Source: a virus. From it: DNA of 61,575 nt. The position numbers and the translations under genes are program-made. Position 1 is the first letter of the stretch. Each line of letters opens with the position of its first letter. The DNA lies in IMG/VR virus record IMGVR_UViG_3300027743_000031, positions 1 to 61,575 of that record. One strand, written 5' to 3'. This document shows, one piece after another, positions 1 through 61,575 of the stretch. A model generated the notes under the pieces. That model did not search any database, had not been told where the DNA came from, and worked only from the letters and a program-made list of their open reading frames with translations.

Positions 1-126
1 GAGGCGGATGTCACGCAACTCGGGCACGATGTCAGCGAAGGCACCCGCCACCTTGCGGGCCTCGGGTGACAGTTGCGCGAGGGTCTTCTGCACGTCCTCG
101 GCTTCGATGTTGAACTCGCGGCCCTC
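1..126. repeat. Terminal direct repeat, copy 1 (circular assembly overlap)
   Basis: Bases 1-126 are identical to 61447-61572; only the last three bases of the window (61573-61575) do not continue the match. The repeat lies inside the tape measure gene and keeps its frame. A length of about 126-127 bases is typical of the k-mer overlap an assembler leaves on a circular contig, so this is more likely a sign of a circular or circularly permuted genome than a biological terminal repeat. Confidence 0.9.
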
Positions 127-945
127 TTCGACGGAGGCCGAGAACTCCTTGTTCATGGCCTTGATCGCGTCACCGAAGCCCTGGAAGCCGACGACACCAC
201 CAGCGACCAGGCCGCCCATCGTGAGGAAGATCGGCACCACGGCACCGGCCGTTCCAGCCAGCCCGGAGAACGCTGACGACAGCACCTGGACCGCGCCGCT
301 GAGCGCGCCCTGCAAGAGCACGGCGGCGGGCTGGGCCAGTTCCGCGACCGCCCCGAGGATCAGCTTCATCCGGCCGCTCAGACCGTCACCGAAGCTGGTC
401 CCGGCCGAGTCGCCCATCTCCCTGAACTTCGACTCGATGCGGGCGCGCGTGGAGACAAGCTCGTCCTCATCGACATCGACGCGGACCTTGACGGAGATGC
501 CCGCCAGCAGAAGCTGGATCTCCTCCTTCAACGCCTTGATGTCGGCGCGGTTGGCCTCGGTGTTGACCGTGACATCGATCTCACCGAGCATCGCCCGAGC
601 CGCCGCGAGCTCACGCTGCAACTCCTCGTCATCGAACTCAGGGTTGGCCTTCAGCGTCAACTGCGTGGCGCGCAGTTGGGCCTGGAGCTTGCGGATGTCG
701 GCCTTCAGCGCCGCCTCATCGAGTTCGATGTCCACGTCGATGCCGCGCATCGCCTCTTCGGCTTGCTGCCTGATCTTGCGCAGCTTCAACAGCAGCGTGC
801 GGCCGTCAACTTCTCCGAGGCCCTTGTCGATTTCATCGGCCATCGCCTCGCCGGTCTTGCGTGATGCCCCGACCAACTTCGCGGTCATCTTGCCGGTGTC
901 GGCATCAACCGTGATCTCGATTGAGCCGACGTTGCGACCTGCCAT
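1..945 (-). CDS. Tape measure protein, N-terminal 315 residues (gene continues at the right end of the window)
   Basis: The frame opens at ATG 945 (protein starts MAGRNVGSIEITVD) and runs off base 1 with no stop. Joined across the circular overlap it continues in frame as the long gene ending at 58504, giving about 1295 residues. This part holds beta-strand and alpha-helical repeats (residues about 20-140) and a hydrophobic Ala/Gly-rich stretch near 195-230 (FSGLAGTAGAVVPIFLTMGG) typical of tape measure proteins. It follows the two tail chaperone frames by 3 bases, the standard order. The protein sets tail length during assembly; at about 1.5 angstrom per residue the tail would be roughly 190 nm, which is an inference. 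Confidence 0.88.
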   Translation of the reverse strand, partial: MAGRNVGSIEITVDADTGKMTAKLVGASRKTGEAMADEIDKGLGEVDGRTLLLKLRKIRQQAEEAMRGIDVDIELDEAALKADIRKLQAQLRATQLTLKANPEFDDEELQRELAAARAMLGEIDVTVNTEANRADIKALKEEIQLLLAGISVKVRVDVDEDELVSTRARIESKFREMGDSAGTSFGDGLSGRMKLILGAVAELAQPAAVLLQGALSGAVQVLSSAFSGLAGTAGAVVPIFLTMGGLVAGGVVGFQGFGDAIKAMNKEFSASVEEGREFNIEAEDVQKTLAQLSPEARKVAGAFADIVPELRDIRL

Positions 946-948
946 CAC

Positions 949-1308
949 TTACCCCTCGACTGCCTCCGGAGTGCTAGTCGGCAATGGTACGCCACCCGGT
1001 CCCCGCCCCCCAGCGACGGGTGGCGCGATGCCCATTGCGGACGCGAAGGCGAGGAAGCTCTTGGCGTCGTCATCCAAATCCTGCTCGGTGACGACAGCGC
1101 CGCGCGGCGGTGCGTTGAGGTCGCTGATCCAACGATCGGGTTCTTTCACTCGCTGCACCGCCCACCAGTAGATCGCGTTGAGGAAGCGGTCGAACTCTAG
1201 GGAGAAGTAGTCGACGCCGCGTTCGGCCGCCGCGCCGTCGATTGCCGCCCAGTGGTCCTCCGCGATGGCGACGAGACGGGCGGCGGTGTAGTAGGGCGCG
1301 CTGCCCAC
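949..1308 (-). CDS. Tail assembly chaperone, frameshifted C-terminal part (gpG-T type 'T' frame)
   Basis: This frame lies -1 relative to the preceding chaperone gene, is open from about base 1412, and ends 3 bases before the tape measure start. The only start in the non-overlapping part is a GTG at 1308 with no ribosome site, so it is most likely translated as a -1 frameshift extension of the upstream gene, as in lambda gpG-T and most actinophages. The sequence (GSAPYYTAARLVAIAEDHW, then a C-terminal Pro/Gly tail) is aromatic and acidic. I could not find a canonical X XXY YYZ slippery heptamer in the 1197-1412 overlap, so the slip site is undetermined; translational coupling is the alternative. 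Confidence 0.7.
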   Translation of the reverse strand: MGSAPYYTAARLVAIAEDHWAAIDGAAAERGVDYFSLEFDRFLNAIYWWAVQRVKEPDRWISDLNAPPRGAVVTEQDLDDDAKSFLAFASAMGIAPPVAGGRGPGGVPLPTSTPEAVEG

Positions 1309-1613
1309 TCCCCGACGAGGTACTGGACAATTTCGACGACCACCTCCACGTCCATCCCGCTGCGGAGTTGGTCCTCGACGATCGCGTAGTCCTTGTCGAC
1401 GAGCACCGAATCAAGCAGATCGAACATCGCTCGGATGGAGCCTTGGCCGGTGGCGGTGTCAGCCCCGAGGAACAGCGCAAGCTGGCCGGTGGTCGGCGCG
1501 TGCGCCGTCATCGTCACGTACTCGCCCTCGCGCACTTCGAATTCGAACTGGATGTCGATGGGGTTGCTGACTGCGGCTTTCCCACGCCGTGCAGCGGTCT
1601 GAAATTGTTTCAT
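1197..1613 (-). CDS. Tail assembly chaperone, N-terminal (gpG type)
   Basis: 138-residue protein starting MKQFQTAARR. ATG 1613 is chosen because AGGAGG sits 5 bases upstream (AGGAGGCCCACATG); an in-frame ATG further upstream lacks such a site. Residues about 20-110 (FEFEVREGEYVTMTAH, then GQLALFLGADT and FDLLDSVL) match the usual acidic, helical chaperone that coats the tape measure protein before tail tube assembly. Its last third reads basic, Ser/Pro-rich and out of register, as expected when the biologically used product leaves this frame by frameshifting. Position between the tail-tube-side genes and the tape measure gene supports the call. Confidence 0.8.
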   Translation of the reverse strand: MKQFQTAARRGKAAVSNPIDIQFEFEVREGEYVTMTAHAPTTGQLALFLGADTATGQGSIRAMFDLLDSVLVDKDYAIVEDQLRSGMDVEVVVEIVQYLVGEWAARPTTPPPVSSPSRRTTGRQSTARRPNAASTTSP

Positions 1614-1635
1614 GTGGGCCTCCTGGCGGGTGAGC

Positions 1636-2088
1636 CTATGCCACGGGCGAAAGACCGTTGGCAACCAGGACGGCGTTGAGCGCCTTCTTCAAGATGTGCT
1701 GCCCCTCTCGGGCGCGTGTGCCGAGCCGGTCGCGGCCGACCGTGCGGATCTCACCGTTCCACTGCGTCCATGAGAACTCCTGGAACTTCTGGCTCGCACC
1801 GCGCCCCTCTTCGACGTAGATGGCGTGGTCCGCGAAGTTCTCGATCCGAGCGCGGACGATGTGCCCGTTGGAGCCGATGTGATCGCCCACCCACGACACC
1901 TTGAACACGCCGACCACGCCGCCGCGGTGGACCGCGTTGAGCGGGTCGTTGACCGGCGACGTGTTGAAGGCGCGCTGGAGGATGTCGCGTTCGATGTCGT
2001 TGCGCCACTCGTAGACAGCGCCGCCCGGCGTGTTCAGCGCTTGGATGACGGCTGCGTCGGAGATGCTGACCTTCACCTGTGACGGCAT
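1636..2088 (-). CDS. Head-tail connector / tail terminator-like protein (HK97 gp10-like)
   Basis: 150 residues starting MPSQVKVSISD at ATG 2088, whose first base overlaps the upstream stop (TGATG). The sequence has an N-terminal helix, RNDIERDILQRAF, alternating strands, and a C-terminal helix GQHILKKALNAV, resembling HK97 gp10-type neck or tail-completion proteins in size and position. The gene sits three genes before the tape measure. The exact role (head closure, stopper or tail terminator) cannot be fixed from sequence alone. Confidence 0.55.
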   Translation of the reverse strand: MPSQVKVSISDAAVIQALNTPGGAVYEWRNDIERDILQRAFNTSPVNDPLNAVHRGGVVGVFKVSWVGDHIGSNGHIVRARIENFADHAIYVEEGRGASQKFQEFSWTQWNGEIRTVGRDRLGTRAREGQHILKKALNAVLVANGLSPVA

Positions 2089-2594
2089 CAGTCCGTGCCG
2101 ATCCACGCCGTCCACACGCCGCCCAGGCACCCGCCTGCGGGGCCGATGGGCTGCCACTGTTGCACCGCCACCGATGGCGCACCGCAGCACATGATGGCCC
2201 TGAACAGCGCCCACGCATCCTGCATCTGCTCGGCCGCGGCCATGTTCATCTGCTCGACGGTCTGCAACTCGCCGTCAGCCGAGATCGGCAGGCAGCGCGC
2301 CGCACCGACTTCGATCTGGTAGGCCAGCGGCTTGCGACACGTCGGGTCAACGATCGCCTGCGGGAACGTCTCGCTGGGGTTGGCGAAGGCGACGCGGATC
2401 CAGCCCATGCCGCACTTGTCGTTGCCGCACTCGGAGCAGAACTCCAAGCTGACCTGAGCGCCGGGGTAGATGCCGCACCAGCACGTCGGCCCCGCGCCGG
2501 TCTCCGTCAGTTCCGTGCAGACGCAATCGCTGAGCGCGAACAGCAGCGGCAGGATCGGGGCCGGGATGATGACGGGTGGGTCGGGGTTGCTCAT
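2088..2594 (-). CDS. Cys-rich head-tail connector protein, unknown
   Basis: 168 residues from ATG 2594 (MSNPDPPVIIPAP). It overlaps its upstream neighbour by ATGA and its downstream neighbour by TGATG, so it is translationally coupled. It is rich in cysteine (CVCTEL, CWCGIYPG, CSECGNDKCG, CCGAPS), suggesting metal binding or disulfides. The region FCSECGNDKCGMGWIRVA looks like a zinc-ribbon knuckle. Placement between the adaptor and the gp10-like gene suggests a neck component; no family is recognised with confidence. Confidence 0.55.
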   Translation of the reverse strand: MSNPDPPVIIPAPILPLLFALSDCVCTELTETGAGPTCWCGIYPGAQVSLEFCSECGNDKCGMGWIRVAFANPSETFPQAIVDPTCRKPLAYQIEVGAARCLPISADGELQTVEQMNMAAAEQMQDAWALFRAIMCCGAPSVAVQQWQPIGPAGGCLGGVWTAWIGTD

Positions 2595-3640
2595 GTGACC
2601 GTCAGCGCCAGCCCGTTCGACGGCGGCGCATCCGGGTTCGTCGCGACGATGTCGTAGGTGCCAGCGCCTGCCTCCCACGAGACGCTCAACTGCGTCTCGC
2701 TGATCCAAGTGCGAGTGAGCGTCCAGGTGTCATCGGCGCGCAGCACGACGTCGGGATGGAAGCCGGTGCCCATCACGTCGAACACGAACTGCGGCGTCGC
2801 GACGACGGTGCTGGGAACGAGCGACGTGAGCACGGCCGTGATGATGGCGGGAGGTTCGGGCGGTGGCTGCGTCCACGTCTGGAAGCGATGCTTCATCGGC
2901 GCGAGGTCCGGCGACCAGACGAGCGATGGAGAGTGCAGGTGCTTCGGGTTGATCGCGCTGATGTACGCATCGACCTCGATGATCCCGGTCTGGCCGTTGG
3001 GGAACATGCCCATCGTCAACGTCATCGCAACGCCCTGGCGCGCGATCGCCGTGACGTTGGACGGAAGCCGACACTTGCCGCCCGAGCACGCCTTGGTGAA
3101 CTCGCACGCCAGGACTCCTGCGGCCCACAGGCCAGCGGGGCCGGGATCAATGCCCGGGACGTAGCTGACCGTGAGGGTGTTCGGTGCGCCCGCTGGGGCG
3201 GTCATGTCCTGGCAACTCGGCCAGCACAATCCGTCCTGCCTGACCAGGCGGTTCCCGTTATCGACCCGGAAAGTGTCCAGTGGGATGTCCGTTCCCGACC
3301 AGTTGACGGAGACCAGCTTGGCGATGTTCCCCGGCGTGACGATCTCGCACATCCTGGTGCAGGAGCACGGCGGCGTGCCGCAGGCGCAGTTGAACCACCG
3401 CCCGTCGATGAGGACGGGGTTCATCCAGCCGCCCCCTGGCGCGATCCAGCTACTGACGCAGCACTCGCACGGCGCGCTGAGACACGGCCGCATCAGCACA
3501 GGGCAGTTGCCGACCTGTCCGCCCGACAGCAGACGGATGGTCGACCAGGCGAGCTCCATCGCCTTCTCCTGCACCAGTGGGTCGATGGTGTCCCAGCCGG
3601 TGCAGCAGTCGGTATCTGCTTCCCAAGGTACGCAGGTCAC
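2591..3640 (-). CDS. Head-to-tail adaptor with C-terminal IPT/TIG (Ig-like) domain
   Basis: 349 residues starting MTCVPWEADTDCC. The N-terminal part (WEADTDCCTGWD, then a helix ending in LLSGGQVGNCPVLMRPC) is the characteristic opening of actinophage head-to-tail adaptors, which join portal to tail. Cysteines are abundant (CLSAPCECC, CACGTPPCSC). Residues about 265-349 (ITAVLTSLVPSTVV, VMGTGFHPD, ending GLALTVT) have the pattern of an IPT/TIG immunoglobulin-like fold, a frequent surface decoration on phage head and tail proteins. Its stop overlaps the next start by ATGA. Confidence 0.7.
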   Translation of the reverse strand: MTCVPWEADTDCCTGWDTIDPLVQEKAMELAWSTIRLLSGGQVGNCPVLMRPCLSAPCECCVSSWIAPGGGWMNPVLIDGRWFNCACGTPPCSCTRMCEIVTPGNIAKLVSVNWSGTDIPLDTFRVDNGNRLVRQDGLCWPSCQDMTAPAGAPNTLTVSYVPGIDPGPAGLWAAGVLACEFTKACSGGKCRLPSNVTAIARQGVAMTLTMGMFPNGQTGIIEVDAYISAINPKHLHSPSLVWSPDLAPMKHRFQTWTQPPPEPPAIITAVLTSLVPSTVVATPQFVFDVMGTGFHPDVVLRADDTWTLTRTWISETQLSVSWEAGAGTYDIVATNPDAPPSNGLALTVT

Positions 3641-3662
3641 GGCGCGATCCTACGCGCCAGGC

Positions 3663-4586
3663 TTACGGAGCCGGGGCAGCGACCCAGGCAGCGCCATCCC
3701 AGTGGGCCTGCCCGCCAGCGCCAGCCGCAAGGGTCTGGACGAACTGGCCGGGAGTCCAGGCGGTCGCCGGGTTGGCGGTGACGACGTTCGGCACGCCGCC
3801 GATCAGATCGGCAACGGTCGAGGGCGGCATCGAACCGGAAGGCGTCCAGTTGCCGGGGGTGCCAGCGTTCGCGCCGGTCGCCGGGGCAGCGCCAGCAGGC
3901 GGGACGAGCGCCACGCAGCCATCGGTCGGGTCCGGAGGAGCGACGGTGGTGAAGATGACGTAGAGGTGGTCGTCGGGGTCCAGCGGGTCGGGCAGTGGTG
4001 ACGTGCCGCCAGTGCCGTCGTCCACGACGTCGTAGGGACCGACACCCCAGCCGTTGCCAGCCTTCGTGACTGCGCCCGTGAGGGTGAACGTGACCGCTGC
4101 GTTCTCGATGGTGAAGTCGCCCACCACGCCGCCCTGGAGGCAGGGGAGCAGGAGGTAGCCGAACGCACCAGCATCGCCCGAGCAGGCCACGCCGGGGACG
4201 CCCATCCAGACCTCCAAGGCGAAGCCCTTGTCGCAGGCGCTGACCGCGCTGTTCATTCGGAACCCGACCACATCGCCCGCTGCATCGACAACGACCGGCT
4301 GGCCGGTGACGAGAGCGAACAGACACGGGTTCACGTCGCAGAAGGTGATCTCGACGCCGTAGCCCTGGAACTCTGGGCAGGCCGTGTCACGCACGCAGGT
4401 CTTGCCGTTGGCGTTCGTGACGGTGATCTCGTCGGGCGTGTTGATCGTGGCCGTCAGAGCAACGCTGACGAAGCCCTCGGTGACGACCTGGTTGTCCTCA
4501 CCGAAGATCGGCGCGCAGCAACCATCCACCGCCGTGACTCGCATCGAGCGGCCCCGGACGAGAGGGAAGGACTTGGGACTGGCCAT
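3663..4586 (-). CDS. Major tail (tube) protein candidate with shared C-terminal decoration domain
   Basis: 307 residues from ATG 4586 with a GAGGCATCTC region upstream. Residues 1-225 are strand-rich with many Cys and Gly; position and size fit a tail tube or head-surface protein. Residues about 235-307 (GTPGNWTPSGSMPPST, ASPATAW-like NPATAWTPGQFVQT, HWDGAAWVAAPAP) are a near copy of the C-terminus of the major capsid protein at 6280. This domain is a known C-terminal appendage on actinophage capsid and tail tube proteins and probably faces outward on the virion. An alternative is a head decoration protein, since the gene lies before the adaptor genes. Confidence 0.55.
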   Translation of the reverse strand: MASPKSFPLVRGRSMRVTAVDGCCAPIFGEDNQVVTEGFVSVALTATINTPDEITVTNANGKTCVRDTACPEFQGYGVEITFCDVNPCLFALVTGQPVVVDAAGDVVGFRMNSAVSACDKGFALEVWMGVPGVACSGDAGAFGYLLLPCLQGGVVGDFTIENAAVTFTLTGAVTKAGNGWGVGPYDVVDDGTGGTSPLPDPLDPDDHLYVIFTTVAPPDPTDGCVALVPPAGAAPATGANAGTPGNWTPSGSMPPSTVADLIGGVPNVVTANPATAWTPGQFVQTLAAGAGGQAHWDGAAWVAAPAP

Positions 4587-4596
4587 GAGATGCCTC

Positions 4597-6195
4597 CTAC
4601 GGGGTGAACGTGAAGTTCAGGATGGTCGCAGACATGCCCTGGGGATTCTGCAGACGGACAGTGACGGTGCCCGGCACGTTGTCGGACGGATGGACGACGA
4701 TTTCGAGTTCGTGGTCGTCGATGAAGGCGGTCGGATAGGCAACGCCGTTGACCAACACATCGGTGTCGTCGGTGAGGTCTTCTCCGTGGATGTGCAGCGT
4801 GAAGTCCGCCGCGCCAACGCTGACGCTGGTGTGGCTGAGGTACAGCAACTCGGGCGGCGTGGTCGGCGGCGGCTGGCTGACTCCGCCCGTCGTGACGACG
4901 GTGCCAGAGACGCAGGGGCAGGGGTTGACGAGCACCGAGAACGGCTGGCACTCGATCGCCGGGACGTAGATGCGCTCGACAATCGAACGAGCGGGGACGT
5001 TGATCCAGCCGGTCACGTAGTCGGGTGTCGCCGGGACGGCGGGCGTGCCGGGGGACACGGCGGTCATCGTCACCGTCAGCGGCGAGTTGTCGCCAGCGGG
5101 GGCGTAGGGACCGCCAGCGCCGACAGCGCCAGTGGTCGTCATCGGGACGGTGTAGTACGCGCCCTGGTTGACCGGAGTGCCGGGGCTGAACTCTGTCCAC
5201 TGCGTCGCGTCGGCAGGGTTGACGTAGCGCACCCTGCGGTTCGTGTATGACGGGTCGAGCGCGAGCAGCATCTCGGGCCAGTCGTCGCCGCCTGGGGCGA
5301 GGTTGCTCCAACGGTGGACGCCCGAGACAGCGCCGCCACCGGACGAGCCAACGTGACCGTCACCGGGCGCTCCTGACGTGGATGCGGCCCACAGCATCGA
5401 CGGCTGGGAGAGCGAGAGCGGAGCGCCGGGGACAGCGGGCACTTCCGGAGCGCCGCCGCCGAAGCAGGCGACGTTCTGCTGGGGTGCGTCGAACTGGTTG
5501 ATCGGACCACGGACCAGCACCATGCGGCCCATGCCGTAGATGATGTTGTCGGTGCCGAGCATCGACACACCGATGACGGTCGAGCCAGCACAGGAGTGGA
5601 ACGTGCCGTCGCCGTTGGGCGCGATCAGGCCGTCGCGGCAGAACACCGCGAGCAGGTGCATCGGAATCGCGATCAGTGGGATGCCGCCGTAGTTGCCGAA
5701 CAGCATCCCCTCCAACTGGCCGAGCGCCTGTGCTGGTTCCAGTGCCGTGACGTTGAGTTGCAGTAGGTCGGGGCGGGCCTTGATCCACTCCGTCAGTTGC
5801 TGGTCGACCACCCGGCGCTCCGCGAAGTCGAAGCTGCGGCGAGCCTGCATCCGCGTGTGCTCCATCGGCTGCAAGCCGGTCGCGCAGAGCGCGGCGCGGT
5901 ACAGAGCGAAGGGATCACCGTTGACGACGAAGTCGGTGGGATCACCGAACTTCTCGCCGTTCACGCCGGGGGTCCAGCCCCCCGCGTCGCAGTCGAAGGT
6001 GCCGGTGTCTGTCGAGCACCAGTCGCCCGTCCACGGGTTGGCCTGGCCGAGGCAAGCGTAGGAGTCGTACTCGATGCCGAGCAGCGAGTGGTCGCCGTCA
6101 GGCACGTCGATGACCGTCGCTCCGTCGAGGAAGCCACCGCGTTGAAGCGGCGGGTCAGCAACCGTGATCAGATTTCGTGCTCCGGTGATCGTCAT
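4597..6195 (-). CDS. Head-associated structural protein with C-terminal IPT/TIG domain
   Basis: 532 residues; ATG 6195 (MTITGARNLITV) is chosen over an upstream ATG because GGAGGAAGCG directly precedes it. The core (residues about 100-230: FALYRAALCATG, DFAERRVVDQQLTEWI, GQLEGMLFGNYGG, IPMHLLAVFCRDG) is helical and resembles capsid-type proteins in style, possibly a second or minor capsid protein. Residues 450-532 (LYLSHTSVSVGAADFTLHI, DTDVLVNGVAYPT, ATILNFTFTP) form an IPT/TIG-like domain. It lies directly downstream of the major capsid gene. Family assignment is uncertain. Confidence 0.55.
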   Translation of the reverse strand: MTITGARNLITVADPPLQRGGFLDGATVIDVPDGDHSLLGIEYDSYACLGQANPWTGDWCSTDTGTFDCDAGGWTPGVNGEKFGDPTDFVVNGDPFALYRAALCATGLQPMEHTRMQARRSFDFAERRVVDQQLTEWIKARPDLLQLNVTALEPAQALGQLEGMLFGNYGGIPLIAIPMHLLAVFCRDGLIAPNGDGTFHSCAGSTVIGVSMLGTDNIIYGMGRMVLVRGPINQFDAPQQNVACFGGGAPEVPAVPGAPLSLSQPSMLWAASTSGAPGDGHVGSSGGGAVSGVHRWSNLAPGGDDWPEMLLALDPSYTNRRVRYVNPADATQWTEFSPGTPVNQGAYYTVPMTTTGAVGAGGPYAPAGDNSPLTVTMTAVSPGTPAVPATPDYVTGWINVPARSIVERIYVPAIECQPFSVLVNPCPCVSGTVVTTGGVSQPPPTTPPELLYLSHTSVSVGAADFTLHIHGEDLTDDTDVLVNGVAYPTAFIDDHELEIVVHPSDNVPGTVTVRLQNPQGMSATILNFTFTP

Positions 6196-6279
6196 CGCTT
6201 CCTCCTTCCTCACTCAGTGGTCGCCCTGGGGGGATCAAGGAGGCCCTACCTACTCGATCCCCCCAGGCCGTCTCGTTCC

Positions 6280-8178
6280 TCAGCCGACGCCCGACACCCA
6301 AGCGGTGCCGTTCCAGTGGGCGCGACCTGCGCCACCCGAGATGCCGGTCTGGACGAACTGCCCAGCGGTCCATGCCGTGGCGGGCGATGCCACGACCGGG
6401 TTCGGGGTTCCGGCGATGAGGTTGGCGACGCTGGATGGCGGCTCGCTGCCCGAAGGCGTGAACGCACCAGGCGCACCAGCCGTGGCTCCGGTGGCGAACA
6501 CGATCGGCGGGTTCTGCGTGCCGACCGTCAGGCACTCCGTCAGGTCGAGTGCCGCTGCCTGGCCGCTGGCGCAGGTGCTGAGCTCGATCTTGCAGGTGTG
6601 GGTGCAGCGCTGCACGGCGAGGATGCCCTCTTCGATGAACAGCGCCGTGAACACGTTGCTGGCGAGGCCGGTGGAGTCGTACACCGCGTCGATGTTGATG
6701 ACGTCGGCGCGACCGCGGACCCACGTACCAGCGGGGTACATCAGCGCCCACACCGTGTCGGGCAGCGTGACCTGGCAGTTGACGACCACGAGGTCCTGCC
6801 AGTCGTAGACCCACTGCACGGAGAGGTTGCGGTCCGAGAACCACGAGTTGATCGCGGCGTCGCTGGCGTCCTTCGGCCATGCACGCATGCCCCAATCGGC
6901 CCGGATCAGCGCCTTGTACCAGAACGGCAGCACGACCTCGATCGTCTGGGTCTGGCTCATGCGGTACTGGTACCGCATGGCGATGGCCTGGATGTCGAGC
7001 TTGTAGAGGCTCCGGTCAACGGTCTCGTCGCTGCCACCCTCGATGCCGGGGCCAGCCGCGGCGTTGATCGTGTCGAGCATGTACTTGTTCACCTTGTGCT
7101 GCTGGGCGACCAGCGCGCCTTCGGTGAAGCGGCGGACGAGCTCGGGGTACTGGCTCATCGTCAGCAGCGGTGCCTTGATGCAGATGCCGACAGCGTCCAT
7201 GCGGATCTCTTCGAACGGCGGGCACTCGACCATGCAGCAGTTCTTCTCCGCGGTGCCCGCGATCGCCTCGTCCTCGGTGAGGGCGAAGCCGCAGGCTGCG
7301 TAGATGTCCGCGAACGACGGACCCTGCGTCCAGCGAATGCCGCCGCGGGTGACGTTGAACTCGGGCGTGTCGAGGATGCCGTCGACCGATTCGAACGCAC
7401 ACAGGTCGTACAGCGTCTGGCTGGGGGCGCACCATCCCATCGCGGCGACGAGAGAGCCACCGGGCAGTCGCCGCTCGTCGGCAGCGGCAGTGATGAGAGC
7501 CATGTCGTCCTGGGTGACGGCCTGGTCGAGGTCGCCGTAGCCCTGGAGGCGGATGGTCGCTGCGCCGTAGTGCGAGCGGACACCCTGCTCGCCACCGACG
7601 CGGCTGGTGGGCAGGCCCTTGACGCGAGCGATGACCGCGGCAGACACGGCGTCGAGGCCGTCGAGGATCTTGCCGGTGGGGATGCCGGGGACGTCGGCGG
7701 CGGCGGTCAGCACGGCCACGGCGTCACTCGGACGGCGGGCGGGGACGGGCGTCGGCGCGGCGTTGGCTGCGGCGCGGCGGGCAGGCGGTGTCGTTGCGGC
7801 GGCGACCGGCTGCGGGAGTTCGGTGGTGACGCCCTGCGGGGTCGTCACGGCATCCGGCGATACAGGCTCGCCCTCCGGCGTCGGCTCCGGCTCCGGCGTC
7901 GGCTCTGGCTCCGGAGCAGGGTCTGGTTCCGGACTGGCCATCTGCTCCAAGAGCTTGCTGGCACGGTCCCGGCGCGAGGTGTCGGCTGCCTCCTTCGTCG
8001 CCTTCAGGGCGTTGGCGGCACTGATGGCGGTCGCGATGCGCTCGCCTTCGGTGATCGTCGCCTCGTCCGAGTCCTGTGACACGCCGAGCGCCTGGAACGC
8101 ATCCAGGCCCGCATCGATCAGGGCTTGCAGTTCGTCAACGCCCAAAGCGTCGAGGTTCTCAGGCAGTTCAAACGGCAT
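6280..8178 (-). CDS. Major capsid protein with fused N-terminal scaffold-like region
   Basis: 632 residues; ATG 8178 follows GGAGGCTGTG, and an in-frame GTG sits just before it. Residues 1-75 are helical and acidic, residues 85-115 are a Pro/Glu repeat, and 150 onward is the capsid core (GWCAPSQTLYDLC, NVTRGGIRWTQGP, KAPLLTMSQYPE, IEVVLPFWYKALIRADW) seen in actinophage HK97-fold capsids whose scaffold is fused at the N-terminus. The fused protease gene lies upstream in the same operon. The last 75 residues (GAPGAFTPSGSEPPSS, SPATAWTAGQFVQT, AHWNGTAWVSG) are shared with the tail protein at 3663. A TTGACA/TATGCT promoter candidate lies about 130 bases upstream. Confidence 0.88.
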   Translation of the reverse strand: MPFELPENLDALGVDELQALIDAGLDAFQALGVSQDSDEATITEGERIATAISAANALKATKEAADTSRRDRASKLLEQMASPEPDPAPEPEPTPEPEPTPEGEPVSPDAVTTPQGVTTELPQPVAAATTPPARRAAANAAPTPVPARRPSDAVAVLTAAADVPGIPTGKILDGLDAVSAAVIARVKGLPTSRVGGEQGVRSHYGAATIRLQGYGDLDQAVTQDDMALITAAADERRLPGGSLVAAMGWCAPSQTLYDLCAFESVDGILDTPEFNVTRGGIRWTQGPSFADIYAACGFALTEDEAIAGTAEKNCCMVECPPFEEIRMDAVGICIKAPLLTMSQYPELVRRFTEGALVAQQHKVNKYMLDTINAAAGPGIEGGSDETVDRSLYKLDIQAIAMRYQYRMSQTQTIEVVLPFWYKALIRADWGMRAWPKDASDAAINSWFSDRNLSVQWVYDWQDLVVVNCQVTLPDTVWALMYPAGTWVRGRADVINIDAVYDSTGLASNVFTALFIEEGILAVQRCTHTCKIELSTCASGQAAALDLTECLTVGTQNPPIVFATGATAGAPGAFTPSGSEPPSSVANLIAGTPNPVVASPATAWTAGQFVQTGISGGAGRAHWNGTAWVSGVG

Positions 8179-8181
8179 CAC

Positions 8182-8514
8182 AGCCTCCGGTCGTGGGGAA
8201 AGGAATCAGAGCACGAGGAATGGAGCCAACCGCGTCAGCCGCTTCGCAGCTTCACGCACCAGGAGGCTTCGCCTCTGACCGGTGCGGGTTGATCTGTGGG
8301 GCAGCATACGCCTGCGGTGTGACAGCCTGTCAAGTGAAGCCGGGGATGACACTCGGAGGGGACGTGGCGAGGAGCCACTGGAGGCCCCGCAGAATACCCA
8401 GGGAACATCGCAAGGGCAGCCTGCGCTGGGACACATCGGGGAGCGCTGCCGTCCCGGCTTCACTGCGTTATAGGGAAGCGCGATCGCGAATCCTCGCGAG
8501 GAATTTCCGAAATT
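8182..8514. promoter_or_regulatory. Intergenic region upstream of capsid: promoter candidate, hairpin and palindrome
   Basis: No convincing gene. On the minus strand a TTGACA box (8328-8333) and TATGCT box (8303-8308) are separated by 19 bases and could drive the capsid operon separately from the terminase-protease block. A small hairpin GAGGC-TTC-GCCTC lies at 8263-8275. A 12-bp perfect palindrome TCCTCGCGAGGA (8491-8502) sits just after the tiny membrane gene's stop on the minus strand and could act in termination. All three are visual calls. Confidence 0.45.
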
Positions 8515-8628
8515 TCAGAAGGGGTCTCGGTCGCCCTTCTCGTTCTCCTTCGTCCCACGCCGCCAGGACCACCACAGCAGTCCGACGAGTATCACCGCCG
8601 CAACGATGCGGTCGATGGCGCGCCTCAC
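8515..8628 (-). CDS. Small single-pass membrane protein (37 aa)
   Basis: GTG 8628 overlaps the stop of the lipoprotein gene by four bases (GTGA), arguing for coupled translation. The product starts MRRAIDRIVAAVILVGLLWW: an arginine-flanked hydrophobic helix (about residues 7-22) followed by a charged tail (RRGTKENEKGDRDPF). A lipoprotein coupled to a tiny membrane protein is the arrangement of a two-component surface or exclusion module, or of a spanin-like pair, but no family is recognised. Confidence 0.6.
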   Translation of the reverse strand: MRRAIDRIVAAVILVGLLWWSWRRGTKENEKGDRDPF

Positions 8629-9422
8629 TCAGTCGGGACCAGCGTCGGCGGTGTGCTGCCCCCGGTGGGGAACGGGCCGTCAGGGTTGGCGCACGAGCTC
8701 GACTCGGGCGGGTACGTCACGGTCGCCGTGGCGGTCGGGTTGACCGTGTAGGTGAGCCGGATGCCGTCGCGGAGGAAGGCGTCGCTCGGGTCACGAACCC
8801 AGAAGCCCGCGCTGTTGAGGTTCCAGCCGGGAACGTCAGCGATCGAGCCATCGGGGTTGACGCGCGTCCCTGGGTAGAGGATGTCCACCGTCGTGCCGGG
8901 TTGGTAGACGAGCGGCTGCGTGGAGACGACGCCGTTGCCGGTCACGGTGGTCATCGTCAGCGTGCCGGTGCGACCGGCCAGTTCAGGGAACGTGTTGCCG
9001 AAGGTGATGCGGATGGTCGGCACTTCGCGGATGCAGATGGTGGTCGCCCCGGAGAAGCTGAACACCTGAGCGGGGCCGGTGATCGTCGTGTTCGGCGCGG
9101 TCGTCGTGGTCCCCGGCTGAGACGTGGTGGTCGTCCCAGCCGGAGTCGTCGTCGTGGTCGTGCCTGCCACAGTCGTCGTGGTGCCGGTGATGACCGTGTT
9201 CGGCGTGCAGTCCGCGCACGTTGTCGTTGTGGCAGCGCCAGTGGTGGTCGTGACCGGTTGCGTCGTCGTCGTCGCCACAGCGGTCGTGGTCGTCGGATAC
9301 TGCTTGTGCGTCGTCGTCGTCTGGTAGTACGGCGGGTTGTCGAGCGGCGTCACCTCCATCGGTGAACCGCACGCGGCCAGCAGGGCGACAACGATCGCCC
9401 CAATCACTCCCCATCGCTTCAT
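8625..9422 (-). CDS. Phage-encoded lipoprotein with Thr-rich stalk
   Basis: 265 residues. The N-terminus MKRWGVIGAIVVALLAACGS is a basic n-region, hydrophobic core and lipobox (LAAC, Cys18), so the mature protein should be lipid-anchored outside the membrane. Residues about 33-120 are a low-complexity stalk of TTTT runs, and the rest is a strand-rich domain with a few Cys. It sits between the capsid protease and capsid genes but is a membrane protein rather than an obvious virion part. Superinfection exclusion or surface masking is a plausible role; none is proven. The poly-Thr style resembles surface proteins of Acidimicrobiia-type actinobacteria. Confidence 0.8.
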   Translation of the reverse strand: MKRWGVIGAIVVALLAACGSPMEVTPLDNPPYYQTTTTHKQYPTTTTAVATTTTQPVTTTTGAATTTTCADCTPNTVITGTTTTVAGTTTTTTPAGTTTTSQPGTTTTAPNTTITGPAQVFSFSGATTICIREVPTIRITFGNTFPELAGRTGTLTMTTVTGNGVVSTQPLVYQPGTTVDILYPGTRVNPDGSIADVPGWNLNSAGFWVRDPSDAFLRDGIRLTYTVNPTATATVTYPPESSSCANPDGPFPTGGSTPPTLVPTE

Positions 9423-9437
9423 GCCCGCTTCTCCCCG

Positions 9438-9584
9438 CTACTTCTTGACGATCACGTAGTGACCGCCCTCCTTGCGAACGATGTTCATCGCTGCTTGCAG
9501 CGTGTCCACCTCTTGCTGCCGTCCGGCCTTGGTCGTGACGACGTACTTGCGAACCTTGTTGCCCCCTTGGCATCCACAGGCCAT
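9438..9584 (-). CDS. Small conserved Cys-containing protein (48 aa)
   Basis: ATG 9584 overlaps the stop of the protease gene (TGATG). The product begins MACGCQGGNKVRKYVVTT and ends GGHYVIVKK. Short proteins with the MACGC opening and a strand-helix-strand body are common just after the capsid protease in actinophage head operons; their function is unknown. The helix DTLQAAMNIVRKEG is flanked by two strands, so a small structured head accessory protein is likely. Confidence 0.7.
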   Translation of the reverse strand: MACGCQGGNKVRKYVVTTKAGRQQEVDTLQAAMNIVRKEGGHYVIVKK

Positions 9585-11953
9585 CAGACGCCCACCCGTT
9601 CGTGGAGGCGCTTGACGCGCTCGGCGTTGATCGACGCGGTGACGGCCGCGGCGCGCGCCGCTCGGGCGCGGGCCTCGGCGCGCCGTTCCACTTCGTCCAC
9701 GACCCGGACGGCGATGCGGCCTTCGTCCAGGGCGTTGGGATCAGTGACAACGATTGCGGCTGCGGTCAGCGCCAGCAGAATCGTCTCATCAGCCGCCGAC
9801 GCTGCCAACTGCGGCCGGGGGATGGGAAAGCCGGGGACGTTGACGATCAGCGCGCCGACCAGTTCCAGGTTCCCACCGATGCGCCGCCAGTCGCCTGACG
9901 GCGCACCAGCGCGCAGTGCGTGGGACTGCTCCTGCGTGATGCCGGGTCGCTCGATGCCGTGGACCCAGATGCCGAACTCGTCCTCACCGACTGCCACGTC
10001 GGCAACGACCGTGCCGGTGTCGTCGTAGTGGCGCACCGTGTCCCGAGGGTCGAGCTCTGCTGAGGCGTGGCCGGTGCCCGCGGTCAGATGACCGACCGAC
10101 ACTGCGCCGCCCGACGTCATCACTTCACCCGTGCGGAAGTAGGCGTAGTCGTGGGTGGACTTCGGCGCGGTGACGCAGTTCTTCTCACCGAAGCCGACAT
10201 GGCAGGTGTCCCACGAGGCGATGTGCCCGACGACTTCGTTGAACTCACCCGCCGCGCGAACGGTGATCGCGGTCGGCTTGTCGAGGCCAGGATCGGTGAA
10301 CAGTTCCAGGGGTGGCGCTTCCATAGTGTCCTCCAGTGAAGCACAGAGCGTGAAGGCCGCCAGGACCTCTCGCAGTTCGGGCGTGTCGTCGGGGATGTCC
10401 ACAGTTTCCTCACCAGTGTCCACCGCGCTGACGAGCTTCCGCACAAGGCCCTTCTTCTTCCGGCCGTGCGGCGCTTGCCCAGGCCAGAAGCCCAGCGCCA
10501 CGTAGTGCATGTTGGCGCAGGTGCCGTCGAGGTAGGCGGGGTTGTGGATGTACTTGCGGAGTTGGTCGCGGCACCGATCGAAGTCGCCGGGCGCGCCCCA
10601 CTTGATCTTGGCGGCACCCTCGCCGCGGGTCCAGTACCGGCGCAGGCGCTCGGTCTCGCGCGGGTTGGTGATCCAGCCCGGTGCGTCGTGGGTGTTGACC
10701 GGGCCAGCCGCCTTCAGGCTGTCGGGCGGGTCTTCCTTCAGCAGCCGGTACAGACCGCGCAGCCGCGAGCGGGCCTTCGCCTTCTGGTCGGCAGGAGCGT
10801 TCACGCCGCCACGAGCCCCGGCGAGGGCAGCCGCGGCGGCGTGAACCCCTGCCCTGCTCACCGCTCCGGAGGGTGTGAGCACGGGGACCTTGTACGTGCC
10901 CTTCGACTCGGGATCGCCTCCTGGCATGTGGATCAGACACGCCTTGCGCCATTGCTCGATCGAGTAGTCGGCGGCGCTGTACTTCGACCACGGCTCTTCG
11001 CTGATCGCCGCCGTCAGTGGCTCGCGACCGATGCGCTCACCGGCCCACCAGATCTCGACACCGCCGATGCGGATCGTCTGCGGCATCTCGTCGGGGTGGT
11101 TGATCCCGTAGCCGATCGTCATGTGCGGGGTGAAGTGCGGGTGGTCGCTCTTCGGCTTGGCCACCGCTTCCAGTTCGGTCCGCAGCCGGTTGAACTCGGG
11201 ATGTTCCAGCAGATACGTCGCCGCTTGCGGCTCGTCGTTGCCCATGAACGCGCGGCCGTTGACCTTGGCGTCGAACGGTTCGACGTCTGCTTCCGACAGC
11301 CAATTCTCGAGCGCGGGGCGCAGCGTGTCGGGCGCTTCGTCGGCGTGGCCGTAGTAGCCGAGCGTGACGTGAAGGTCGTCAGGGTCATCGCCGCCATCGA
11401 CAGCGACAGCAGGTGGGTCAGCCAGTGTCGCCACCACCACCGCACCCCGAGGCGGGTCGGGGTCGGACGCGGCAGTGACGACACCAGCCCCGACTGTAAG
11501 GCCGCAGCGGCAGTTGATCCACACCTCGGGCGGGCCGATCGGTTGGCCGGGGTACATCAGCGGATGACCGCCGACGATGAACGGCTTGCCCGCGGCGACG
11601 GTGACACCGTGCATCGGTTCGTGCAACTCACGCACTCGCTCGTCCTCTTGGGTGAACCACGTGAAGGACGCGTTGAGCGGCGCGCTGGCAACGACGGCTG
11701 CGTTCTCGGCAGCCTTCTCCATCCACGCCGCGACGAGGTCCGGGTCGCTGACTGCTGTGGTGTGGTCGATCGCCGCGCTCAGCGAGAGGCTGTACTGGCG
11801 CAGGTCATCGACCGTCAACTCGTCGTTGCTGTCTTCCGTGACCCGCTCGTCGTAGGCGGCGATGAACAGATCCTCGGCAATCTCCGTCAATCTGATGGCG
11901 CGCTCTTCGGGAGACAGGACCAGTGCGGCCTCGATGTCGTCGCGAGTGCTCAT
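9584..11953 (-). CDS. MuF-like head protein fused to 2H phosphoesterase-like domain and capsid maturation protease
   Basis: 789 residues combining several modules. Residues about 95-155 (ELHEPMHG, INCRCGL) match the C-terminus of SPP1 gp7/MuF head morphogenesis proteins. Residues about 190-310 carry two H-x-T motifs (LHVTLGYYG at 194, PHMTIGYG at 276), the signature of 2H/LigT phosphoesterases. Residues 320-405 (RAGVHAAAAALAGARGG) and 425-500 (WGAPGDFDRCR, GTCANMHYVALGFWPG) are domains recurring in actinophage protease proteins. Residues about 565-720 (GHIASWDTCHVGFG, YAYFRTGEV, SGDWRRIGGNLELVGALIVN) are the maturation protease. It follows the portal gene by 9 bases and should enter the prohead with portal. 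Confidence 0.8.
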   Translation of the reverse strand: MSTRDDIEAALVLSPEERAIRLTEIAEDLFIAAYDERVTEDSNDELTVDDLRQYSLSLSAAIDHTTAVSDPDLVAAWMEKAAENAAVVASAPLNASFTWFTQEDERVRELHEPMHGVTVAAGKPFIVGGHPLMYPGQPIGPPEVWINCRCGLTVGAGVVTAASDPDPPRGAVVVATLADPPAVAVDGGDDPDDLHVTLGYYGHADEAPDTLRPALENWLSEADVEPFDAKVNGRAFMGNDEPQAATYLLEHPEFNRLRTELEAVAKPKSDHPHFTPHMTIGYGINHPDEMPQTIRIGGVEIWWAGERIGREPLTAAISEEPWSKYSAADYSIEQWRKACLIHMPGGDPESKGTYKVPVLTPSGAVSRAGVHAAAAALAGARGGVNAPADQKAKARSRLRGLYRLLKEDPPDSLKAAGPVNTHDAPGWITNPRETERLRRYWTRGEGAAKIKWGAPGDFDRCRDQLRKYIHNPAYLDGTCANMHYVALGFWPGQAPHGRKKKGLVRKLVSAVDTGEETVDIPDDTPELREVLAAFTLCASLEDTMEAPPLELFTDPGLDKPTAITVRAAGEFNEVVGHIASWDTCHVGFGEKNCVTAPKSTHDYAYFRTGEVMTSGGAVSVGHLTAGTGHASAELDPRDTVRHYDDTGTVVADVAVGEDEFGIWVHGIERPGITQEQSHALRAGAPSGDWRRIGGNLELVGALIVNVPGFPIPRPQLAASAADETILLALTAAAIVVTDPNALDEGRIAVRVVDEVERRAEARARAARAAAVTASINAERVKRLHERVGV

Positions 11954-11962
11954 GGCGCAACG

Positions 11963-13759
11963 CTATGTCGCCGTCGTGAGTTCGTGAAGAGGTGGTGGCG
12001 TGCCCGTCTCCAACAACGCACCGAGCACGGTGCCGCTGTGGGGACGCTGCGAAGCAAGCAGCCCACGGACGTAGAAGTCCAGTGTCTCGATCACGCCAGC
12101 GGCGTTGTCGGTGTACGGCGCGAGCACGTCGGGGGCGCAGGCCCACGCCCCGGCCAACAGCGTGGACGGGTCGCCGGTCATCGTCTTGTAGACGTCCACC
12201 GTCGCCATCTGCGTTGCGTCCTTGCGCGGGTGCATGTTCATCAAACGGTTCCCGGCGCGCTCCAACGCCCGGTAGACGAGCACGTCGCACGCCGCAGCCA
12301 GTCCGGCGCGGTTGGCGGGAGGAAGCTCGGGGATGTCGCGGCGGGGGATGTCCGGCTGGGTGTCGAGCCTCATGTGGTCGGGCGGCGGCGCGTTCTGCGT
12401 GTCGGTGACGACGAGGCCCAAGTCCGCGCCGAGCAGCTTCAGCGCGGCGGCGGTCTGCTCCGGTGACGTGCTGCCGGTGGCGATCTTCCGCAGCAGCCAC
12501 ATCTTGACCTGCTCGTCAGCGGGTGCGTCCTCGGGCTGGAAGCCTGTCTCACGCCGCAGGGCGGGGCCGCTCAACTCGCCCAGGTTGTAGAGCTCGATCG
12601 CTTCGTTGGAGCGGTTGGGGCGGAGGCGGATGGACGACGTGTCAGCGATGACGAAGAAGTCCTGCAACTCGTCGTCGGAGACCAAGCCCTTCAGCGCCGG
12701 TTGCAAGTACTGCTCGGTGAGGGCGAAGGACAGCACCGCCAGGCGTGGCTCGATGTGGGCCTTGACCGCCGACTCCTCCGAGAGCCAAGCGTTCCAGTGG
12801 TTCGCGTCGGCCACCCCCAACAACACCTCGGGCGGGACGTCCATTCCGGTCGCCAGCCGCTTGATGGCGGCGTCGCGCATCTCCACCACGGAGGCGTCGA
12901 GGTCGCTCCAGAACTTGACGTGCTCGTTCTTGCCCAAGCTCTCCGTGGGCACCATCGCCACGATCGGCACCAGCGCGGACGGGTCGGCCGGGTTGTCGAT
13001 CGGCGTCATCATCGCCTCGCCCAGCATCGCCATGAACAGCGCTGCTTGGCTGGCGTTGGGGTCGGCGTCGATGGGGCGGGGGAACTCGACCTCGCTGCTG
13101 ATGAAGAGGATGCCGTTGCCCGCCAGGCGGCTCCTGATCTGAGCGGTGATGTGGGCGTCGTAGCCGATGATCTGCGCCAGCGTGCTCAGGTTGGGCCGCA
13201 CCGGACTGTCCGGCAGGGTCGGGTCGCGCGGTGACGGCATCCAGATCCGGATCACCAAGTCGTCGGCGGTCAGCGCGATCGGCCCGCCCTCGGTGCCGAA
13301 GTCCGCTTGCAGGCGGGGCGCTTGCGGGCTGCCTCCTGGCATCTGCGTGACCTTGCCGCTGGCGAGCGTCGCCCACACGTCGTTGACGGCGCGGTTGACG
13401 ATGTACTCCTCACCGGCGATCGTCGTGTGGATGCCGTACTGCTGCAACATCTCGGCCTGGCCCTGCGGCCCGCCGTAGAGCGCATCCATCGCATCGTTTG
13501 CCGGATGTTCACCTTGGATCGGGACGAGCATGCGCCCTTCACGCTTGGCGGCGACGAGGTTGGCGCGGCTGAGCACGTTGCCGAACCAGGCCGCGACGTA
13601 GCGCAGTTCGCCCACCGTCTCCCAGTACTGCCACGCCAGCGCTTGCCAGTCCTGTGATCGCCCGGCCATGTTGCGAGAGGCGGTCGGCAGTCGGACGGCT
13701 GATGCCACGAAGCCAGTCGGAGCGACCGGCGCGGGTTGTGGAGAACGCGCCCTTGCCAT
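11963..13759 (-). CDS. Portal protein
   Basis: 598 residues, placed between terminase and the MuF/protease gene, the canonical position. It has the actinophage portal pattern: DWQALAWQYWETVGELRYV near residue 37, a strand-rich region with DLVIRIWMPSPRD, a long helix region MRDAAIKRLATGMDVPPEV, then LSEESAVKAHIEPRL and the clip/stem. The portal ring forms the DNA entry vertex and docks the terminase. The N-terminal 35 residues are disordered-looking. Start ATG 13759 lies 12 bases from the upstream gene's stop. Confidence 0.85.
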   Translation of the reverse strand: MARARSPQPAPVAPTGFVASAVRLPTASRNMAGRSQDWQALAWQYWETVGELRYVAAWFGNVLSRANLVAAKREGRMLVPIQGEHPANDAMDALYGGPQGQAEMLQQYGIHTTIAGEEYIVNRAVNDVWATLASGKVTQMPGGSPQAPRLQADFGTEGGPIALTADDLVIRIWMPSPRDPTLPDSPVRPNLSTLAQIIGYDAHITAQIRSRLAGNGILFISSEVEFPRPIDADPNASQAALFMAMLGEAMMTPIDNPADPSALVPIVAMVPTESLGKNEHVKFWSDLDASVVEMRDAAIKRLATGMDVPPEVLLGVADANHWNAWLSEESAVKAHIEPRLAVLSFALTEQYLQPALKGLVSDDELQDFFVIADTSSIRLRPNRSNEAIELYNLGELSGPALRRETGFQPEDAPADEQVKMWLLRKIATGSTSPEQTAAALKLLGADLGLVVTDTQNAPPPDHMRLDTQPDIPRRDIPELPPANRAGLAAACDVLVYRALERAGNRLMNMHPRKDATQMATVDVYKTMTGDPSTLLAGAWACAPDVLAPYTDNAAGVIETLDFYVRGLLASQRPHSGTVLGALLETGTPPPLHELTTAT

Positions 13760-13771
13760 CGGGCGCTGATG

Positions 13772-14134
13772 TTACTCCCGTTGGTCGGGTGGGATGTCCC
13801 TGACGGTGAGGAAGCCTGCGATCCACGCCACCGCGGCCCACACATTGCCGAACCACCACGACCAGTGCAGCCCCGTCGTCCACGCCCAGACGAGATCGAC
13901 GAGCGTGATGTACGGAGCCACGCACCACGGGCACTCGACCAACTTCTCCCACGGCTGGCTGACGTGCATCCGATACCAGTCGGTGACGTGCAGCACCGGG
14001 GGGAACTCGTCATCGACGATCAACCGCACGACGCGTGTCACCGCCAGCGCGCCGACGATGAACGCGCAGACGAGCACGAACGGCTGGTCGAAGGAGAGCT
14101 CGGTGTTCTCAGCGAGCAGGGATGTCATTGTCAT
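13772..14134 (-). CDS. Integral membrane protein, DUF1360-like
   Basis: 120 residues with three hydrophobic segments (about 18-40 PFVLVCAFIVGALAV; 75-90 around ITLVDLVWAWTT; 95-112 VWAAVAWIAGFLTV). The conserved VECPWCVAPY motif just before the second segment matches the cysteine motif of DUF1360-type membrane proteins found next to terminase and portal genes in many actinophages. Its role is unknown. It overlaps the upstream gene by 26 bases. Confidence 0.65.
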   Translation of the reverse strand: MTMTSLLAENTELSFDQPFVLVCAFIVGALAVTRVVRLIVDDEFPPVLHVTDWYRMHVSQPWEKLVECPWCVAPYITLVDLVWAWTTGLHWSWWFGNVWAAVAWIAGFLTVRDIPPDQRE

Positions 14135-14339
14135 CCAGCCAGTGAGCCTCGGGCACGTTGTTCAAGCGCAACAGGTCGCACAGTTCCTCTCCGATGGCGG
14201 CTGCCTGCCGGGAGTCGAACACGCCGGTCGGCGGTGGGTCCCAACACATCGACGCCGTGCCCAATGCCTGCATCACCGCGCTGCGAAGCGGGGTCTGCGG
14301 GTCGTAGTGCATGATCGGGAAGCGGTTGCGATCACCCAT
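14109..14339 (-). CDS. Hypothetical protein (76 aa)
   Basis: Starts MGDRNRFPIMHYDPQTPLRS; mostly helical (SRQAAAIGEELCDLLRL) with a C-terminal tail. It overlaps both neighbours (8 bases upstream, 26 downstream), as expected in the compact late operon. No family recognised; it may be a small structural or regulatory protein. Confidence 0.55.
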   Translation of the reverse strand: MGDRNRFPIMHYDPQTPLRSAVMQALGTASMCWDPPPTGVFDSRQAAAIGEELCDLLRLNNVPEAHWLDDNDIPAR

Positions 14340-14592
14340 CGAGTTCCAACTCCGGGTGTGCGCCGCGCTCCTTGGCGGTGTTCGCCCAGCGGATGATCGC
14401 CGCGTCGGTGCGCTCGCTCTTGTCGAGCACGAAGGCGCACTCGATCACGCCGACACCGACATGCTCACCATCGGTGCGGACCACGGCCCACCACTGGTCG
14501 TCGGGTGCCTTCCACAGCACGACGCGATCGATCGCTCCTTCGACAGCGGCGTAGACGTGCTCCTCTGATTGGTCGGGGGCTACCAGCCTCAT
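14332..14592 (-). CDS. Hypothetical protein (86 aa)
   Basis: Starts MRLVAPDQSEEHVYAAVEGA, with a strand-rich centre (VVLWKAPDDQWWAVVRTDG) and a helical C-terminus. A GAGG-type site (AAAGAGGATTCCGCC) precedes the ATG. The pattern resembles small single-domain phage proteins with an antiparallel sheet; no function can be assigned. Confidence 0.6.
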   Translation of the reverse strand: MRLVAPDQSEEHVYAAVEGAIDRVVLWKAPDDQWWAVVRTDGEHVGVGVIECAFVLDKSERTDAAIIRWANTAKERGAHPELELDG

Positions 14593-14607
14593 GGCGGAAT
14601 CCTCTTT

Positions 14608-15003
14608 CTATTGTCGGATAGATATTGAATCTTCGAGGACGATGCACTTCACGGCCCACATCACCGTCTCCTCCAGGTGAGTCGCCGCCAGGCTGCGCTC
14701 GCGCGAGTCGGGGCAGTAGGAGGCGATCACCTTGGCCATGTCCTTGCCCGCGTCGCGGATCGCTTCGATGCGTTCGATCTGCTCGCGGTCGGGGGTGTGG
14801 TTGGTGAGTGAGTTGTCCAGCCGATCGAGCAACACCTGATCGACGTCTTCGTTGGCTTCGTAGGTCATCTCTGCGAATCCTTCTGTGTGCCGCCAGCCGG
14901 TTTGGTCAACCGCCGTTGGCCCGTGATCGTCACAGGCGAAGATGGCGAGGTCATTGCTGCCCCGCTGCCACGTTGCCTCCCGGGGGCAGACACCGCATCT
15001 CAT
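14608..15003 (-). CDS. Acb2/Tad1-like protein with N-terminal zinc knuckle (candidate cyclic-nucleotide sponge)
   Basis: 131 residues. The C-terminal half (residues about 68-125: REQIERIEAIRDAGKDMAKV, SYCPDSRERSLAATHLEETV, then MWAVKCIVLE) fits the Acb2/Tad1 hairpin family: two long helices joined by a CP-S-RE turn and ending in the EEA-MWA motif. Acb2 proteins bind cyclic di- and trinucleotides and blunt CBASS; Tad1 relatives bind gcADPR and block Thoeris. The first 45 residues hold C3, C6, C24 and H27 (MRCGVCPREA, FACDDHG), a probable zinc-binding fusion. The gene is coupled to terminase by ATGA and would be expressed late unless it has its own promoter. Ligand and activity are inference. 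Confidence 0.68.
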   Translation of the reverse strand: MRCGVCPREATWQRGSNDLAIFACDDHGPTAVDQTGWRHTEGFAEMTYEANEDVDQVLLDRLDNSLTNHTPDREQIERIEAIRDAGKDMAKVIASYCPDSRERSLAATHLEETVMWAVKCIVLEDSISIRQ

Positions 15004-16397
15004 CGTGTGAACCTCGCTCGGTTCATCAGCGAGGTCGCCAGGTGGCGGTCGCTGCGCTTGGTCAGGGTGGTGGGCGAGACGATCTCCGCGGTGCGGCTCT
15101 TGCCCATCAGTTCGGTCAGGCCGTGGACCAGCGCGTCCACCCGGTCGGGTGAGTCGCGGTCCTCGTACGGCTGCCAGGTCGTCATCTGCTCTTCCAGATC
15201 GAGCAACATGCCGACGTGGTGGACCTTGTGCTGTTCGTAGACGCCGACGATCGGCTCGGCGCGGAGGATCTTGCCGCGGCGGGAGTTGACGCGGATGATG
15301 CGGCGCTTGATCCCGGCTGAGCGCAGCGTGGACTCCACCATGTCGCCGCCGTAGTTGTCCTCAGCGATGATCGCGTCGGCGCTGAACTCGTCACAGGCTG
15401 CGTCGGCGGCGCGCGCCCACCCGTTGGGGCTGTACTTGCCGCTGCGGTCGGCCAAGACGTAGTACTCGCCATCGACGCCCTTGGCGCTGACGATGATGCC
15501 CGTCTCGTCGGACTTGCGGTTGGCCGTGCCAGCCGGGTCGATCGCGGTGATCACCCGCCACAGCGGCGGTGCCAGCGGCACGCGGTCGGGTTCGATCATG
15601 TCGTACTGCCACAGTGCGCCTTCGACGTCCTCCAGTATCTCCCCGAAGATTTCTTGGCGTCCCTTGCGCGTCCCTTCGAAGCGCTTGATGATCTGCTCCG
15701 CGAACGTCGGGGCGAGGTTGACCAAGTTGTCGTAGGTGGAGGCGGTGACGACCCGTGTCCGTGGGTCCTTGGCGAGCTCCTTCATCCACGGCCGCGGCTT
15801 GGGTGTGGTGGTGACGCAGATGCGGGGACGCTTGCCCATCCGCAAGCCGAACAGGAGGTTGTCCCACACCTCCTGCACCAGCGCCCAGTGAGCGGGTTCG
15901 TCACACCACGCGTAGCCGTGCTCCGGGCCACGCAGGCGATCCGGCTCTTCCGCGCTGTACGTCGTACCGATGCACCCGTTGGGCCACACCAACCGCCGCT
16001 TGGAGGGTTGGAAGTCCGGCCGCCAACCGGGCGGGGCGATCGTCAGCAGCCCGCTCTCGCCCTCCAACAGCGTGTCGCGCACGTCGGCTCCGGTGGCGGC
16101 GATCAGCGCGATGCGACCGACGTGTTCGGCCATGCGGTGGGTGAACTCGGACCCGGCGCGGGTCTTGCCCGCTCCACGTCCTGACTTCAGGCACCACACG
16201 AACCACGATGCGTCGGTGGGCGGGCGCTGGTCCTGGCGGGCGTGGTTCCACTCCCAATCGTCGTGCGGCAGGCCGTCGCAGTCCGCGATCGGGCAGTAGA
16301 ACGGACGCCAGGCGTCGTTGGTCGCCCGCTGCAACCGCTCCAAGGCGGCTTGCTGCGCTTGCGGGGTCCAGTTCTTGTAGGCGTCGAGGTCAGCCAT
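15000..16397 (-). CDS. Terminase large subunit (packaging ATPase and nuclease)
   Basis: 465 residues; ATG 16397 (MADLDAYKNWT) overlaps the upstream stop region. Walker A GRGAGKT at 73-79, Walker B ending in DE at 166-167 (GYAWCDEPAHW), coupling motif ICVTTTPKPRP near 193-203, and an RNase H-like nuclease with D287 (AIDPAGT), E346/D347 (IIAEDNYGG) and D418/D421 (DSPDRVDAL). It drives ATP-dependent DNA packaging at the portal and cuts the concatemer. The length is normal for the family and all key residues are present. Confidence 0.93.
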   Translation of the reverse strand: MADLDAYKNWTPQAQQAALERLQRATNDAWRPFYCPIADCDGLPHDDWEWNHARQDQRPPTDASWFVWCLKSGRGAGKTRAGSEFTHRMAEHVGRIALIAATGADVRDTLLEGESGLLTIAPPGWRPDFQPSKRRLVWPNGCIGTTYSAEEPDRLRGPEHGYAWCDEPAHWALVQEVWDNLLFGLRMGKRPRICVTTTPKPRPWMKELAKDPRTRVVTASTYDNLVNLAPTFAEQIIKRFEGTRKGRQEIFGEILEDVEGALWQYDMIEPDRVPLAPPLWRVITAIDPAGTANRKSDETGIIVSAKGVDGEYYVLADRSGKYSPNGWARAADAACDEFSADAIIAEDNYGGDMVESTLRSAGIKRRIIRVNSRRGKILRAEPIVGVYEQHKVHHVGMLLDLEEQMTTWQPYEDRDSPDRVDALVHGLTELMGKSRTAEIVSPTTLTKRSDRHLATSLMNRARFTR

Positions 16398-16707
16398 CGC
16401 CCCACCACCGTAGGACGTCCGGGTCGATGTCCGGGTCGAGGCACAGTTGGCTGTGGATCGCGCGCCGCACCCACGCCGCCATCGAACAGTCCGCCGCGCG
16501 GGCACGACGGGCCAAGTCGGCGTAGACCGCCTCCGGTGCTTCGAACCGAACCGCCCGGTGGCGGGGAACGAGGGCCAGTGCTTGCGCCTGCGTGTAGCCG
16601 GTCGCCCGGTAGCGCCAGTCGCGCTTCAGCGTCGGGTCGTCCAACAGCGCATCGACGTCGATGCCGTCGAACGGATCGTCAGGCGTTGACTTCTTCTGAT
16701 TCGGCAT
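16390..16707 (-). CDS. Ribbon-helix-helix-like DNA-binding protein
   Basis: 105 residues from ATG 16707, overlapping the terminase large subunit gene by 8 bases. Residues about 50-90 (HRAVRFEAPEAVYADLARRA then DCSMAAWVRRAIHSQL) have the strand-helix-helix layout of CopG/Arc-type regulators. Position between the two terminase genes suggests a packaging accessory or a regulator of the late operon; both are inference. Confidence 0.6.
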   Translation of the reverse strand: MPNQKKSTPDDPFDGIDVDALLDDPTLKRDWRYRATGYTQAQALALVPRHRAVRFEAPEAVYADLARRARAADCSMAAWVRRAIHSQLCLDPDIDPDVLRWWGDG

Positions 16708-17134
16708 CGATCACGTCCGCTTCCATCGCTCGCAACTCGCCCACGGTGGCGGTCGTCACGGACGCCACCCACTGGTCGATCTCGGTCATCGTCGGGGTGT
16801 GGACGATGATCTCCGCTGGTGCGTCCAATCCGTGGAGACGGATGTGACGGTCGATGATCCCCACCGCGATCTTCACCGACGCAAGGTGTTCGGGGTGGTT
16901 GACGTCGGTGGCTTTGGCCCACACGCCACGCAGCAGCCGCTCCAACCGTCCGGCTTCTTCCGCACGGAGCATCTCTCGGCTGGGCGGGTCCATGCTCTTC
17001 GCCGCCAAGGTCTCTTCGACCATCCGTCGCGCCCCTGCGGCATCGACGATCGACAGCGCGTCGGCAATCTCGTGGTATGACGCCCCGGCCAGGCGCAAGG
17101 CGACGGCGGCGGCTCCTTGGCGCGGCTCAGGCAT
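16679..17134 (-). CDS. Terminase small subunit (HTH)
   Basis: 151 residues. Residues about 8-45 (AALRLAGASYHEIAD-type AVALRLAGASYHEIADAL, then AAGARRMVEETL) form a helix-turn-helix, followed by EEAGRLERLLRGVW and a helix with KIAVGIIDRHIRLHGLDAP, the pattern of actinophage small terminases that recognise the packaging site. It lies immediately upstream of the large subunit. Confidence 0.72.
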   Translation of the reverse strand: MPEPRQGAAAVALRLAGASYHEIADALSIVDAAGARRMVEETLAAKSMDPPSREMLRAEEAGRLERLLRGVWAKATDVNHPEHLASVKIAVGIIDRHIRLHGLDAPAEIIVHTPTMTEIDQWVASVTTATVGELRAMEADVIDAESEEVNA

Positions 17135-17336
17135 CGATCTCGTCCCGCAACGTGGTCGGGTCTTGCTCGCGCAGCGCCTTCAACCGGGCCATCCCGACTT
17201 CCTTCTCCACGCACCAGGCCACGTAGTCGCTGAAGTTCCAGCGCCGTGCCCCGGCCCGCAGCGACGCCTCACGGAACACGTCGACCGGCATCCTCACCGT
17301 CGTCTTGACTCGCAGTCCCTTGCGTGGCTGTGGCAT
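17127..17336 (-). CDS. Ribbon-helix-helix protein (69 aa)
   Basis: Starts MPQPRKGLRVKTTVRMPVDV. The KTTVRMPVDVFREASLRAGA segment and following NFSDYVAWCVEKEV fit an RHH fold almost alone on the chain. It is one of four small RHH-like genes at the head of the late operon and overlaps the small terminase gene by 8 bases. Confidence 0.68.
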   Translation of the reverse strand: MPQPRKGLRVKTTVRMPVDVFREASLRAGARRWNFSDYVAWCVEKEVGMARLKALREQDPTTLRDEIDA

Positions 17337-17553
17337 CGAAACGGACGCTATCAGCCGCAGGTTCCCGGAAGTCCAACTCGGCAGTCGTCGGCGGACGCTC
17401 TTGGAGCGCCTCCTTGACGTTGAGCATCACCGCGTACTCCAGGTATTCGGCCAGGCCGACGCCCAGCCGCGCCGCCACCAGTTCGATCCGCGCCCGATCC
17501 CGCAGCGTGGGGCGGAAGCAGACCGGCTCGTCCTTGATCCGCTGCCGGGGCAC
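17269..17553 (-). CDS. Ribbon-helix-helix-like protein (94 aa)
   Basis: GTG 17553 is chosen because it overlaps the upstream stop codon (TAGTG); a longer frame exists but would invade the preceding gene. The N-terminus (KDEPVCFRPTLRDRARIEL, GVGLAEYLEYAVMLNV) is RHH-like, followed by an acidic tail. It overlaps the next RHH gene by 68 bases, so one of the two starts may lie further downstream. Confidence 0.55.
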   Translation of the reverse strand: MPRQRIKDEPVCFRPTLRDRARIELVAARLGVGLAEYLEYAVMLNVKEALQERPPTTAELDFREPAADSVRFDATATQGTASQDDGEDAGRRVP

Positions 17554-17879
17554 TACCCACCGCCACCGGACGGCACCGCCACCCAATGCATCCCGAAGTC
17601 GCGCGACACCGCGCCGCAGTCCTTGCACTTCCACCCGAAGCTCAGCCGCGAGTAGTCGATGTGCGGGCAGGCTTCCAACGGCATCGTCTCTTGCACCGGC
17701 CGCGGTCGGGCCGTGGGGTGGGCGCTGACCGACTCGCCCCGCAGCACGCCCAAGATGATGTCCCGAGCGAAGTCCGCCGCCGACAATCCGGCTGTGGCGG
17801 CCCGCTCACGCAGAGTGGCATCGTGCTCCAACGGCAGACGGAGGCCGATCACCTCGCCCAGGGTCTTCGGTTTCGCCAT
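17553..17879 (-). CDS. First gene of the late operon: RHH protein with zinc-ribbon tail
   Basis: 108 residues. Residues 5-50 (GEVIGLRLPLEHDATLRERA, GLSAADFARDIILGVL) are RHH-like and residues about 70-96 (CPHIDYSRLSFGWKCKDCG) a two-Cys-pair zinc ribbon. Its ATG (17879) lies one base from a CCGTTAACAG repeat, suggesting that this or a neighbouring RHH protein binds there and controls the divergent transcription units. Confidence 0.65.
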   Translation of the reverse strand: MAKPKTLGEVIGLRLPLEHDATLRERAATAGLSAADFARDIILGVLRGESVSAHPTARPRPVQETMPLEACPHIDYSRLSFGWKCKDCGAVSRDFGMHWVAVPSGGGG

Positions 17880-17966
17880 GCCGTTAACAGTACCACCCGT
17901 TCGCGCTTCCCGTTAACAGCAAGGACGCCACCAGTGCGTCCGTATACCGAAAGGAGGCACCGCCTC
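17880..17966. promoter_or_regulatory. Divergent control region with two CCGTTAACAG operator candidates
   Basis: The 10-mer CCGTTAACAG occurs at 17881-17890 and 17910-17919, 29 bases apart in the same orientation, each with the palindrome GTTAAC. GTATAC occurs at 17942-17947. The region separates the leftward late operon from the rightward small-gene operon. Repeats next to an RHH gene start are typical operators. No clear -35/-10 pair is visible. Confidence 0.5.
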
Positions 17967-18113
17967 ATGTTCCTCGTCTACTACGCCTTGCTCATGTTCG
18001 GGGCTTTGATCTTCCTGTTCCTCCGCCTCCTCCTGTGGGCCGTCCTCGGGGTCTGCTGGTTGGGCGCGAGGGGCTGGCAAGCCTACCAAGTCAGACGCAG
18101 CCGTATACGGTAA
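17967..18113 (+). CDS. Small membrane protein (48 aa)
   Basis: ATG 17967 follows AAAGGAGG at 9-base spacing. The product MFLVYYALLMFGALIFLFLR is one long hydrophobic region (residues about 2-35) with a basic tail (QVRRSRIR), oriented with the tail in the cytoplasm by the positive-inside rule. It is first in the rightward direction. The function is unknown; a membrane-acting early protein or holin-like peptide is possible. Confidence 0.65.
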   Translation: MFLVYYALLMFGALIFLFLRLLLWAVLGVCWLGARGWQAYQVRRSRIR

Positions 18114-18788
18114 CCGACGCCTCTTCTCGGCCCTCCCGGAGGGTGGTGAGTGGCGGCTATTGGGCTCAGTTGGCGGCTGGTTACTGCGTCAACCCCCGGA
18201 AGTACACCTGGTCAGCGAGCCGCTTCCAAGCCGGGGCCGATCCGTGTCACCCCGACCCCCCGGTGTGACAACCGTCACTAACAAACCCGTTGCATTCCAG
18301 CCGCCCGGCGGTTAGGATGGTGTCACCCCGGTTCGCCGGGCGGGCGGTCCGGTCTCCGGCCGCTCGGGGCCTCCCGCTCGTCGGGCTGGTCACTGATCGC
18401 CATAGGTCGCTTGCGGCCAAGGTCCATCCACGATGGCGTGCCCTCCACCTCGGTGGCGTGGGGCGAAATGGGCCTTGACCAGGGGCGATCGTTTACAGGT
18501 CTGAGGGCCACCAGCGCACGGAGCGCTCCAGCGATGGAGCCGCGATCGGGCGGTGAGGCTAAGGCAGGCAGGGAGTATGCGACGGTTCGTCTTCCGCTCC
18601 CGGTCCCCGTTGTCACGGGATCACGTGCTGACCCAGATACCTGCACAGTGCGTGCGCAGGGTGTCCCTCGATGGTCCAACTTTCGGTCGGCCGTTCCACC
18701 TTGGGTGGCGCTGGTTCGTGACCAGGACGGCTGGCCGCTTCCCTCAGAAGCGCGTCACCACGACGTATACCCCGAAAGGACAACCACC
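18114..18788. promoter_or_regulatory. 675-base control region: promoter, operator repeats and hairpins
   Basis: No supported gene. A good sigma-70-like promoter reads rightward: TTGCAT (18290-18295), 17-base spacer, TAGGAT (18313-18318). Just upstream lies an inverted repeat GTGAC-AACC-GTCAC (18265-18278), and an 11-base direct repeat GTGTCACCCCG flanks the promoter at 18244-18254 and 18320-18330. A CCCGG-TTCG-CCGGG hairpin (18327-18340) would start the transcript. CCGTATACGG is a palindrome at 18101-18110 and GTATAC recurs at 18765-18770. A short CCCTC/GAGGG hairpin near 18131-18143 may terminate the gene before. The remaining 400 bases show nothing firm. Confidence 0.55.
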
Positions 18789-19283
18789 ATGAGCAAGTTC
18801 CGTCTCCCCCTGACCGAGGCGTCCCCCGCAGTTGCGGAGTTCGTCAAGGCCAACAAGCTGACGAAGCTGCCGACCAAGTCGTACGCGGCAACGCTCGACC
18901 ACCACCACCTCTACGAGGCCCGGGAGGCAACGGATCACACCGATCCGAAGTCCCAGGAGGCTGCGTTCCGGTGCTTGGCCGAGATCACGCCTCGCCCTTC
19001 CACCAAGGAAGTGGCGTTCAGCCTCGGCTTCCACGCCCCCAAGTACGTGGGCATGGCAGCCAACGCATGGGCCGCGTCGATCGGGTCGGATGCCCACAAG
19101 AAGTACCCCAACCGTGCGTCGAGCACGGTGCCGAAGGAGAAGGCCGTGCTCCCCAGCGCTCTGCTGGCCGAGCTTGGTTCGCTCCGGACGAAGAAGGACA
19201 TCCTGGCCGCGATCGAGGCGCTGGTGCCGCAGGCACCGGTCGTCGAGGTCGTCGAGGCCAAGGTCACTGCCGACGTCGCATGA
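18789..19283 (+). CDS. Hypothetical protein, first large product of the rightward operon (164 aa)
   Basis: ATG 18789 follows GAAAGGACAACCACC. Protein starts MSKFRLPLTEASPAVAEFVK. The N-terminal third is basic and helical, the middle (EITPRPSTKEVAFSLGFHAP) polar, and the end (LAELGSLRTKKDILAAIEAL) a predicted amphipathic helix pair. Being closest to the 18.3 kb promoter it is probably abundant early, but no family is recognised. Confidence 0.6.
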   Translation: MSKFRLPLTEASPAVAEFVKANKLTKLPTKSYAATLDHHHLYEAREATDHTDPKSQEAAFRCLAEITPRPSTKEVAFSLGFHAPKYVGMAANAWAASIGSDAHKKYPNRASSTVPKEKAVLPSALLAELGSLRTKKDILAAIEALVPQAPVVEVVEAKVTADVA

Positions 19284-19370
19284 CGGTCGGGCGGCTAGTA
19301 GCCGCGGCCCTGAGCGGGCTCACCCTCGCTCAGGGCGCTGCGTCACCCTGACGCTACGAAAGGAACCACC
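19284..19370 (+). promoter_or_regulatory. Intergenic stem-loop element 1 (three hairpins)
   Basis: Three consecutive stems: GCGGCTA/TAGCCGC (19291-19305), a 10-bp perfect stem GCCCTGAGCG/CGCTCAGGGC (19307-19336, loop GGCTCACCCT), and GCGTCA/TGACGC (19340-19354). They are followed by CGAAAGGAACCACC and the next ATG. No U-tract follows, so these are not classical intrinsic terminators. Confidence 0.65.
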
Positions 19371-19688
19371 ATGAACACCATCATCGCCCTCGCTGTCGCT
19401 GCTTGCTCGGTCGTCGGATGCGCCCCCACACGGGATGCGGAGCCGCCAGCCAAGCCGGTCTGCGAGCCAGGCGAGGTCACCGTGTCGAGCGGTCAGCCGA
19501 CTCCGTGCGATCTCCAGTCCCCTGCCAACACGCTCACGCTCGTCTGGAATGCCGAGACCGAGGGCGAAGGCTGGGGCGGGGACGCCTCGGTGGCCAACGC
19601 CGAGGCCGCCGCGCTCGACGCTGGTTGCACGCCGTCGTGGATCAACGACGGCGACTACCGCCTCGTCGGTACGGGCTGCGACTTCTGA
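19371..19688 (+). CDS. Small lipoprotein
   Basis: 105 residues. The N-terminus MNTIIALAVAACSVVGCAPT has a hydrophobic core and lipobox SVVGC (Cys17). The mature domain has Cys pairs and an acidic WGGDASVANAEAAALDAGC stretch. It is predicted to be anchored outside the membrane; an exclusion or surface role is possible, but there is no specific match. Confidence 0.65.
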   Translation: MNTIIALAVAACSVVGCAPTRDAEPPAKPVCEPGEVTVSSGQPTPCDLQSPANTLTLVWNAETEGEGWGGDASVANAEAAALDAGCTPSWINDGDYRLVGTGCDF

Positions 19689-19774
19689 GCCACCCGGCTC
19701 GGCCCGGACGACCGTCGAACGTCGTCCGGGCGCTGCTCCCTCACACGGAGGGAGCTATCCCGAAAGGAACCAAC
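19689..19774 (+). promoter_or_regulatory. Intergenic stem-loop element 2 (CGTCGAAC octaloop)
   Basis: An 11-bp perfect stem GCCCGGACGAC/GTCGTCCGGGC (19702-19731) closes the loop CGTCGAAC. A second 8-bp stem GCTCCCTC/GAGGGAGC (19735-19755) follows, then CGAAAGGAACCAAC and ATG. The same loop with unrelated but complementary stems recurs at 20017, 20816, 21557 and 27207. Confidence 0.75.
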
Positions 19775-20008
19775 ATGCCAACCAAGACCACCATCACGAT
19801 GCCGACGCCGGTCGCGATCGAGGCAACTCGCTTCCCGACCGTCGCCGAGGCCACGGCTTTCGCCCACTCACAGGGCTGGGTCGTGTTCGTTCGTGGGGCC
19901 AAGAAGGCCAACGCCTTCGTCCCCGCGGAGACGCCGATGGCGCTCATCCTCGCAGGAGCCGAGGGCGATCGCTACTGGGCGGTCATGCGTCAGGTCACGC
20001 AGGGCTGA
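19775..20008 (+). CDS. Hypothetical protein (77 aa)
   Basis: ATG 19775 follows GAAAGGAACCAAC. Starts MPTKTTITMPTPVAIEATRF; compact alpha/beta pattern with VAEATAFAHSQGWVVFVRG and a terminal helix. It looks like a small soluble domain with an N-terminal strand pair. No family recognised. Confidence 0.65.
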   Translation: MPTKTTITMPTPVAIEATRFPTVAEATAFAHSQGWVVFVRGAKKANAFVPAETPMALILAGAEGDRYWAVMRQVTQG

Positions 20009-20083
20009 GCCCTGCCGGTCGGGTCGCCGTCGAACGCGGCCCGACCGCTGCTCCCCCAGGAGCACGAACAGGAGGAACCAACC
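20009..20083 (+). promoter_or_regulatory. Intergenic stem-loop element 3 (CGTCGAAC octaloop)
   Basis: An 11-bp stem GGTCGGGTCGC/GCGGCCCGACC with one T-G wobble (20017-20046) closes CGTCGAAC. A second 6-bp stem TGCTCC/GGAGCA spans 20049-20064. AGGAGG precedes the ATG at 20084. The arms differ from elements 2 and 4, so pairing is kept while sequence is not. Confidence 0.75.
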
Positions 20084-20584
20084 ATGAGCGAGCAATCGCG
20101 GCTCGACGCCGCGCGCCAGGACGACCCCGAGCTCAGCGCTCGGGTGCGTGCGAAGCGCGAGGCACGGCTGAACCCGACGCCCCCACCACGCCGCAAGACG
20201 CTGGCGCAGGTGCTGGCGGAGGAGGAGGCCGAGCGCGCCGGACAGCCGGTGTGGGTGGCCAGCCCGACAGCAGTCGGGGTGCCCAAGCTCGCACCGGGCC
20301 GGAAGCGCAAGAAGGCCAAGCAGCAACGCTTGGTCGGGTACGTCGAGGTCAGCGTCGAGGCCGAGCCTGTCAAGCGGCAGGCTGGGCGGAGGCGGATGCA
20401 GCAGGCCCCAGCGTGGAACGTCGCGCCGAACGAGGTGTCTCCGGACGCCAGGTTCGTGGCGATCTACGGGAGTCGGGGCGGGATGCTGACCGACAGCGAC
20501 AGGAAGCTGTGGCCGAAGCCCACGACCCGGATCATGGACCGTGACGGGCAGGTGCTGAAGCACAACGAGAGGGGTGAGCAGTGA
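20084..20584 (+). CDS. Basic hypothetical protein (166 aa)
   Basis: ATG 20084 follows ACAGGAGGAACCAACC. Very basic and Pro/Arg-rich (RVRAKREARLNPTPPPRRK, APGRKRKKAKQQRL), mostly disordered with a helix around TLAQVLAEEEAERA. Such charge suggests nucleic-acid binding. The C-terminal 50 residues (SPDARFVAIYGSRGGML) look more ordered. No family recognised. Confidence 0.6.
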   Translation: MSEQSRLDAARQDDPELSARVRAKREARLNPTPPPRRKTLAQVLAEEEAERAGQPVWVASPTAVGVPKLAPGRKRKKAKQQRLVGYVEVSVEAEPVKRQAGRRRMQQAPAWNVAPNEVSPDARFVAIYGSRGGMLTDSDRKLWPKPTTRIMDRDGQVLKHNERGEQ

Positions 20585-20808
20585 CCATCGAGCACGTCGT
20601 CGCGACCAGCGTGGCGAGCGGCGATGTCCTCCGCGTGAACATGGCCCCGACCCCCAAGGACGACCCGCAGTATGAGTGGCGGACGGTCACTCAGGTGCGG
20701 ACGGGCACCGAGATCGTGGCGATCACGATCGAGGGTGCCGCAGGCGAACGGCAGAAGGTGGTCACGCACGTCGTGACGCTGGGCTGCCGGATGCAGGTGT
20801 GCCGCTGA
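20581..20808 (+). CDS. Hypothetical protein (75 aa)
   Basis: GTG 20581 overlaps the previous stop by four bases. Starts MTIEHVVATSVASGDVLRVN and is almost all beta (WRTVTQVRTGTEIVAITIEG, KVVTHVVTLG), resembling a small SH3-like or OB-like barrel. No function assigned. Confidence 0.6.
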   Translation: MTIEHVVATSVASGDVLRVNMAPTPKDDPQYEWRTVTQVRTGTEIVAITIEGAAGERQKVVTHVVTLGCRMQVCR

Positions 20809-20886
20809 GCCACCGGGACCGGGCACCGTCGAACGTGCCCGGTCCGCTGTCCCCACCGCTGGGGACGACACGAAAGGAACCCAACC
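20809..20886 (+). promoter_or_regulatory. Intergenic stem-loop element 4 (CGTCGAAC octaloop)
   Basis: A perfect 11-bp stem GGACCGGGCAC/GTGCCCGGTCC (20816-20845) closes CGTCGAAC at 20827-20834. A second perfect stem GTCCCC/GGGGAC lies at 20849-20866, then CGAAAGGAACCCAACC and ATG. This is the cleanest member of the family. Confidence 0.78.
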
Positions 20887-21168
20887 ATGACCACCCAACC
20901 CATCGACGAGAACGTCGTCAGCGCGCCCTGCGTGCAGACGATCGACCTCGATTGCGCCCCCGGAGCGACACGTCCCGGGGACCTGATCGACGGCGTGCTG
21001 GAGGGCACCGGACTCGTCCCCTTGGGCGAGCCGAGCAAGTTCTTCGGCAACTGGTGCTGGGCGTTCGACTGCCCCACTGAGGAGTGGAAAGAGCGCGTCC
21101 AGCCGATCATCATTCCCCGGATCAAGGCGCTCTATGCGACCGGCTTGATCCGCTACGGAAGCTGGTGA
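20887..21168 (+). CDS. Hypothetical protein (93 aa)
   Basis: ATG 20887 follows GAAAGGAACCCAACC. Starts MTTQPIDENVVSAPCVQTID. Contains GNWCWAFDCPTEEWKERVQP and a C-terminal helix; three Cys and many Trp. No family recognised. Confidence 0.6.
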   Translation: MTTQPIDENVVSAPCVQTIDLDCAPGATRPGDLIDGVLEGTGLVPLGEPSKFFGNWCWAFDCPTEEWKERVQPIIIPRIKALYATGLIRYGSW

Positions 21169-21443
21169 GCGCCGTGAGTGACGTCGAGCAAGCACCGCGC
21201 GACACGCCGACGTGCGTGTGGGAGGAGTACCACGACGACATGTACCGGGAGTTCGCTCCCGAGCCGATCGTCGTGGAGTGCGAAGCCCCAGCGCAGTACG
21301 AGATCTCGTACTACGACGCGCACAACCCAGAAGGCAATGTGCTGTGCCGGGATGTGATGTGCGAGTCGCACTTCCTCCCGGCCATCCACGGACTGACCCG
21401 CGAGCGGAGCGTGAGCAGCATCACGTTCCGGAGGCTCGCATGA
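21165..21443 (+). CDS. Hypothetical Cys/His-containing protein (92 aa)
   Basis: GTG 21165 overlaps the preceding stop (GTGA); a second GTG at 21174 is possible. Contains CVWEEYHDD, IVVECEAPAQYEI, VLCRDVMCESHF: spaced Cys/His suggestive of a treble-clef zinc site. No family recognised. Confidence 0.55.
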   Translation: MSAVSDVEQAPRDTPTCVWEEYHDDMYREFAPEPIVVECEAPAQYEISYYDAHNPEGNVLCRDVMCESHFLPAIHGLTRERSVSSITFRRLA

Positions 21444-21550
21444 ACCAGTGCGAGGCCCGCAACCCGAACGCTGGCGGTCGCTGCCAGCGCCCGGCGACGC
21501 AAGTCGTCAACGGGCAACACCTGTGCGACATTCACGCCCGACGCGCGTAA
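21440..21550 (+). CDS. Tiny zinc-knuckle protein (36 aa)
   Basis: ATG 21440 overlaps the previous stop (ATGA) and follows GGAGGCTCGC. The product carries C4, C14, C29 and H32 (MNQCEARNPNAGGRC, HLCDIHARRA), a C-x9-C-x14-C-x2-H site. Similar miniature knuckles are common in actinophage early regions. Confidence 0.6.
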   Translation: MNQCEARNPNAGGRCQRPATQVVNGQHLCDIHARRA

Positions 21551-21622
21551 GCGTCGGCCCCGATCACGGTCGAACGTGGTCGGGGCGCTGCCCCACCCAG
21601 GGGCGAGAAGGAAGGAACCACC
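21551..21622 (+). promoter_or_regulatory. Intergenic stem-loop element 5 (GGTCGAAC octaloop)
   Basis: An 11-bp stem GCCCCGATCAC/GTGGTCGGGGC with one T-G wobble (21557-21586) closes GGTCGAAC, differing from the other loops only in its first base. A 5-bp second stem GCCCC/GGGGC is at 21590-21604, then GAAGGAAGGAACCACC and ATG. Confidence 0.72.
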
Positions 21623-21823
21623 ATGACCGACAAGCACACGACCACCGTCGTGCAGTCGCGCCCTCCCTGCGACATCTGCGGGGAGCCAGCGCAGTACGAC
21701 GCCAAGACCAAGCACGGGCCGTGGGGCTGGCTGTGCCAGGCCGACTTCGACAAGCTCGGAGTCGGACTGGGGCTGGGCCTCGGCCAGAAGCTGATCGTCA
21801 CCGACGAGGGGGCGATCGCATGA
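21623..21823 (+). CDS. Small zinc-ribbon protein (66 aa)
   Basis: Starts MTDKHTTTVVQSRPPCDICG. A CDICG knuckle and WLCQADF motif are spaced like a zinc ribbon. The C-terminus is Gly/Leu-rich (GVGLGLGLGQKL). ATGA overlap with the next gene. A nucleic-acid or protein adaptor role is possible. Confidence 0.62.
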   Translation: MTDKHTTTVVQSRPPCDICGEPAQYDAKTKHGPWGWLCQADFDKLGVGLGLGLGQKLIVTDEGAIA

Positions 21824-22098
21824 CACCAGCGTTCACGCTCCACAACTCGGGCGGGATCGTCAGCCTGGATGGGCCGGGGGGTCGCTACGACGCCCCGGTC
21901 CACGTCTGGGAGGCAGCGCTGGGACTGACCAGCGTCGAGCTTCTCGCGCGCTGGGACGACGTGTACCAGTGGCCCAACCGAGCCGACGAGGAAGACGTCG
22001 CACAGTTCCGTGCCGACTTCATCGCTCTGCCTCACGCGGCGCAAGCCGTGATGGTCGCGGAGTGGGAGGGCGACACCTTCACACCACCGAAGCAATGA
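21820..22098 (+). CDS. Hypothetical protein (92 aa)
   Basis: ATG 21820 overlaps the previous stop. Starts MTPAFTLHNSGGIVSLDGPG; strand-rich start, then helices (VELLARWDDVYQ, DVAQFRADFIAL). No family recognised. Confidence 0.6.
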   Translation: MTPAFTLHNSGGIVSLDGPGGRYDAPVHVWEAALGLTSVELLARWDDVYQWPNRADEEDVAQFRADFIALPHAAQAVMVAEWEGDTFTPPKQ

Positions 22099-22111
22099 GA
22101 AAGGAACCAAC

Positions 22112-22300
22112 ATGGACCGCACGTTGAAGGGGAGGCGGATCAGAGTCGACTACTGCTCTGATCCGCACACGCGACTGGACTCTGGCGAGGAAGGCACGAT
22201 CGATTTCGTGGACGACCTCGGCACGATCCACGTCACGTGGGACGGGGGGAGCAAGCTCGGCTTGGTCCCCGGCGAAGACAGGTGGACGGTGCTCACATGA
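22112..22300 (+). CDS. DUF4314-family protein (62 aa)
   Basis: ATG 22112 follows GAAAGGAACCAAC. The protein matches the DUF4314 pattern: KGRRIRVDYCSDP, GEEGTIDFVDDLGTIHVTWD, and SKLGLVPGEDRW, which together form a small SH3-like barrel. The family is widespread in phages and plasmids, with unknown function. It overlaps the next gene by ATGA. Confidence 0.72.
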   Translation: MDRTLKGRRIRVDYCSDPHTRLDSGEEGTIDFVDDLGTIHVTWDGGSKLGLVPGEDRWTVLT

Positions 22301-22809
22301 CCGCCACCGCGCCCAAGCCGTTCGAAGGGACGGACGAAGAGAGGGACCGCAACCGAGCCACCCATCAGTGGCGACAGGTCAGCGAGGACGGGGACTTCGC
22401 CTGTATGAACTGCGCCGCGGAGACGTGGCACGCAGCGGCGAACTACCCGTGCGGAGCGCCGGTGCCGAGGATGGAGTACCTGCCCGGTGTCGAGGGACCG
22501 GCCAGTTCTCCGTTGGAGGTGACGACCGACAGCGAGCCGAACGTCGAGATCCGCGACCTGAAGTCGGGGATGCTCTGCGTGTGCCTCTACACGGCGGTGT
22601 TCACGTCGTTGCAGCACGCGGTGATGGCCGCGGGGTCGATCCTGGAGAGTCCGGGGTGGGCCGGGGGGACGCGGCTGGCCGTGTTCGCTCGGGACCGGGA
22701 GTTCTATGAGCTCCTCGACCTCGACGAGTTCCAGCGGGTCGAACCGCACGCCGACATCAGCGATCGCATCGTCGCTCTGCTGATCAAGGACACGACACCG
22801 GACGAGTGA
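22297..22809 (+). CDS. Hypothetical protein (170 aa)
   Basis: ATG 22297. Starts MTATAPKPFEGTDEERDRNR. Residues 25-50 hold a zinc-type CMNCAAETWHAAANYPC motif. The second half (SGMLCVCLYTAVFTSLQHAV, LDLDEFQRVEPH) is mixed alpha/beta. No family recognised. Confidence 0.6.
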   Translation: MTATAPKPFEGTDEERDRNRATHQWRQVSEDGDFACMNCAAETWHAAANYPCGAPVPRMEYLPGVEGPASSPLEVTTDSEPNVEIRDLKSGMLCVCLYTAVFTSLQHAVMAAGSILESPGWAGGTRLAVFARDREFYELLDLDEFQRVEPHADISDRIVALLIKDTTPDE

Positions 22810-22877
22810 TCGTCCCGCCCGTGCGAGCGTCACACCTCGCTCGGGCACGGCGCGCGCCGCGCGCAGAAAGGAACCAC
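22810..22877 (+). promoter_or_regulatory. Intergenic stem-loop element 6
   Basis: An imperfect long stem around CGAGCG/CGCTCG (22824-22843, loop TCACACCT) extended outward by CCGTG/CACGG with a GG bulge, followed by a GC-only hairpin (about 22850-22864) and AGAAAGGAACCAC before the ATG. Same layout as the others but with a different loop. Confidence 0.6.
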
Positions 22878-23111
22878 ATGACCAAGCAACAACAGCGACC
22901 CGTCACAGAGTCGGCGCTGGCTTCCACTGCCAAGGCGGGCGACCGCTGGTGGCAGAGCGATGACTGTGTGCTCATCAACGAGGTCGTCGTCACCGACGAC
23001 GCCGTGAAGGTGAGCGGCTACATCGTCAAGGGCTGGGGAGCCAGTAAGAAGCTCCGTCACTGGTCGTTCATCCTCGACCAGATGTTGGAACTGGAGAGGG
23101 GAAGAGCATGA
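22878..23111 (+). CDS. Hypothetical protein (77 aa)
   Basis: ATG 22878 follows GAAAGGAACCAC. Starts MTKQQQRPVTESALASTAKA. Core GDRWWQSDDCVLINEVVVTD, then VKVSGYIVKG and LRHWSFILDQM, suggests a small beta barrel plus helix. ATGA overlap with the next gene. Confidence 0.6.
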   Translation: MTKQQQRPVTESALASTAKAGDRWWQSDDCVLINEVVVTDDAVKVSGYIVKGWGASKKLRHWSFILDQMLELERGRA

Positions 23112-23410
23112 CCGACGAACAACCCGAGGTGTGGGTGCTCGTCAACCAGGGCTTGGCGAGTGCCGAGCCACGGCTGGAGCATCTGATCGGCACCTACCTG
23201 CTATCGAGCGACGTCAATGCGCGCGACGGCAGGGGCGCGGCGGAGTGGACCAGGGACTTGGACAAGGCGCAGAAGTTCCCGTCGTTCGCGCAAGCGTTCG
23301 ACGAGTGGCGCAGGCAGTCCGACGTCACACCGTTCCGTGACGACGGCTACCCCAACCGCCCGCTGACGGCGTTCAGCGTCGAGCCGAGGAGGGTCGATGC
23401 CACGTCGTAG
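23108..23410 (+). CDS. Hypothetical protein (100 aa)
   Basis: Starts MTDEQPEVWVLVNQGLASAE. Acidic and helical with KFPSFAQAFDEWRRQSDV; resembles small 'VLVxxG...W' early proteins but no family is recognised. Overlaps the next gene by 14 bases. Confidence 0.6.
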   Translation: MTDEQPEVWVLVNQGLASAEPRLEHLIGTYLLSSDVNARDGRGAAEWTRDLDKAQKFPSFAQAFDEWRRQSDVTPFRDDGYPNRPLTAFSVEPRRVDATS

Positions 23411-23717
23411 GTACTACCGACCAAGCGGAGACTCGCACGCCGACTTCATGCGGTGCCGGACCTTCGGCCACATGATGGACGACATCCCGTCAGAGGACGA
23501 CACCGGCTACGGCGACCCGCTGTGGGTTCGGTGCATGCGCTGCGGGACCGAGCGCCACGACGGCATCGGCTCGTCGGGGCAGGTCGTCTATCGGCGGTAC
23601 GTCTACCCGGAGGGGTACAAGGACGCCTTCCGCCACGAGGGCGACGAGCCACCGTCGCGTTCGGACTACCGGATGCTGCTCTTGCAGCAGAAGATCCGTG
23701 AAGCGAGGCAGGCGTGA
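23397..23717 (+). CDS. Zinc-binding hypothetical protein (106 aa)
   Basis: Starts MPRRRYYRPSGDSHADFMRC. C20 with CRTFGH and WVRCMRCGTERHDGI form a Cys4/His-type site of the sort found in many actinophage HNH-like or zinc-ribbon proteins. C-terminal helix RSDYRMLLLQQKIREAR. No catalytic motif seen. Confidence 0.6.
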   Translation: MPRRRYYRPSGDSHADFMRCRTFGHMMDDIPSEDDTGYGDPLWVRCMRCGTERHDGIGSSGQVVYRRYVYPEGYKDAFRHEGDEPPSRSDYRMLLLQQKIREARQA

Positions 23718-24088
23718 TGAAGTGCCGCTTCGACCCGCACCACAAGACCGAGTTCCCGAACGCGGTCGCGCTCAGCCAGCACTACATCGCTGAGCACGGC
23801 GACGTGTACTCGCCGCCACAGCGGCTGCCGTGCCCGGAGTGCGGCAAGCCCGTGTCCGAGCACGGGATCAAGGAGCACATGAAGCGCCAGCACGGAGCGG
23901 CCTCTGCGGAGGTCGTGCCCGTGCAGGCGAAGAAGGCCCCGCCCCAGCGGGAGCCGTGGAATCCGAAGCAGGTCGTCGTGCCGGTGGTGCGCGAGCTCTT
24001 CGGGGAGCAAGTCCCGACAGACAGCTTGGGCGAGGTCATCGACTTCGCCGAGGCCACCCGAAGGCTCATCGAGAGGAGTCAGCAATGA
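23717..24088 (+). CDS. C2H2-like zinc-finger protein (123 aa)
   Basis: ATG 23717 overlaps the previous stop (TGATG). The N-terminus (MKCRFDPHHKTEFPNAVALS, QHYIAEHGD) and middle (LPCPECGKPVSEHGIKEHM) are zinc-finger-like; the second finger has C-x2-C and H-x3-H spacing. The C-terminus is a helix (EVIDFAEATRRLIERS). Probably DNA or RNA binding. Confidence 0.62.
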   Translation: MKCRFDPHHKTEFPNAVALSQHYIAEHGDVYSPPQRLPCPECGKPVSEHGIKEHMKRQHGAASAEVVPVQAKKAPPQREPWNPKQVVVPVVRELFGEQVPTDSLGEVIDFAEATRRLIERSQQ

Positions 24089-24462
24089 AGGGCATCGCCA
24101 TCACGGCCATCCAGATCGCACCTGGAATGGTCGGCACCAACATCGACCCGTGGGAAGGCGAAGGCTTGCACGACCTGCAAGCCTTCGTCGGGGGCTTGAT
24201 CGAAGCCATCCCCACGGACGAACGAGTGACCCTGTGGGTCAACGAAGAGGGCAAGTACCAGGGCCTGCCGCGCAACCGCGTGGCCGAGAACGTGTGGCGT
24301 CTGTTCGACAGCTACGGCTGCCTCGCCAGCGGGGACTACATCGTGGGCAACATGCTCATCACCGGACCACCCGATGCGTTCGGTCGGACCACGGACGTGC
24401 CTGAGTTCCTGATCGAGGAGATCATGGAGGCTGCGGGGAAGCTCGATGACCCGCGACCGTGA
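24085..24462 (+). CDS. DUF3846-like protein (125 aa)
   Basis: ATG 24085, ATGA overlap. The central pattern (TLWVNEEGKYQGLPRNRVAE, then GDYIVGNMLITGPPD) resembles DUF3846 proteins in phages and mobile elements, which share a 'GLP-N' motif before an 'I-G-A/M' strand. Function of the family is unknown. Assignment is by eye. Confidence 0.5.
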   Translation: MKGIAITAIQIAPGMVGTNIDPWEGEGLHDLQAFVGGLIEAIPTDERVTLWVNEEGKYQGLPRNRVAENVWRLFDSYGCLASGDYIVGNMLITGPPDAFGRTTDVPEFLIEEIMEAAGKLDDPRP

Positions 24463-25663
24463 CCGCAAGGCGTGGGCGGGCATCGGGCCTGCGGTGGACG
24501 CTCATCTCCATCGGTGGGACCAACTGCACCGAGTGCAGGAACCGGCCAAGCTGCTCTCGCGCTCGCTGACGGACAAGTCCATCGACAAGCGGGCGCTGGG
24601 GCGAGCGGTGAACGTGCCAATCCTTCAGTCGTGGGTGCAGTTCTCGATGAGCTACGGGATCGTCACGCAGAACGGCGTGCCGATGTTGATGGGCGCGGTC
24701 CATGAGGGGACCACGATCAGCGGCAAGGAGACGTTCGAAGCGGAGGCGGTCGCGCTGCCGATGGCGGGCAACTTCGCTCAGCGCGAGCACAGCATGCTCG
24801 ACCGGGCCGTGACCCACTACATCTCGGCCGAGATCGTCAACGAGATCGACCTGGCAGTGCAGAGCACGACGTGTGATCCGCTGTTCGAAACGGACCTGTT
24901 CACACCGGTCGGCTTCGCCGTTCTGGAGGAGCCGTTCTTGGTCAACGACCTCGACATGGACACGGGCCTGCCCACCGACAACATCTGGCTGGGCATCCGT
25001 GCGTTCGGGTGGCAGCGCATCGAGCGCATCGGTCACGCCGACGACAACCAGGCGCTGCCGGGGATCGAACTGTTCCTCTACACGACGCCCGAGGACTACG
25101 AGTCCATCTACATCGAGTCGTTGATCGACGCGGGGCACGAACCACCGGACCATCAGAACCCGGTCAGCAACTTCCTCATCATCGAGGTCGTGCCGTGGCG
25201 GTTCGGCTCGCAGTGGGACATCAACGACGAGTCACCGGAGTACGTGGCCGGGTTCTTGCCGTCGCCGGTCGCGCACCAGCGCAAGTGGTTCCACACGTTC
25301 ATGCGCTTCTGCTGGCAGGAGATCATCCATCACCAGCGGCACGCTCCCGAGCGTGCAGAGCGGCGGGAGTGGGAGCGGTTGGCGAAGAAGAAGGAACTGC
25401 TCGACTACACGACGCTGCGTCTGCGGCGCTACGTCGATCCCGAGCACGTCGCCTACGAGGGCGGCGGTGTCCCGCTCACACACCGGGTGAAGGTGCGCGC
25501 GCACTGGACGCGGCAGTACTACCCGACGATGGGTCCGGCGCGGTTGCCGGACGGACGAATGAACCCAGACAGTCATCGCCTGATCTGGATCGAGAGCTAC
25601 TGGAAAGGCCCCGAAGACGGGCCTCTCGGTGCAATGCACGCGGCCACGTCGGTCGTGCGCTGA
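24446..25663 (+). CDS. Large hypothetical protein conserved-looking in actinobacterial elements (405 aa)
   Basis: Starts MTRDRDRKAWAGIGPAVDAH. Two parts: a long N-terminal alpha/beta region (residues 1-280) and a C-terminal segment (RVKVRAHWTRQYYPTMG, RLIWIESYWKGPEDGPLG) that recalls a tail found on replication/transfer-associated proteins of actinobacterial plasmids and phages. No catalytic motif is apparent. It is the longest gene before the ATPase and overlaps its neighbour by 17 bases. Confidence 0.6.
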   Translation: MTRDRDRKAWAGIGPAVDAHLHRWDQLHRVQEPAKLLSRSLTDKSIDKRALGRAVNVPILQSWVQFSMSYGIVTQNGVPMLMGAVHEGTTISGKETFEAEAVALPMAGNFAQREHSMLDRAVTHYISAEIVNEIDLAVQSTTCDPLFETDLFTPVGFAVLEEPFLVNDLDMDTGLPTDNIWLGIRAFGWQRIERIGHADDNQALPGIELFLYTTPEDYESIYIESLIDAGHEPPDHQNPVSNFLIIEVVPWRFGSQWDINDESPEYVAGFLPSPVAHQRKWFHTFMRFCWQEIIHHQRHAPERAERREWERLAKKKELLDYTTLRLRRYVDPEHVAYEGGGVPLTHRVKVRAHWTRQYYPTMGPARLPDGRMNPDSHRLIWIESYWKGPEDGPLGAMHAATSVVR

Positions 25664-25680
25664 ACAAGGAAGGAACCAAC

Positions 25681-25944
25681 ATGCCCGACTCGACAACTCT
25701 CGGGACGACCTACGACGAGCGGCTCAACGCGATGATCGATCTGCTCGACGGATGGGTGCTCATCAGCGATGCGATTTCGCGTCGCCTGCACCCGACAGGG
25801 ACCGTGCATCGGCGTCACCCAATCTGGCTGACGCCGATGTGCAACCACAGCAATGGACTCAACGAGTTCCACATCGGCACGTTCCACGAGCTCGCCTCAT
25901 GCGAGCACCGCTGCGCTCTCTGTGAGAGGGCGGTTGGGTGGTGA
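25681..25944 (+). CDS. Hypothetical protein (87 aa)
   Basis: ATG 25681 follows AAGGAAGGAACCAAC. Starts MPDSTTLGTTYDERLNAMID. The end (CEHRCALCERAVGW) is a Cys/His knuckle. The gene is immediately followed by the six-hairpin region. Confidence 0.6.
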   Translation: MPDSTTLGTTYDERLNAMIDLLDGWVLISDAISRRLHPTGTVHRRHPIWLTPMCNHSNGLNEFHIGTFHELASCEHRCALCERAVGW

Positions 25945-26139
25945 TGGGCTGACCAAGATCGCCGGGTGAGGAGCGGGAATTCCTCCACCCGGCAGCCCGC
26001 ACAGGAGCGGACACCTGTGCGGGCATTGCCTGGCGGGAACCAGGCGGTGCGACGGCGGATGTCGCACCGGGTTGGGCGGGGATCGAGTATCCCGCCCATC
26101 CACCGCGCCCACAGTGGGCGCTCTTGAAAGGAACCAGAC
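25945..26139 (+). promoter_or_regulatory. Array of six tandem stem-loops (element 7)
   Basis: In about 160 bases: stem 1 GCCGGGTG/CACCCGGC (25961-25993), stem 2 GCCCGCACAGG/CCTGTGCGGGC, perfect 11 bp (25995-26024), stem 3 GCCTGG/CCAGGC (26028-26045), stem 4 GGTGCGAC/GTCGCACC, perfect 8 bp (26046-26068), stem 5 GGGCGGG/CCCGCCC (26074-26097), stem 6 GCGCCCA/TGGGCGC (26105-26121). The next gene's GAAAGGAACCAGAC follows at once. No ORF or tRNA shape is seen. This could be a structured non-coding RNA or an unusually strong processing/termination block. Confidence 0.72.
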
Positions 26140-26784
26140 ATGACCGAAGAACACAACACCGAAGCCGTGATCGAGTCGCTCAGAGTTCTCCAGTTCGGAG
26201 GCGACGAGCATCTCGGGTTCACGACAACACACGAGGGTGGGGCATCACTGACCCACGCCGAACTGTGCTCGTACCTCTACTCGGCGTCGTGCGCGCTGCG
26301 TCACTTCACCTCCACCGAGGAGGAGTTGCGCCGTGAGCTCGGGTCAACGCGCGAGTCGTTGCGGCTGGCGCAGATCGACGTGGCCGCCAAGAGCGACGAG
26401 ATCCTCGCGGCTCGCACCGAACTGGCGGAGTTCCGTGACGACCACGCGCTGGTCGTTGATTCTCAGGCGGTGATGAACACAAACCTGTTCGAAGCGCGGC
26501 GGGACTTGGGGATCATTGCCGAGGCGCTCCGCGAGGAAGCCACGAAGCGGGAGTGGTGCTCGGAGTACGAGGACTTCGTCAACCGCGTCAACCACATGAC
26601 GACGGGCAATCACCTCGTCCCGTGCTGGGTCAACCGGAGCCTGACGTTCACCGTGCGGGTGAACTTCACCGCTTCGCGCGATCAGGTCGGGACGTTGGAG
26701 GAAGAACTCAGGGAGCAGATGCGCGATCTGAGCCTGGACGGCGTTGAAGACCTCAACGTCGATGTCGCAGTCACCAGGGGCTGA
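26140..26784 (+). CDS. Coiled-coil hypothetical protein (214 aa)
   Basis: ATG 26140 follows GAAAGGAACCAGAC. The middle (residues about 50-130: TEEELRRELGSTRESLRLAQ, DEILAARTELAEF) is a heptad-rich coiled coil; the C-terminal part (SLTFTVRVNFTASRDQVG, LREQMRDLSLDGVED) is alpha/beta. Probably oligomeric. No family recognised. Confidence 0.65.
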   Translation: MTEEHNTEAVIESLRVLQFGGDEHLGFTTTHEGGASLTHAELCSYLYSASCALRHFTSTEEELRRELGSTRESLRLAQIDVAAKSDEILAARTELAEFRDDHALVVDSQAVMNTNLFEARRDLGIIAEALREEATKREWCSEYEDFVNRVNHMTTGNHLVPCWVNRSLTFTVRVNFTASRDQVGTLEEELREQMRDLSLDGVEDLNVDVAVTRG

Positions 26785-26796
26785 GAAAGGAAGGCC

Positions 26797-27198
26797 ATGA
26801 ACGAGTCAGTGGTGTCGATAGCCGACGCCGCCGCTGCTCTCGGGGTGAGCCGACAACGCGTCGAGAAGCTCATCAGCGAGGGGAAGTTGGTGGCGGTCGA
26901 GCACCATCGGCACCGATACGTGACTCTTGCGTCCATTGCTGCACGACAGCAGGGGCCGCCCCCCACGGAGCGCCTGACGACCCGGCAAGTAGCCGAGAAG
27001 TTGGGCGTTGCGGCGGCGACCGTGAACACCTACAGAAAGAAGGCGCTGCTCCCTGGAGCAGTGAAGGAAGGGAACACGTGGACGTTCCCGCCTGACGTGC
27101 TTGATGGGTGGGACAGGCGCAAGCCCGTCGTCGCCTTGCACGCACGGCAGCAGCCGTACAACCAAACCCGCTTGCGAAGGCTACGCCCCAAGGCGTAG
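26797..27198 (+). CDS. Double helix-turn-helix regulator (MerR/excisionase-type)
   Basis: 133 residues with two HTH modules: residues 7-50 (SIADAAAALGVSRQRVEKLI) and 60-105 (LTTRQVAEKLGVAAATVNTY). Tandem MerR-like wings without a ligand domain resemble phage excisionase-type or early regulators. A perfect CTACGCC/GGCGTAG hairpin overlaps the stop codon (27181-27198). No integrase is present, so a transcription-control role is favoured over excision. Confidence 0.68.
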   Translation: MNESVVSIADAAAALGVSRQRVEKLISEGKLVAVEHHRHRYVTLASIAARQQGPPPTERLTTRQVAEKLGVAAATVNTYRKKALLPGAVKEGNTWTFPPDVLDGWDRRKPVVALHARQQPYNQTRLRRLRPKA

Positions 27199-27283
27199 TC
27201 CTTGCCGCCCGCGTCACCGTCGAACGTGACGTGGGCACTGGTCGCTCCGATCCGCGGTGCGACCGAACTGGAAAGGAACCATC
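27199..27283 (+). promoter_or_regulatory. Intergenic stem-loop element 8 (CGTCGAAC octaloop)
   Basis: An 11-bp stem GCCCGCGTCAC/GTGACGTGGGC with one G-T wobble (27207-27236) closes CGTCGAAC. A second stem GGTCGC/GCGACC spans 27240-27264. GGAAAGGAACCATC precedes the ATPase start. This member lies over 5 kb from the others, showing the element is dispersed rather than a local duplication. Confidence 0.75.
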
Positions 27284-28777
27284 ATGGCCCGAACCAACAA
27301 GGCGGAGGACCCGGACAGTCCCGCCGCGATCCGAGAGTCGCAGATGCTGCTGCTCGCGGAGATCGGAGGGAAGCTGCTTGGCGAAGAGGACATCACGTTC
27401 TCGGGCACCAAGTTCGTCCTTCCGGCAAAGCTGGACCTCGATCAGTCGATCGAGTTCCTGGAGCAGCGTCGGAACGATGAGCAGACGGTCAACCGCTTCG
27501 TGAAGACGTTTCCCTACCGTCCGCTGGATGGCGCTCGCGCCACGATGCAGGCGATCAAGGAGGCGTTCGGCTTCACGCTGGGCAAGACCATCTACTCGTT
27601 CTGGGGCAACACCCCGCCCACCTTCATCGACTGCCGCTACGGCCCTGGCCGTGACGACACCGAGCAGGTGCCGTGGGGGGCAATGCAGATCCCCGGCTTT
27701 GAGAACACGAGCGTCTACCTCGGGGCGGAACACCACCCCGAGTTGGGCAACTGCTTCAACATCAGAGTCGAGTCGCCCCGCAAGTACAGGTTCCACATCG
27801 AAGGGCTGTTCCGGCTCATCGCCAAGAACCTGGAGGAGCGGAGCATCTACCGGGGCAAGGCGCTCGACGGTGCGGCCGAGCCGAACTTCATCGACACCAC
27901 ATCGGTGGCGACGGAGGACGTCGTCTACACCAGCGAGGTCACGGCGCAGTTGGAGGCCAACGTGTGGTCTCCGATCAAGCACGCCGAGGCGTTGACCAAG
28001 CTCGGCCAGCCCGGGAAGCGGACGGTCCTCTTCGAAGGTCCGTACGGCACCGGCAAGTCGCTGGCCGCGCTGCTCACCGCGCAAGTTGCGGTGGCCAACG
28101 GGTGGACGTTCTTGCTCTGCCGTCCTGGCAAGGACGACTTGAACGTGACGATGCAGACGGCGCGCATGTACCAGCCCGCCGTCGTGTTCTTCGAAGATCT
28201 CGACACCGTTGCTCAGCCGGGCAGCAGTGACGACATCTCGCAGATCCTCGATATGTTCGACGGCATCACCACCAAGGGGCTGCAGATGCTCCTGGTGCTG
28301 ACGACGAACCACGCCGAGCGCATCCACAAGGGGATGGTGCGGCCTGGCCGTCTCGACGCGGTGATCCACGTCGGTGAGATGGACCGGGCCGGTGTCGAGC
28401 GACTGACACGCCGAGTGATCGGTGATGCGCTGGCGTTCGACATCGACTTCGACAAGGTGTTCGTCGCGATGGATGGGTACATGCCCGCCTTCGTGAAGGA
28501 AGCCCTGGACCGTGCGATCCGCTACTCCGTCTCGTTGAACGACGGCGCGGTTGGTCGCATCGACACCGATGCTCTGGTGTTGGCGGCGTCTGGTCTGCGT
28601 GACCAGTTGCGGCTGATGATGGGCGCATCGGACGTCGAGGTCGAGCCGACGCTGGACCGGGTGTTCTCCCGCGCCATCACCAAGGCGGCGACGAACGTGT
28701 TGTACGACACGGCCGTGGCCGATTTGGACGATGGCTACCAGCGCTGGCAGTTGCAGAAGAAGGAGCCCCAGGACTGA
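27284..28777 (+). CDS. AAA+ ATPase
   Basis: 497 residues; ATG 27284 follows GGAAAGGAACCATC. The C-terminal half is a classic AAA+ module: Walker A GPYGTGKS (252-259), Walker B VFFEDLD (301-307), sensor-1 VLTTNH (338-343) and arginine-finger region RPGRLD (353-358). The first 240 residues are a unique substrate or partner domain. The style is that of FtsH/katanin-like remodelling ATPases found in actinophages, and it could unfold proteins or remodel nucleoprotein during early infection. The target is unknown. The gene is preceded by element 8 and followed by element 9. Confidence 0.82.
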   Translation: MARTNKAEDPDSPAAIRESQMLLLAEIGGKLLGEEDITFSGTKFVLPAKLDLDQSIEFLEQRRNDEQTVNRFVKTFPYRPLDGARATMQAIKEAFGFTLGKTIYSFWGNTPPTFIDCRYGPGRDDTEQVPWGAMQIPGFENTSVYLGAEHHPELGNCFNIRVESPRKYRFHIEGLFRLIAKNLEERSIYRGKALDGAAEPNFIDTTSVATEDVVYTSEVTAQLEANVWSPIKHAEALTKLGQPGKRTVLFEGPYGTGKSLAALLTAQVAVANGWTFLLCRPGKDDLNVTMQTARMYQPAVVFFEDLDTVAQPGSSDDISQILDMFDGITTKGLQMLLVLTTNHAERIHKGMVRPGRLDAVIHVGEMDRAGVERLTRRVIGDALAFDIDFDKVFVAMDGYMPAFVKEALDRAIRYSVSLNDGAVGRIDTDALVLAASGLRDQLRLMMGASDVEVEPTLDRVFSRAITKAATNVLYDTAVADLDDGYQRWQLQKKEPQD

Positions 28778-28836
28778 TTGCCCCGCCCGCTCGCCCCTGT
28801 CATGGGGGCGGGCGGGCACCTACAGAAAGGAACCAC
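28778..28836 (+). promoter_or_regulatory. Intergenic stem-loop element 9
   Basis: A single 13-bp stem GCCCGCTCGCCCC/GGGGCGGGCGGGC with one T-G wobble (28785-28817) closes the loop TGTCATG. AGAAAGGAACCAC follows. The same CTGTCATGGGG sequence forms the loop of the hairpin at 38501-38524, so a second loop class may exist. Confidence 0.65.
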
Positions 28837-29064
28837 ATGACGACCGAAGAGAATTCAGAGAGGGGCGACAGTTGGGAGCAGCAATTGTTCGACGCTGCCA
28901 AGGCGCGACGCGCGGTGAAGCTCGACACGGGCGAGGAAGTGAAGCTCGTCTATGCGCCGCACCCTGGCTACGACCCACGAATGGCGCGTGTTCGCGACGG
29001 CCGAGACGGCCGCGGGAGGGTGCGGTCGATCGACCCCAAGAGCATCGTGGAGATCCTGCCATGA
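28837..29064 (+). CDS. Hypothetical protein (75 aa)
   Basis: Starts MTTEENSERGDSWEQQLFDA. A helix then strands (VKLDTGEEVKLVYAPHPG) and a basic RVRDGRDGRGRVR turn, ending SIDPKSIVEILP. Small beta-barrel-like. ATGA overlap with the next gene. Confidence 0.58.
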   Translation: MTTEENSERGDSWEQQLFDAAKARRAVKLDTGEEVKLVYAPHPGYDPRMARVRDGRDGRGRVRSIDPKSIVEILP

Positions 29065-29237
29065 AGCACCTGGAGCAGATCATCCTGTGGCTGGTGCTGC
29101 TCGGCCTGTGTTGGCCGTGCGTGTGCCTGCTTGTGGTCGAGTGGATTGATCGACCGAAGACCATGCGCCATCCGGTGCATGGGCACTACGTCAGCGTTCG
29201 AAGCTGGCAGAAGGAGATGGGCTATGACGCGCGCTGA
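29061..29237 (+). CDS. Small membrane protein (58 aa)
   Basis: Starts MKHLEQIILWLVLLGLCWPC; one hydrophobic segment (about 7-27) followed by a basic, His-containing cytoplasmic tail. Overlaps the next gene by 14 bases. Function unknown. Confidence 0.62.
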   Translation: MKHLEQIILWLVLLGLCWPCVCLLVVEWIDRPKTMRHPVHGHYVSVRSWQKEMGYDAR

Positions 29238-29823
29238 GCACTGCAAGGCACTGGCGCGTTCGTTCACGCACAGTGCGTGCGAGTTGTTCGAACGGGACGG
29301 CTACCTCACCCCGATCGTGATCTTCCACGACAAGGACGGGCACGGGCTGATCGTGGTGCCGCACACGGAGATGGGCGAGCACCCCGGCGACTCGGCGGCC
29401 AAGCTGACGATCATGTTGGGCCGGACGTTGGAGGTGGAGTACATCTCCTTCATCTCCGAGACGTGGGTGAAGGAGTTCCACGTCGAGAAGGAGGAGGACA
29501 AGCCGGACCTGCAACGCGGCGACCTGGCGCGGATGTCGGAGACGGACCCCGACGTGAAGACCAACCTGTTGGTGATGGTGTTCGCGGTCAAGGAGTGGGA
29601 GGCCAGCTACTCGATCCACATGACGCTCAACACCGTCAAGTTGGGCGACATCGAGGGGCTGGGCTTGGAGCCGCACGAAATCGCGGGCATGCCCGAGGGC
29701 TTCGTGCCGGACGCGATCAAGCGAGGGTACGACCTGTCGCCACCGATGCCCGCCCCGCCGCTCGACGTGATGGCCCGCATCTTGGAAGAGAAGCACATCG
29801 CTCAGTCAGTGGTGGTCGTGTGA
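29224..29823 (+). CDS. Hypothetical alpha/beta protein (199 aa)
   Basis: ATG 29224 follows GAAGGAGATGGGCT. Starts MTRAEHCKALARSFTHSACE; core strands PIVIFHDKDGHGLIVVPH and a cluster of acidic helices. Probably a single compact domain; no family or active site recognised. Confidence 0.6.
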   Translation: MTRAEHCKALARSFTHSACELFERDGYLTPIVIFHDKDGHGLIVVPHTEMGEHPGDSAAKLTIMLGRTLEVEYISFISETWVKEFHVEKEEDKPDLQRGDLARMSETDPDVKTNLLVMVFAVKEWEASYSIHMTLNTVKLGDIEGLGLEPHEIAGMPEGFVPDAIKRGYDLSPPMPAPPLDVMARILEEKHIAQSVVVV

Positions 29824-29978
29824 AGCGAAGGAGACGGCTGTGGAAGAAGCGACTGAGGGACCTGTACCGGACCCGCAAGTTGGACGACAACGCGTGGCTG
29901 CCGATGGGCACGTGGGCGCAGAACAACCTGCACCACGAGCAGCGGCCACACCGCAACAAGGGGAGGTTCCGTGGATGA
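29820..29978 (+). CDS. Small very basic protein (52 aa)
   Basis: GTG 29820 overlaps the previous stop (GTGA). Opens MKRRRRLWKKRLRDLYRTRK, so strongly cationic, with a C-terminal HRNKGRFRG. Likely to bind nucleic acid. It overlaps the next gene by ATGA and contains its GGGGAGG ribosome site. Confidence 0.58.
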   Translation: MKRRRRLWKKRLRDLYRTRKLDDNAWLPMGTWAQNNLHHEQRPHRNKGRFRG

Positions 29979-30223
29979 TCACCGAGGACAATCACCTGTG
30001 CATCTGGGTGATCTACAAGGACGCGATCGACACCCCTCCGGGCTACTTCATTCGTCGGTGGGTCGTGCATCCGGGGCGCGAGCATCCGGAGCCGGACCCG
30101 TACGGAGTGCAGGCGCTGACGTTGGAGCAGGCGCGCGAGTGCATCCGGGAGAACGTGGGAATCCTCTACCGCATGGACCGCTCGCCAACGGACGACCCGT
30201 GCATCGTGGAGTCGTGGCTCTGA
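29975..30223 (+). CDS. Hypothetical protein (82 aa)
   Basis: ATG 29975 sits after GGGGAGGTTCCGTGG. Starts MITEDNHLCIWVIYKDAIDT; strand-rich beginning and helix LTLEQARECIRENVGI. No family recognised. Confidence 0.58.
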   Translation: MITEDNHLCIWVIYKDAIDTPPGYFIRRWVVHPGREHPEPDPYGVQALTLEQARECIRENVGILYRMDRSPTDDPCIVESWL

Positions 30224-30417
30224 TGGCTCCACGCTCAGGACCGGAACGGATGCGGCCGCAGCACGCCCCCGCGTACGTGTGGTGCGACTACCACGGCGAG
30301 ATTCATGGGGCGCAGATCGACTTCTACGAGGAGGGCTACAACGACGAGAACGGCTGCGTGCCAGGGAACTGGCGCAAGGTCTACATCAACGGCACGAAGG
30401 GAGAGTTCCTCTTATGA
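30223..30417 (+). CDS. Hypothetical protein (64 aa)
   Basis: ATG 30223 overlaps the preceding stop (TGATG). Starts MAPRSGPERMRPQHAPAYVW; contains VWCDYHGEIHGAQIDF and a beta-strand end. ATGA overlap with the next gene. Confidence 0.55.
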   Translation: MAPRSGPERMRPQHAPAYVWCDYHGEIHGAQIDFYEEGYNDENGCVPGNWRKVYINGTKGEFLL

Positions 30418-30509
30418 ACGCACTGTTCGCCGCCGTGTTGGTGGCATGGGCCGCGGTCGCGTTCGGCCCGACGCTGCGCCAGCGGTATCGGGAGTGGCGC
30501 GGTGACTGA
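30414..30509 (+). CDS. Tiny membrane protein (31 aa)
   Basis: ATG 30414 overlaps the previous stop. One hydrophobic helix (NALFAAVLVAWAAVAF) and a basic tail (LRQRYREWRGD). Coupled to both neighbours by overlap, which supports it as a real gene despite its size. Confidence 0.52.
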   Translation: MNALFAAVLVAWAAVAFGPTLRQRYREWRGD

Positions 30510-30645
30510 GCACTGGACGGAGCAGTACATCCTCGCTCGGCCGCTCGACGTCGACAACTGGCTCGTCGTGTTCCCGCTCACCTTCGGGCGGTGGCGCGTG
30601 GCCGTGGCCGATGGGCCGCTCGGGCTGACAGGGGAGTTCGCTTGA
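30502..30645 (+). CDS. Small hypothetical protein (47 aa)
   Basis: GTG 30502 lies within the last codons of the preceding gene. Starts MTEHWTEQYILARPLDVDNW and continues as strands (WRVAVADGPLGLTG). Overlap with neighbours supports translation. No family recognised. Confidence 0.5.
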   Translation: MTEHWTEQYILARPLDVDNWLVVFPLTFGRWRVAVADGPLGLTGEFA

Positions 30646-30777
30646 ATGACGGACTTCCCGGCAGCGGTCGCTGCCTTCTTGTCGTGGCCCGACATCCCCG
30701 ATGGAACGTGGACCCGGCTCCGCACCAAGGATGGCGTCGTGGTGTATCCGGGGCGTGAGGCGGGTGAGCCGCTGTAG
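30646..30777 (+). CDS. Small hypothetical protein (43 aa), last gene before the terminator
   Basis: ATG 30646 follows the preceding stop directly (TGAATG). Starts MTDFPAAVAAFLSWPDIPDG and ends GREAGEPL. It closes the rightward operon and is followed by the strong hairpin at 30802-30837. Confidence 0.48.
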   Translation: MTDFPAAVAAFLSWPDIPDGTWTRLRTKDGVVVYPGREAGEPL

Positions 30778-30801
30778 CCCTCTTTCCGGCTCTCCAAGGG
30801 C

Positions 30802-30837
30802 GGGTAGGCGGCGCGTGTACGGCGCGCCGCTCTACCC
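30802..30837. terminator. Bidirectional terminator hairpin between convergent operons
   Basis: A 14-bp stem: GGGTAG (30802-30807) with CTACCC (30832-30837) and GCGGCGCG (30808-30815) with CGCGCCGC (30823-30830), one bulged T at 30831, loop TGTACGG. It lies in the 63-base gap between the rightward operon ending at 30777 and the leftward TET cassette ending at 30841. It has no U-tract, which is normal for high-GC actinobacterial hosts, and can act on both strands. Confidence 0.75.
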
Positions 30838-30840
30838 GGC

Positions 30841-31557
30841 TCAGCGAGGGCTACGGCGGGCCGGGAGGCGGCGGCGCGGCGCGGTCATGCGGGTGTAGTA
30901 CATCCGGGTGTCGTCGAAGCCGCTGAACAAGCCGGGGTAGCGACGGGCCACCTCGGCAAACCACTTCTGCCGCTCGGCGTACTGCTGCACGAAGTGCGAA
31001 TTGGCACCGCCCATGCGATAGGTGCCCTGGATGTAGTTGATCCGCGAGCAGGTGCCGTAGCGCATGAACGCCTGCGCTGCGATGTCCACGTCCTCGCACA
31101 GGCCGAGCGTCGGGTCGAACCTGAGCTCGGTCCCACATGCCAGCGCGTAGAAGCCGCCGCCGATCTGCCCCCATGCGGAGATCGTGCGCGACAGGTACAG
31201 CGCGTTGCTCGCAGAGGCGATCGTCACCAACCCACAGCGGCGCTCGGCACCGACGCGGATGAACTCGTCCGCGGCCTGCCCGATGGTGATCGCTTGACGC
31301 GTGCCGTTCGGCAGAAGCTCGACCATGCCGGTCAGGTCGTCGTCGGAGAACACCGACCACTCCTGGGCGGTGTCGAGAATCGCGTTGGCCTTGTCCGCCT
31401 TGCCGGGTGGTCCGGTGATGACGCGCTCGGCCCCGGCGCGCAGGTAGTCCATGCGCTGTGACTCGGGGACCAGCCACACCAAGTCGGCGTCACCCGCGAG
31501 CGCGCTCATGCTCGGCACGTTGTCAGCGCGCGAGAGCGACACGACGTAGACGTTCAT
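30841..31557 (-). CDS. TET-associated glycosyltransferase (second of a pair)
   Basis: 238 residues; ATG 31557 overlaps the upstream stop (ATGA). It has a GT-A-like metal-binding triad VFSDDDLTG near residue 70 and a later LCEDVDIAAQAFMRYGT motif with SRINYIQGTYRMGG, which parallels the pattern in the neighbour at 31554. These are features of the TET-associated glycosyltransferase family described from phages that hypermodify cytosine. The protein is predicted to add a sugar to 5-hydroxymethylcytosine, or to a sugar placed by the first enzyme, in DNA. The C-terminus is Arg-rich. Substrate and donor sugar are unknown. Confidence 0.72.
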   Translation of the reverse strand: MNVYVVSLSRADNVPSMSALAGDADLVWLVPESQRMDYLRAGAERVITGPPGKADKANAILDTAQEWSVFSDDDLTGMVELLPNGTRQAITIGQAADEFIRVGAERRCGLVTIASASNALYLSRTISAWGQIGGGFYALACGTELRFDPTLGLCEDVDIAAQAFMRYGTCSRINYIQGTYRMGGANSHFVQQYAERQKWFAEVARRYPGLFSGFDDTRMYYTRMTAPRRRLPARRSPR

Positions 31558-32351
31558 CGGACGCGGCGGTCCTTCAAGCGGACCTCTGGGTACGGCGACT
31601 TCTTGCTGAGGTTCATCGAGCACAGGCTCGGGAACTTGTCAGCCAGCCACTGCGCTGAGCGCAGAATGCGCTCGGGCGTGCGCGACAACTGCAAGCCTCC
31701 CGGCTCCTTGTAGTACGAGGTCTGGATGCTGATGAACTCCAGCCGCGTGACCACGCCGTCTGCGAGGTAGTGGCGGATGCTCCGCTCGTAGTCCTCCTTG
31801 TCATCGAGCACGACCATCTCGTGAGCGCGGCCGGTCACGCGCATCCCGAACAGGCAGGCGATGATGTAGCGCAGGTCCACGGTGGCGCGCGGGCGCATGA
31901 AGTACGGGTTGAGCACCGGATACACGCCCCACAGCGTCGAGCCGGTCGCGTGCATGTCCCGGAAACCCATCGCGAACAACTCCGCAACATCCTCCACGTC
32001 CTTGACGTGCTTGCTGTCCACCCACTCCACGATGCGGCTGATGTCGTCGTCGATGAAGGCGAGCTCCGTGTTCTTGGGCTGCTGGGCGATGACGTAGTTG
32101 CGGCTCGCACCGACGTTCACCGGCTGTTCACCGAGCAGGTCGAGGCTCTTGTCGGACGGGTCGTGCGGGGCGATGGCGATGCGCGCGCCGAAGGGCCGGA
32201 CGAAGTGCGAGTACTGCTCCGCTTCCATCTCGTTCGGCACCCACACGGTCACGCGCTCCATGTCCACGCCGCCACGGTGGAGCACGGGCAGCGTCTTGCG
32301 GGCGATCGTCTCGCCCCGGCCCGCCGAGCAGATGGCGATGACGTAGCTCAC
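31554..32351 (-). CDS. TET-associated glycosyltransferase (first of a pair)
   Basis: 265 residues; GTG 32351 overlaps the dioxygenase stop (GTGA). Strand-rich Rossmann-like start (VIAICSAGRGETIARKTLPV, VTVWVPNEMEAEQYS), an FIDDDISRIVEW metal-binding motif near residue 99, and a second-half KEDYERSIRHYLADGVVTRL motif followed by YYKEPGGLQ. These agree with the TET-associated glycosyltransferase family. Adjacent coupling to the dioxygenase makes DNA hydroxymethylcytosine glycosylation the best hypothesis. The two paralogues may act in sequence. Confidence 0.75.
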   Translation of the reverse strand: MSYVIAICSAGRGETIARKTLPVLHRGGVDMERVTVWVPNEMEAEQYSHFVRPFGARIAIAPHDPSDKSLDLLGEQPVNVGASRNYVIAQQPKNTELAFIDDDISRIVEWVDSKHVKDVEDVAELFAMGFRDMHATGSTLWGVYPVLNPYFMRPRATVDLRYIIACLFGMRVTGRAHEMVVLDDKEDYERSIRHYLADGVVTRLEFISIQTSYYKEPGGLQLSRTPERILRSAQWLADKFPSLCSMNLSKKSPYPEVRLKDRRVR

Positions 32352-33358
32352 TTCTTGCGCCGCTTCTTGATGCCCGCCTTGTAGCCGGGAGCCGCGCGCA
32401 AGTCCTCCAGTTCGGTCGCTCTGATCTGTGCGCGACGCAGTTCGTCGGCCGGGTCCGCGGCGCAGTGACTCATCATCGTCTTGGCGTAGGTGACGCAGGT
32501 GTACCGCCAGCCGTTGCTCTTCGTCATCCGCATCGGCGTCACGCCATGCACGACGGACTGCCCGTCGAAGATGGTGATGCTTCCGTGCGCCACCGGCAGG
32601 TACACGTCGTAGTCGGCCAGGTGCAGCAGCCCGCCAGCGACACCGTCGCGGCAGCCGAGCATTGCCGACCACGACCCAATGATGTTGCCGTTGTCCTTGT
32701 GATACGGGAGCGCCGCAGTTTGGTTGATGATCCCGCTGGTCCACGGTGTTCCGGCGATCAGCCACGGCCCGGCGATCTTCTCCCGAACGGCGCGGCCGGT
32801 GCGGTCGTGAACGTCCTTGGCCTGGATGCGGAAGACGTGCTCGGCCACCCGGCAGAACTCGGCCAGCACGTCCATCGCCCTCGGGTACTCGACGTTGAAC
32901 TGGCTGCGGCAGCAGCCCATCCGCCTCCGCAGGGGGGAGGGTGGTTGGTACCCAAAGGTGCGGTGAGTGACAGCCACCCCGCTCAGCCGGGTCGTGCTGT
33001 TGGCGTTGCCGAACACGTCGTCATCGAACTTCACGTTGCGAAGCGACGCGGCGAGGTCGGTGGCGATTGACTCTGCACAGACGGCGTAGACGACAGCGAC
33101 TTCGCCCGTCAGTTCGTCCACGATCGCGACATCGCGGTCGAGGATTACGGAGTCGTGGTTGGGAGCAGGTGCATTGGCACGTGCTTGCTTCTGACCGCAC
33201 TCTGGACACACGTCGGTCGGCCGATACGGGATCATCGCCCCACAGGACTGGATGCGCCGGTTCCACTGATCGACCTTGCCCTCTGCGAAGGCGCACGGGA
33301 CGAGCGGCGCGCGGCGCGGCAGCACCATGCGTTCGATCGTGGTGTCAGAGCGTTGCAT
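32348..33358 (-). CDS. TET/JBP-family 2-oxoglutarate/Fe(II) DNA dioxygenase
   Basis: 336 residues; ATG 33358 overlaps the ParB-like gene by 14 bases. The C-terminal domain has the family's iron triad: H220 and D222 (LPYHKDNGNIIGSWSAML) and distal H271 (FDGQSVVHGVTPM), with 2-oxoglutarate-binding arginine R285 (NGWRYTCVTYA) and the GVAGGLLHL turn between them. Phage TET enzymes oxidise 5-methylcytosine in DNA to 5-hydroxymethylcytosine. The first 60 residues carry CGAMIP and CPECGQK, a probable zinc ribbon that may guide DNA binding. All catalytic residues are present, so it should be active. Confidence 0.83.
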   Translation of the reverse strand: MQRSDTTIERMVLPRRAPLVPCAFAEGKVDQWNRRIQSCGAMIPYRPTDVCPECGQKQARANAPAPNHDSVILDRDVAIVDELTGEVAVVYAVCAESIATDLAASLRNVKFDDDVFGNANSTTRLSGVAVTHRTFGYQPPSPLRRRMGCCRSQFNVEYPRAMDVLAEFCRVAEHVFRIQAKDVHDRTGRAVREKIAGPWLIAGTPWTSGIINQTAALPYHKDNGNIIGSWSAMLGCRDGVAGGLLHLADYDVYLPVAHGSITIFDGQSVVHGVTPMRMTKSNGWRYTCVTYAKTMMSHCAADPADELRRAQIRATELEDLRAAPGYKAGIKKRRKK

Positions 33359-34049
33359 CGTCGGGCACCGCGGGGAACCCGAGCACGTCAGCGTCCTCGC
33401 TCTCTTCCAGGCGCGACGCCTTGAACGCACCGTCCACCAAGAACTTGACGACATCGGCGTTGCTCTCCAAGAACATCGCCTGGCGCAGCGCGGCCAGCTT
33501 GTTGGCGACTTCCTCGTAGGTCTCCGCCTCGTACGGCAGGATGATCGAGCGGATGTCCAACTGGTTGTACTGGTCGAGCCGGTCGTCGGGTGTCACGCCC
33601 TGGCGCACGCCACCAACGATGTCGCTGGCTTCGTGGCCTTGCAGCAGAAGCTCGTAGGCGGTGCGGTCGTAGCCGGTGCCCTCCAAGCCCTCGCTCTCGA
33701 TCAACTGCTCCAGCAGCTTGAACAGCGCCTCGTCGTCGTAGAAGGCGAGATCGCTGGCGCGGTTGTCGGCCAGCGCGATGCGGACCGCCTCGACATCGGA
33801 CGTGTCCACGTCCAGTTCCAGCACCGGCACTTCGGTCGCGCCGAGTTCACCCAGCGCTTGATGGCGGTGGTTCCCGGCGATGATGAACTTCGTGCTCTGC
33901 TGGACGATGATCGACCCGTAGAACCCGTTGACTCGGATGCTCTCCTTCAACGCGGTCAGGTCGCCCGAGCGTGGGTTGTCGGGCCACGGCTTCACGCTGT
34001 CCCACGGCACCAACAGCGGGACGCTGGACTCATGGAAGCGAACGGTCAC
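33345..34049 (-). CDS. ParB-like nuclease/DNA-binding domain protein of the TET cassette
   Basis: 234 residues; GTG 34049 follows GCAGGAGTGTC and overlaps the previous stop. Residues 10-110 are a ParB-N fold: VPWDSVKPWPDNPRSGDL, KESIRVNGFYGSIIVQ, the GNHRHQALGELG signature and VRIALADNRASD. The C-terminal half is helical and acidic. ParB-like proteins are recurrent neighbours of base-modification genes in phages, possibly recruiting enzymes to DNA or acting as nucleases; the exact job here is inference. Confidence 0.75.
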   Translation of the reverse strand: MTVRFHESSVPLLVPWDSVKPWPDNPRSGDLTALKESIRVNGFYGSIIVQQSTKFIIAGNHRHQALGELGATEVPVLELDVDTSDVEAVRIALADNRASDLAFYDDEALFKLLEQLIESEGLEGTGYDRTAYELLLQGHEASDIVGGVRQGVTPDDRLDQYNQLDIRSIILPYEAETYEEVANKLAALRQAMFLESNADVVKFLVDGAFKASRLEESEDADVLGFPAVPDDATL

Positions 34050-34288
34050 GACACTCCTGCCTCTTCGGCGTGGCGCATCCGCGCCAGCATCTTGTGGACC
34101 TGGTTCTCGGTGATCGGCGCGCCACCCACCGTCTCAGCCGCTTCGGTGAGGCGCTGAGCAATCTCACGTTGGCTCATGCCGCCCATCCACAACGTCCACA
34201 CCGCGTCCTTGCGCTCTTCGTCAGCGCGCTCACCGATCGTGATCGCGCGCTGGGCTTTCACCAGCTTGCTGATGACCTGCCTGCTCAT
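34046..34288 (-). CDS. Helix-turn-helix protein (80 aa)
   Basis: ATG 34288 overlaps the upstream stop (ATGA). Residues 33-72 (VWTLWMGGMSQREIAQRLTE, ENQVHKMLARM) form a helix-turn-helix. N-terminus MSRQVISKLVKAQRAITIGE is helical. Probably a regulator or DNA targeting factor for the cassette. Confidence 0.65.
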   Translation of the reverse strand: MSRQVISKLVKAQRAITIGERADEERKDAVWTLWMGGMSQREIAQRLTEAAETVGGAPITENQVHKMLARMRHAEEAGVS

Positions 34289-34773
34289 CTGCTCCAGCCT
34301 TTCTCGTTGAGGTTGGCGAGTGCGACCTGTCCGGCGCGCGTGATGCCCCACACGATGGAGTCATCGACGCTGCCGGGGTTGCGCATCTTCGCCCCGGTGT
34401 CGTAGAGGTAGCCAGCCGCGCGCAGGTCACTGCAACGGCGACGGCACCCGTCGAACTGTGATTGCGGCGCTTCCGTCCCAAGGACGAGCACCGTGGCCAA
34501 CTGGTCGGTCAGGTGCTGCGCGCCGAACGCCGAGAGCAGCCTGGCCTGTCGGCTGTTGCGGCTGAACCGCCCCACGTCGCTCTCGGTCTTGGCCGCTTGG
34601 TGTGACGTGATCGGGTCGGTCGGGCGGGCCGGTGCGCTCGCCGCGGTGACACCAGGCTTGTGCATGGCGACTTCGATCGACACGGCGCTCCACCCGTAGC
34701 GGGCGACGAGGTCGGCAACGATCTCTGTCAGCGGGTCGGAGGGTTGGTCGAAGAGGGACGCGACGTTGCTCAT
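34285..34773 (-). CDS. Winged-helix-like DNA-binding protein (162 aa)
   Basis: ATG 34773 overlaps the upstream stop (ATGA). Residues about 60-155 (SRQARLLSAFGAQHLTDQLA, DGCRRRCSDLRAAGYLYDTG, WGITRAGQVALANL) have a winged-helix layout used by phage and bacterial restriction-modification and replication regulators. The N-terminal 55 residues are separate. No catalytic site seen. Confidence 0.6.
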   Translation of the reverse strand: MSNVASLFDQPSDPLTEIVADLVARYGWSAVSIEVAMHKPGVTAASAPARPTDPITSHQAAKTESDVGRFSRNSRQARLLSAFGAQHLTDQLATVLVLGTEAPQSQFDGCRRRCSDLRAAGYLYDTGAKMRNPGSVDDSIVWGITRAGQVALANLNEKGWSR

Positions 34774-35078
34774 GTGCTGTGGCGAATGATCAGCCCGCAT
34801 TCCTCTGCTCCAGCGCGATCGACATCATGTGCGTGGGTGTGGTGGGCGAGACAGAGTGTCACGCAGTTCCATTCCTCGTCAATCTTGGACCCGAGCACGC
34901 GGTGATGCACCGCCAGCGGGCCATGACAGGCGACTTCGGGATGGTATCCAACACGGGCAGCTTGGCAACGGTGTTCGTCACGACTGATGATGAAGGCTCT
35001 GAACTCCGGGTCCATCCGACCGCGGCGAGGGGGCTTCTTCTTCATCGGCGTTCGGCGTAGCGGTGCTCCGCTCTTCAT
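34770..35078 (-). CDS. HNH endonuclease
   Basis: 102 residues; ATG 35078 (MKSGAPLRRTPMKKK) follows GGAGAGG; a longer upstream frame is possible but has no ribosome site. The HNH core is visible: FIISRDEHRCQAARVG, LAVHHRVLGSKIDEEWNCVT, LCLAHHTHAHD, with His-His, Asn and the second His cluster. It is first in the leftward cassette. HNH proteins next to packaging genes often aid termination; here linkage to base modification suggests a defence or mobility role. Confidence 0.72.
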   Translation of the reverse strand: MKSGAPLRRTPMKKKPPRRGRMDPEFRAFIISRDEHRCQAARVGYHPEVACHGPLAVHHRVLGSKIDEEWNCVTLCLAHHTHAHDVDRAGAEECGLIIRHST

Positions 35079-35220
35079 CGGTAGGGCCTCTCCATCAGCC
35101 AAGGCTATCACACTTCCGCCGCACGGCGGGTAGCCGGTCGGCGGTGATGTAAACTTCTGGAAAGTGATGGCCGGGCGATGTTGGAGCATCCCCGGCCTCG
35201 ATCAACAGGAGGTGCTTCCC
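35079..35220. promoter_or_regulatory. Divergent promoter region and 5' leader hairpin of the replication operon
   Basis: TAAACT (35150-35155) is a plausible rightward -10 box; no good -35 was seen. If used, transcription would begin near 35162, just before an 11-bp hairpin: GGCCGGG (35169-35175), bulged C, GATG (35177-35180), loop TTGGAG, CATC (35187-35190) and CCCGGCC (35191-35197). AGGAGG (35208-35213) follows. Leftward, TAGCCT-type sequence near 35100 could serve the HNH/TET cassette. Confidence 0.45.
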
Positions 35221-35256
35221 GTGATGGTTTCATTGTACGCGATCCCGCTGCCGTGA
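35221..35256 (+). CDS. Leader peptide MMVSLYAIPLP (11 aa), coupled to the initiator
   Basis: A GTG at 35221 and in-frame ATG at 35224 follow AGGAGG at about 8-11 base spacing; the ORF ends with TGA at 35254-35256. The stop overlaps the GTG of the next gene (35253) as GTGA. A well-placed ribosome site serving a tiny ORF directly coupled to a gene whose own start lacks such a site is the mark of a leader cistron that controls initiator dosage. It could instead be an incidental start. Confidence 0.45.
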   Translation: MMVSLYAIPLP

Positions 35257-36008
35257 CAGAGAAGTTCAAGCGCGAGCCGACAACGGTCGGCTACTCGGCG
35301 GTGCCACATGGACTGTGGACGGCGGACGTGAGCCACGGCGCACGCAACCTACTTGGGTGGCTGCACAGCCACACCGACACGTACCTGGAATCGCTCAGCG
35401 TCAACAGGTGCGAGGAAGTGTTCAACAGCGGCAGCGTCCGCGTGTGGATGAAGGAGTTGGAGACGGCGGGCTTCATCAAGAAGACGAAGCGCGGCCAGCG
35501 GTACGTCATCGAATTGATAGCCGAGCCGTGGGACACGCTGAGACGACGGCGGCACCCCGCGGATACCGCCCCGCGGTTTCCGCGGGATAACCCCGCGGAA
35601 ACCGCCCCCATAGAAGATCAGATAGGAAATCAGTTAGCGATAGAGCAGAGCTCTATCGCGCGGGCCGTGCCGAAACCGCTTTCCGATCACCGTCTGCTCT
35701 ACAACGCCGTCTTGGAAGCCTGTGGGATGGACCACGACGAGATGACGAAGGAAGCCCGGCGCATTGCTGGGATGCGTGTGCGTGAACTGCTCGCGACGGG
35801 GGCGACGCCGGACATGGTGCCCGAGCGGGCGGAGAACTACCACGCCCACTTTGAGAACGCGGCGATGACACCCGCTGCGCTCATCAAGCACTGGGCGATG
35901 TGTGCCAACCCGCCGCGGCGCAGGACGCGACAGACGGGAGGGATGGGATACCTGCAAGACCGAATGGCGCAACTCCGCGCCGATGAAGCGAAGGAGAAGG
36001 ACCCATGA
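35253..36008 (+). CDS. Replication initiator-like protein (winged helix, origin inside the gene)
   Basis: 251 residues; GTG 35253 overlaps the leader ORF stop. Residues 12-92 (VGYSAVPHGLWTADVSHGAR, VRVWMKELETAGFIKKTKR) form a winged helix; residues 100-137 are a low-complexity linker coinciding with iterons in the DNA; residues 145-235 (LYNAVLEACGMDHDEM) are a second helical domain. This N-DNA-binding/linker/C-domain plan, with the origin embedded in the linker, is that of lambda O. It would bind the iterons and load host replication proteins. The linker uses rare ATA and TTA codons, unlike its surroundings. Confidence 0.68.
   Translation: MTEKFKREPTTVGYSAVPHGLWTADVSHGARNLLGWLHSHTDTYLESLSVNRCEEVFNSGSVRVWMKELETAGFIKKTKRGQRYVIELIAEPWDTLRRRRHPADTAPRFPRDNPAETAPIEDQIGNQLAIEQSSIARAVPKPLSDHRLLYNAVLEACGMDHDEMTKEARRIAGMRVRELLATGATPDMVPERAENYHAHFENAAMTPAALIKHWAMCANPPRRRTRQTGGMGYLQDRMAQLRADEAKEKDP
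35555..35660 (+). other. Candidate replication origin (iterons + AT-rich unwinding element) inside the initiator gene
   Basis: Four CCGCGG cores (35557-35562, 35571-35576, 35580-35585, 35593-35598) carry an A/T-rich flank (CCCGCGGAT, CCCGCGGTT, CCCGCGGAA twice, one inverted). The last two form a perfect 12-bp inverted repeat GGTTTCCGCGGG/CCCGCGGAAACC (35575-35603). An AT-rich stretch (35610-35645) follows, then a perfect 10-bp inverted repeat GCGATAGAGC/GCTCTATCGC (35637-35659). Iterons beside an AT-rich element are the layout of lambda-type origins. Confidence 0.62.
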
Positions 36009-36610
36009 ACGAGGAAGGGGCCATCAGGCTCGCCGGGTTGATCGCCGGTTGCACTCCGGGGTGGAACGCCGCCTCGCTGGAAGTGCTGGTTGACGAGTTC
36101 AGGTCGTGGCACGACGATGCGGCCGCAGTCACAGCGGTCAACAACATCTGTCATTCGTGGACGGGGCAGAACCGGCCCGCCCTTGGCGTGATCGTCAACG
36201 AGTACCGCCGCCAGACGCAGAAGAACCGGGACATGGAGGCAAGCATCGAACACGGCTCGGTGATGCCCGCCGACGAGGGGCGGTGGACCGCGAACCAAGC
36301 GCACCGCCGACAGTACGGACGGGACATCGGCACACCAGCCGGTGCTGATCCCGACCGGGCGGCGCAGGCGATCATGCGGCGCGGCCGGTTCGTCAACGGT
36401 CGCTACTGCGTCAACTTCCAGGACGTGATGAGCGACTTCGGTGGCGACGGCACGCTGGCCGAGAACTCGATCAAGGCGCTGGGGCGTCGGATCGTGCGCG
36501 AGTGGAACGGTGTCATCAACTTCACGCCCGACGCCCCCGAAGAACCTGCCGATGTTTCACATGAAACATCGGACGACCCACACCCAATCAACCCAACGGA
36601 GGGATTCTGA
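36005..36610 (+). CDS. Putative replication-associated protein (201 aa)
   Basis: ATG 36005 overlaps the initiator stop (ATGA). Starts MNEEGAIRLAGLIAGCTPGW. Residues 1-75 (LEVLVDEFRSWHDDAAAVTA, PALGVIVNEYRRQTQ) form a helical domain like that of small phage helicase-loader N-termini; residues 115-180 (AAQAIMRRGRFVNGRYCVNF, AENSIKALGRRIVREWNG) are a second helical domain. By position next to the initiator, a loader or accessory role (lambda P analogue) is likely but unproven. Confidence 0.5.
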   Translation: MNEEGAIRLAGLIAGCTPGWNAASLEVLVDEFRSWHDDAAAVTAVNNICHSWTGQNRPALGVIVNEYRRQTQKNRDMEASIEHGSVMPADEGRWTANQAHRRQYGRDIGTPAGADPDRAAQAIMRRGRFVNGRYCVNFQDVMSDFGGDGTLAENSIKALGRRIVREWNGVINFTPDAPEEPADVSHETSDDPHPINPTEGF

Positions 36611-36741
36611 TGCTGCTCACACGTGAGGACTGGGAGCGACTCGGCCGCATGGTCGCTCGCCTGGAAGGGGAGTACCCCGAGGACGCAGCGCTGCTGCTGA
36701 AGATCATCAACCAAGCCGCCCCCGAGGGTGCGGACAACTGA
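36610..36741 (+). CDS. Small hypothetical protein (43 aa)
   Basis: ATG 36610 overlaps the previous stop (TGATG). Starts MLLTREDWERLGRMVARLEG; two helices with an acidic tail (APEGADN). It is coupled to both replication-region neighbours. No family recognised. Confidence 0.52.
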   Translation: MLLTREDWERLGRMVARLEGEYPEDAALLLKIINQAAPEGADN

Positions 36742-36751
36742 AGGGAACCAC

Positions 36752-37003
36752 ATGACATTCAGGATCGAGAAGATCGTCGCCTTCACGTCGATTGACGAGG
36801 ACGACGAGGAGGGGGTGTGCGCGTTCCTCGCGCCGAACGGCACATGGATGCCGCTGATCGGCGCGGACGAGGAGCGCATCACCAGCCTTCGCATCAAGGC
36901 CCAGGAGGTCGCGACCATGACCCAGCGGCCGGTGCAACTGCGCCGGTTCACCGAGTCGGAAGTGATCGAAACCATCGAGCCGGAAGCGTGGGACCAGTCG
37001 TGA
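36752..37003 (+). CDS. Hypothetical protein (83 aa)
   Basis: ATG 36752 follows AAGGGAACCAC. Starts MTFRIEKIVAFTSIDEDDEE; beta-rich start with ADEERITSLRIKAQEVA and a terminal strand. No family recognised. Confidence 0.6.
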   Translation: MTFRIEKIVAFTSIDEDDEEGVCAFLAPNGTWMPLIGADEERITSLRIKAQEVATMTQRPVQLRRFTESEVIETIEPEAWDQS

Positions 37004-37461
37004 AGTACCACATCGACAGCCTCGTCCCGCACCTCCACAACGTGATCGAGGAGTACGACGGCAAGATCCCGTGGAAGGCGATCGGCGTGTTCCCTGACGA
37101 GAACTCAGCCGGTCCGCCCGAGGCGTGGTGGAACAGCTTCGTCTACACCGTGGGGCTGACGCCGGACCTCGACCTGTGGATGCCCTGCACGTCGATCGAG
37201 GGGCGGTACATGGGGCCGCAGTTGACGTGCGAGATTCTGAACATCCTCGGCGCGGCGTTCCGTCAGGCTGCCATCGGGCCGCACGACGACATCATCGTGC
37301 CGCTCGGCGTACCGGACGGTGCCGACGTGGACTGCGTGGTGTGGGTGGGGCCGCACGGGGAGCCGTCGCGCTACCGGCAGGCGAACTTCTCCGATGCCGA
37401 TTGGGTCGTGCCGATCGCCTGGACGAGTGGATTGGGGTGGCCTGATGAAGACGAGGAGTGA
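37000..37461 (+). CDS. DUF4262-like protein (153 aa)
   Basis: GTG 37000 overlaps the previous stop (GTGA). Contains NSFVYTVGLTPDLDLWMPC, then LTCEILNILGAAFRQA, resembling DUF4262 proteins (Y-T-V-GL motif and L-N-L helix) found in actinobacteria and phages; unknown function. The end (SDADWVVPIAWTSGLGWPDE) is distinct. Confidence 0.55.
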   Translation: MKYHIDSLVPHLHNVIEEYDGKIPWKAIGVFPDENSAGPPEAWWNSFVYTVGLTPDLDLWMPCTSIEGRYMGPQLTCEILNILGAAFRQAAIGPHDDIIVPLGVPDGADVDCVVWVGPHGEPSRYRQANFSDADWVVPIAWTSGLGWPDEDEE

Positions 37462-37867
37462 GCCGTGCTCGGCGTGCCCGTACAAGCGGAGCACGCCGAG
37501 CGGCGTGTGGTCGCATCACGAGTACGAGAAGCTGCGCGGCTACGACGAGCCGACCGCGGACCAGCCGTACGCGACGTTCGCCTGTCACGCCACGCCGGAC
37601 CACAACTGCCACGGCTGGGTGGCGGTCCACATGAACCGCGGTCACGACCGCGAACTGATCGCGCTGCGCTTGTGGCCGACCGACTTCGTTCCCGACAAGG
37701 ACGACCTCCGCTTCTACGAGAGCGGCAACGAGGCGGCTGACTACGGCCAGTTGCCCAAGGACATCGCAGCCGACTCGACCATCGAGCGGCTGCTGCGGAA
37801 GAACCCACGCCTCCGCGAGCGTGACCCGTGGGAGGAAGAGAGGATGCACGATGAGCTCGGATGGTGA
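37445..37867 (+). CDS. DUF6283-like Cys-rich protein (140 aa)
   Basis: ATG 37445. PCSACPYKRSTPSGVW and HHEYEKLRGYD, then FACHATPDHNCHGWV, fit the DUF6283 consensus with its C-x2-C, C-H and C-x-GW motifs. Likely zinc-binding. The role is unknown; the family is frequent in actinobacterial phages. Confidence 0.62.
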   Translation: MKTRSEPCSACPYKRSTPSGVWSHHEYEKLRGYDEPTADQPYATFACHATPDHNCHGWVAVHMNRGHDRELIALRLWPTDFVPDKDDLRFYESGNEAADYGQLPKDIAADSTIERLLRKNPRLRERDPWEEERMHDELGW

Positions 37868-38150
37868 CATCCCACTCGTCATCTGCATGACCGTGGCACT
37901 GATGCCCGAGGCGTCAGTGCCTGCGCGACCGGCGTTCTGCAATGACTGCGGAGAGCCGGTGTGGGTGGCGAACTCGACGCCGCCCGCGATCCCGGTCTGC
38001 GTGTGGTGCGGGGAGAAGTACATGGGGCCGGACTCGGAGATGATCTTCACCGAGGAACAGCGCGCCGACCTGAACGAGCACGGTGTCACGGATGAGGAGA
38101 TCGAACAGATCAAGAGCCGTGCCAAGCGGATGTTCGGCAAGAGGGTATGA
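37851..38150 (+). CDS. Zinc-ribbon hypothetical protein (99 aa)
   Basis: ATG 37851. Starts MSSDGDIPLVICMTVALMPE; residues about 30-55 (FCNDCGEPVWVANS, VCVWCGEKYMG) form a Cys4 zinc ribbon; C-terminal basic helix (EQIKSRAKRMFGKRV). May bind nucleic acid. Confidence 0.62.
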   Translation: MSSDGDIPLVICMTVALMPEASVPARPAFCNDCGEPVWVANSTPPAIPVCVWCGEKYMGPDSEMIFTEEQRADLNEHGVTDEEIEQIKSRAKRMFGKRV

Positions 38151-38449
38151 GCGAGAGGGACATCACCAAGAAGGAGGCGCACGCGGTCGCGCAGTCCCAG
38201 GGGAAGATCCGGGAGATGCTGGCGCGGGCGATGCCGTGCGAAGTGTGCGGTGGCAAGGTGCTCACGCCGGGGCGCACGCGGCACTTCATGTGCGACCCCG
38301 ACAGCCTGGTCGGGCGGGCGTGTACGTGCCCGCCGAATTGTTCACTGACCGCGTGGGGAAATGGTCCGGCAGAGTGCGATAGAAATTGCGTGCCGTGTCG
38401 GATCAATCGCGGCAAGTCGCTCGTTGAGAAACGCGCGAAAGGTGGTTGA
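38147..38449 (+). CDS. Cys-rich hypothetical protein (100 aa)
   Basis: ATG 38147, ATGA overlap. Starts MSERDITKKEAHAVAQSQGK; 10 Cys including PCEVCGG, CTCPPNC and CDRNCVPCR. A multi-zinc or metal cluster protein is likely. It closes this operon segment before the structured intergenic region. Confidence 0.6.
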   Translation: MSERDITKKEAHAVAQSQGKIREMLARAMPCEVCGGKVLTPGRTRHFMCDPDSLVGRACTCPPNCSLTAWGNGPAECDRNCVPCRINRGKSLVEKRAKGG

Positions 38450-38667
38450 GCGGCTGGGGCCGTTCATCCAATGAGGCATGTCGAGTGGAGGTGGTTCGGT
38501 AGCGCACCTGTCATGGGGTGCGCTGTTCGACACCGGCCTTTGCGTTGTTGGTTCCGCGACTCCACTCGGCAGCCATCCTCCCTGGGTATGCACCCCGCCC
38601 AGCGGCGGGTGTAGTAACATACGCCTTGTGGCGGGAGATCCGACCTGCCTGACAAGGAGAACCAACA
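38450..38667 (+). promoter_or_regulatory. Structured intergenic region: terminator-like stems and possible promoter
   Basis: A perfect 8-bp stem AGCGCACC/GGTGCGCT (38501-38524, loop TGTCATGG) lies inside an outer 9-bp perfect pairing CGAGTGGAG (38482-38490) with CTCCACTCG (38560-38568). A third stem CCCGCC/GGCGGG is at 38594-38609. TAACAT (38615-38620) may be a -10 box. AAGGAGAACCAAC follows before ATG 38668. Function open: terminator plus promoter, or a structured RNA. Confidence 0.5.
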
Positions 38668-39150
38668 ATGACCATTGCCGAAGAGCTTGCCGCGCTCGAC
38701 GACCCCACCGAGGGGAGCATGGCAGAACTGGTGACACGACTGCGCGACGCACGCGCTATCGCCGCTCAGTTCAACGAGTTATCGACTGTTATCGAATTGG
38801 AAATCGCCGCCCGCATGGAGGGCGACAACCTGACGGTCCCGCACGTCGGACATATTCGCCGTGTCCCACAGAAGCGGAGCCAGTGGAAGGACGAGGATTC
38901 GGCCGAGCGCTTTCGCGACTACGTGGCCGAAACGGTGGTCCGCGTTGTTGCGCTTGATCTTGCCTCCGGTGAAGTTGACATCACCAAGCGCAACATCGCG
39001 CGAGCCACCATCGGCGAACTCTACGACATCATCCCGTCCTTCTCGGACGTCAAGGCAAGGGGAAAGCGCATGGGCATCGACGTGTCGGAATTCCGCACGG
39101 TCAGTTACGTCGACAAGATCGAGTTCGACCTGGATGCGGAGGCGCAATGA
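38668..39150 (+). CDS. Hypothetical protein upstream of the recombinase (160 aa)
   Basis: ATG 38668 follows ACAAGGAGAACCAAC. Starts MTIAEELAALDDPTEGSMAE; heptad-like AELVTRLRDARAIAAQFNEL, then a strand (GHIRRVPQKRSQW) and helices. The size and position just before ERF recall ssDNA- or nuclease-accessory proteins (Gp157-like), but no motif proves it. Confidence 0.55.
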   Translation: MTIAEELAALDDPTEGSMAELVTRLRDARAIAAQFNELSTVIELEIAARMEGDNLTVPHVGHIRRVPQKRSQWKDEDSAERFRDYVAETVVRVVALDLASGEVDITKRNIARATIGELYDIIPSFSDVKARGKRMGIDVSEFRTVSYVDKIEFDLDAEAQ

Positions 39151-39305
39151 ACGTCTCCATCATCCTCGACCTCACGCTGCGCAAGGACGTTGATCCGGAC
39201 AAGGTTGGCGAAGCGATCTTCGACTTCCTGGCCGAGTTCGGTGACGACGTTGTGACCGGCATCGACACGGTGAACGGGTACGACTACAGGATCGTGCCGG
39301 AATGA
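39147..39305 (+). CDS. Small hypothetical protein (52 aa)
   Basis: ATG 39147 overlaps the previous stop (ATGA). Starts MNVSIILDLTLRKDVDPDKV; strand-helix-strand pattern, acidic, ending YDYRIVPE. Overlaps the next start by ATGA. No family recognised. Confidence 0.55.
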   Translation: MNVSIILDLTLRKDVDPDKVGEAIFDFLAEFGDDVVTGIDTVNGYDYRIVPE

Positions 39306-39451
39306 GCAGCGACCGTCACTTCGTGTGCGGCGGCTGCCACGGCGTCGTCAGCGTCCCCCACGGGCGGCGCAAGATCACGCTCGACCAAGTGCGCGAGACG
39401 CACCACCACTCCTGCCCGTCAAGGGGGGTGACGCGCCGTGAAGTGGTCTGA
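39302..39451 (+). CDS. Small zinc-binding protein (49 aa)
   Basis: ATG 39302 overlaps the previous stop. Starts MSSDRHFVCGGCHGVVSVPH with C9 and C12, later THHHSCPS: a small Cys/His knuckle. Overlaps the ERF gene by 14 bases. Confidence 0.52.
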   Translation: MSSDRHFVCGGCHGVVSVPHGRRKITLDQVRETHHHSCPSRGVTRREVV

Positions 39452-40094
39452 GGAGAACGGGGAAGTGCGGATGCAGTTCTGCGCGGCACTGGCCGCGGTC
39501 GAGAACATCGCCAAGACGCAGCAGGTGGACACGGGCAAGTACACGTACTCCTACGCCGACCTGGGCGACGTGATCGATGAGGTCAAGCGGGTGTTGGAGA
39601 TGCACGACCTGACCTTCGTGCAGGAGACTGGTACGGAGGGCGAGAGGATGACCCTGACGACCACCGTGCTCCACCCCAAGACGGGGCAGTGGGTCGAGTT
39701 CGGCGCTCTGGCGATCAAGATGCCCAACGACGCTCAGGGGGTGGGATCGGCGCTCACCTACGCACGCCGGTACAGCCTCCTGACCATCTTCGCGATCGCC
39801 CCGGAGGACGATGACGGACGCGCTGCAACGCTGTCTGCCACCGTCCAACCGGGGCGTCGCACCGAGGCCGAGCGGCTGATCCGCGAGTCGATCGCCAAGA
39901 TGGACGCCGAGCAGCGGACGGCGTTCGTGGAGCAGTTCAAGTTCAACTTCGGAGTGGGCCTAGCCGACCTGCCCGCCAACAAGCACGGCGAGGCATTGAC
40001 GTGGGCGCGCGAGTGGGAACGCCAGCAACTCGACCCGACGATCTTCAACGGCGACCCAGACATCGCCACTGCCGACAGCATGACAACCGAATGA
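39438..40094 (+). CDS. ERF-family single-strand annealing protein
   Basis: 218 residues; GTG 39438. The ERF signature is clear: TGKYTYSYADLGDVIDEVKR in the N-terminal half, then MPNDAQGVGSALTYARRYSL and IAPEDDDGRAA near 100-130. ERF anneals complementary single strands, in replication-linked recombination and genome circularisation. The C-terminal 80 residues are charged and helical. It lacks a neighbouring exonuclease that I recognise. Confidence 0.85.
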   Translation: MKWSEENGEVRMQFCAALAAVENIAKTQQVDTGKYTYSYADLGDVIDEVKRVLEMHDLTFVQETGTEGERMTLTTTVLHPKTGQWVEFGALAIKMPNDAQGVGSALTYARRYSLLTIFAIAPEDDDGRAATLSATVQPGRRTEAERLIRESIAKMDAEQRTAFVEQFKFNFGVGLADLPANKHGEALTWAREWERQQLDPTIFNGDPDIATADSMTTE

Positions 40095-40104
40095 AAGGAA
40101 CCAC

Positions 40105-40821
40105 ATGACAGAGCACAGAGCAAAGCTGCCCGATGGGCTGCCGTCGAGGATGAAGGGGCTGGCGCGCGACAGCGCGGGTAGACCCATCCCGTTCTTCGTC
40201 GGCTACCCGGACGGGGAGACACCGGACTTCCGCACGATGGACGGGCCGAAGCTGCGCCAGGCGATCATCAAGGACCTCTGCTGGGTCTGCGGTGAGCGGC
40301 TGCTGCGTCGCTACGGCAGTCACTACGGGACGTTCGTGGCGGGGCCGATGTGCCTCGTCAACTTGACCAGCGCCGAGCCGCCATCGCATCACGACTGTGC
40401 GCTGTGGAGCGCGCGGGCCTGCCCCTTCCTGGCGAACCCGAACAAGGTGCGCCGGGAGACGGGAATGGAGGGCCTGCTGGAGAACACGGCGGGCATCGCC
40501 ATCGCTCGCAACCCCGGCGTGACCGCGCTGATCGAGTGCTCCAAGTGGGAAATCTGGAACCCAGGCAATGGGTTGCTGTTCCGCATGAAGCAGGTGTCAG
40601 CCGTCAGGTGGCTGGCGCACGGCGAAGAGGCGTCCGTCAAGCAGGTGATGGAGTCGATCGAGACGGGCCTGCCCGCGCTGCATCAGATGTCCATCGAGGA
40701 CGGCCACGGTGCGGAGGATGAGTTGAAGCGCATGGTCAAGCGGGCGCTCGGATGGGTGCCCGACTGGGACGTGGCGCTCAACACGGGGGACTACCCACTG
40801 ACTGCGGAGTTGGCATCGTGA
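40105..40821 (+). CDS. Conserved actinophage zinc protein of unknown function (238 aa)
   Basis: ATG 40105 follows GAAAGGAACCAC. The family pattern is visible: RPIPFFVGYPDGETPDFRT, then CWVCGERLLRRYGSH, FVAGPMCLVNLTSAEPPSHH and CALWSARACPFLANPN. The repeated C-x2-C and HH-C suggest a zinc-stabilised fold. It is common next to recombination or replication genes in actinophages. Confidence 0.65.
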   Translation: MTEHRAKLPDGLPSRMKGLARDSAGRPIPFFVGYPDGETPDFRTMDGPKLRQAIIKDLCWVCGERLLRRYGSHYGTFVAGPMCLVNLTSAEPPSHHDCALWSARACPFLANPNKVRRETGMEGLLENTAGIAIARNPGVTALIECSKWEIWNPGNGLLFRMKQVSAVRWLAHGEEASVKQVMESIETGLPALHQMSIEDGHGAEDELKRMVKRALGWVPDWDVALNTGDYPLTAELAS

Positions 40822-41090
40822 CCGACATCGTGTGGGACAACACGCTGGATCAGGGCGCGTACCGCGCCCAGGTTCAGCGCGACGACAACGAGCCTTACCG
40901 TGGCCTGCTGGTCGTGGTCGATGACAACGGCAACGTCATCCACAAGGAGCAAGTGGGGCTGGCCTACGCGGCCCGCTTCGGCCCCGACGTGGACGACGTG
41001 AACACGTGGATGGAGCGCACGGTCGAGGTCATCGACAATCCGGCGCTCCGCCGCCCGGACGAAGGCGAGCACCCGGAGGACATCCAGTGA
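40818..41090 (+). CDS. Hypothetical protein (90 aa)
   Basis: GTG 40818 overlaps the preceding stop. Starts MTDIVWDNTLDQGAYRAQVQ; strand-rich core YRGLLVVVDDNGNVIHKEQV and an acidic tail. No family recognised. Confidence 0.58.
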   Translation: MTDIVWDNTLDQGAYRAQVQRDDNEPYRGLLVVVDDNGNVIHKEQVGLAYAARFGPDVDDVNTWMERTVEVIDNPALRRPDEGEHPEDIQ

Positions 41091-41335
41091 TGTCGGACGG
41101 GAAGTGCCGCCGTTGCCAGCAGCCGATCCGGTGGGGCGTGACCGAGGCGAACGGTCGGCCGATCCCGGTCAACCCGACGCCGGACCCGAACGGGATCATG
41201 TGGATCGTGCGCTGGGAGACGAACAGCACTCCGGTGTTCGCGGTCGCCAGCAACGACCGCCCGGTCCCGAACACCGAGCCGTTCCGCTACACGGCGCACT
41301 TCGCAACGTGTGCCGACACCAAGGGCAAGTCGTGA
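41090..41335 (+). CDS. Zinc-ribbon hypothetical protein (81 aa)
   Basis: ATG 41090. Starts MSDGKCRRCQQPIRWGVTEA with a C-x2-C knuckle; later HFATCADT. Beta-rich middle (MWIVRWETNSTPVFAV). The layout is a two-knuckle ribbon around a strand pair. No function assigned. Confidence 0.6.
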   Translation: MSDGKCRRCQQPIRWGVTEANGRPIPVNPTPDPNGIMWIVRWETNSTPVFAVASNDRPVPNTEPFRYTAHFATCADTKGKS

Positions 41336-41694
41336 GCGAGACGCGGGAGGAGATGTTGAAGTCGCTGATCGCTCGGCACCACCTCGTGCTCAACCGCTTT
41401 GAGCCGCACCTGGGGTGCTGCGTGTGCCGCGGTGAGTTGACCAACGGGCGCTGCTTGGAGTGCGACCCGTTGCCAGCGCCCAACCCGTGGCCCAACCACC
41501 TGCTGCTGGCGGCGGGCGACACGGCGACCTTGTGCGGGATCAAGCACCGCGAGAAGCGGTTCTACCCGCACTGCTTGATGGAGTTCGCGCCGGACCACGC
41601 CTACCCGATGGCGCGGTGCGTCGAGTGCTACACCCGAGCGTTTCTGACCAACATGCTGAGCGAGGAGGACTATGACCGAGATTCGGGTGGGTGA
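41332..41694 (+). CDS. Cys-rich hypothetical protein (120 aa)
   Basis: GTG 41332 overlaps the previous stop (GTGA). Contains CCVCRGELTNGRCLECD and HCLMEFAPDHAYPMARCVEC, two zinc knuckles. Overlaps the following gene by 23 bases. Unknown function. Confidence 0.58.
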   Translation: MSETREEMLKSLIARHHLVLNRFEPHLGCCVCRGELTNGRCLECDPLPAPNPWPNHLLLAAGDTATLCGIKHREKRFYPHCLMEFAPDHAYPMARCVECYTRAFLTNMLSEEDYDRDSGG

Positions 41695-41935
41695 GCAGAA
41701 CGACGGGCCGTTCCGCGATCCCGAACTGAACAACGCAGACGCGCTGACGGCGATGCTCGACGTGACCCAGGAGATGACGCGGGTGGCGCTGCACTGCCGC
41801 CTGCGCTTGCTCGACTTGGGGTTCAGCGACAGCCACACGCTGTGCAAGGAGCTCGACACGACCGCGGCCAAGTACGCCACCTCGCAGGAGCTCATCCGTC
41901 GTCACATGAGGTGGATGGCGAATGATCCGCTGTGA
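41672..41935 (+). CDS. Hypothetical protein (87 aa)
   Basis: Starts MTEIRVGEQNDGPFRDPELN; mainly helical (LTAMLDVTQEMTRVALHCRL). ATG 41672. It resembles a small helical bundle; no family recognised. Confidence 0.58.
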   Translation: MTEIRVGEQNDGPFRDPELNNADALTAMLDVTQEMTRVALHCRLRLLDLGFSDSHTLCKELDTTAAKYATSQELIRRHMRWMANDPL

Positions 41936-42089
41936 CCTGGACAGGTGCAACAACGTGGCGATCGTGCTCGTCCACTTCCGCGGCCAGCACACGCCGAGGC
42001 CGTACTGCCGGTATCACGCATTCGACAAGAAGGGAAACATCCGCTGGAAGGCGGTTCACATCGGGCATATTGAGCGCATCGGGAGGTGA
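41922..42089 (+). CDS. Small zinc-binding protein (55 aa)
   Basis: ATG 41922 overlaps the preceding gene. Starts MIRCDLDRCNNVAIVLVHFR with C4 and C9; later YCRYHAF and a basic strand. Likely a zinc knuckle of the kind seen throughout this operon. Confidence 0.52.
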   Translation: MIRCDLDRCNNVAIVLVHFRGQHTPRPYCRYHAFDKKGNIRWKAVHIGHIERIGR

Positions 42090-42090
42090 C

Positions 42091-42375
42091 ATGGAAACGA
42101 GCGAAGTCAAGGAGACGTACAGCACGGACGAGACGGCCGAACTCGTCGGCGTCACCTACCGCCAACTCGACTACTGGCTCAGGCAGGGGATCATCGTGAT
42201 CGGAGCCAACACCCGCGGCAGCGGGACGCATCGGCGGTTCACACACGTCGAGGTCGCGAAGCTGAAGGCTTTCGTGGCGACCTATTCAGAGGCCCTGGGA
42301 ATCTTGGAATCGTTCTCGTCCGGTCGCCTGTGGGCGGCGTTGGATGAGGACGAGTCGGTGTGGTCGCCCGACTGA
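42091..42375 (+). CDS. MerR-like helix-turn-helix regulator (94 aa)
   Basis: ATG 42091 follows GGGAGGTGAC. Residues about 9-60 (YSTDETAELVGVTYRQLDYW, RQGIIVIGA, HRRFTHVEVAKLKAF) match a MerR HTH and wing. The C-terminal part is short, without a ligand-binding domain. A transcription switch in the late-leaning plus operon is likely. Confidence 0.7.
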   Translation: METSEVKETYSTDETAELVGVTYRQLDYWLRQGIIVIGANTRGSGTHRRFTHVEVAKLKAFVATYSEALGILESFSSGRLWAALDEDESVWSPD

Positions 42376-42593
42376 CGGCGAAAGAGGCCAAGCGGCTCGG
42401 CCTTGATCTTTCATCGGCCGGTGAAATTCACCACACGAAGAAAGATCGCAAGCCGCGCGAGCCGTACCACACGCGGTGCGTGAAGTGTGGCGAGGACTTC
42501 ACGACGGAGGCTGCTGAAGCGCGGCACATGAACACCACCGAGCATCGGCGTTTCGAACTGGTGCTCACAACCGAAAGGAACCCACATGAGTGA
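42360..42593 (+). CDS. C2H2-like zinc-finger protein (77 aa)
   Basis: GTG 42360 overlaps the MerR-like gene. Contains HTRCVKCGEDFTTEAAEARH and MNTTEHRRFEL, a C-x2-C and H-x5-H finger, after a basic N-terminus (MVARLTAKEAKRLGLD). Probably nucleic-acid binding. Confidence 0.6.
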   Translation: MVARLTAKEAKRLGLDLSSAGEIHHTKKDRKPREPYHTRCVKCGEDFTTEAAEARHMNTTEHRRFELVLTTERNPHE

Positions 42594-42891
42594 TCCAAAC
42601 TACGACGACGACGAGCCCATCGTCGTTGACTCGCTGACCGGCGTGGTCGCGCCGGAACTGCCGGGCATGCCCCAGCCGCCAGAGCCGGACGAGGAGGACC
42701 GGCCCAACTACCTGAAGGTGTTCGACGCCGCGAGCGGTGCCGTTGCCGTGGCGCTGGACAGCGTGCGCCAGTCACTGGCGCATCTGCGTGCTCAGCGGGA
42801 GGAGATCAACGAGCACATCCGTCAGCTTGTCGGTGAAGAGCGGCGGCTGAACTCGATGGTTCACATCGCCAACAAGAAGGCCGATTCGTGA
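42586..42891 (+). CDS. Acidic hypothetical protein with coiled coil (101 aa)
   Basis: ATG 42586 follows GAAAGGAACCCAC. Starts MSDPNYDDDEPIVVDSLTGV (acidic, disordered), then a coiled coil (LDSVRQSLAHLRAQREEINE, IRQLVGEERRLN). Couples to the transglycosylase gene by GTGA. Confidence 0.58.
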   Translation: MSDPNYDDDEPIVVDSLTGVVAPELPGMPQPPEPDEEDRPNYLKVFDAASGAVAVALDSVRQSLAHLRAQREEINEHIRQLVGEERRLNSMVHIANKKADS

Positions 42892-43367
42892 TCCTCGCGG
42901 TGCTTGTACTGCTCCTTGCACCGATCCTGCCGCCCGCCCCGGACGGGGGGATCGAGGGCGGTGCGGCAGCGTCGGCTCAGGCAGTGCGGGTGAACCCACC
43001 AGCCCCACCTCCACCGCTCGTGGAGACAGGACTCTACGGCCTGCCGTTCGCTCCCGAGGGACTGAATGATTGCCAGGAGATGAACTTCTACCGAGTGCAG
43101 TGGGGGCTGCCCGCGGTGTTCGACGCGATCGGTTGGCGCGAGTCCAACTGCCGCAACGAGGACGGCGTTCACACGTCGTGCTGCTGGGGCTACTGGCAAC
43201 TGTGGATCGGGCTGCAAGTGCAGGACCACCGGATGCAGCCGAGGCTGGCGTGGTGCGACGTTGACCACTACTCGGACGTGAACAGTGACGTGCCGATCGA
43301 CAAGCAGCGGCAGGCGTGCGCGACGGCGCAGTTGTACGCCGAGGATGGGATGTCGCCGTGGCAATGA
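42888..43367 (+). CDS. Secreted lytic transglycosylase-like protein
   Basis: 159 residues; GTG 42888. The N-terminus MILAVLVLLLAPILPPAP is a signal peptide, followed by a Pro-rich linker (to about 45). The domain holds FDAIGWRESNCRNE (catalytic Glu85), VHTSCCWGYWQLWI and a later Cys, matching soluble lytic transglycosylase/lysozyme-like folds that cleave the glycan chain of peptidoglycan. It could assist lysis or, if packaged, entry. It is separate from the amidase endolysin at 46346. Confidence 0.65.
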   Translation: MILAVLVLLLAPILPPAPDGGIEGGAAASAQAVRVNPPAPPPPLVETGLYGLPFAPEGLNDCQEMNFYRVQWGLPAVFDAIGWRESNCRNEDGVHTSCCWGYWQLWIGLQVQDHRMQPRLAWCDVDHYSDVNSDVPIDKQRQACATAQLYAEDGMSPWQ

Positions 43368-43525
43368 ACGGGAAGTGCTCGGCGTGTGACAACGACGCGG
43401 CGGTGATCGTCAACGGGGGAGCGTGGTGCATCGACCACGTGGATGAAGCGTTCAAGGAAGTGCGCGGGCTGATCGACCGCGGACTGGAAGTCCTCAACAA
43501 CGATCCCGACGAAAGGACGCAATGA
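43364..43525 (+). CDS. Small zinc-binding protein (53 aa)
   Basis: ATG 43364 overlaps the previous stop (ATGA); a GTG at 43358 is possible. Starts MNGKCSACDNDAAVIVNGGA, with CSAC and WCIDHVDE forming a Cys3-His site, then an acidic helix. Related in style to the other small knuckle proteins. Confidence 0.55.
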   Translation: MNGKCSACDNDAAVIVNGGAWCIDHVDEAFKEVRGLIDRGLEVLNNDPDERTQ

Positions 43526-43680
43526 ACCAGCTACCACCACCAGACCCGAGGACGCGCAAGCGCCCCCCTCAGAAGCCGCCCTCGGTATGGGTCCCGAGGG
43601 CGGCAGTGATCGACCCGCTGATCCAGAAAGAGTGGGAGAAGCGGTTGCAGTCGGGGGACTACGCAAGGCGGCGCGGATGA
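43522..43680 (+). CDS. Small Pro-rich basic protein (52 aa)
   Basis: ATG 43522 overlaps the previous stop. Starts MNQLPPPDPRTRKRPPQKPP; disordered front, then helix IDPLIQKEWEKRLQSG. Coupled to the next gene by ATGA. No family recognised. Confidence 0.52.
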   Translation: MNQLPPPDPRTRKRPPQKPPSVWVPRAAVIDPLIQKEWEKRLQSGDYARRRG

Positions 43681-43979
43681 ACGTGTCGTCAACGAGAGAA
43701 GAGCGCCTGGTCGAACTCGGGCGTGAAGTGCAGCGAGCGGAGCACATGGCGCAGGCGTTGGCGAGTCTCGCCCACTCCATTGCCCAGTCACCCGCGCCGG
43801 TCGGCTCCTACGGGCCGATCTGGGCCAAGGTGGCAGACCGGCTGCTGTCCGACGCACGGCGGGTACACGCCGAGGCCGAGCCGTTGCGCCACCGGATCAC
43901 CGACATCACCGCGCAGATCGACCGTCTACGCCAAGGCACGGAGGCTCAGTTCGATGAAGCTGAGACGGCCGCGGTGTGA
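43677..43979 (+). CDS. Coiled-coil hypothetical protein (100 aa)
   Basis: ATG 43677 overlaps the previous stop. Long helices (VELGREVQRAEHMAQALASL, DITAQIDRLRQGTEAQF) with heptad spacing. Overlaps the next gene by 26 bases. Unknown function. Confidence 0.58.
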   Translation: MNVSSTREERLVELGREVQRAEHMAQALASLAHSIAQSPAPVGSYGPIWAKVADRLLSDARRVHAEAEPLRHRITDITAQIDRLRQGTEAQFDEAETAAV

Positions 43980-44175
43980 GACGTGCGGCGGGCGCGCAGT
44001 GGCGGGCGTGAACGACGTCCACTTCTGCGCGACCCACTTCCGCGATGGGGTGATCACCCAAGTGCGGCTCGGCACCTACCGCAATGGCGCGCCGCCCGAT
44101 GTCGTCCAAGCCGCGGGCGAGTGGATGGCAGACCTGATCGACAACGATCCCGAGATTCAACGCAAGATGCAATGA
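43954..44175 (+). CDS. Zinc-knuckle hypothetical protein (73 aa)
   Basis: ATG 43954. Starts MKLRRPRCETCGGRAVAGVN with C-x2-C, then VHFCATHFRDG; C-terminal helix PDVVQAAGEWMADLI. No family recognised. Confidence 0.58.
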   Translation: MKLRRPRCETCGGRAVAGVNDVHFCATHFRDGVITQVRLGTYRNGAPPDVVQAAGEWMADLIDNDPEIQRKMQ

Positions 44176-44186
44176 AAGGAACCACC

Positions 44187-44426
44187 ATGACAACACTGGA
44201 CCAACCGAAGGGCTTTGACCCGCCCAAGGACTTCGACAACCCTGACCACGCGGTCGCCACGGGGATGACGCTCGCGTACCTGACGCTGAACGACATCTCC
44301 GTGGTGCCGATCCTCGACGGCGACAACAACTTCACGACGGACCTGCTGATCCAGTTCCCGCCGATGTTCGAAGATGCCGTGCAGTTGGAGATTCGGGTGC
44401 GCGTGCTGTGGGAGCCGGGGACATGA
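44187..44426 (+). CDS. Hypothetical protein (79 aa)
   Basis: ATG 44187 follows GAAAGGAACCACC. Starts MTTLDQPKGFDPPKDFDNPD; beta-rich core (YLTLNDISVVPILDGD, QLEIRVRVLWEPG). ATGA overlap with the next gene. Confidence 0.6.
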   Translation: MTTLDQPKGFDPPKDFDNPDHAVATGMTLAYLTLNDISVVPILDGDNNFTTDLLIQFPPMFEDAVQLEIRVRVLWEPGT

Positions 44427-44758
44427 CCTACTACGGAGCAGACGACGGGTTGCTCAACGACCCGGACTTCAAGGAGTGGGCTGAGCATCAGCGGGTGAAC
44501 GTGATGCCGATGATGCAGGACAGCGCGCTGGTCGTCAGCCTCGTCCCCACGGGCGACGCCGACATCAAGTTCGCCGTCGAGTTGGGCCTGGCGATCATGC
44601 TCGACAAGCCGCTCATCTGTGTCATCTCGCCGGGGCAGATCATCGCCGGGAAGCTGCGGATGGTGGCCGACGAGATCGTGGAGTGGGCACCGGGCGACAC
44701 GCCGGATGAACTGATGGCGAAGCTGAACGCGATCAAGAAGCGGTATCCGGACGCATGA
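44423..44758 (+). CDS. Nucleoside 2-deoxyribosyltransferase-like protein (111 aa)
   Basis: ATG 44423. The Rossmann-like pattern SALVVSLVPTGDADIKFAVE (Glu in the F-A-V-E-L-G helix), GLAIMLDKPLICVISPG and LRMVADEIVEWAPG matches short members of the nucleoside deoxyribosyltransferase / TIR-like superfamily in actinobacteria and phages. A role in nucleotide salvage or NAD-related chemistry is possible. The protein is shorter than typical enzymes, so activity is uncertain. Confidence 0.55.
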   Translation: MTYYGADDGLLNDPDFKEWAEHQRVNVMPMMQDSALVVSLVPTGDADIKFAVELGLAIMLDKPLICVISPGQIIAGKLRMVADEIVEWAPGDTPDELMAKLNAIKKRYPDA

Positions 44759-45369
44759 CCAAGATCGTCTTCCGCCCGCGGGGACCGTGGACCCGCATCA
44801 CCAAGACCCCGGTAACTCACCCATTCGACACGACGTGGATGAAGACCCTCGACCTACTCCGCACCGAGGCGTACAACCTGAAGCGGCGCGCCATCGCCTA
44901 CGAGGATGAGGTCGTCATCGAAGTCGATGTCGCGGAGAAGGACATCCGTATCGACGGCCACCTGAGAGCGAACACCAGCGTCGGCAGCGATGGTGTGCGT
45001 GTGTTCATCGACAGCAAGCACGGCCCGCTGGTGTACGCCTGCGACAACTTCACCGGGCACGGCAAGCTGCGTGGTTGGCAGGCCAACGTCAGAGCGATCG
45101 CGGTCGCGTTGGAGAACCTGAGACGTGTGGACCGCTACGGCGTGAGCGGCCACGGCGAGCAGTACAAGGGGTGGGTGGCGCTCGACCCGCCGAAGCCCTA
45201 CGGCGCGATCGACGTGATCGTGTCGGTCATCGGGTGGACGAGAGAGCAGGTCAAGGCCGACCAGGTGGGCGCGTACCGGCAAGCGCTGAAGAAGGCCCAC
45301 CCGGATCATGGCGGCACCCGGGAACTGCTCCAAGCGGTGATGACAGCGGGGAAGGAGTTGGGGCTGTGA
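44755..45369 (+). CDS. J-domain-containing protein
   Basis: 204 residues; ATG 44755 overlaps the previous stop. The C-terminal 60 residues form a J-domain with helix II, the diagnostic HPD (LKKAHPDHGGTREL) and a terminal helix. The N-terminal part (TTWMKTLDLLRTEAYNLKRR, DEVVIEVDVAEKDI) is strand-rich and specific to phage versions. It would recruit a host Hsp70 for replication or assembly. Confidence 0.75.
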   Translation: MTKIVFRPRGPWTRITKTPVTHPFDTTWMKTLDLLRTEAYNLKRRAIAYEDEVVIEVDVAEKDIRIDGHLRANTSVGSDGVRVFIDSKHGPLVYACDNFTGHGKLRGWQANVRAIAVALENLRRVDRYGVSGHGEQYKGWVALDPPKPYGAIDVIVSVIGWTREQVKADQVGAYRQALKKAHPDHGGTRELLQAVMTAGKELGL

Positions 45370-45713
45370 GTGACGACCGCTCCATCACCTGCCCCCGCTG
45401 TCACGCCACATCGTTCCACCCCCAGGACATCGCCACCGGCTACTGCGGCGCGTGCCACTGGTGGACCAGCGATCACGTCCTGGGACGGATCAACCCGAGA
45501 GGAGGCGTCAGCATGAAGGTCACGCTGACAGAGGCGTGTGGCATCGTCCACGAAGTCGAGGCCGAGTTGGTCGGCGTCGAAGAGGACGGCTACCTGTTCT
45601 ACGCCGCCAAGTTCGACATCGACGGCACGGCTCTGTTCGACGCAGAGATCAACGTGGACGAGCTTCCCGCTCATGCGAGCGTCACGATCGAAGCGGGGAG
45701 GCCCGATGGATGA
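45366..45713 (+). CDS. Zinc-ribbon protein (115 aa)
   Basis: GTG 45366 overlaps the previous stop (GTGA). Residues 9-32 (CPRCHATSFHPQDIATGYCG, ACH) form a zinc ribbon; the rest is beta-rich (VHEVEAELVGVEEDGYLFYA) and acidic. Overlaps the next gene by 8 bases. Unknown role. Confidence 0.6.
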   Translation: MSDDRSITCPRCHATSFHPQDIATGYCGACHWWTSDHVLGRINPRGGVSMKVTLTEACGIVHEVEAELVGVEEDGYLFYAAKFDIDGTALFDAEINVDELPAHASVTIEAGRPDG

Positions 45714-45843
45714 GCCGCCGTTCGATCCACGCAAGGAACAGTGGAGCCACGCCGCCACCGTGGGGTGCGCGGTGCTGGTCGCGCTGTTGGCGTTCTCGTT
45801 CATCGCGCCGCTCATCGTCTTGTTCTGGCGGTGGGTGCTCTGA
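45706..45843 (+). CDS. Small membrane protein (45 aa), possible holin-like
   Basis: ATG 45706. Charged N-terminus (MDEPPFDPRKEQW) then one hydrophobic helix (VGCAVLVALLAFSFIAPLIV). Position 500 bases before the endolysin makes a lysis-related role possible, but a single helix with no clear partner keeps this open. Confidence 0.52.
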   Translation: MDEPPFDPRKEQWSHAATVGCAVLVALLAFSFIAPLIVLFWRWVL

Positions 45844-45858
45844 TGTATGTTTGCCGCC

Positions 45859-46056
45859 ATGAGTGACACACCAGCAACACCAGAAGAGACCCCGGCCGAG
45901 GAGTACCCGACGACGCCCGAGACCACGGAAGCGGAGGCACCCGAATCGGGTGAGGCCGAAGCTGCACCGGAGTCGGGGAACAAGGGCTGGGACGGTACGC
46001 CGCCTGGCCTGAACGCCGAGGACGACGACGCCGAGGCGGCAGACGACCCGGAGTAG
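45859..46056 (+). CDS. Acidic disordered protein (65 aa)
   Basis: ATG 45859 (MSDTPATPEETPAEEYPTTP); an upstream in-frame ATG at 45847 would add four residues. The protein is almost entirely Glu/Pro/Thr/Ala. It may be a linker or decoration peptide; its amino-acid composition is unlike its neighbours. No ribosome site is obvious. Confidence 0.5.
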   Translation: MSDTPATPEETPAEEYPTTPETTEAEAPESGEAEAAPESGNKGWDGTPPGLNAEDDDAEAADDPE

Positions 46057-46076
46057 AAGGTCTACGCTCGCGAATC

Positions 46077-46346
46077 GTGAGTGACGTACCGAACCCGGAC
46101 TTTGGCGACCACGAACCAGAGGATGCCTGGGACCCCGGCGACCCCTTCCCGATCTTGGTCGACAACCTGTTCCGCCGTCTGGCGTTGCTGGACGGCGACA
46201 CGTCGCGACAGACGCGCCAGTCCTTGCTCGACATCATCGAGCATCGGCTGGCGCGCTACCGCCGTCTGCGCGACGCCTACGACGATCGAGACAAGCTGCG
46301 GATCGATCAGTTGGTCGAGGACCTGGACTTTCTGAGGAACCGCTGA
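46077..46346 (+). CDS. Hypothetical protein (89 aa)
   Basis: GTG 46077. Starts MSDVPNPDFGDHEPEDAWDP (acidic), then helices (ILVDNLFRRLALLDGDTSRQ, HRLARYRRLRDAYDDRDKL). Immediately precedes the endolysin with a 1-base overlap, so may take part in lysis timing. Confidence 0.55.
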   Translation: MSDVPNPDFGDHEPEDAWDPGDPFPILVDNLFRRLALLDGDTSRQTRQSLLDIIEHRLARYRRLRDAYDDRDKLRIDQLVEDLDFLRNR

Positions 46347-47284
46347 TGGGCAGTCGCTACCTGACTGACATGGCCGACATCCTCCGCGGCGCGGGCTTGA
46401 CCGTGGTGGAGGAACCTGGATGGCAGACGCGAGCGCGCGGCTCGGGCGGCTACGACGGCAACCGCCCTTGGGTCATCATGTGGCACCACACCGCGAGCGA
46501 CACCAGCCCGGCGAACGATGTCTCGTACATCATCAACGCCGACGATGGCCCGCTGGCGAACCTGTACCTCGCCCGCTCGGGCACCGTGCATGTGATCGCG
46601 GCGGGCGCGACGAACACGAACGGCAAGGGCGGTCCGCTTGGCGGGTTCAGCCGCGGCACCGTCCCGCTCGACAGCATGAACACCTACGGCCTCGGCATCG
46701 AGGCGGCGAACAACGGTGTCGGCCAGCAGTGGCCGCAGGTGCAGATCGACTCGTACTTCAAGATCAACAACGCGCTCACCGCCGCCTACGGGCTGGCGTT
46801 CACAGACCTGTCGAGTCACGAGGGCTGGGCACCCGGTCGCAAGATCGACCCCGCTCAGGCAGGGGCGGTGCAAGGACCGTGGCGTCCCGCTTCGATCAAC
46901 AGCAGCCAGACGTGGCGCAACGACGACATTCGCAATGAGGCCGCTCGGCGGTCGATGCCAGGGCCACCACCAGACCCGGACCCGGAGGATGACATGAAGT
47001 GGAGCAGGCTACGGATCACCGAGGCAGGGGCGGTGTTCATGGGCATGAGCGACGGGCGCGTGTTCCCGCAGGCCGAGTGGGTGAACGGCGACGACCCCGA
47101 GCAGTTGGCGCGCTACCAGAACTACGAGCGCTTCGGGTTCGGTCACGACCTGGAACTCTCCTTCACCGACCTGAAGGGCGTGTGCTTGCTCGGGTCGGTG
47201 CCGGGGCGCGACGACAAGTTCGCTCAGGCCGGACTGACGTGGAGCAAGGACATGTTCGGCAAGGTCGTCGGTGAGGACAGGTGA
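46346..47284 (+). CDS. N-acetylmuramoyl-L-alanine amidase endolysin
   Basis: 312 residues; ATG 46346 overlaps the previous stop (TGATG). Residues 1-200 are an Amidase_2/PGRP domain: zinc ligand His47 (VIMWHHTASDT), GIEAANNGVG, and the SSHEGWAPGRKIDP motif with His158 and the catalytic Lys/Asp. It cleaves between muramic acid and the stem peptide. A Pro/Asp hinge (about 206-215) leads to an unrecognised C-terminal domain (217-312) that may bind the cell wall. No signal peptide, so a holin is needed. Confidence 0.82.
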   Translation: MGSRYLTDMADILRGAGLTVVEEPGWQTRARGSGGYDGNRPWVIMWHHTASDTSPANDVSYIINADDGPLANLYLARSGTVHVIAAGATNTNGKGGPLGGFSRGTVPLDSMNTYGLGIEAANNGVGQQWPQVQIDSYFKINNALTAAYGLAFTDLSSHEGWAPGRKIDPAQAGAVQGPWRPASINSSQTWRNDDIRNEAARRSMPGPPPDPDPEDDMKWSRLRITEAGAVFMGMSDGRVFPQAEWVNGDDPEQLARYQNYERFGFGHDLELSFTDLKGVCLLGSVPGRDDKFAQAGLTWSKDMFGKVVGEDR

Positions 47285-47616
47285 GCGCATCGACCATCTA
47301 CCAAGCGGCGAACGACCCGGCGCTGATCGAGCGCGTGACGGCCATCGCCCATCAGGTTCGGCTCACCGATGCGACCAAGGCCGACACCGACTTCGGCCGG
47401 TCACTGGTCGCGGCACCGCCGTTCTCGACCGCGCCCAGCGCCGTCATGCCGATCATGTTCCCGGTGGCGGTGGACAACGAGGCGGCGTATGAGAGCGCGG
47501 TGCTCGCACAGCGCGGCTGCCCTGGGTACGACAAGGACATCATCACCGACGCCAACTTGCAGGCGAGCGTGATCGCTCACTGGCCGATGCAGAACACGGT
47601 GCCCCCAACCCCGTGA
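47281..47616 (+). CDS. Hypothetical protein (111 aa)
   Basis: GTG 47281 overlaps the endolysin stop. Starts MSASTIYQAANDPALIERVT; helix then strands and Pro-rich C-terminus. It sits between the lysin and fibre genes and resembles small virion-associated proteins of actinophages. No family recognised. Confidence 0.55.
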   Translation: MSASTIYQAANDPALIERVTAIAHQVRLTDATKADTDFGRSLVAAPPFSTAPSAVMPIMFPVAVDNEAAYESAVLAQRGCPGYDKDIITDANLQASVIAHWPMQNTVPPTP

Positions 47617-47647
47617 GATAGCATCGGGCGACTGAACAGGAGGGGAC

Positions 47648-48250
47648 GTGCCGGGATCGACCACGCTGCGCCACTACCCATACCCGGTCGACACGGACCC
47701 GATCGACGTCGCCGGGGACGTGCAGCGTCTGGCCGAGGCGGTAGACACCGACGTTGCTGCCGTCTCCACCGTTGCCAACAACGCAACGACGCTCGCTCAG
47801 CAGGCCCAGGCTCGCGCCGACCAGGCGAACGCGGCGGCGGCCAACGCACTGGCCACAGCCAACTCAGCCGTCAGCCAAGCGCAGGCGGCGCAGACCACGG
47901 CCAACAACGCGTCGAACGCAGCCAACACCGCCAACGGCGCGATCGCGGGTATCCAGGCTCAGCTTGCCCGCAACCTTCCCTACGGCGAGCTCGGCGGGCT
48001 GCCCAACATCACGTCGAACGCGAGCGGCGATGCCCGCGTCACATTCCCCCGCGCGTACTCGTCCATCCCAGGTGTGGCGGTGGTCTGCTACAACGAGGCC
48101 AACGTGCAGCCGGTCATCCACTCGGTGGACACCACGGGGTTCAGCGTGCGGCTCCACTTCGCGGCCGACAACGACAACCCGAACACGCCGTGGCAGGGCA
48201 CCACCGGCCTCGGTTGGGTCTCATCAGGAGCACAGTTGGTAGCACCATGA
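47648..48250 (+). CDS. Tail fibre-like protein with coiled-coil stalk
   Basis: 200 residues; GTG 47648 follows AACAGGAGGGGAC. Residues 20-105 are a long alanine-rich heptad region (ADQANAAAANALATANSAVS) typical of trimeric fibre stalks; the last 90 residues (GDARVTFPRAYSSIPGVAVV, GFSVRLHFAADND) form a beta domain like the C-terminus of fibre tips. Probably host-recognition. It is on the opposite strand from the main tail genes. Confidence 0.62.
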   Translation: MPGSTTLRHYPYPVDTDPIDVAGDVQRLAEAVDTDVAAVSTVANNATTLAQQAQARADQANAAAANALATANSAVSQAQAAQTTANNASNAANTANGAIAGIQAQLARNLPYGELGGLPNITSNASGDARVTFPRAYSSIPGVAVVCYNEANVQPVIHSVDTTGFSVRLHFAADNDNPNTPWQGTTGLGWVSSGAQLVAP

Positions 48251-48447
48251 ACGGTCACGACTACATCTGCCAGAACGCGGCGTGCCCCGAGAACGGGATC
48301 AAGAAGCCGTCGTTCTCGCCCATCATCGGTGATGTCATCTGCGGCATGTGCGGGGAACTGTGCATCGACAATGGCCTCACCACGGAGACGTTCGGCGTCA
48401 CGATCCCTCCGCCCACGCCCCTCTTCATCCCACCTCCGGGGCCGTAG
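48247..48447 (+). CDS. Small Cys-rich protein (66 aa)
   Basis: ATG 48247 overlaps the previous stop. Starts MNGHDYICQNAACPENGIKK; CQNAAC and CGMCGELCID suggest a zinc ribbon; the end is Pro-rich. The pattern matches miniature zinc proteins seen beside fibre genes. Function unknown. Confidence 0.55.
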   Translation: MNGHDYICQNAACPENGIKKPSFSPIIGDVICGMCGELCIDNGLTTETFGVTIPPPTPLFIPPPGP

Positions 48448-48450
48448 CTC

Positions 48451-49695
48451 ATGGCCCGCTGTCGCTGCCAAGAGGTCGAGTGCGCCTGCCGTATCACGAA
48501 CGGCGAGAACATCTCGATCACCGGAGACGGAACGTCGCTGAGTCCGTGGGTCATCACGGGCCTCCCGGCGACCACCGGCACGCTGCAAGTCGCGGACACG
48601 CCCTCGCTCATGCTGCTGCTGGCGGGCAACGGATCAACCACGTCGCCCTACGTCATCTCGGGTGAAGCGCAGATCGGTGGCGTGCTCACGGTCGAGGACA
48701 CAGCGTCCGTCGATCTGGAGTTGACGGGTGGTGGCAGCACAGCGTCGCCCATGCTGTTGAAGGCCAACGTCGCCTTCGTTGATCTGCTCGCGCCGGGCAA
48801 CGAAGGTGACGTGCTCACGCTGCGCGTCGATGGCAAGTACGTCCCCGCGCCGGTCAGCGCCGCGCCGGGAACGATCTTCGCGGAGGGTGGCATTGCCGGT
48901 GACGGCAGCTTCGCGGACCCGCTGCACATCGAGCCGCAGGTCTATCCGTCAATGGCGGCGCTCGATGCCTCGCTGTTGGACGACGGATCGCTGGCGACGG
49001 TGGCGGGGCTGGGGCTGTTCATCAAAGGCACGGACGGCATCTGGCGCGCGGTGGACAATCCTGCGGGAACGATCCAGGCGACGATCGCCACGGTGGCCGA
49101 CCCCGGCTGGGCGCTGATGGACGGGCAGACACTGCTCAACGCACAGACGTTGTACCCGCGGCTGTGGGCGCTGGCCCCGGCATCGTGGAAGGCAGGGGCC
49201 AACATCACCCTGCCGACGATGACCAACCGCATCCCGATGGGGTTCGGCACGACGGCGCTCGGATCGATCGGCGGCGCGAACGCGCTGACGCTCGCCCTCG
49301 CGATGCTGCCCGCACACAGTCACGCCATCGACCACGACCACCCCCCGGTGTCCACGGGCTTCGTCAGCAACGACCACCAGCACGACTACAGCGGCGTGAC
49401 GGGCACCGAGAACCAGCAGCACGTCCACAACCTCGCGGGTGGCGGTGCGCCGTTCACCAACGCCGTGCCCGGAGCGTCACCGATCATCGTCGGTCAGGCG
49501 GACGGCTTCACCGGCCCCGAGCAGCAGAACCACACTCACAACTTCTCGGGACGCACGGGCGGCATCACGGCGAACCACAACCACTCGGTCGATCTGCCCC
49601 CGTTTGCCGGGGCGTCGGGTCAGGCTGGTGGCGGTCAGCAGGTGAGCGTCGTGCAGTCACACCTCGCCGTCAACTGGCAGATCCGCACCTACTGA
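48451..49695 (+). CDS. Phage tail collar-domain fibre protein (His-rich)
   Basis: 414 residues. The first 200 residues hold repeated strand modules (TPSLMLLLAGNGSTTSPYVI, TASVDLELTGGGSTASPMLL). Residues 208-300 are a Phage Tail Collar domain: GTIQATIATVADPGWALMDG, YPRLWALAPASW, ITLPTMTNRIPMGFG and HSHAIDHDHPP. The His-rich C-terminus (HAIDHDHPP, HNHSVDLPP, QSHLAVNWQIRTY) resembles T4 gp12-type fibres that bind iron through HxH. The collar fold also occurs in the minus-strand gene at 54601. Confidence 0.78.
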   Translation: MARCRCQEVECACRITNGENISITGDGTSLSPWVITGLPATTGTLQVADTPSLMLLLAGNGSTTSPYVISGEAQIGGVLTVEDTASVDLELTGGGSTASPMLLKANVAFVDLLAPGNEGDVLTLRVDGKYVPAPVSAAPGTIFAEGGIAGDGSFADPLHIEPQVYPSMAALDASLLDDGSLATVAGLGLFIKGTDGIWRAVDNPAGTIQATIATVADPGWALMDGQTLLNAQTLYPRLWALAPASWKAGANITLPTMTNRIPMGFGTTALGSIGGANALTLALAMLPAHSHAIDHDHPPVSTGFVSNDHQHDYSGVTGTENQQHVHNLAGGGAPFTNAVPGASPIIVGQADGFTGPEQQNHTHNFSGRTGGITANHNHSVDLPPFAGASGQAGGGQQVSVVQSHLAVNWQIRTY

Positions 49696-49829
49696 CGCCA
49701 CTTGCGGACGTGGTGGATGAACAGCGCGCAGAACGCAAGTGACGCGAGCGCGAGTGCGGCGATGACGACGTAGGGGCCGAGCAGGTCCACGCCGTAGCGA
49801 ATGACACCGCCGTCCCATCCGCCGCCCAT
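49689..49829 (-). CDS. Small membrane protein (46 aa)
   Basis: ATG 49829. Starts MGGGWDGGVIRYGVDLLGPY; hydrophobic helix (PYVVIAALALASLAFCALF) and basic His tail (HHVRKWRQ). Its 3' end overlaps the plus-strand fibre gene by seven bases. With its neighbour at 49839 it is a candidate holin or partner. Confidence 0.58.
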   Translation of the reverse strand: MGGGWDGGVIRYGVDLLGPYVVIAALALASLAFCALFIHHVRKWRQ

Positions 49830-49838
49830 CGGGCGAAT

Positions 49839-50030
49839 CTACAAGACGAACCAGGCGAGGGCGAACAGCGTCAGGGCCAGCTTCCACGAGCACTCACAGA
49901 CGAGCATCACTCCGCGCGTCGTCTCGCGTACCAGCACGCAGCACAGGAACGAGATCAGGAAGAGGATGGACGCGAGCAAGAACAGGAAGTCAGCCAGGTC
50001 GATGTGACCCTCTGAAATCTGAGCGAGCAT
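49839..50030 (-). CDS. Two-helix membrane protein, holin candidate (63 aa)
   Basis: ATG 50030. Two hydrophobic segments: about 13-35 (DLADFLFLLASILFLISFL) and 43-62 (CECSWKLALTLFALAWFVL) with a charged loop (RETTRG). Length and two-helix topology suit a class II holin, but the amidase gene is on the other strand 3 kb away, so the link is by inference. Confidence 0.58.
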   Translation of the reverse strand: MLAQISEGHIDLADFLFLLASILFLISFLCCVLVRETTRGVMLVCECSWKLALTLFALAWFVL

Positions 50031-50039
50031 GCGCGAACC

Positions 50040-50570
50040 CTACTGCTGGATGCAGACCCACAATGTCACCTGGCCACCGGGGGAGTTCAGCGTCAGCTTC
50101 TCGGAGGCGAATCCGGGAGGACACGATGACCCGTCACGCCCTGGTGGTCCGGCTGGACCGGGCGGGCCTTGCTCCCCGGTCGGACCAGGGGGGCCGGGTG
50201 GACCAGCCGGTCCCACGTCACCGGGCGGGCCGGTAGCGCCGGGTGCTCCCGTCGCGCCGGTAGCGCCCCTCTGCCCCTCTCTGCCGCTGGTTCCAGGCGG
50301 GCCGGTACTACCGGCCGCGCCGGGCGGTCCCTGAGCGCCAGGGAGCCCTGTAGCGCCTTGCGGTCCTGGCACACCGTCCGCGCCGTCTGCCCCTGGCGGG
50401 CCGGGAGGACCGGCTGGCCCCGGTGGACCGGGTGGACCTTGCTCAGGGACCGTCACCACCGTCGTGACCGTTGTCGGGGTCTGCCCCTCGACGGCGGCGT
50501 TTGCGACGAAAGCGAGGGTGGCCACCGCCAGCGTCAGCGCCACCAGGAAGCAGACTCCGGCCTTCCACAT
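50040..50570 (-). CDS. Exported collagen-like protein
   Basis: 176 residues from ATG 50570. Residues 1-26 ([20 protein letters not shown]) are a signal peptide or anchor. Residues 45-147 are about 34 Gly-X-Y triplets, ideal for a collagen triple helix; residues 148-176 ([21 protein letters not shown]) carry two Cys. The N-terminus overlaps the gene at 50443-50829 for 128 bases in another frame. Collagen repeats are common in phage fibres, but a signal sequence is not, so surface anchoring is possible. Confidence 0.72.
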
Positions 50571-50829
50571 CGGAGTACTCAGCCAGCGCGGGCGGGTCGG
50601 GGGAGGGAATCCCGTGATCCGCCAAGATCTGCCTGAGCACGAATACGTACTGCCGCCAAGCGATTGCCTCGTTCTGCTGGTCGAGCACGACGTGCTCCAT
50701 GTTGCTGATGATCCTCAGCGCGTCCTTGCGCTCCTTGCGCCGGACTTCCCGAATTGCGAGTGCCACGCCCGCTGTGGCGAAGAGGATCGCGCCGACGCCC
50801 GTGATCCAGGCTACGAGTTGGTCGTCCAC
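50443..50829 (-). CDS. Membrane-anchored hypothetical protein, spanin/holin-like (128 aa)
   Basis: GTG 50829 abuts the previous stop. One hydrophobic segment at 5-26 ([20 protein letters not shown]) is followed by a charged coil ([36 protein letters not shown]) and an Arg-rich, then Gly/Asp tail. Its last third overlaps the collagen-like gene, so the tail may be constrained by the other frame or the true gene may be shorter. A lysis role is possible but not shown. Confidence 0.55.
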
Positions 50830-51129
50830 TCACGGGGGCGGCGGACCGGGAGGCAGGGGGTCTCCCCCCGCGGGGGCGTTCATCGCCTGGATCTGGCTGA
50901 GGATCATGCCGTCCGTGATGACGGCCTCGTTCATGCCGGGGTCGGCGTCCGGGTCTGTTGCCAGTGCGGACTCCCAGGCGTCATCCCAGCCGGGAGCCGC
51001 GGCCCACTTGCGGCGGTTGAGGAAGGTCCAGTTGTCGCCGTCAGCCATGCCCTCCTCGGTGGCAGCTTGGGCGATGCGCTGCTGCATCGCCTGGTTGCTG
51101 GCGATGGTCGATTGGGTGAGGTAGCTCAT
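50830..51129 (-). CDS. Conserved actinophage tail-associated protein (99 aa)
   Basis: ATG 51129. Starts MSYLTQSTIASNQAMQQRIA; WTFLNRRKWAAAPGWDDAWE and EAVITDGMILSQIQAM fit a family seen near minor tail genes of actinophages. Unknown function; Pro-rich C-terminus. Compact and well bounded. Confidence 0.62.
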   Translation of the reverse strand: MSYLTQSTIASNQAMQQRIAQAATEEGMADGDNWTFLNRRKWAAAPGWDDAWESALATDPDADPGMNEAVITDGMILSQIQAMNAPAGGDPLPPGPPPP

Positions 51130-51136
51130 GGCGCTC

Positions 51137-52363
51137 CTATGCGGTCGTGGAGAAGGTGATCATGCCGAGGCCCATGTCCGTGTTGGCCGAGAGTCCGGAG
51201 ATGTTGAGGGTGCCGTCGATGCCGACGTAGCCAACGAGCGCACCCGTTGGGGTCGTGCGGTTGGCAATGGCGAAGTTGACGACCCCTGGTGGACGAAAGC
51301 CCACAGGCAGGACGGCCACGGGGTTGCCACCGGGCATCGTGAAGCGAAGCTCGCCCCGGATCTGCACGATGTCACCGATCTTGCGGTACTGCAACGACTG
51401 CGACGTGCCGCCGATGTTCGACCACGGCGCAGCCAATCCCACCGCCGTCCACGCTGGCGGCGTGTCGGGAATCGGCGCGGCGGGCGTCATGTTCGGCCCG
51501 ATGTCCTCGATGTAGAAGTGGCTGACGTTGGGCTGGTCGGTCCAGATTTGGGCGCTGCCGTTCGATGATGCCGTCACCTTGTACGTGGACGCCACGCCAT
51601 TGCCGTCGAAGATCGCTTCCAGGTTGATCTCGTCGTAGGTGCCGTTCATCACGCGGTACACGTCGTTCGTCGTGATCGGCCCACCCGAGGCGCGGAGGTA
51701 GATGTAGACCGCGCTGCCTGTCGCGGCACGGCAGCGGCAGACGAGTCGGTAGCGACGGCCGATCTGCGCCGTGAACGCCAGTGGCTGTGTCACGTCGATG
51801 GTGTTGGAGGCGATCGCTGCACCGCCAATGTTCGTCATCGCGCCCATGGCCACGATGCCGAGCGGCTGCATCGGTGACACGGGGATCGGTGCCGAGCCGA
51901 GCGGGGAGGACGTGTTGGGGCCGACATCCTCGATGATGAAGAAGCTCGTCAGTTCGGCGTAGAACTCGATGTTGGCCGCGGTCGGGCTGACGCAGCCGAG
52001 GAAGTTGCGGTTGACCCCATCGCCGTCGATCAGGAACTGCGTCAGCAGCGCGCCGAACCCACCGCCCGTCATGAACCAGACATCGGAGATGGCAGCCGCG
52101 CCCACCGATCCGTCGCGAATGGAGACGCTCACCTGTGTCGCTCCGCGTGTCGCTCGGAGCATCAGCGTGATGCGGTAGCGCCGTCCAACCAACGGCGTGA
52201 AGTTCAGTGGCTGCGTGACGGCCGTGACCACGCCCGCGGCGGGGACGACCATCACGCCGACCATCGTGCCTTTGGCGACGACGCCGAACGATTGCAACGG
52301 CGAAGGCCCCGAGCCGAGGATGTCCACCCACTGACCGCCGACGCGTGCTCGTAGCTGTCCCAT
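51137..52363 (-). CDS. Minor tail / fibre protein with duplicated domain
   Basis: 408 residues. After a short N-terminal module (LRARVGGQWVDILGSG), two related copies of about 140 residues follow: residues 25-155 (FGVVAKGTMVGVMVVPAAGV, VGRRYRITLMLRAT, FFIIEDVGPNTSSP) and 165-295 (LGIVAMGAMTNIGG, IGRRYRLVCRCRAAT, HFYIEDIGPNMTPA). The final 105 residues are a separate beta domain. Probably an adsorption-apparatus protein. Confidence 0.65.
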   Translation of the reverse strand: MGQLRARVGGQWVDILGSGPSPLQSFGVVAKGTMVGVMVVPAAGVVTAVTQPLNFTPLVGRRYRITLMLRATRGATQVSVSIRDGSVGAAAISDVWFMTGGGFGALLTQFLIDGDGVNRNFLGCVSPTAANIEFYAELTSFFIIEDVGPNTSSPLGSAPIPVSPMQPLGIVAMGAMTNIGGAAIASNTIDVTQPLAFTAQIGRRYRLVCRCRAATGSAVYIYLRASGGPITTNDVYRVMNGTYDEINLEAIFDGNGVASTYKVTASSNGSAQIWTDQPNVSHFYIEDIGPNMTPAAPIPDTPPAWTAVGLAAPWSNIGGTSQSLQYRKIGDIVQIRGELRFTMPGGNPVAVLPVGFRPPGVVNFAIANRTTPTGALVGYVGIDGTLNISGLSANTDMGLGMITFSTTA

Positions 52364-53040
52364 CAGGTGTACCTCGATGCCATCTGGTAGCGCCCACTGA
52401 TCTCGGTCGCGTCACCCGCGCCCCACGTGAACGGTGCCGTGGCACTGGTCGTCGCGCCCTCGTTGCGGATCGCTCCGGGCAGGTCGGCGCGGGCGAAGTA
52501 CAACGTCATTGCCCCGCTCGTCGCGGGGTCGTGCAGACCGGCGTGCCGCCAGCCGCCCGAGTCGACGAAGGCGACGTTCAACTCGTTGGTCGACAGCCGC
52601 TGCGCTGGGAACGTCAGGGTGTGCGTGAGTGCGCCGACCGTGAACCCCGACGAGCCGAGGGTGAATCCGGCCTTCCAGTCGCAGTAGCCGTCTTGGCGGT
52701 GGTAGCTGCTGGGTGCCGTGCCGCCTGTGCCGAGCGTGACGCCACCGAACACGGCGCTGCCCGACTGCGTTGGCTCGGCCATGACGATCCAGCCGGTGCC
52801 GTCGTAGAACCATTCGCGCTTGGTGTCGGTGGCGAAGAAGCTCATCGGCTGGCCGGGCGCGGCGGGCTTGTTCGCCTCTAAGCCGAACGACGGTTGGTCA
52901 CGCCCCGGCGCGTCGGTGTCGTACCAAAGCTCGGTCATGGGGAACGTGCCGATCGGGTCGTCGGGGCCGATGAACACCTCATCGCTGGTGCCCGAGATCG
53001 GCACCCATGCCCCTCCCACGCGTGCGAACAGAACGCCCAT
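52363..53040 (-). CDS. Modular minor tail protein (225 aa)
   Basis: Starts MGVLFARVGGAWVPISGTSD. It carries the N-terminal 'ARVGGAWV' strand and the DEVFIGPDDP-ELWYDTDA module shared with the next three genes, then its own beta-rich domain with DWKAGFTLGSSGFTVGALTH. The shared module suggests a common docking unit on the tail tip. Overlaps the upstream stop by one base. Confidence 0.62.
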   Translation of the reverse strand: MGVLFARVGGAWVPISGTSDEVFIGPDDPIGTFPMTELWYDTDAPGRDQPSFGLEANKPAAPGQPMSFFATDTKREWFYDGTGWIVMAEPTQSGSAVFGGVTLGTGGTAPSSYHRQDGYCDWKAGFTLGSSGFTVGALTHTLTFPAQRLSTNELNVAFVDSGGWRHAGLHDPATSGAMTLYFARADLPGAIRNEGATTSATAPFTWGAGDATEISGRYQMASRYT

Positions 53041-53747
53041 CAGGCAGCCACCCTTTCACCGAACAGGACGAACGAGCCACCGAAGAACGTCGGGCCTCCC
53101 GTGACGCCGTTCCACCTCGTGATCCAGCCAGGACCGGCGACGTTGGCAGCGATCGGCTGCGCGGCGGCCAGAGCGCCCATCACCGTCCAGCCCGCTCCCG
53201 CCGAAGGAATCGTCGGGGTGGTGTCGTAGATGCGACCACCACCGGGAGGAGTCGGTGCGGCGTAGCTGTTGGTGTAGATCAGCACGCCGAGGTTGAACTG
53301 TCGGTCGGGCTTCATGTAGATGCCGCTCATCTCGACGCGCGACACCGTGGCGAAGGGGAACGTCGAGCCGCTGTCATCCCACAGCGTCACGTCGAGCGAG
53401 CCGTTCATCGTGGAGTTGGGGAACTCGACCAGCGCCGAGGTCTGGACCAGCACCGTGCCGCGCGGCACGATCCACGTCGTGCCGTTGTAGACGGCCATCA
53501 CGTTCCACTGCGTCACCCACGCTTGCGACCCGGCGATCGGCGGCGTTGAGGCGAGCAGCGCGGCCCACGTCGCGTAGACCGGCAGCGAGCCTCCCTGTGA
53601 CGGCGCTCCCGTGGCGTCGGTGTCGTACCACAACTCCGTCGAGGGGATCGTGGTGATCGGATCGTCCGCGCCGATGAACACTTCGTCGGAACCGGAGCCG
53701 ACGACATCGACCCACGTCCCGCCGACGTTGACGCGCAGCACGCCCAT
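53040..53747 (-). CDS. Modular minor tail protein (235 aa)
   Basis: Starts MGVLRVNVGGTWVDVVGSGS; carries DEVFIGADDP-STELWYDTDATG, then an independent C-terminal domain (ATVSRVEMSGIYMKPDRQFN, WITRWNGVTGGPTF). Single-base overlaps join it to both neighbours. Confidence 0.62.
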   Translation of the reverse strand: MGVLRVNVGGTWVDVVGSGSDEVFIGADDPITTIPSTELWYDTDATGAPSQGGSLPVYATWAALLASTPPIAGSQAWVTQWNVMAVYNGTTWIVPRGTVLVQTSALVEFPNSTMNGSLDVTLWDDSGSTFPFATVSRVEMSGIYMKPDRQFNLGVLIYTNSYAAPTPPGGGRIYDTTPTIPSAGAGWTVMGALAAAQPIAANVAGPGWITRWNGVTGGPTFFGGSFVLFGERVAA

Positions 53748-54601
53748 CAGAAACCCGGCCCGACGTACTGCCCGCCGAAGAAGTTGATGTTCACGTTGCC
53801 GTTGAGGTTCAGCGCCACGCCTGCATTGTGGAACACGCTGCAGAAGACGGTCTCGCCCACGGCCAACTCGATCTCTGCCGATGTCGAGATCGTTGTGCCG
53901 AAGGCCCCGCCATTCGTCACCATGTCCACCTCACCGAAGCGACGGTTGCCAGCCGGATAGTCGAGCCAGAGCGAACGGATGCCGGTGGCATTGGCAGCGA
54001 AGCTGACGCAGGCGTCGAAGCGCCACCGACCGGCGAGTCCAGCCGGGATGACGATGCCCCCTGCATTGGGCGCGTGCAGCCCATCGGTGTCGATGAGTTC
54101 CTGATCCCACGTCACCGTCGTCACCGCCCCCGTCGCGGCCGAGGGGCCAGCGATCGAGTTGCGGAGTTGGAAGCGCGGCATCCCGCCAGCGACGATCACC
54201 CACTTGTTCACGACCCACATGAACAGTCGGAAGGTGTTGGCAACCGACGCAAGTTGCCCGTTCGATCCCGTCACCGCGTTGAGCGCGGCCGTGTTCGGGT
54301 AGATCTGGAACAGCGGGCTCGGCGTCGGTGGGGCGGGCGCATCTGTGTCGTACCAGAGCTCCGTCTGCGGGTCAGTCGGCAGTGGATCGTTGGGTCCGAC
54401 GAACACCTCGTTGGGCGCGACCGCGCCGACTGTCACCCACGCCCCGCCGACGAACGCCTTGGTGGTCGGCGGGTTGGTGGACGTGTCGATCCACATCGTC
54501 TCGTTGCCGCTGGGTGTGGTGCTGCCGATGAACACTTCCGGGGGCGTGGCGAAGTTGATCGGCGTCCAGACGTTGGCGATCTTGGCGTAGAGCACGGGCA
54601 T
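53747..54601 (-). CDS. Modular minor tail protein (284 aa)
   Basis: Starts MPVLYAKIANVWTPINFATP. It has two copies of the module: PEVFIGSTTP-NETMWIDT and NEVFVGPNDP-TELWYDTDA. The rest (PSAATGAVTTVTWDQELIDT, FDACVSFAANATGIRSLWLD) is a C1q/TNF-like jelly-roll pattern, typical of receptor-binding tips. Confidence 0.65.
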   Translation of the reverse strand: MPVLYAKIANVWTPINFATPPEVFIGSTTPSGNETMWIDTSTNPPTTKAFVGGAWVTVGAVAPNEVFVGPNDPLPTDPQTELWYDTDAPAPPTPSPLFQIYPNTAALNAVTGSNGQLASVANTFRLFMWVVNKWVIVAGGMPRFQLRNSIAGPSAATGAVTTVTWDQELIDTDGLHAPNAGGIVIPAGLAGRWRFDACVSFAANATGIRSLWLDYPAGNRRFGEVDMVTNGGAFGTTISTSAEIELAVGETVFCSVFHNAGVALNLNGNVNINFFGGQYVGPGF

Positions 54602-55935
54602 CAGGCGACCCCCGTGAAGATGATGTAGTTGACCGCGACCGAGGGCTGCACGTTGGCGTGCGCCGTCCCCGATCCAACGCTGTCGGTGTTGCCGTTGATC
54701 GGGTGTGCGTGGCGCGCGTTCGCGCCGCCCGTGTTGAAGGCGTGCAGGTGATCAGGCGATGGGTTGGCGTCGGTCGTGATCGCATTGCCGGGAACACCAC
54801 TGCCCGGCGCGGTGGCGATGTTCGACCCACCGCCCGACAGCCGCTGAGCCACGAAGTACGAGTTGCCGCCATCGACGTAGTGCAGGTGGTTCATCGTGCG
54901 GTCGGCCGCGCCGGTCGTGCCGCCGTGGGCGTGGTCCGGCGTGTCGTTGCCCGACCAGACGTTGACCGGGTGGGTGTGCGCGGCCATGTTGGCGAGCGTC
55001 AGCGTCACCGTCTCCGCACCGAACTTCGTGCCGAGCACGCGGTTGGTCAGGCCCGCTCCTTGCCCCGCGCCGACCGGCGCGACGCCGCGCATGTCTGGCA
55101 GGGCGAACGTCGTGCTGCCGTCACCCGCTCCCCACGTGGTGCCGATCGCGGCGAACAACCCGGCGTAGGTGGTGCGCGATCGCAGCGATCCGTCGCAGAC
55201 GAGATACATCGGCGGCACGACCGCACCGGGCCACATCTTCATCTCGCCAACGAGCGTGCCCGCGCCGGTCGGGGGCGGAATCGGGTTGGCGTCCGTGTCC
55301 ACCCACAGTTCGTAGGTGTTGGCGGTGCCGGGGTCGTTGGCCTGGATGATGACCTCATCGATCCCACCGCCGCCACCCCCACTCCCCGCGGGAACCCACG
55401 CCCCGCCGACACGCGCGTAGAGCGTGGGTGGCACGGCGTCCGTGTCGAACCACAGTTCGTAGGTGCCACCCGGATCAGCCGGTCCGATGAACACCTCGTT
55501 CTCGATCGGCTGGTTGATCCACTTCGTGTCGAAGTCAGCGGTACTGGCCTTGGCGAGGATCTGATCTTGCAATCCTCCAGGGGCAACCCCCGGTCCCGCT
55601 GGACCCGCTGGACCGGCAGGCCCCTCGGGACCGGGTGGCCCCTGTGACCCACCGCCGCCGCCGATGGGCGACTGCGAGCCGGTGGGTGGGATGGGATGGC
55701 TGACCCAACAGTTGGGAGGCTCGTTGCGCCACAGGACCATGTTCTCCAGGTCGAGGTACGTGACGCCGGGAGGCGTGTCGAGGCAGTTGGGCAGCGCTTC
55801 GTCGTTGGGCACCGTGCCGTAGGCGAAGGCCGGTGAGTACATGAGCTCGGGCTTTCGCTCGACACGGCGCAGGCGGACGTTGACGTCGGTGAGGAAGCCG
55901 CTGAGGTCTTCTTGCTTGGTGACGTCGTTCGCCAT
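54601..55935 (-). CDS. Modular minor tail protein with collagen stretch and tail-collar domain
   Basis: 444 residues. Order: N-terminal 95 residues; a Gly-X-Y stretch (QGPPGPEGPAGPAGPAGPG); two docking modules (ENEVFIGPADP-ELWFDTDA, DEVIIQANDP-ELWVDTDA) with LYARVGGAWVPAG between them; then a tail collar domain (LVGEMKMWPGAVVPPMYLVC, DMRGVAPVGAGQG, HTHPVNVWSG). The last part shares the HxH-rich loop with the plus-strand fibre at 48451. Joins the others in the adsorption apparatus. Confidence 0.68.
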   Translation of the reverse strand: MANDVTKQEDLSGFLTDVNVRLRRVERKPELMYSPAFAYGTVPNDEALPNCLDTPPGVTYLDLENMVLWRNEPPNCWVSHPIPPTGSQSPIGGGGGSQGPPGPEGPAGPAGPAGPGVAPGGLQDQILAKASTADFDTKWINQPIENEVFIGPADPGGTYELWFDTDAVPPTLYARVGGAWVPAGSGGGGGGIDEVIIQANDPGTANTYELWVDTDANPIPPPTGAGTLVGEMKMWPGAVVPPMYLVCDGSLRSRTTYAGLFAAIGTTWGAGDGSTTFALPDMRGVAPVGAGQGAGLTNRVLGTKFGAETVTLTLANMAAHTHPVNVWSGNDTPDHAHGGTTGAADRTMNHLHYVDGGNSYFVAQRLSGGGSNIATAPGSGVPGNAITTDANPSPDHLHAFNTGGANARHAHPINGNTDSVGSGTAHANVQPSVAVNYIIFTGVA

Positions 55936-57062
55936 CAGGGGGGATCGATTCTCGTCTTCGGCGCGCTGATCGCGGTGAACTGCACGGTCTCGCCGGTCGG
56001 TGCCGACTCATTGACCACGATCTCGTTGAGGCGCTGCCACTCGGTGACGGTGCGGCACATGCGGGTGACGGTGATCGGGAACCACGCGCCGGGGATCAGT
56101 TCGGACATCGCCCACGGTGCGCCGGGAAGCAGCGTCGTGTTGGCGGGGATGACGACGCTGACCGGGGCGGGCGACATCTTGTCGATCGCTCGCGCTGCGG
56201 TCTGCGACCACGATGTCAGTTCTTCCGGCGTGGGCGGGTCGTTCACGCTGTCACCCTCGGAGGTGTTGGAGATGAGCAGGTCGATCTTGCCGTACTGGTT
56301 GTAGTACAGCGGCTCACCGATCGCCATGCCTGCGTAGCCGCGGCCGTTGGTGACGAAGCCGCGCGTGGCGAGTTGGTAGCCGTACTCCACGATGCGAGGG
56401 AACTGGGACATGAACTCCTCGCTGATCTCGGGCAGCACCGCCCAGGCGTAGTTGATGTCGAAGAAGTAGATGTCGCGATTGACCGTGCAGTAGTCGGTGC
56501 CCATGTCCTCGGCGTACTTGTCGAAGTCCTCCCACACGGTCATCTGGAACGCATTGACGATGCGCGTGGTTCGCGGCTCGGTGTTGATGTCGGGGTTGTG
56601 GATCGCGATGCAGCGGCCGACCATGTTCCACGGGTCGCCGTCCGCGGAGAAGCACTGCTCGTTGAGCAGCCAGTCCATGCGTTGGATGACGCGACCGATG
56701 TTCGGCCAGGACTGGTTGTAGCCGACCTCCAGCACTCGCTTCTTGGCGACCCACAGGAAGTCTTCGGCGAACACCCGCACCACGCTCCAGTCGTACTCCA
56801 AGCGGGTGATGACGCCCTGCCACACTGGCTCGTCATCGCGCAGGATGTGAAGCTCCATGATCGCCGTGCGAAGATCGCCCAGCAGTTCACAGCACTGGTA
56901 GGTGGGGACGACAACCTCGGAGTGGGACACGTCGTCACGGATTCGGTTCCAGCGCACTGCCGTCAGTGGCGTGAGCTCACCGATGAAGTTGACGCCACCG
57001 CGCTCGTAGACCAGGGCGCGATGAGTCGCACAGGTGAACTCCGGCTCGACTGGCAGCGACAT
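55935..57062 (-). CDS. Minor tail protein, hub-like (375 aa)
   Basis: Starts MSLPVEPEFTCATHRALVYE. The stretch YDWSVVRVFAEDFLWVAKKR, the Cys-containing middle and the NINYAWAV-type strands resemble actinophage second minor tail proteins (gp27/hub-like) that follow the distal tail protein. It lies two genes after the tape measure. Function inferred from order and pattern. Confidence 0.65.
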   Translation of the reverse strand: MSLPVEPEFTCATHRALVYERGGVNFIGELTPLTAVRWNRIRDDVSHSEVVVPTYQCCELLGDLRTAIMELHILRDDEPVWQGVITRLEYDWSVVRVFAEDFLWVAKKRVLEVGYNQSWPNIGRVIQRMDWLLNEQCFSADGDPWNMVGRCIAIHNPDINTEPRTTRIVNAFQMTVWEDFDKYAEDMGTDYCTVNRDIYFFDINYAWAVLPEISEEFMSQFPRIVEYGYQLATRGFVTNGRGYAGMAIGEPLYYNQYGKIDLLISNTSEGDSVNDPPTPEELTSWSQTAARAIDKMSPAPVSVVIPANTTLLPGAPWAMSELIPGAWFPITVTRMCRTVTEWQRLNEIVVNESAPTGETVQFTAISAPKTRIDPP

Positions 57063-57064
57063 GG

Positions 57065-58495
57065 CTACCCGACTGCGACGGACGCCGTGCGGAGAAGGAT
57101 GCGAACCTCGTGCCCAGCCTCCTGGTCGATGGTCACGCGGTAGAGCGAGTCGCTGAACTCGGGCCAGCGCAACGGCCCGTCGTCCCAGTCACGCGCGAAG
57201 TTGATGAGCGACCGCTCCACGCCAGCGCTCTCGGCCACAGCGGTGTGGCGGTGGACGTCGATGATGACGTGCGAGTTGGCCGGGATGAACGGCAGCAGGT
57301 AGCCACCGACGCGCACCGCGCCGTCCCACAGCCCGATCCGCACGAAGCCCGCGGGCTGAGCGAAGGTCGTCAGTTCGAACACCGGCTGCACCATCGCCAG
57401 CGTCGAGCCTTCAGCGTTGGGCACCCAGACGATGTTGTGGCGCGTCCACGATGACGGGATCATCGGGTCGAGCTTCAACGGCGAGGGGCGGGTGAGCACC
57501 CCGGCGATGTGACGCATCGACGTGCGGCCGGGGATGTCGAACGGGTCGGGGACAGGAGGCGGCGGTGACGACAGCGGCTCGACCAACGTGCCAGCGCCCA
57601 GCGCGTCGAGCACACCGCGCGAGAGGCCCTGTCCGTACTTCTTCGGGTCGGCGGCGACGATCGTGATTTCGAACTCCACCAGCGCCCCGTCCGAGTACAT
57701 CACCGGGTGGCGCAGGACCGTCGCACCCGTCGTCACGGCGACGTTGTTGTAGTGGCGGATGTACGGCGCGACGCAGTTCTCGATGCAGCAGGTCCACCCA
57801 GGCGGGCCACCTTGCAGGTCGTCGTAGAAGTCGGGCCACGAGCACCAGTCGGGATCGTCCGCTGGCGGACCGGCCGTCAACTCGGCGTAGGTCGCGGGCC
57901 ACCACGACGGCGTGCAGTCGGTGGGGCCGTTGGCAAGCTCGGCGTAGTTGTGAATCCAGCACGGGCCTCCGGGCTGGTCGTCCTCACACACGCAGGGGCA
58001 GCAGTCGAAGAACGTCAGCCGGTGGCCGATGCAGTTGTCCACCTCGATCGCGTTGAGCGCCGAGGCCATCCAGTTCAGCCCCGCCGTCAGCGAGCACTCG
58101 TCCTCCGCGATGGCGATGCCGTGCAGGACGAGCGTGCGCGGACCGAAGTAGGGCGGGCCGATCACGCCGCCTCCGCTGACTGCGTTGGCGACCGACACCT
58201 GGCGGGTGCTCGACTCAGCGCCCGCGATGTCCAAGCCGATGACGCCCAGGAAGCCCCACGTGTCGGGGTTGTCCACGTCGTACCACGGCGCAGGGTCGAG
58301 CGCGACGCCTTGGTAGTTCGCTCCACCCGGCACGACCACCTGTGCCTCGGGGCAGTCCAGACACTCCTCCAGCCAACAGATTCCCGCCTGGCGCGCGTAG
58401 GCGTAGGCGCGGCTGTTGTTCACGAACTCGGTGTACGGCGCGGGCGGTGTCTCGAAAGGATCACCGTCACCGAGTAGCAGCCATCCTGGGTACAC
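57065..58495 (-). CDS. Minor tail protein, distal-tail-like, with internal YAEL repeats (476 aa)
   Basis: GTG 58495 follows AGGAGGCTCT, a strong site; it begins MYPGWLLLGDGDPFE. The position directly after the tape measure is that of distal tail proteins. Residues about 185-240 hold three short repeats (NYAELANGPT, TYAELTAGPP, FYDDLQGGPP) rich in Trp/Cys. The C-terminal half is strand-rich (WTRHNIVWVPNAEGSTLAMV). Other Cys clusters (CCPCVCED) suggest disulfides. Confidence 0.65.
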   Translation of the reverse strand: MYPGWLLLGDGDPFETPPAPYTEFVNNSRAYAYARQAGICWLEECLDCPEAQVVVPGGANYQGVALDPAPWYDVDNPDTWGFLGVIGLDIAGAESSTRQVSVANAVSGGGVIGPPYFGPRTLVLHGIAIAEDECSLTAGLNWMASALNAIEVDNCIGHRLTFFDCCPCVCEDDQPGGPCWIHNYAELANGPTDCTPSWWPATYAELTAGPPADDPDWCSWPDFYDDLQGGPPGWTCCIENCVAPYIRHYNNVAVTTGATVLRHPVMYSDGALVEFEITIVAADPKKYGQGLSRGVLDALGAGTLVEPLSSPPPPVPDPFDIPGRTSMRHIAGVLTRPSPLKLDPMIPSSWTRHNIVWVPNAEGSTLAMVQPVFELTTFAQPAGFVRIGLWDGAVRVGGYLLPFIPANSHVIIDVHRHTAVAESAGVERSLINFARDWDDGPLRWPEFSDSLYRVTIDQEAGHEVRILLRTASVAVG

Positions 58496-58503
58496 AGAGC
58501 CTC

Positions 58504-61500
58504 CTAGACCTGCTGCGCCATTGCGACGGCGCGGTTGACGATTTGTGTCGCCACGGCGACGGGATCAGCACTCTGCGGCAGGATCGTCTGGTACAGGTTG
58601 ATCTGCTTGCCGACCGCTGGCCCGGTGGGGTTGCTGTTCAACGGCGTGACGACCGTACCCGGCGCGAGGAACGTGGGCGAGTCGATGACCGCCGAGCGGC
58701 CACCGCGACTGATGAACTCCGGTCCTGCCTCACCACCGATGCCGCCCATCGCGCCGACCACGCCGCCCATCGCGAAGCCAGGCACACCCGTCACCTTCGT
58801 GGTCACGGTGATCACCCGGCCGTCGAGCGCGTCGATCTTGCGCTTGATGTTGTCGAGCTCCACCTGCGCCGAGCCGCTGAGCAAGGTGAAGGTCGTGTTG
58901 ACGATGCTGTCGATGCCGTCGAGCGTCTCGCTGTACTCAGACGCCTTCGTCTGCGCGTTGGTCAGGCCCGTCTGGATGAAGCCGGTGGCAACTTGGTCCG
59001 GCGTGTCGTCCAGCGTCTCCTTGTAGGTGTCGGCCTTGGTCGAGGCATCCTCCAGGCCCGTGTGTTCGAAGTCGGTGGACACCTTGGCTTTGGTGTCGTC
59101 GGTCGTCTTCTTGTAGTCGGCGGCCTTGGTGTTGCTGTCCTCCAGCCCCTTGTGTTCGAACTCCGTCTGGACGACGCCCTTCATCTTGTCGACGTTCTCG
59201 ATGAAGGCATCGGTGTCGGTCAGCCCCTCCTCCATGCCGGGGGTGGCGATGGTCGTCTCGATGCTCTCCGGGGTCAGGCCGAGCGCGTTGACATACGCCT
59301 CGGCCTCGGCGGTGGTCAGGCCGAACTGGGTCAGTTGATCGATCAACTGCTGGCGCAGCATCGACACCTGCGTGGCAACGAAGCCCGTGTCCTCACCGGC
59401 CGTCACCTGTGCGGCGGCGAAGTCGAGGATGGCGCTGATCTGATCGCGGATCACCTCGCGGTTCTTCAGCGCCCCTTCGCTGTTGTCGGTCAGCGACTTG
59501 GTGAACTCGTCATTGCCCGCGACCGCGTTGAAGATCTGCGTGTTCGTGTCCGAGATGGCCTGCTGCAACTCGTCCCACGTCGCCTGCTGGTCGAGCATCG
59601 GGTTGATGAGCAGGTCGAAGGCTTCGGTCATCGCGCTCGCGGCGTCGGCCGCGGCCGTGGCCTGCTTGGCCACCTCCGACATCTCTTCCTTCGTCTCCCG
59701 CAGCGGGTCGAGCGCGCCCTCCATCGCGGCGCGCTGGTCCTCGATGTTCTGCTGCAAGGTCGCCGCGGCAGCGCTGGCCGCATCCGTTTCCAGCTTGTTG
59801 GACGCGAGCAGCGCGGTGAACTGGTCGTACAGCGGCAGCAGGTCTTCCCCGGTGCGCTTCAGCCCGGTCATCTCCTCGGCCTGGGCCAGCAGTGACTGGG
59901 TGGTCTTGTCGGACGCGGCCCGCGCGTTGAGGAACTCCTTGACGGTCTTGTCGATGTCCACCCCATCGGCCTGGTCCTGGATCTCCTCCAGGGCACTGCC
60001 GATGGCGATGAACTCGGGCGTGAGGTCTTCGACGCCGATGCCCAGTGCTTCGAACTGCTTGGCCAGTTCGATCAGGTCTGTCTCGGCGGCGTTGCCCTCC
60101 AAGGCTCGCTTCACGCTCTTGGCGAACGTGCTGAAGTCTTCGTCGGTCAACTCCACGGCCAGACCGAGTGCCTCCGCTTGCTCGGCCGTCAGGCCAGCCT
60201 GCTCGGCCAGATCGGACAGCGCCTTCACCGGGTTCTTGCCGATCTTGATGAAGATGTCGGCGGTGTCGTCGGTGGTCTTGCCGATCACACCCAGCGCGAT
60301 GTTCAGCTTGTCGGTGGCCCCCGTCGTGTCCGCCAAGGCTCGCGACAGTGCCCGCGTGCTGACGGTCGCGACGTCGGCCGCGGTGACGATGTTGACGAGC
60401 TCGTTGACCTGACCGACCAAGGACTGCGCGGCCTCGCTGGCCCGCTTGGACGTCTCCGACTCCTCGTCGTTGAACAGGCTCATCGCGCCGACCGCGAGTG
60501 CGGCCGCTGCGGAGAGGATCAGCAATTCGGAGTTCACGGTCTTCATCGCGGTCATGGCCGCGGACACGGCCTGGATCGCCTTGACCATCGCCAGGAAGGC
60601 GAGGCCCGCGGCGACGACGGGGCCGGGGATATTGGCGATGATCTCGGCAATGATCGTGATGATCGGTTCCAGGTTTGTCAGCGCGGTGAACAGACTGGTG
60701 AAGCCCTGGACCAGTACGTCGGTGATGCTGGCCTGCGCCATCAGCGCGAGGAACTCCGCGAACACCGGCAGCAGTTCACCGATGTCGGCGGCGAGGTCCG
60801 CGAACGCGCCGATGGCAGCCGGAGTGATCAGGTTGTCGAAGGCTTCGCTCACCCCCTCCAACAGTGGAGCCAGTGACTCGATGATGGTGGTGCCGGACTT
60901 GAAGAAGTTGTCGAGCGCCTTCTGTCCGGCGACGGACTTCATCCAGTCGTTGAACTTGCCGACGATGTCGGTCAGGCTCTGCACCAGCCCGTCGCCGCCG
61001 TCCTTGCCCGCGTCGAACAGGGTGAACAGCGCCTTGCCGACCTCACCGATGAGGCGGAACCAGTCCTTCAGCGACTCGACGCCCTCCACCAAGAACTCCA
61101 TCAGCGCGCCGCTCTTGACGCCCTCATCGATCATCTTCCCCAGCGATTCGGCGGCGGCTTCGATGCTCTTGGCGAGCGCGCCCGCGGCTGGTGTTGCCGC
61201 GCGGAAGAACGGCTCGATGGCGTCGATGATGAGCACCACCGCGTGCAGCAGATCGTCGATGGCGGGCTGCATCGAGCGGAACAGATCGCCCAGTTCCAGG
61301 TCGGTGCCGACGTCAGCCAAGTCCTTGAAGAAGGTGTTGAGCGAGTCGGCGGCGAGGTCGAGCGCCAGCCCAACCTGGGGCAGCAGCGTGTCGGCCAGTA
61401 GCTTCAGCTTGACGTCCAGCCCTTCGAACAGTTCGTCCTGGGTGGCGAGGCGGATGTCACGCAACTCGGGCACGATGTCAGCGAAGGCACCCGCCACCTT

Positions 61501-61575
61501 GCGGGCCTCGGGTGACAGTTGCGCGAGGGTCTTCTGCACGTCCTCGGCTTCGATGTTGAACTCGCGGCCCTCAGA
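58504..61575 (-). CDS. Tape measure protein, C-terminal part (continues at the left end of the window)
   Basis: Reading frame enters from the right edge and ends at 58504; with bases 1-945 it makes one 1295-residue protein. This part has long helices, hydrophobic segments (GPVVAAGLAFLAMVKAIQAV, LLILSAAAALAVGAM), a coiled region and, near its end, three tandem repeats of about 31 residues (FEHKGLEDSNTKAADYKK, FEHTGLEDASTKADTYKE, FIQTGLTNAQTKASEYSE). Repeats like these set tail length. The last three window bases (61573-61575) do not match the circular continuation. Confidence 0.87.
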   Translation of the reverse strand, partial: SEGREFNIEAEDVQKTLAQLSPEARKVAGAFADIVPELRDIRLATQDELFEGLDVKLKLLADTLLPQVGLALDLAADSLNTFFKDLADVGTDLELGDLFRSMQPAIDDLLHAVVLIIDAIEPFFRAATPAAGALAKSIEAAAESLGKMIDEGVKSGALMEFLVEGVESLKDWFRLIGEVGKALFTLFDAGKDGGDGLVQSLTDIVGKFNDWMKSVAGQKALDNFFKSGTTIIESLAPLLEGVSEAFDNLITPAAIGAFADLAADIGELLPVFAEFLALMAQASITDVLVQGFTSLFTALTNLEPIITIIAEIIANIPGPVVAAGLAFLAMVKAIQAVSAAMTAMKTVNSELLILSAAAALAVGAMSLFNDEESETSKRASEAAQSLVGQVNELVNIVTAADVATVSTRALSRALADTTGATDKLNIALGVIGKTTDDTADIFIKIGKNPVKALSDLAEQAGLTAEQAEALGLAVELTDEDFSTFAKSVKRALEGNAAETDLIELAKQFEALGIGVEDLTPEFIAIGSALEEIQDQADGVDIDKTVKEFLNARAASDKTTQSLLAQAEEMTGLKRTGEDLLPLYDQFTALLASNKLETDAASAAAATLQQNIEDQRAAMEGALDPLRETKEEMSEVAKQATAAADAASAMTEAFDLLINPMLDQQATWDELQQAISDTNTQIFNAVAGNDEFTKSLTDNSEGALKNREVIRDQISAILDFAAAQVTAGEDTGFVATQVSMLRQQLIDQLTQFGLTTAEAEAYVNALGLTPESIETTIATPGMEEGLTDTDAFIENVDKMKGVVQTEFEHKGLEDSNTKAADYKKTTDDTKAKVSTDFEHTGLEDASTKADTYKETLDDTPDQVATGFIQTGLTNAQTKASEYSETLDGIDSIVNTTFTLLSGSAQVELDNIKRKIDALDGRVITVTTKVTGVPGFAMGGVVGAMGGIGGEAGPEFISRGGRSAVIDSPTFLAPGTVVTPLNSNPTGPAVGKQINLYQTILPQSADPVAVATQIVNRAVAMAQQV
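61447..61572. repeat. Terminal direct repeat, copy 2
   Basis: Identical to bases 1-126. Collapsing the two copies gives a circular unit of 61,446 bases and restores an uninterrupted tape measure gene, which argues that the circle is real and that the final three bases are an assembly edge. Confidence 0.9.

Follow-up and report, generated by a model that had tools for sequence, protein, structure and literature searches.

Repeated RNA structures between genes are familiar from mitochondrial transcripts, which are described by the tRNA punctuation model, and from the early genes of phage T7, where RNase III sites form long intercistronic hairpins (some 20 bp, interrupted by an internal loop) that yield separate messages. 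RNase P cuts hairpins made of an acceptor stem and a T-arm and measures their 12 bp (PMC11143913), and its substrates also include intercistronic sites in bacterial operon mRNAs and the P1/P7 C4 RNA (PMC11143913, PMC4919922). The mitochondrial t-elements are tRNA or tRNA-like structures lying between the genes of a polycistronic transcript (PMC4919922). In Cluster K mycobacteriophages (PMC3203893) and Cluster EF Microbacterium phages (PMC7302621), the Start Associated Sequences and Extended SAS (SAS/ESAS) comprise a well-kept ribosome-site motif repeated before selected starts that follow gaps of more than 50 bp. Just upstream of the Cluster K motif lies an inverted repeat of 17 bp with conserved sequence, for which the authors found little support as an RNA hairpin (PMC3203893).

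The window analysed here is a stretch of 61,575 nucleotides from an uncultured phage (IMG/VR record IMGVR_UViG_3300027743_000031, positions 1 to 61,575), and in this phage and its relatives a small RNA hairpin, here called H1, is found between many adjacent genes. As with SAS/ESAS, there are many copies per genome on the same strand as the genes, a repeated and well-kept ribosome-site motif precedes selected starts with gaps of more than 50 bp, and the hairpin sits just upstream of the motif, as the Cluster K inverted repeat does. Unlike that repeat, H1 has a stem that is free in sequence and fully compensated (12/12 pairs) with a loop whose core is kept, and the Cluster K/EF motifs GGGATAGGAGCCC and GGGAAAGGACCCC differ from the GAAAGGAACC seen here (PMC3203893, PMC7302621).

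The repeated unit exceeds the hairpin first described, consisting of H0, 0 or 1 nt, H1, an R-C-U/G linker, H2 and the ribosome site (Table 1), always with a stop codon upstream and the ribosome site downstream. The original prediction named five gap hairpins (19702, 20017, 20816, 21557 and 27207), and all five were found in place with 11-bp stems, each of 11 pairs when G.U is allowed, and with divergent but complementary arms: merely 5–9 of 11 arm bases are identical between any two, and 52 of the 55 pairs are Watson-Crick and 3 are G.U. The second hairpin said to follow each is likewise present in all five. The single ribosome site attributed to all five is exact (GAAAGGAACCA) at 19762 and 27271, but one base off at 20872 and 21610 and replaced by AGGAGGAACC at 20070. 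Three further gaps hold copies with other loops, giving eight H1 cassettes in the window. The gaps measure 70–87 nt before seven of the eight leaders and 195 nt for the copy at 26070, where H1 is the penultimate of about six hairpins (gap 25945-26139), and every gap of more than 50 nt between 19 and 29 kb contains a hairpin. All five original leaders fold as H0-H1-H2, and each folds better than its own dinucleotide shuffles (z -2.8 to -5.0), so the structures are not due to chance.

Table 1. Parts of the H1 cassettes in the window. Bits are scores under the H1 covariance model R1, which covers H1 alone, H2 being variable in length.
Feature	Position	Strand	Bits	Remarks
H0	19291..19305	+		ends 1 nt 5′ of H1
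H1	19307..19336	+	32.8	additional copy, loop CUCACC
H2	19340..19354	+		after linker GCT
Ribosome site	19358..19368	+		GAAAGGAACCA
H0	19686..19701	+		begins at stop codon, flush with H1
H1	19702..19731	+	38.1	loop CGUCGAAC
H2	19735..19755	+		after linker GCT
Ribosome site	19762..19772	+		GAAAGGAACCA
H0	19999..20015	+		GCAGGGC-TGA-GCCCTGC, loop is the stop codon, 1 nt 5′ of H1
H1	20017..20046	+	37.4	loop CGUCGAAC
H2	20049..20064	+		
Ribosome site	20070..20079	+		variant, AGGAGGAACC
H1	20816..20845	+	36.0	loop CGUCGAAC
H2	20848..20867	+		
Ribosome site	20872..20882	+		GAAAGGAACCC
H0	21539..21556	+		stop codon TAA inside loop, flush with H1
H1	21557..21586	+	37.3	one-base-change copy, 12 bp, hexaloop GUCGAA
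H2	21589..21605	+		
Ribosome site	21610..21620	+		GGAAGGAACCA
H0	22800..22815	+		GGACGA-GTGA-TCGTCC, stop codon inside loop, 1 nt 5′ of H1
H1	22817..22846	+	35.8	additional copy, loop CGUCACAC, shared with L104:14541 of the sister phage
H2	22850..22864	+		
Ribosome site	22866..22876	+		GAAAGGAACCA
Hairpin at H0 position	26045..26069	+		flush with H1
H1	26070..26101	+	22.1	additional copy, loop AUCGAGUA
H2	26105..26121	+		
Ribosome site	26126..26136	+		GAAAGGAACCA
H0	27174..27205	+		14 bp, stop codon TAG in 3′ arm, 1 nt 5′ of H1
H1	27207..27236	+	33.3	loop CGUCGAAC, precedes AAA-ATPase gene 27284-28777
H2	27239..27265	+		
Ribosome site	27271..27281	+		GAAAGGAACCA

The loop was claimed to be an identical octamer with one first-base change. 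This is correct for the five, which carry CGUCGAAC or GGUCGAAC on the 11-bp stem (the 8-nt loop being CGTCGAAC in four and GGTCGAAC at 21557), but a fixed octamer does not describe the family. Pair 12 is a C.C mismatch in five window copies, and the change at 21557 turns that mismatch into a G-C pair and thereby yields a 12-bp stem on the hexaloop GUCGAA. Relatives found via their terminase add about 30 elements; the ATPase and a 405-aa protein as queries returned one close sister and one distant match. Across 34 hairpins the consensus is a 12-bp helix with a loop of 6–7 nt, NUCRNN, in which U-C-R is kept in 32 and C-R in all; CGUCGAAC is one member, and the loop varies between and within phages, even before orthologous genes. 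H1 is 30–31 nt long in 34 of 38 cases, which equals 12 bp plus 6–7 nt (mean 30.2, sd 1.0). The end pair G1-C72 is G-C in 30/34 and never C-G, with an equal bias at C4-G69 (30/34, never G-C), and the three bases that follow are R (35/36), C (35/36) and U or G (34/36; U 22, G 12, C 2).

H1 thus represents a family of RNAs encoded on the strand of the genes. The original argument from the compensatory stems, that the hairpins are a signal in RNA and not DNA copies, is strongly supported because double changes occur at 12/12 pairs, the covariation score is 0.99 (0.25 when shuffled, at most 0.17 when slid), G.U outnumbers A.C by 51:9 with a finder blind to the difference between them, and relatives share the loop GUCGAA with the window. 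The arms pair at 96% against 57% when swapped or shuffled, a figure that is partly by construction, the set beyond the window having been gathered by structure. This does not apply to GUCGAA loops picked by sequence alone: their flanks pair at 9/11 or better in 8 of 9 cases lying 25–85 nt 5′ of a ribosome site, against 3 of 75 elsewhere and 4 of 122 on the other strand. Relatives yielded 39 leaders, against 2 in a tenfold larger control sequence. That the hairpins are DNA elements copied round the genome (protein-binding inverted repeats, ssDNA hairpins or REP-like mobile repeats) would suit their several copies per genome and the nearly identical loops of the five window hairpins; it is nonetheless scarcely credible, given stems that differ with compensation, the great excess of G.U over A.C, a loop orientation that always matches the direction of transcription, and R1 scores that favour the coding strand for every window H1.

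Searches beyond these phages were negative within their scope. Rfam 15 gave no match at or above gathering threshold in the window and seven loci of relatives, and cultured phages gave no DNA-level match. No leader with the R-C rule was present in the scanned stretches of six cultured actinophages (Tank, TM4, Tempo, Fryberger, McProf and Kithara), and the 50 kb of TM4 scanned held no leader of the H1 type. Looking across IMG/VR for the exact loop plus ribosome site (CGTCGAACG N26-56 AAGGAACC) returned 90 stretches whose arms paired at 8/11 at best; all were judged to be chance, and they were reused as negative controls.

The flanking hairpins are less uniform. H0 is small, is usually located at the stop codon, often with that codon in its loop, and ends 0–1 nt 5′ of H1; it adjoins H1 in 21 of 38 leaders, against 16–19% in controls, and is weak or absent in nearly half of them. 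H2 varies in length (sd 3.1), has GCAA among its loops and ends 1–6 nt 5′ of a ribosome site that is mostly open in the folds. Being stable, GC-rich, on the coding strand and placed directly 3′ of stop codons, the hairpins could be transcription signals, i.e., terminators, attenuators or antitermination sites, but this we hold to be very improbable, since there is no U-tract, a scan of 18300-29000 found no terminator on the + strand and no sigma-70-type promoter downstream of which one would be needed, and two to three consecutive hairpins and then a ribosome site are ill-suited to termination. It is also conceivable, if improbable, that the hairpins are mere structural insulators, shielding translation initiation from the upstream frame or from long-range pairing, with the loop kept for folding stability (a U-turn) and no trans-acting factor involved. 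The constant succession of stop codon, hairpin and ribosome site, the hairpin in every longer gap and the closeness of H2 to an open ribosome site all agree with insulation; an insulator would need neither the fixed length nor U-C-R nor the R-C 3′ of the stem, and the widespread stable tetraloops (GNRA, or UUCG with a C-G closing pair) do not occur in H1, though GCAA appears in H2.

In its geometry H1 resembles the end of a tRNA: a 12-bp helix, a U-C-R loop, G1-C72 and R73-C74 together match the acceptor/T-arm minihelix. With the known RNase P substrates it shares the 12-bp helix, T-loop-like cap, G1-C72, purine-C and intercistronic position (PMC11143913, PMC4919922). Moreover, relatives have D-armless tRNA-like elements in this slot, with a 7-bp acceptor, a middle arm and a 5-bp T-arm; seven were found in four phages, against 0.6 expected from shuffles over all genomes, and none on the opposite strand. 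AC(U/G) follows six of the seven and GCG the other, four stand directly before a ribosome site, and one precedes the orthologue (48% identity, E 7e-15) of a gene at 19371-19688 in the window; the gap before that gene contains an H1. Searching with the protein family of that gene for slot content in more phages gave one locus, already in the set. There are also clear departures from known substrates, namely the lack of CCA, a loop usually of 6 nt and mostly without U54 and A58, and repetition as a cassette in phage messages, where cutting is predicted. Compared with the T-loop UUCRANN, positions 55–57 are kept as U-C-R, U54 and A58 are mostly absent, and 6 nt is commoner than 7; of the 3′ RCCA, R-C agrees but position 75 is U or G in 34/36. 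ARAGORN and the Rfam tRNA model found no tRNA in the window or in the relatives' slots, and the C4-G69 bias is not explained by tRNA mimicry.

The original prediction had an RNA-binding protein reading the loop to control processing, antitermination or translation. Of these, processing fits best; nothing supports antitermination, and an involvement in the start of translation is conceivable. H1 may be bound or cut by a phage- or host-made factor other than RNase P (an RNA-binding protein, another RNase or a tRNA-modifying enzyme) that reads U-C-R on a fixed 12-bp stem, the T-arm likeness being convergent or incidental. Such a factor, which we regard as somewhat unlikely though worth serious consideration, would account for a constant loop core on a variable stem of fixed length, for the orientation bias of pairs 1 and 4, and for the missing U54, A58 and CCA; against it stand the tRNA-like elements, which occupy the same slot, obey the R-C-(U/G) rule at their 3′ side as H1 does and in one case precede an orthologous gene. 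Pfam scans of 10 early and middle proteins revealed no known RNA-binding family, a weak negative, most phage proteins matching nothing. On sequence grounds, size, G1-C72, the following R-C and the same-slot tRNA-like elements point to T-arm mimicry over a dedicated phage loop-binding protein. Loop kissing via UCGA was rejected as a general role, most family loops having no UCGA, as were a CsrA-type GGA loop, boxB and put sites, which differ in loop and layout.

In the long messages of the phage, H1 probably marks a place at which to cut or to start. We tentatively prefer, at a little short of an even chance, the explanation that H1 imitates a tRNA between cistrons and is a substrate of RNase P. 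Each cassette would separate two translation units in a polycistronic early message of the phage, and H1, with its 12-bp stack, its T-loop-like cap U55-C56-R57, G1-C72 and R73-C74, would mimic the acceptor/T-arm half of a tRNA and be recognised by the host tRNA machinery, most simply by RNase P cutting 5′ of G1; cut sites can thus be predicted exactly, at the first base of each H1. The upstream message would end in H0 just past its own stop codon, and the first element of the downstream message would be H1, its 5′ end paired; next would come H2, which may keep the ribosome site open.

Mitochondrial punctuation offers a similar range from hairpins to D-armless forms, but the elements here belong to a phage of a bacterium and are not tRNA genes; the T7 sites are also repeated intercistronic hairpins, H1 being shorter (12 bp) and having a conserved loop. 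Phage genomes, in which earlier descriptions were confined to DNA-level repeats without known function (SAS/ESAS among them), thereby gain a well-supported covarying RNA family, which also suggests a concrete mechanism for elements associated with starts. Should RNase P indeed cut H1, phages would possess tRNA punctuation, a feature familiar from mitochondria, as a systematic device of gene expression, and the cassette would be a compact, naturally occurring means of dividing a polycistronic message.

Finally, it is tempting, though rather speculative, to suggest that tRNA mimics, ranging from D-armless forms down to 12-bp minihelices, punctuate the long early messages throughout a group of uncultured actinophage-like viruses, so that host RNase P splits these messages into separate ones. 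In this reading some tRNA-like RNAs, whose anticodon-position loop carries GUUCCUUUC, complementary to the ribosome-site motif GAAAGGAAC of the same phage, might also work in trans on the whole set of leaders. In the window, no + strand RNA complementary to the motif occurs within one mismatch of GGTTCCTTTC; matches at that threshold are all on the minus strand, and nearly all are complements of the ribosome-site copies, GAAAGGAACCA with at most one mismatch being present 15 times against 0.29 expected.

Within 19-29 kb of the window, an IMG/VR phage contig of 61,575 bp and 66% GC, every gap longer than 50 nt contains a hairpin; over 18.3-29 kb, a promoter scan found no sigma-70-type promoter, and no terminator-like site was found on the + strand. 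Five hairpins (19702, 20017, 20816, 21557 and 27207) are real and lie where the original prediction had placed them. Its two-hairpin unit stands as regards H1, the 12-bp helix, and the second hairpin, H2, but the unit really consists of three hairpins, H0 having been missed, and the ribosome site claimed to be identical after all five has the same sequence in just two. Each of the five folded leaders runs H0, H1, G/A-C-U/G, H2, 1-6 nt and ribosome site, with H0, a small hairpin at or just past the stop codon, which its loop often contains, ending 0-1 nt 5' of H1. Of 38 leaders, 21 have an H0 scoring at least 14, versus a rate of 19% when positions are displaced and of 16% in shuffles; in 16 of those 21, no more than 1 nt separates H0 from H1.

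Genes and leader elements located in the window
Feature	Position	Strand	Loop
Terminase	15003-16505	-	
Tail genes	51-61 kb	-	
Run of small genes	begins ~18.4 kb	+	
H0 with stop codon in loop	19999-20015		
H0 with stop codon in loop	21539-21556		
H0 with stop codon in loop	22800-22815		
Further H1-H2 unit	gap 19307		CUCACC
Further H1-H2 unit	gap 22817		CGUCACAC
Further H1-H2 unit	gap 26070		AUCGAGUA

Relatives were gathered by terminase alignment (about 80 viral loci), and several carry the cassette (L130/L278, L129/L282, L163/L276, L127/L281, L124 and L108/L119). A structural search blind to loop sequence, with bases counted on both strands, covered 0.49 Mb of relatives and returned 39 leaders, 37 of them with a U-C-R loop; the controls (chance loci, sphingomonad loci and six cultured actinophages) amounted to 5.1 Mb and yielded two leaders, neither with U-C-R. 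The sister phage (L004, L104 and L105; ATPase 81% identical) shares the layout with differing loops: CGUCGAAC in the window versus GUCAUA before the ATPase gene, CGUCGAAC versus CUCACC before gene 19775, GGUCGAAC versus UUCGCU before gene 21623, and AUCGAGUA versus AUCGCUA before gene 26140. Since these four homologous genes keep leaders whose stems also differ, the loop may drift within its pattern while the cassette stays with its gene. An IMG/VR search with the exact loop gave chance matches only. The AAA-ATPase gene (27284-28777) has homologues of about 33-40% identity in Gordonia, Mycobacterium and Pseudomonas phages.

Thirty-four H1 hairpins align in one frame of 12 pairs with a 6- or 7-nt loop, most commonly GUCGAA (8), UUCGCC (6) and UGUCGUG (3), then UUCGCCC, CUCACC and GUCACA; the loop core is U-C-R in 32 and C-R in all. 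At pair 1, 30 have G-C and none has C-G, and pair 4 (e.g., 19705 with 19728) is equally strict, with C-G in 30 and G-C in none, while all other pairs vary freely. Among the 23 hairpins whose length is exactly 30 nt, 96% of cells are paired, a figure partly built in because H1 outside the window was collected by structure (the five window copies were first chosen by loop); there are 100 double-change cells and covariation is 0.99, versus 57%, 32 and 0.25 for shuffled arms and at most 0.17 for slid structures. When loops were picked by sequence alone, the flanks of GUCGAA paired in 8/9 cases near ribosome sites versus 3/75 elsewhere, and those of UUCGCC in 5/7 versus 4/126. A finder treating G.U and A.C alike counted 51 G.U versus 9 A.C in 51 hairpins, so selection acts on the coding-strand RNA; with the covariation, this bears out the proposed RNA signal with compensatory stems. 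The suggested covariance model (R1) recovers the hairpins in the window and relatives, scores every window H1 higher on the coding strand, and finds little elsewhere (sphingomonad loci totalling 1.06 Mb gave two matches, E about 0.8-0.9).

H1 is 30.2 ± 1.0 nt long (30 or 31 nt in 34/38), and H2 is looser (17.3 ± 3.1 nt). In tRNA, the stacked acceptor and T stems make 12 bp, the length of the H1 helix. H1 also shares G1-C72 and R73-C74, and its U-C-R corresponds to T-loop positions 55-57, although it lacks CCA and its shortened loop lacks U54 and A58. By this analogy, we tentatively propose, at somewhat less than even chances, that H1 is a tRNA mimic cut by RNase P. This enzyme cleaves hairpins made of acceptor and T-arm and gauges a length of 12 bp (PMC11143913); in bacteria, certain mRNAs and phage-induced RNAs are among its substrates too (PMC4919922). 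The cut, 5' of G1, would make H0 the new 3' end of the upstream message and H1 the new 5' end of the downstream one, so that all three hairpins would have a role. The main rival, that another factor reads the same U-C-R loop, is rather unlikely, and pure insulation, ranked after it, is improbable. Elsewhere in the window, a 789-aa virion-type protein (9587-11953, -) combines a 2'-5' RNA ligase domain with a weak match to MuF-like proteins; Curtobacterium phage Kithara has a gene annotated as RNA ligase close to its terminase.

Relevant to the tRNA-mimic proposal, searching for a 7-bp acceptor combined with a T-arm turned up seven elements of 63-87 nt that lack a normal D-arm, in four relatives. 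Shuffles of all genomes gave an expectation of 0.6, and the opposite strand of those loci had none; the T-loop pattern was imposed, acceptor and position were not. Neither ARAGORN nor Rfam called any of them. Acceptor, middle arm and T-arm are alignable in six; AC(U/G) directly follows six, and GCG the other. After four come a hairpin and then a ribosome site, exactly the H1 slot. One of these (L282), which could form either of two acceptor pairings, precedes the orthologue (48% identity, E 7e-15) of window gene 19371-19688, which has H1 19307 in front. In D-armless tRNA-like RNAs at L119:3163-3231, L279:18054-18119 (-) and L276:6136-6203, the loop of the middle arm contains GTTCCTTTC or GTTCCTTA, which are complementary, exactly and nearly so respectively, to the ribosome-site motif GAAAGGAAC of these phages, recalling the P1/P7 C4 antisense RNA; the same word occurs at L004:20098 within a structure with 12 closing base pairs.

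Of the features described so far, SAS/ESAS come nearest, sharing the cassette's position but not its sequence, and an RNA-hairpin nature of their inverted repeats was judged little supported (PMC3203893). In the literature covered, which excludes most subscription journals, nothing comparable turned up on phage messages punctuated by tRNA-like elements or bearing repeated signals for RNase P. H1 appears new as a sequence family; as a device, the cassette belongs with known intercistronic processing or start signals, of which it is a variant.

Other hairpins also occur. The 195-nt gap 25945-26139 holds about six in a row 5' of a ribosome site (folding z -6.9), including one (25995-26024) with an 11-bp stem and an 8-nt loop, AGCGGACA, not of the H1 loop family. 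A very stable 14-15 bp hairpin 3' of the ATPase gene (28785-28817 in the window, L004:11496-11529 in the sister phage) lies immediately 5' of GAAAGGAACC, without H2. At 35573-35659, a perfect 14-bp inverted repeat, GCGGTTTCCGCGGG-ATAAC-CCCGCGGAAACCGC, precedes a perfect 10-bp one, and at 43575-43604 a perfect 11-bp stem closes the loop TATGGGTC, which would contain the ATG of the ORF at 43587.
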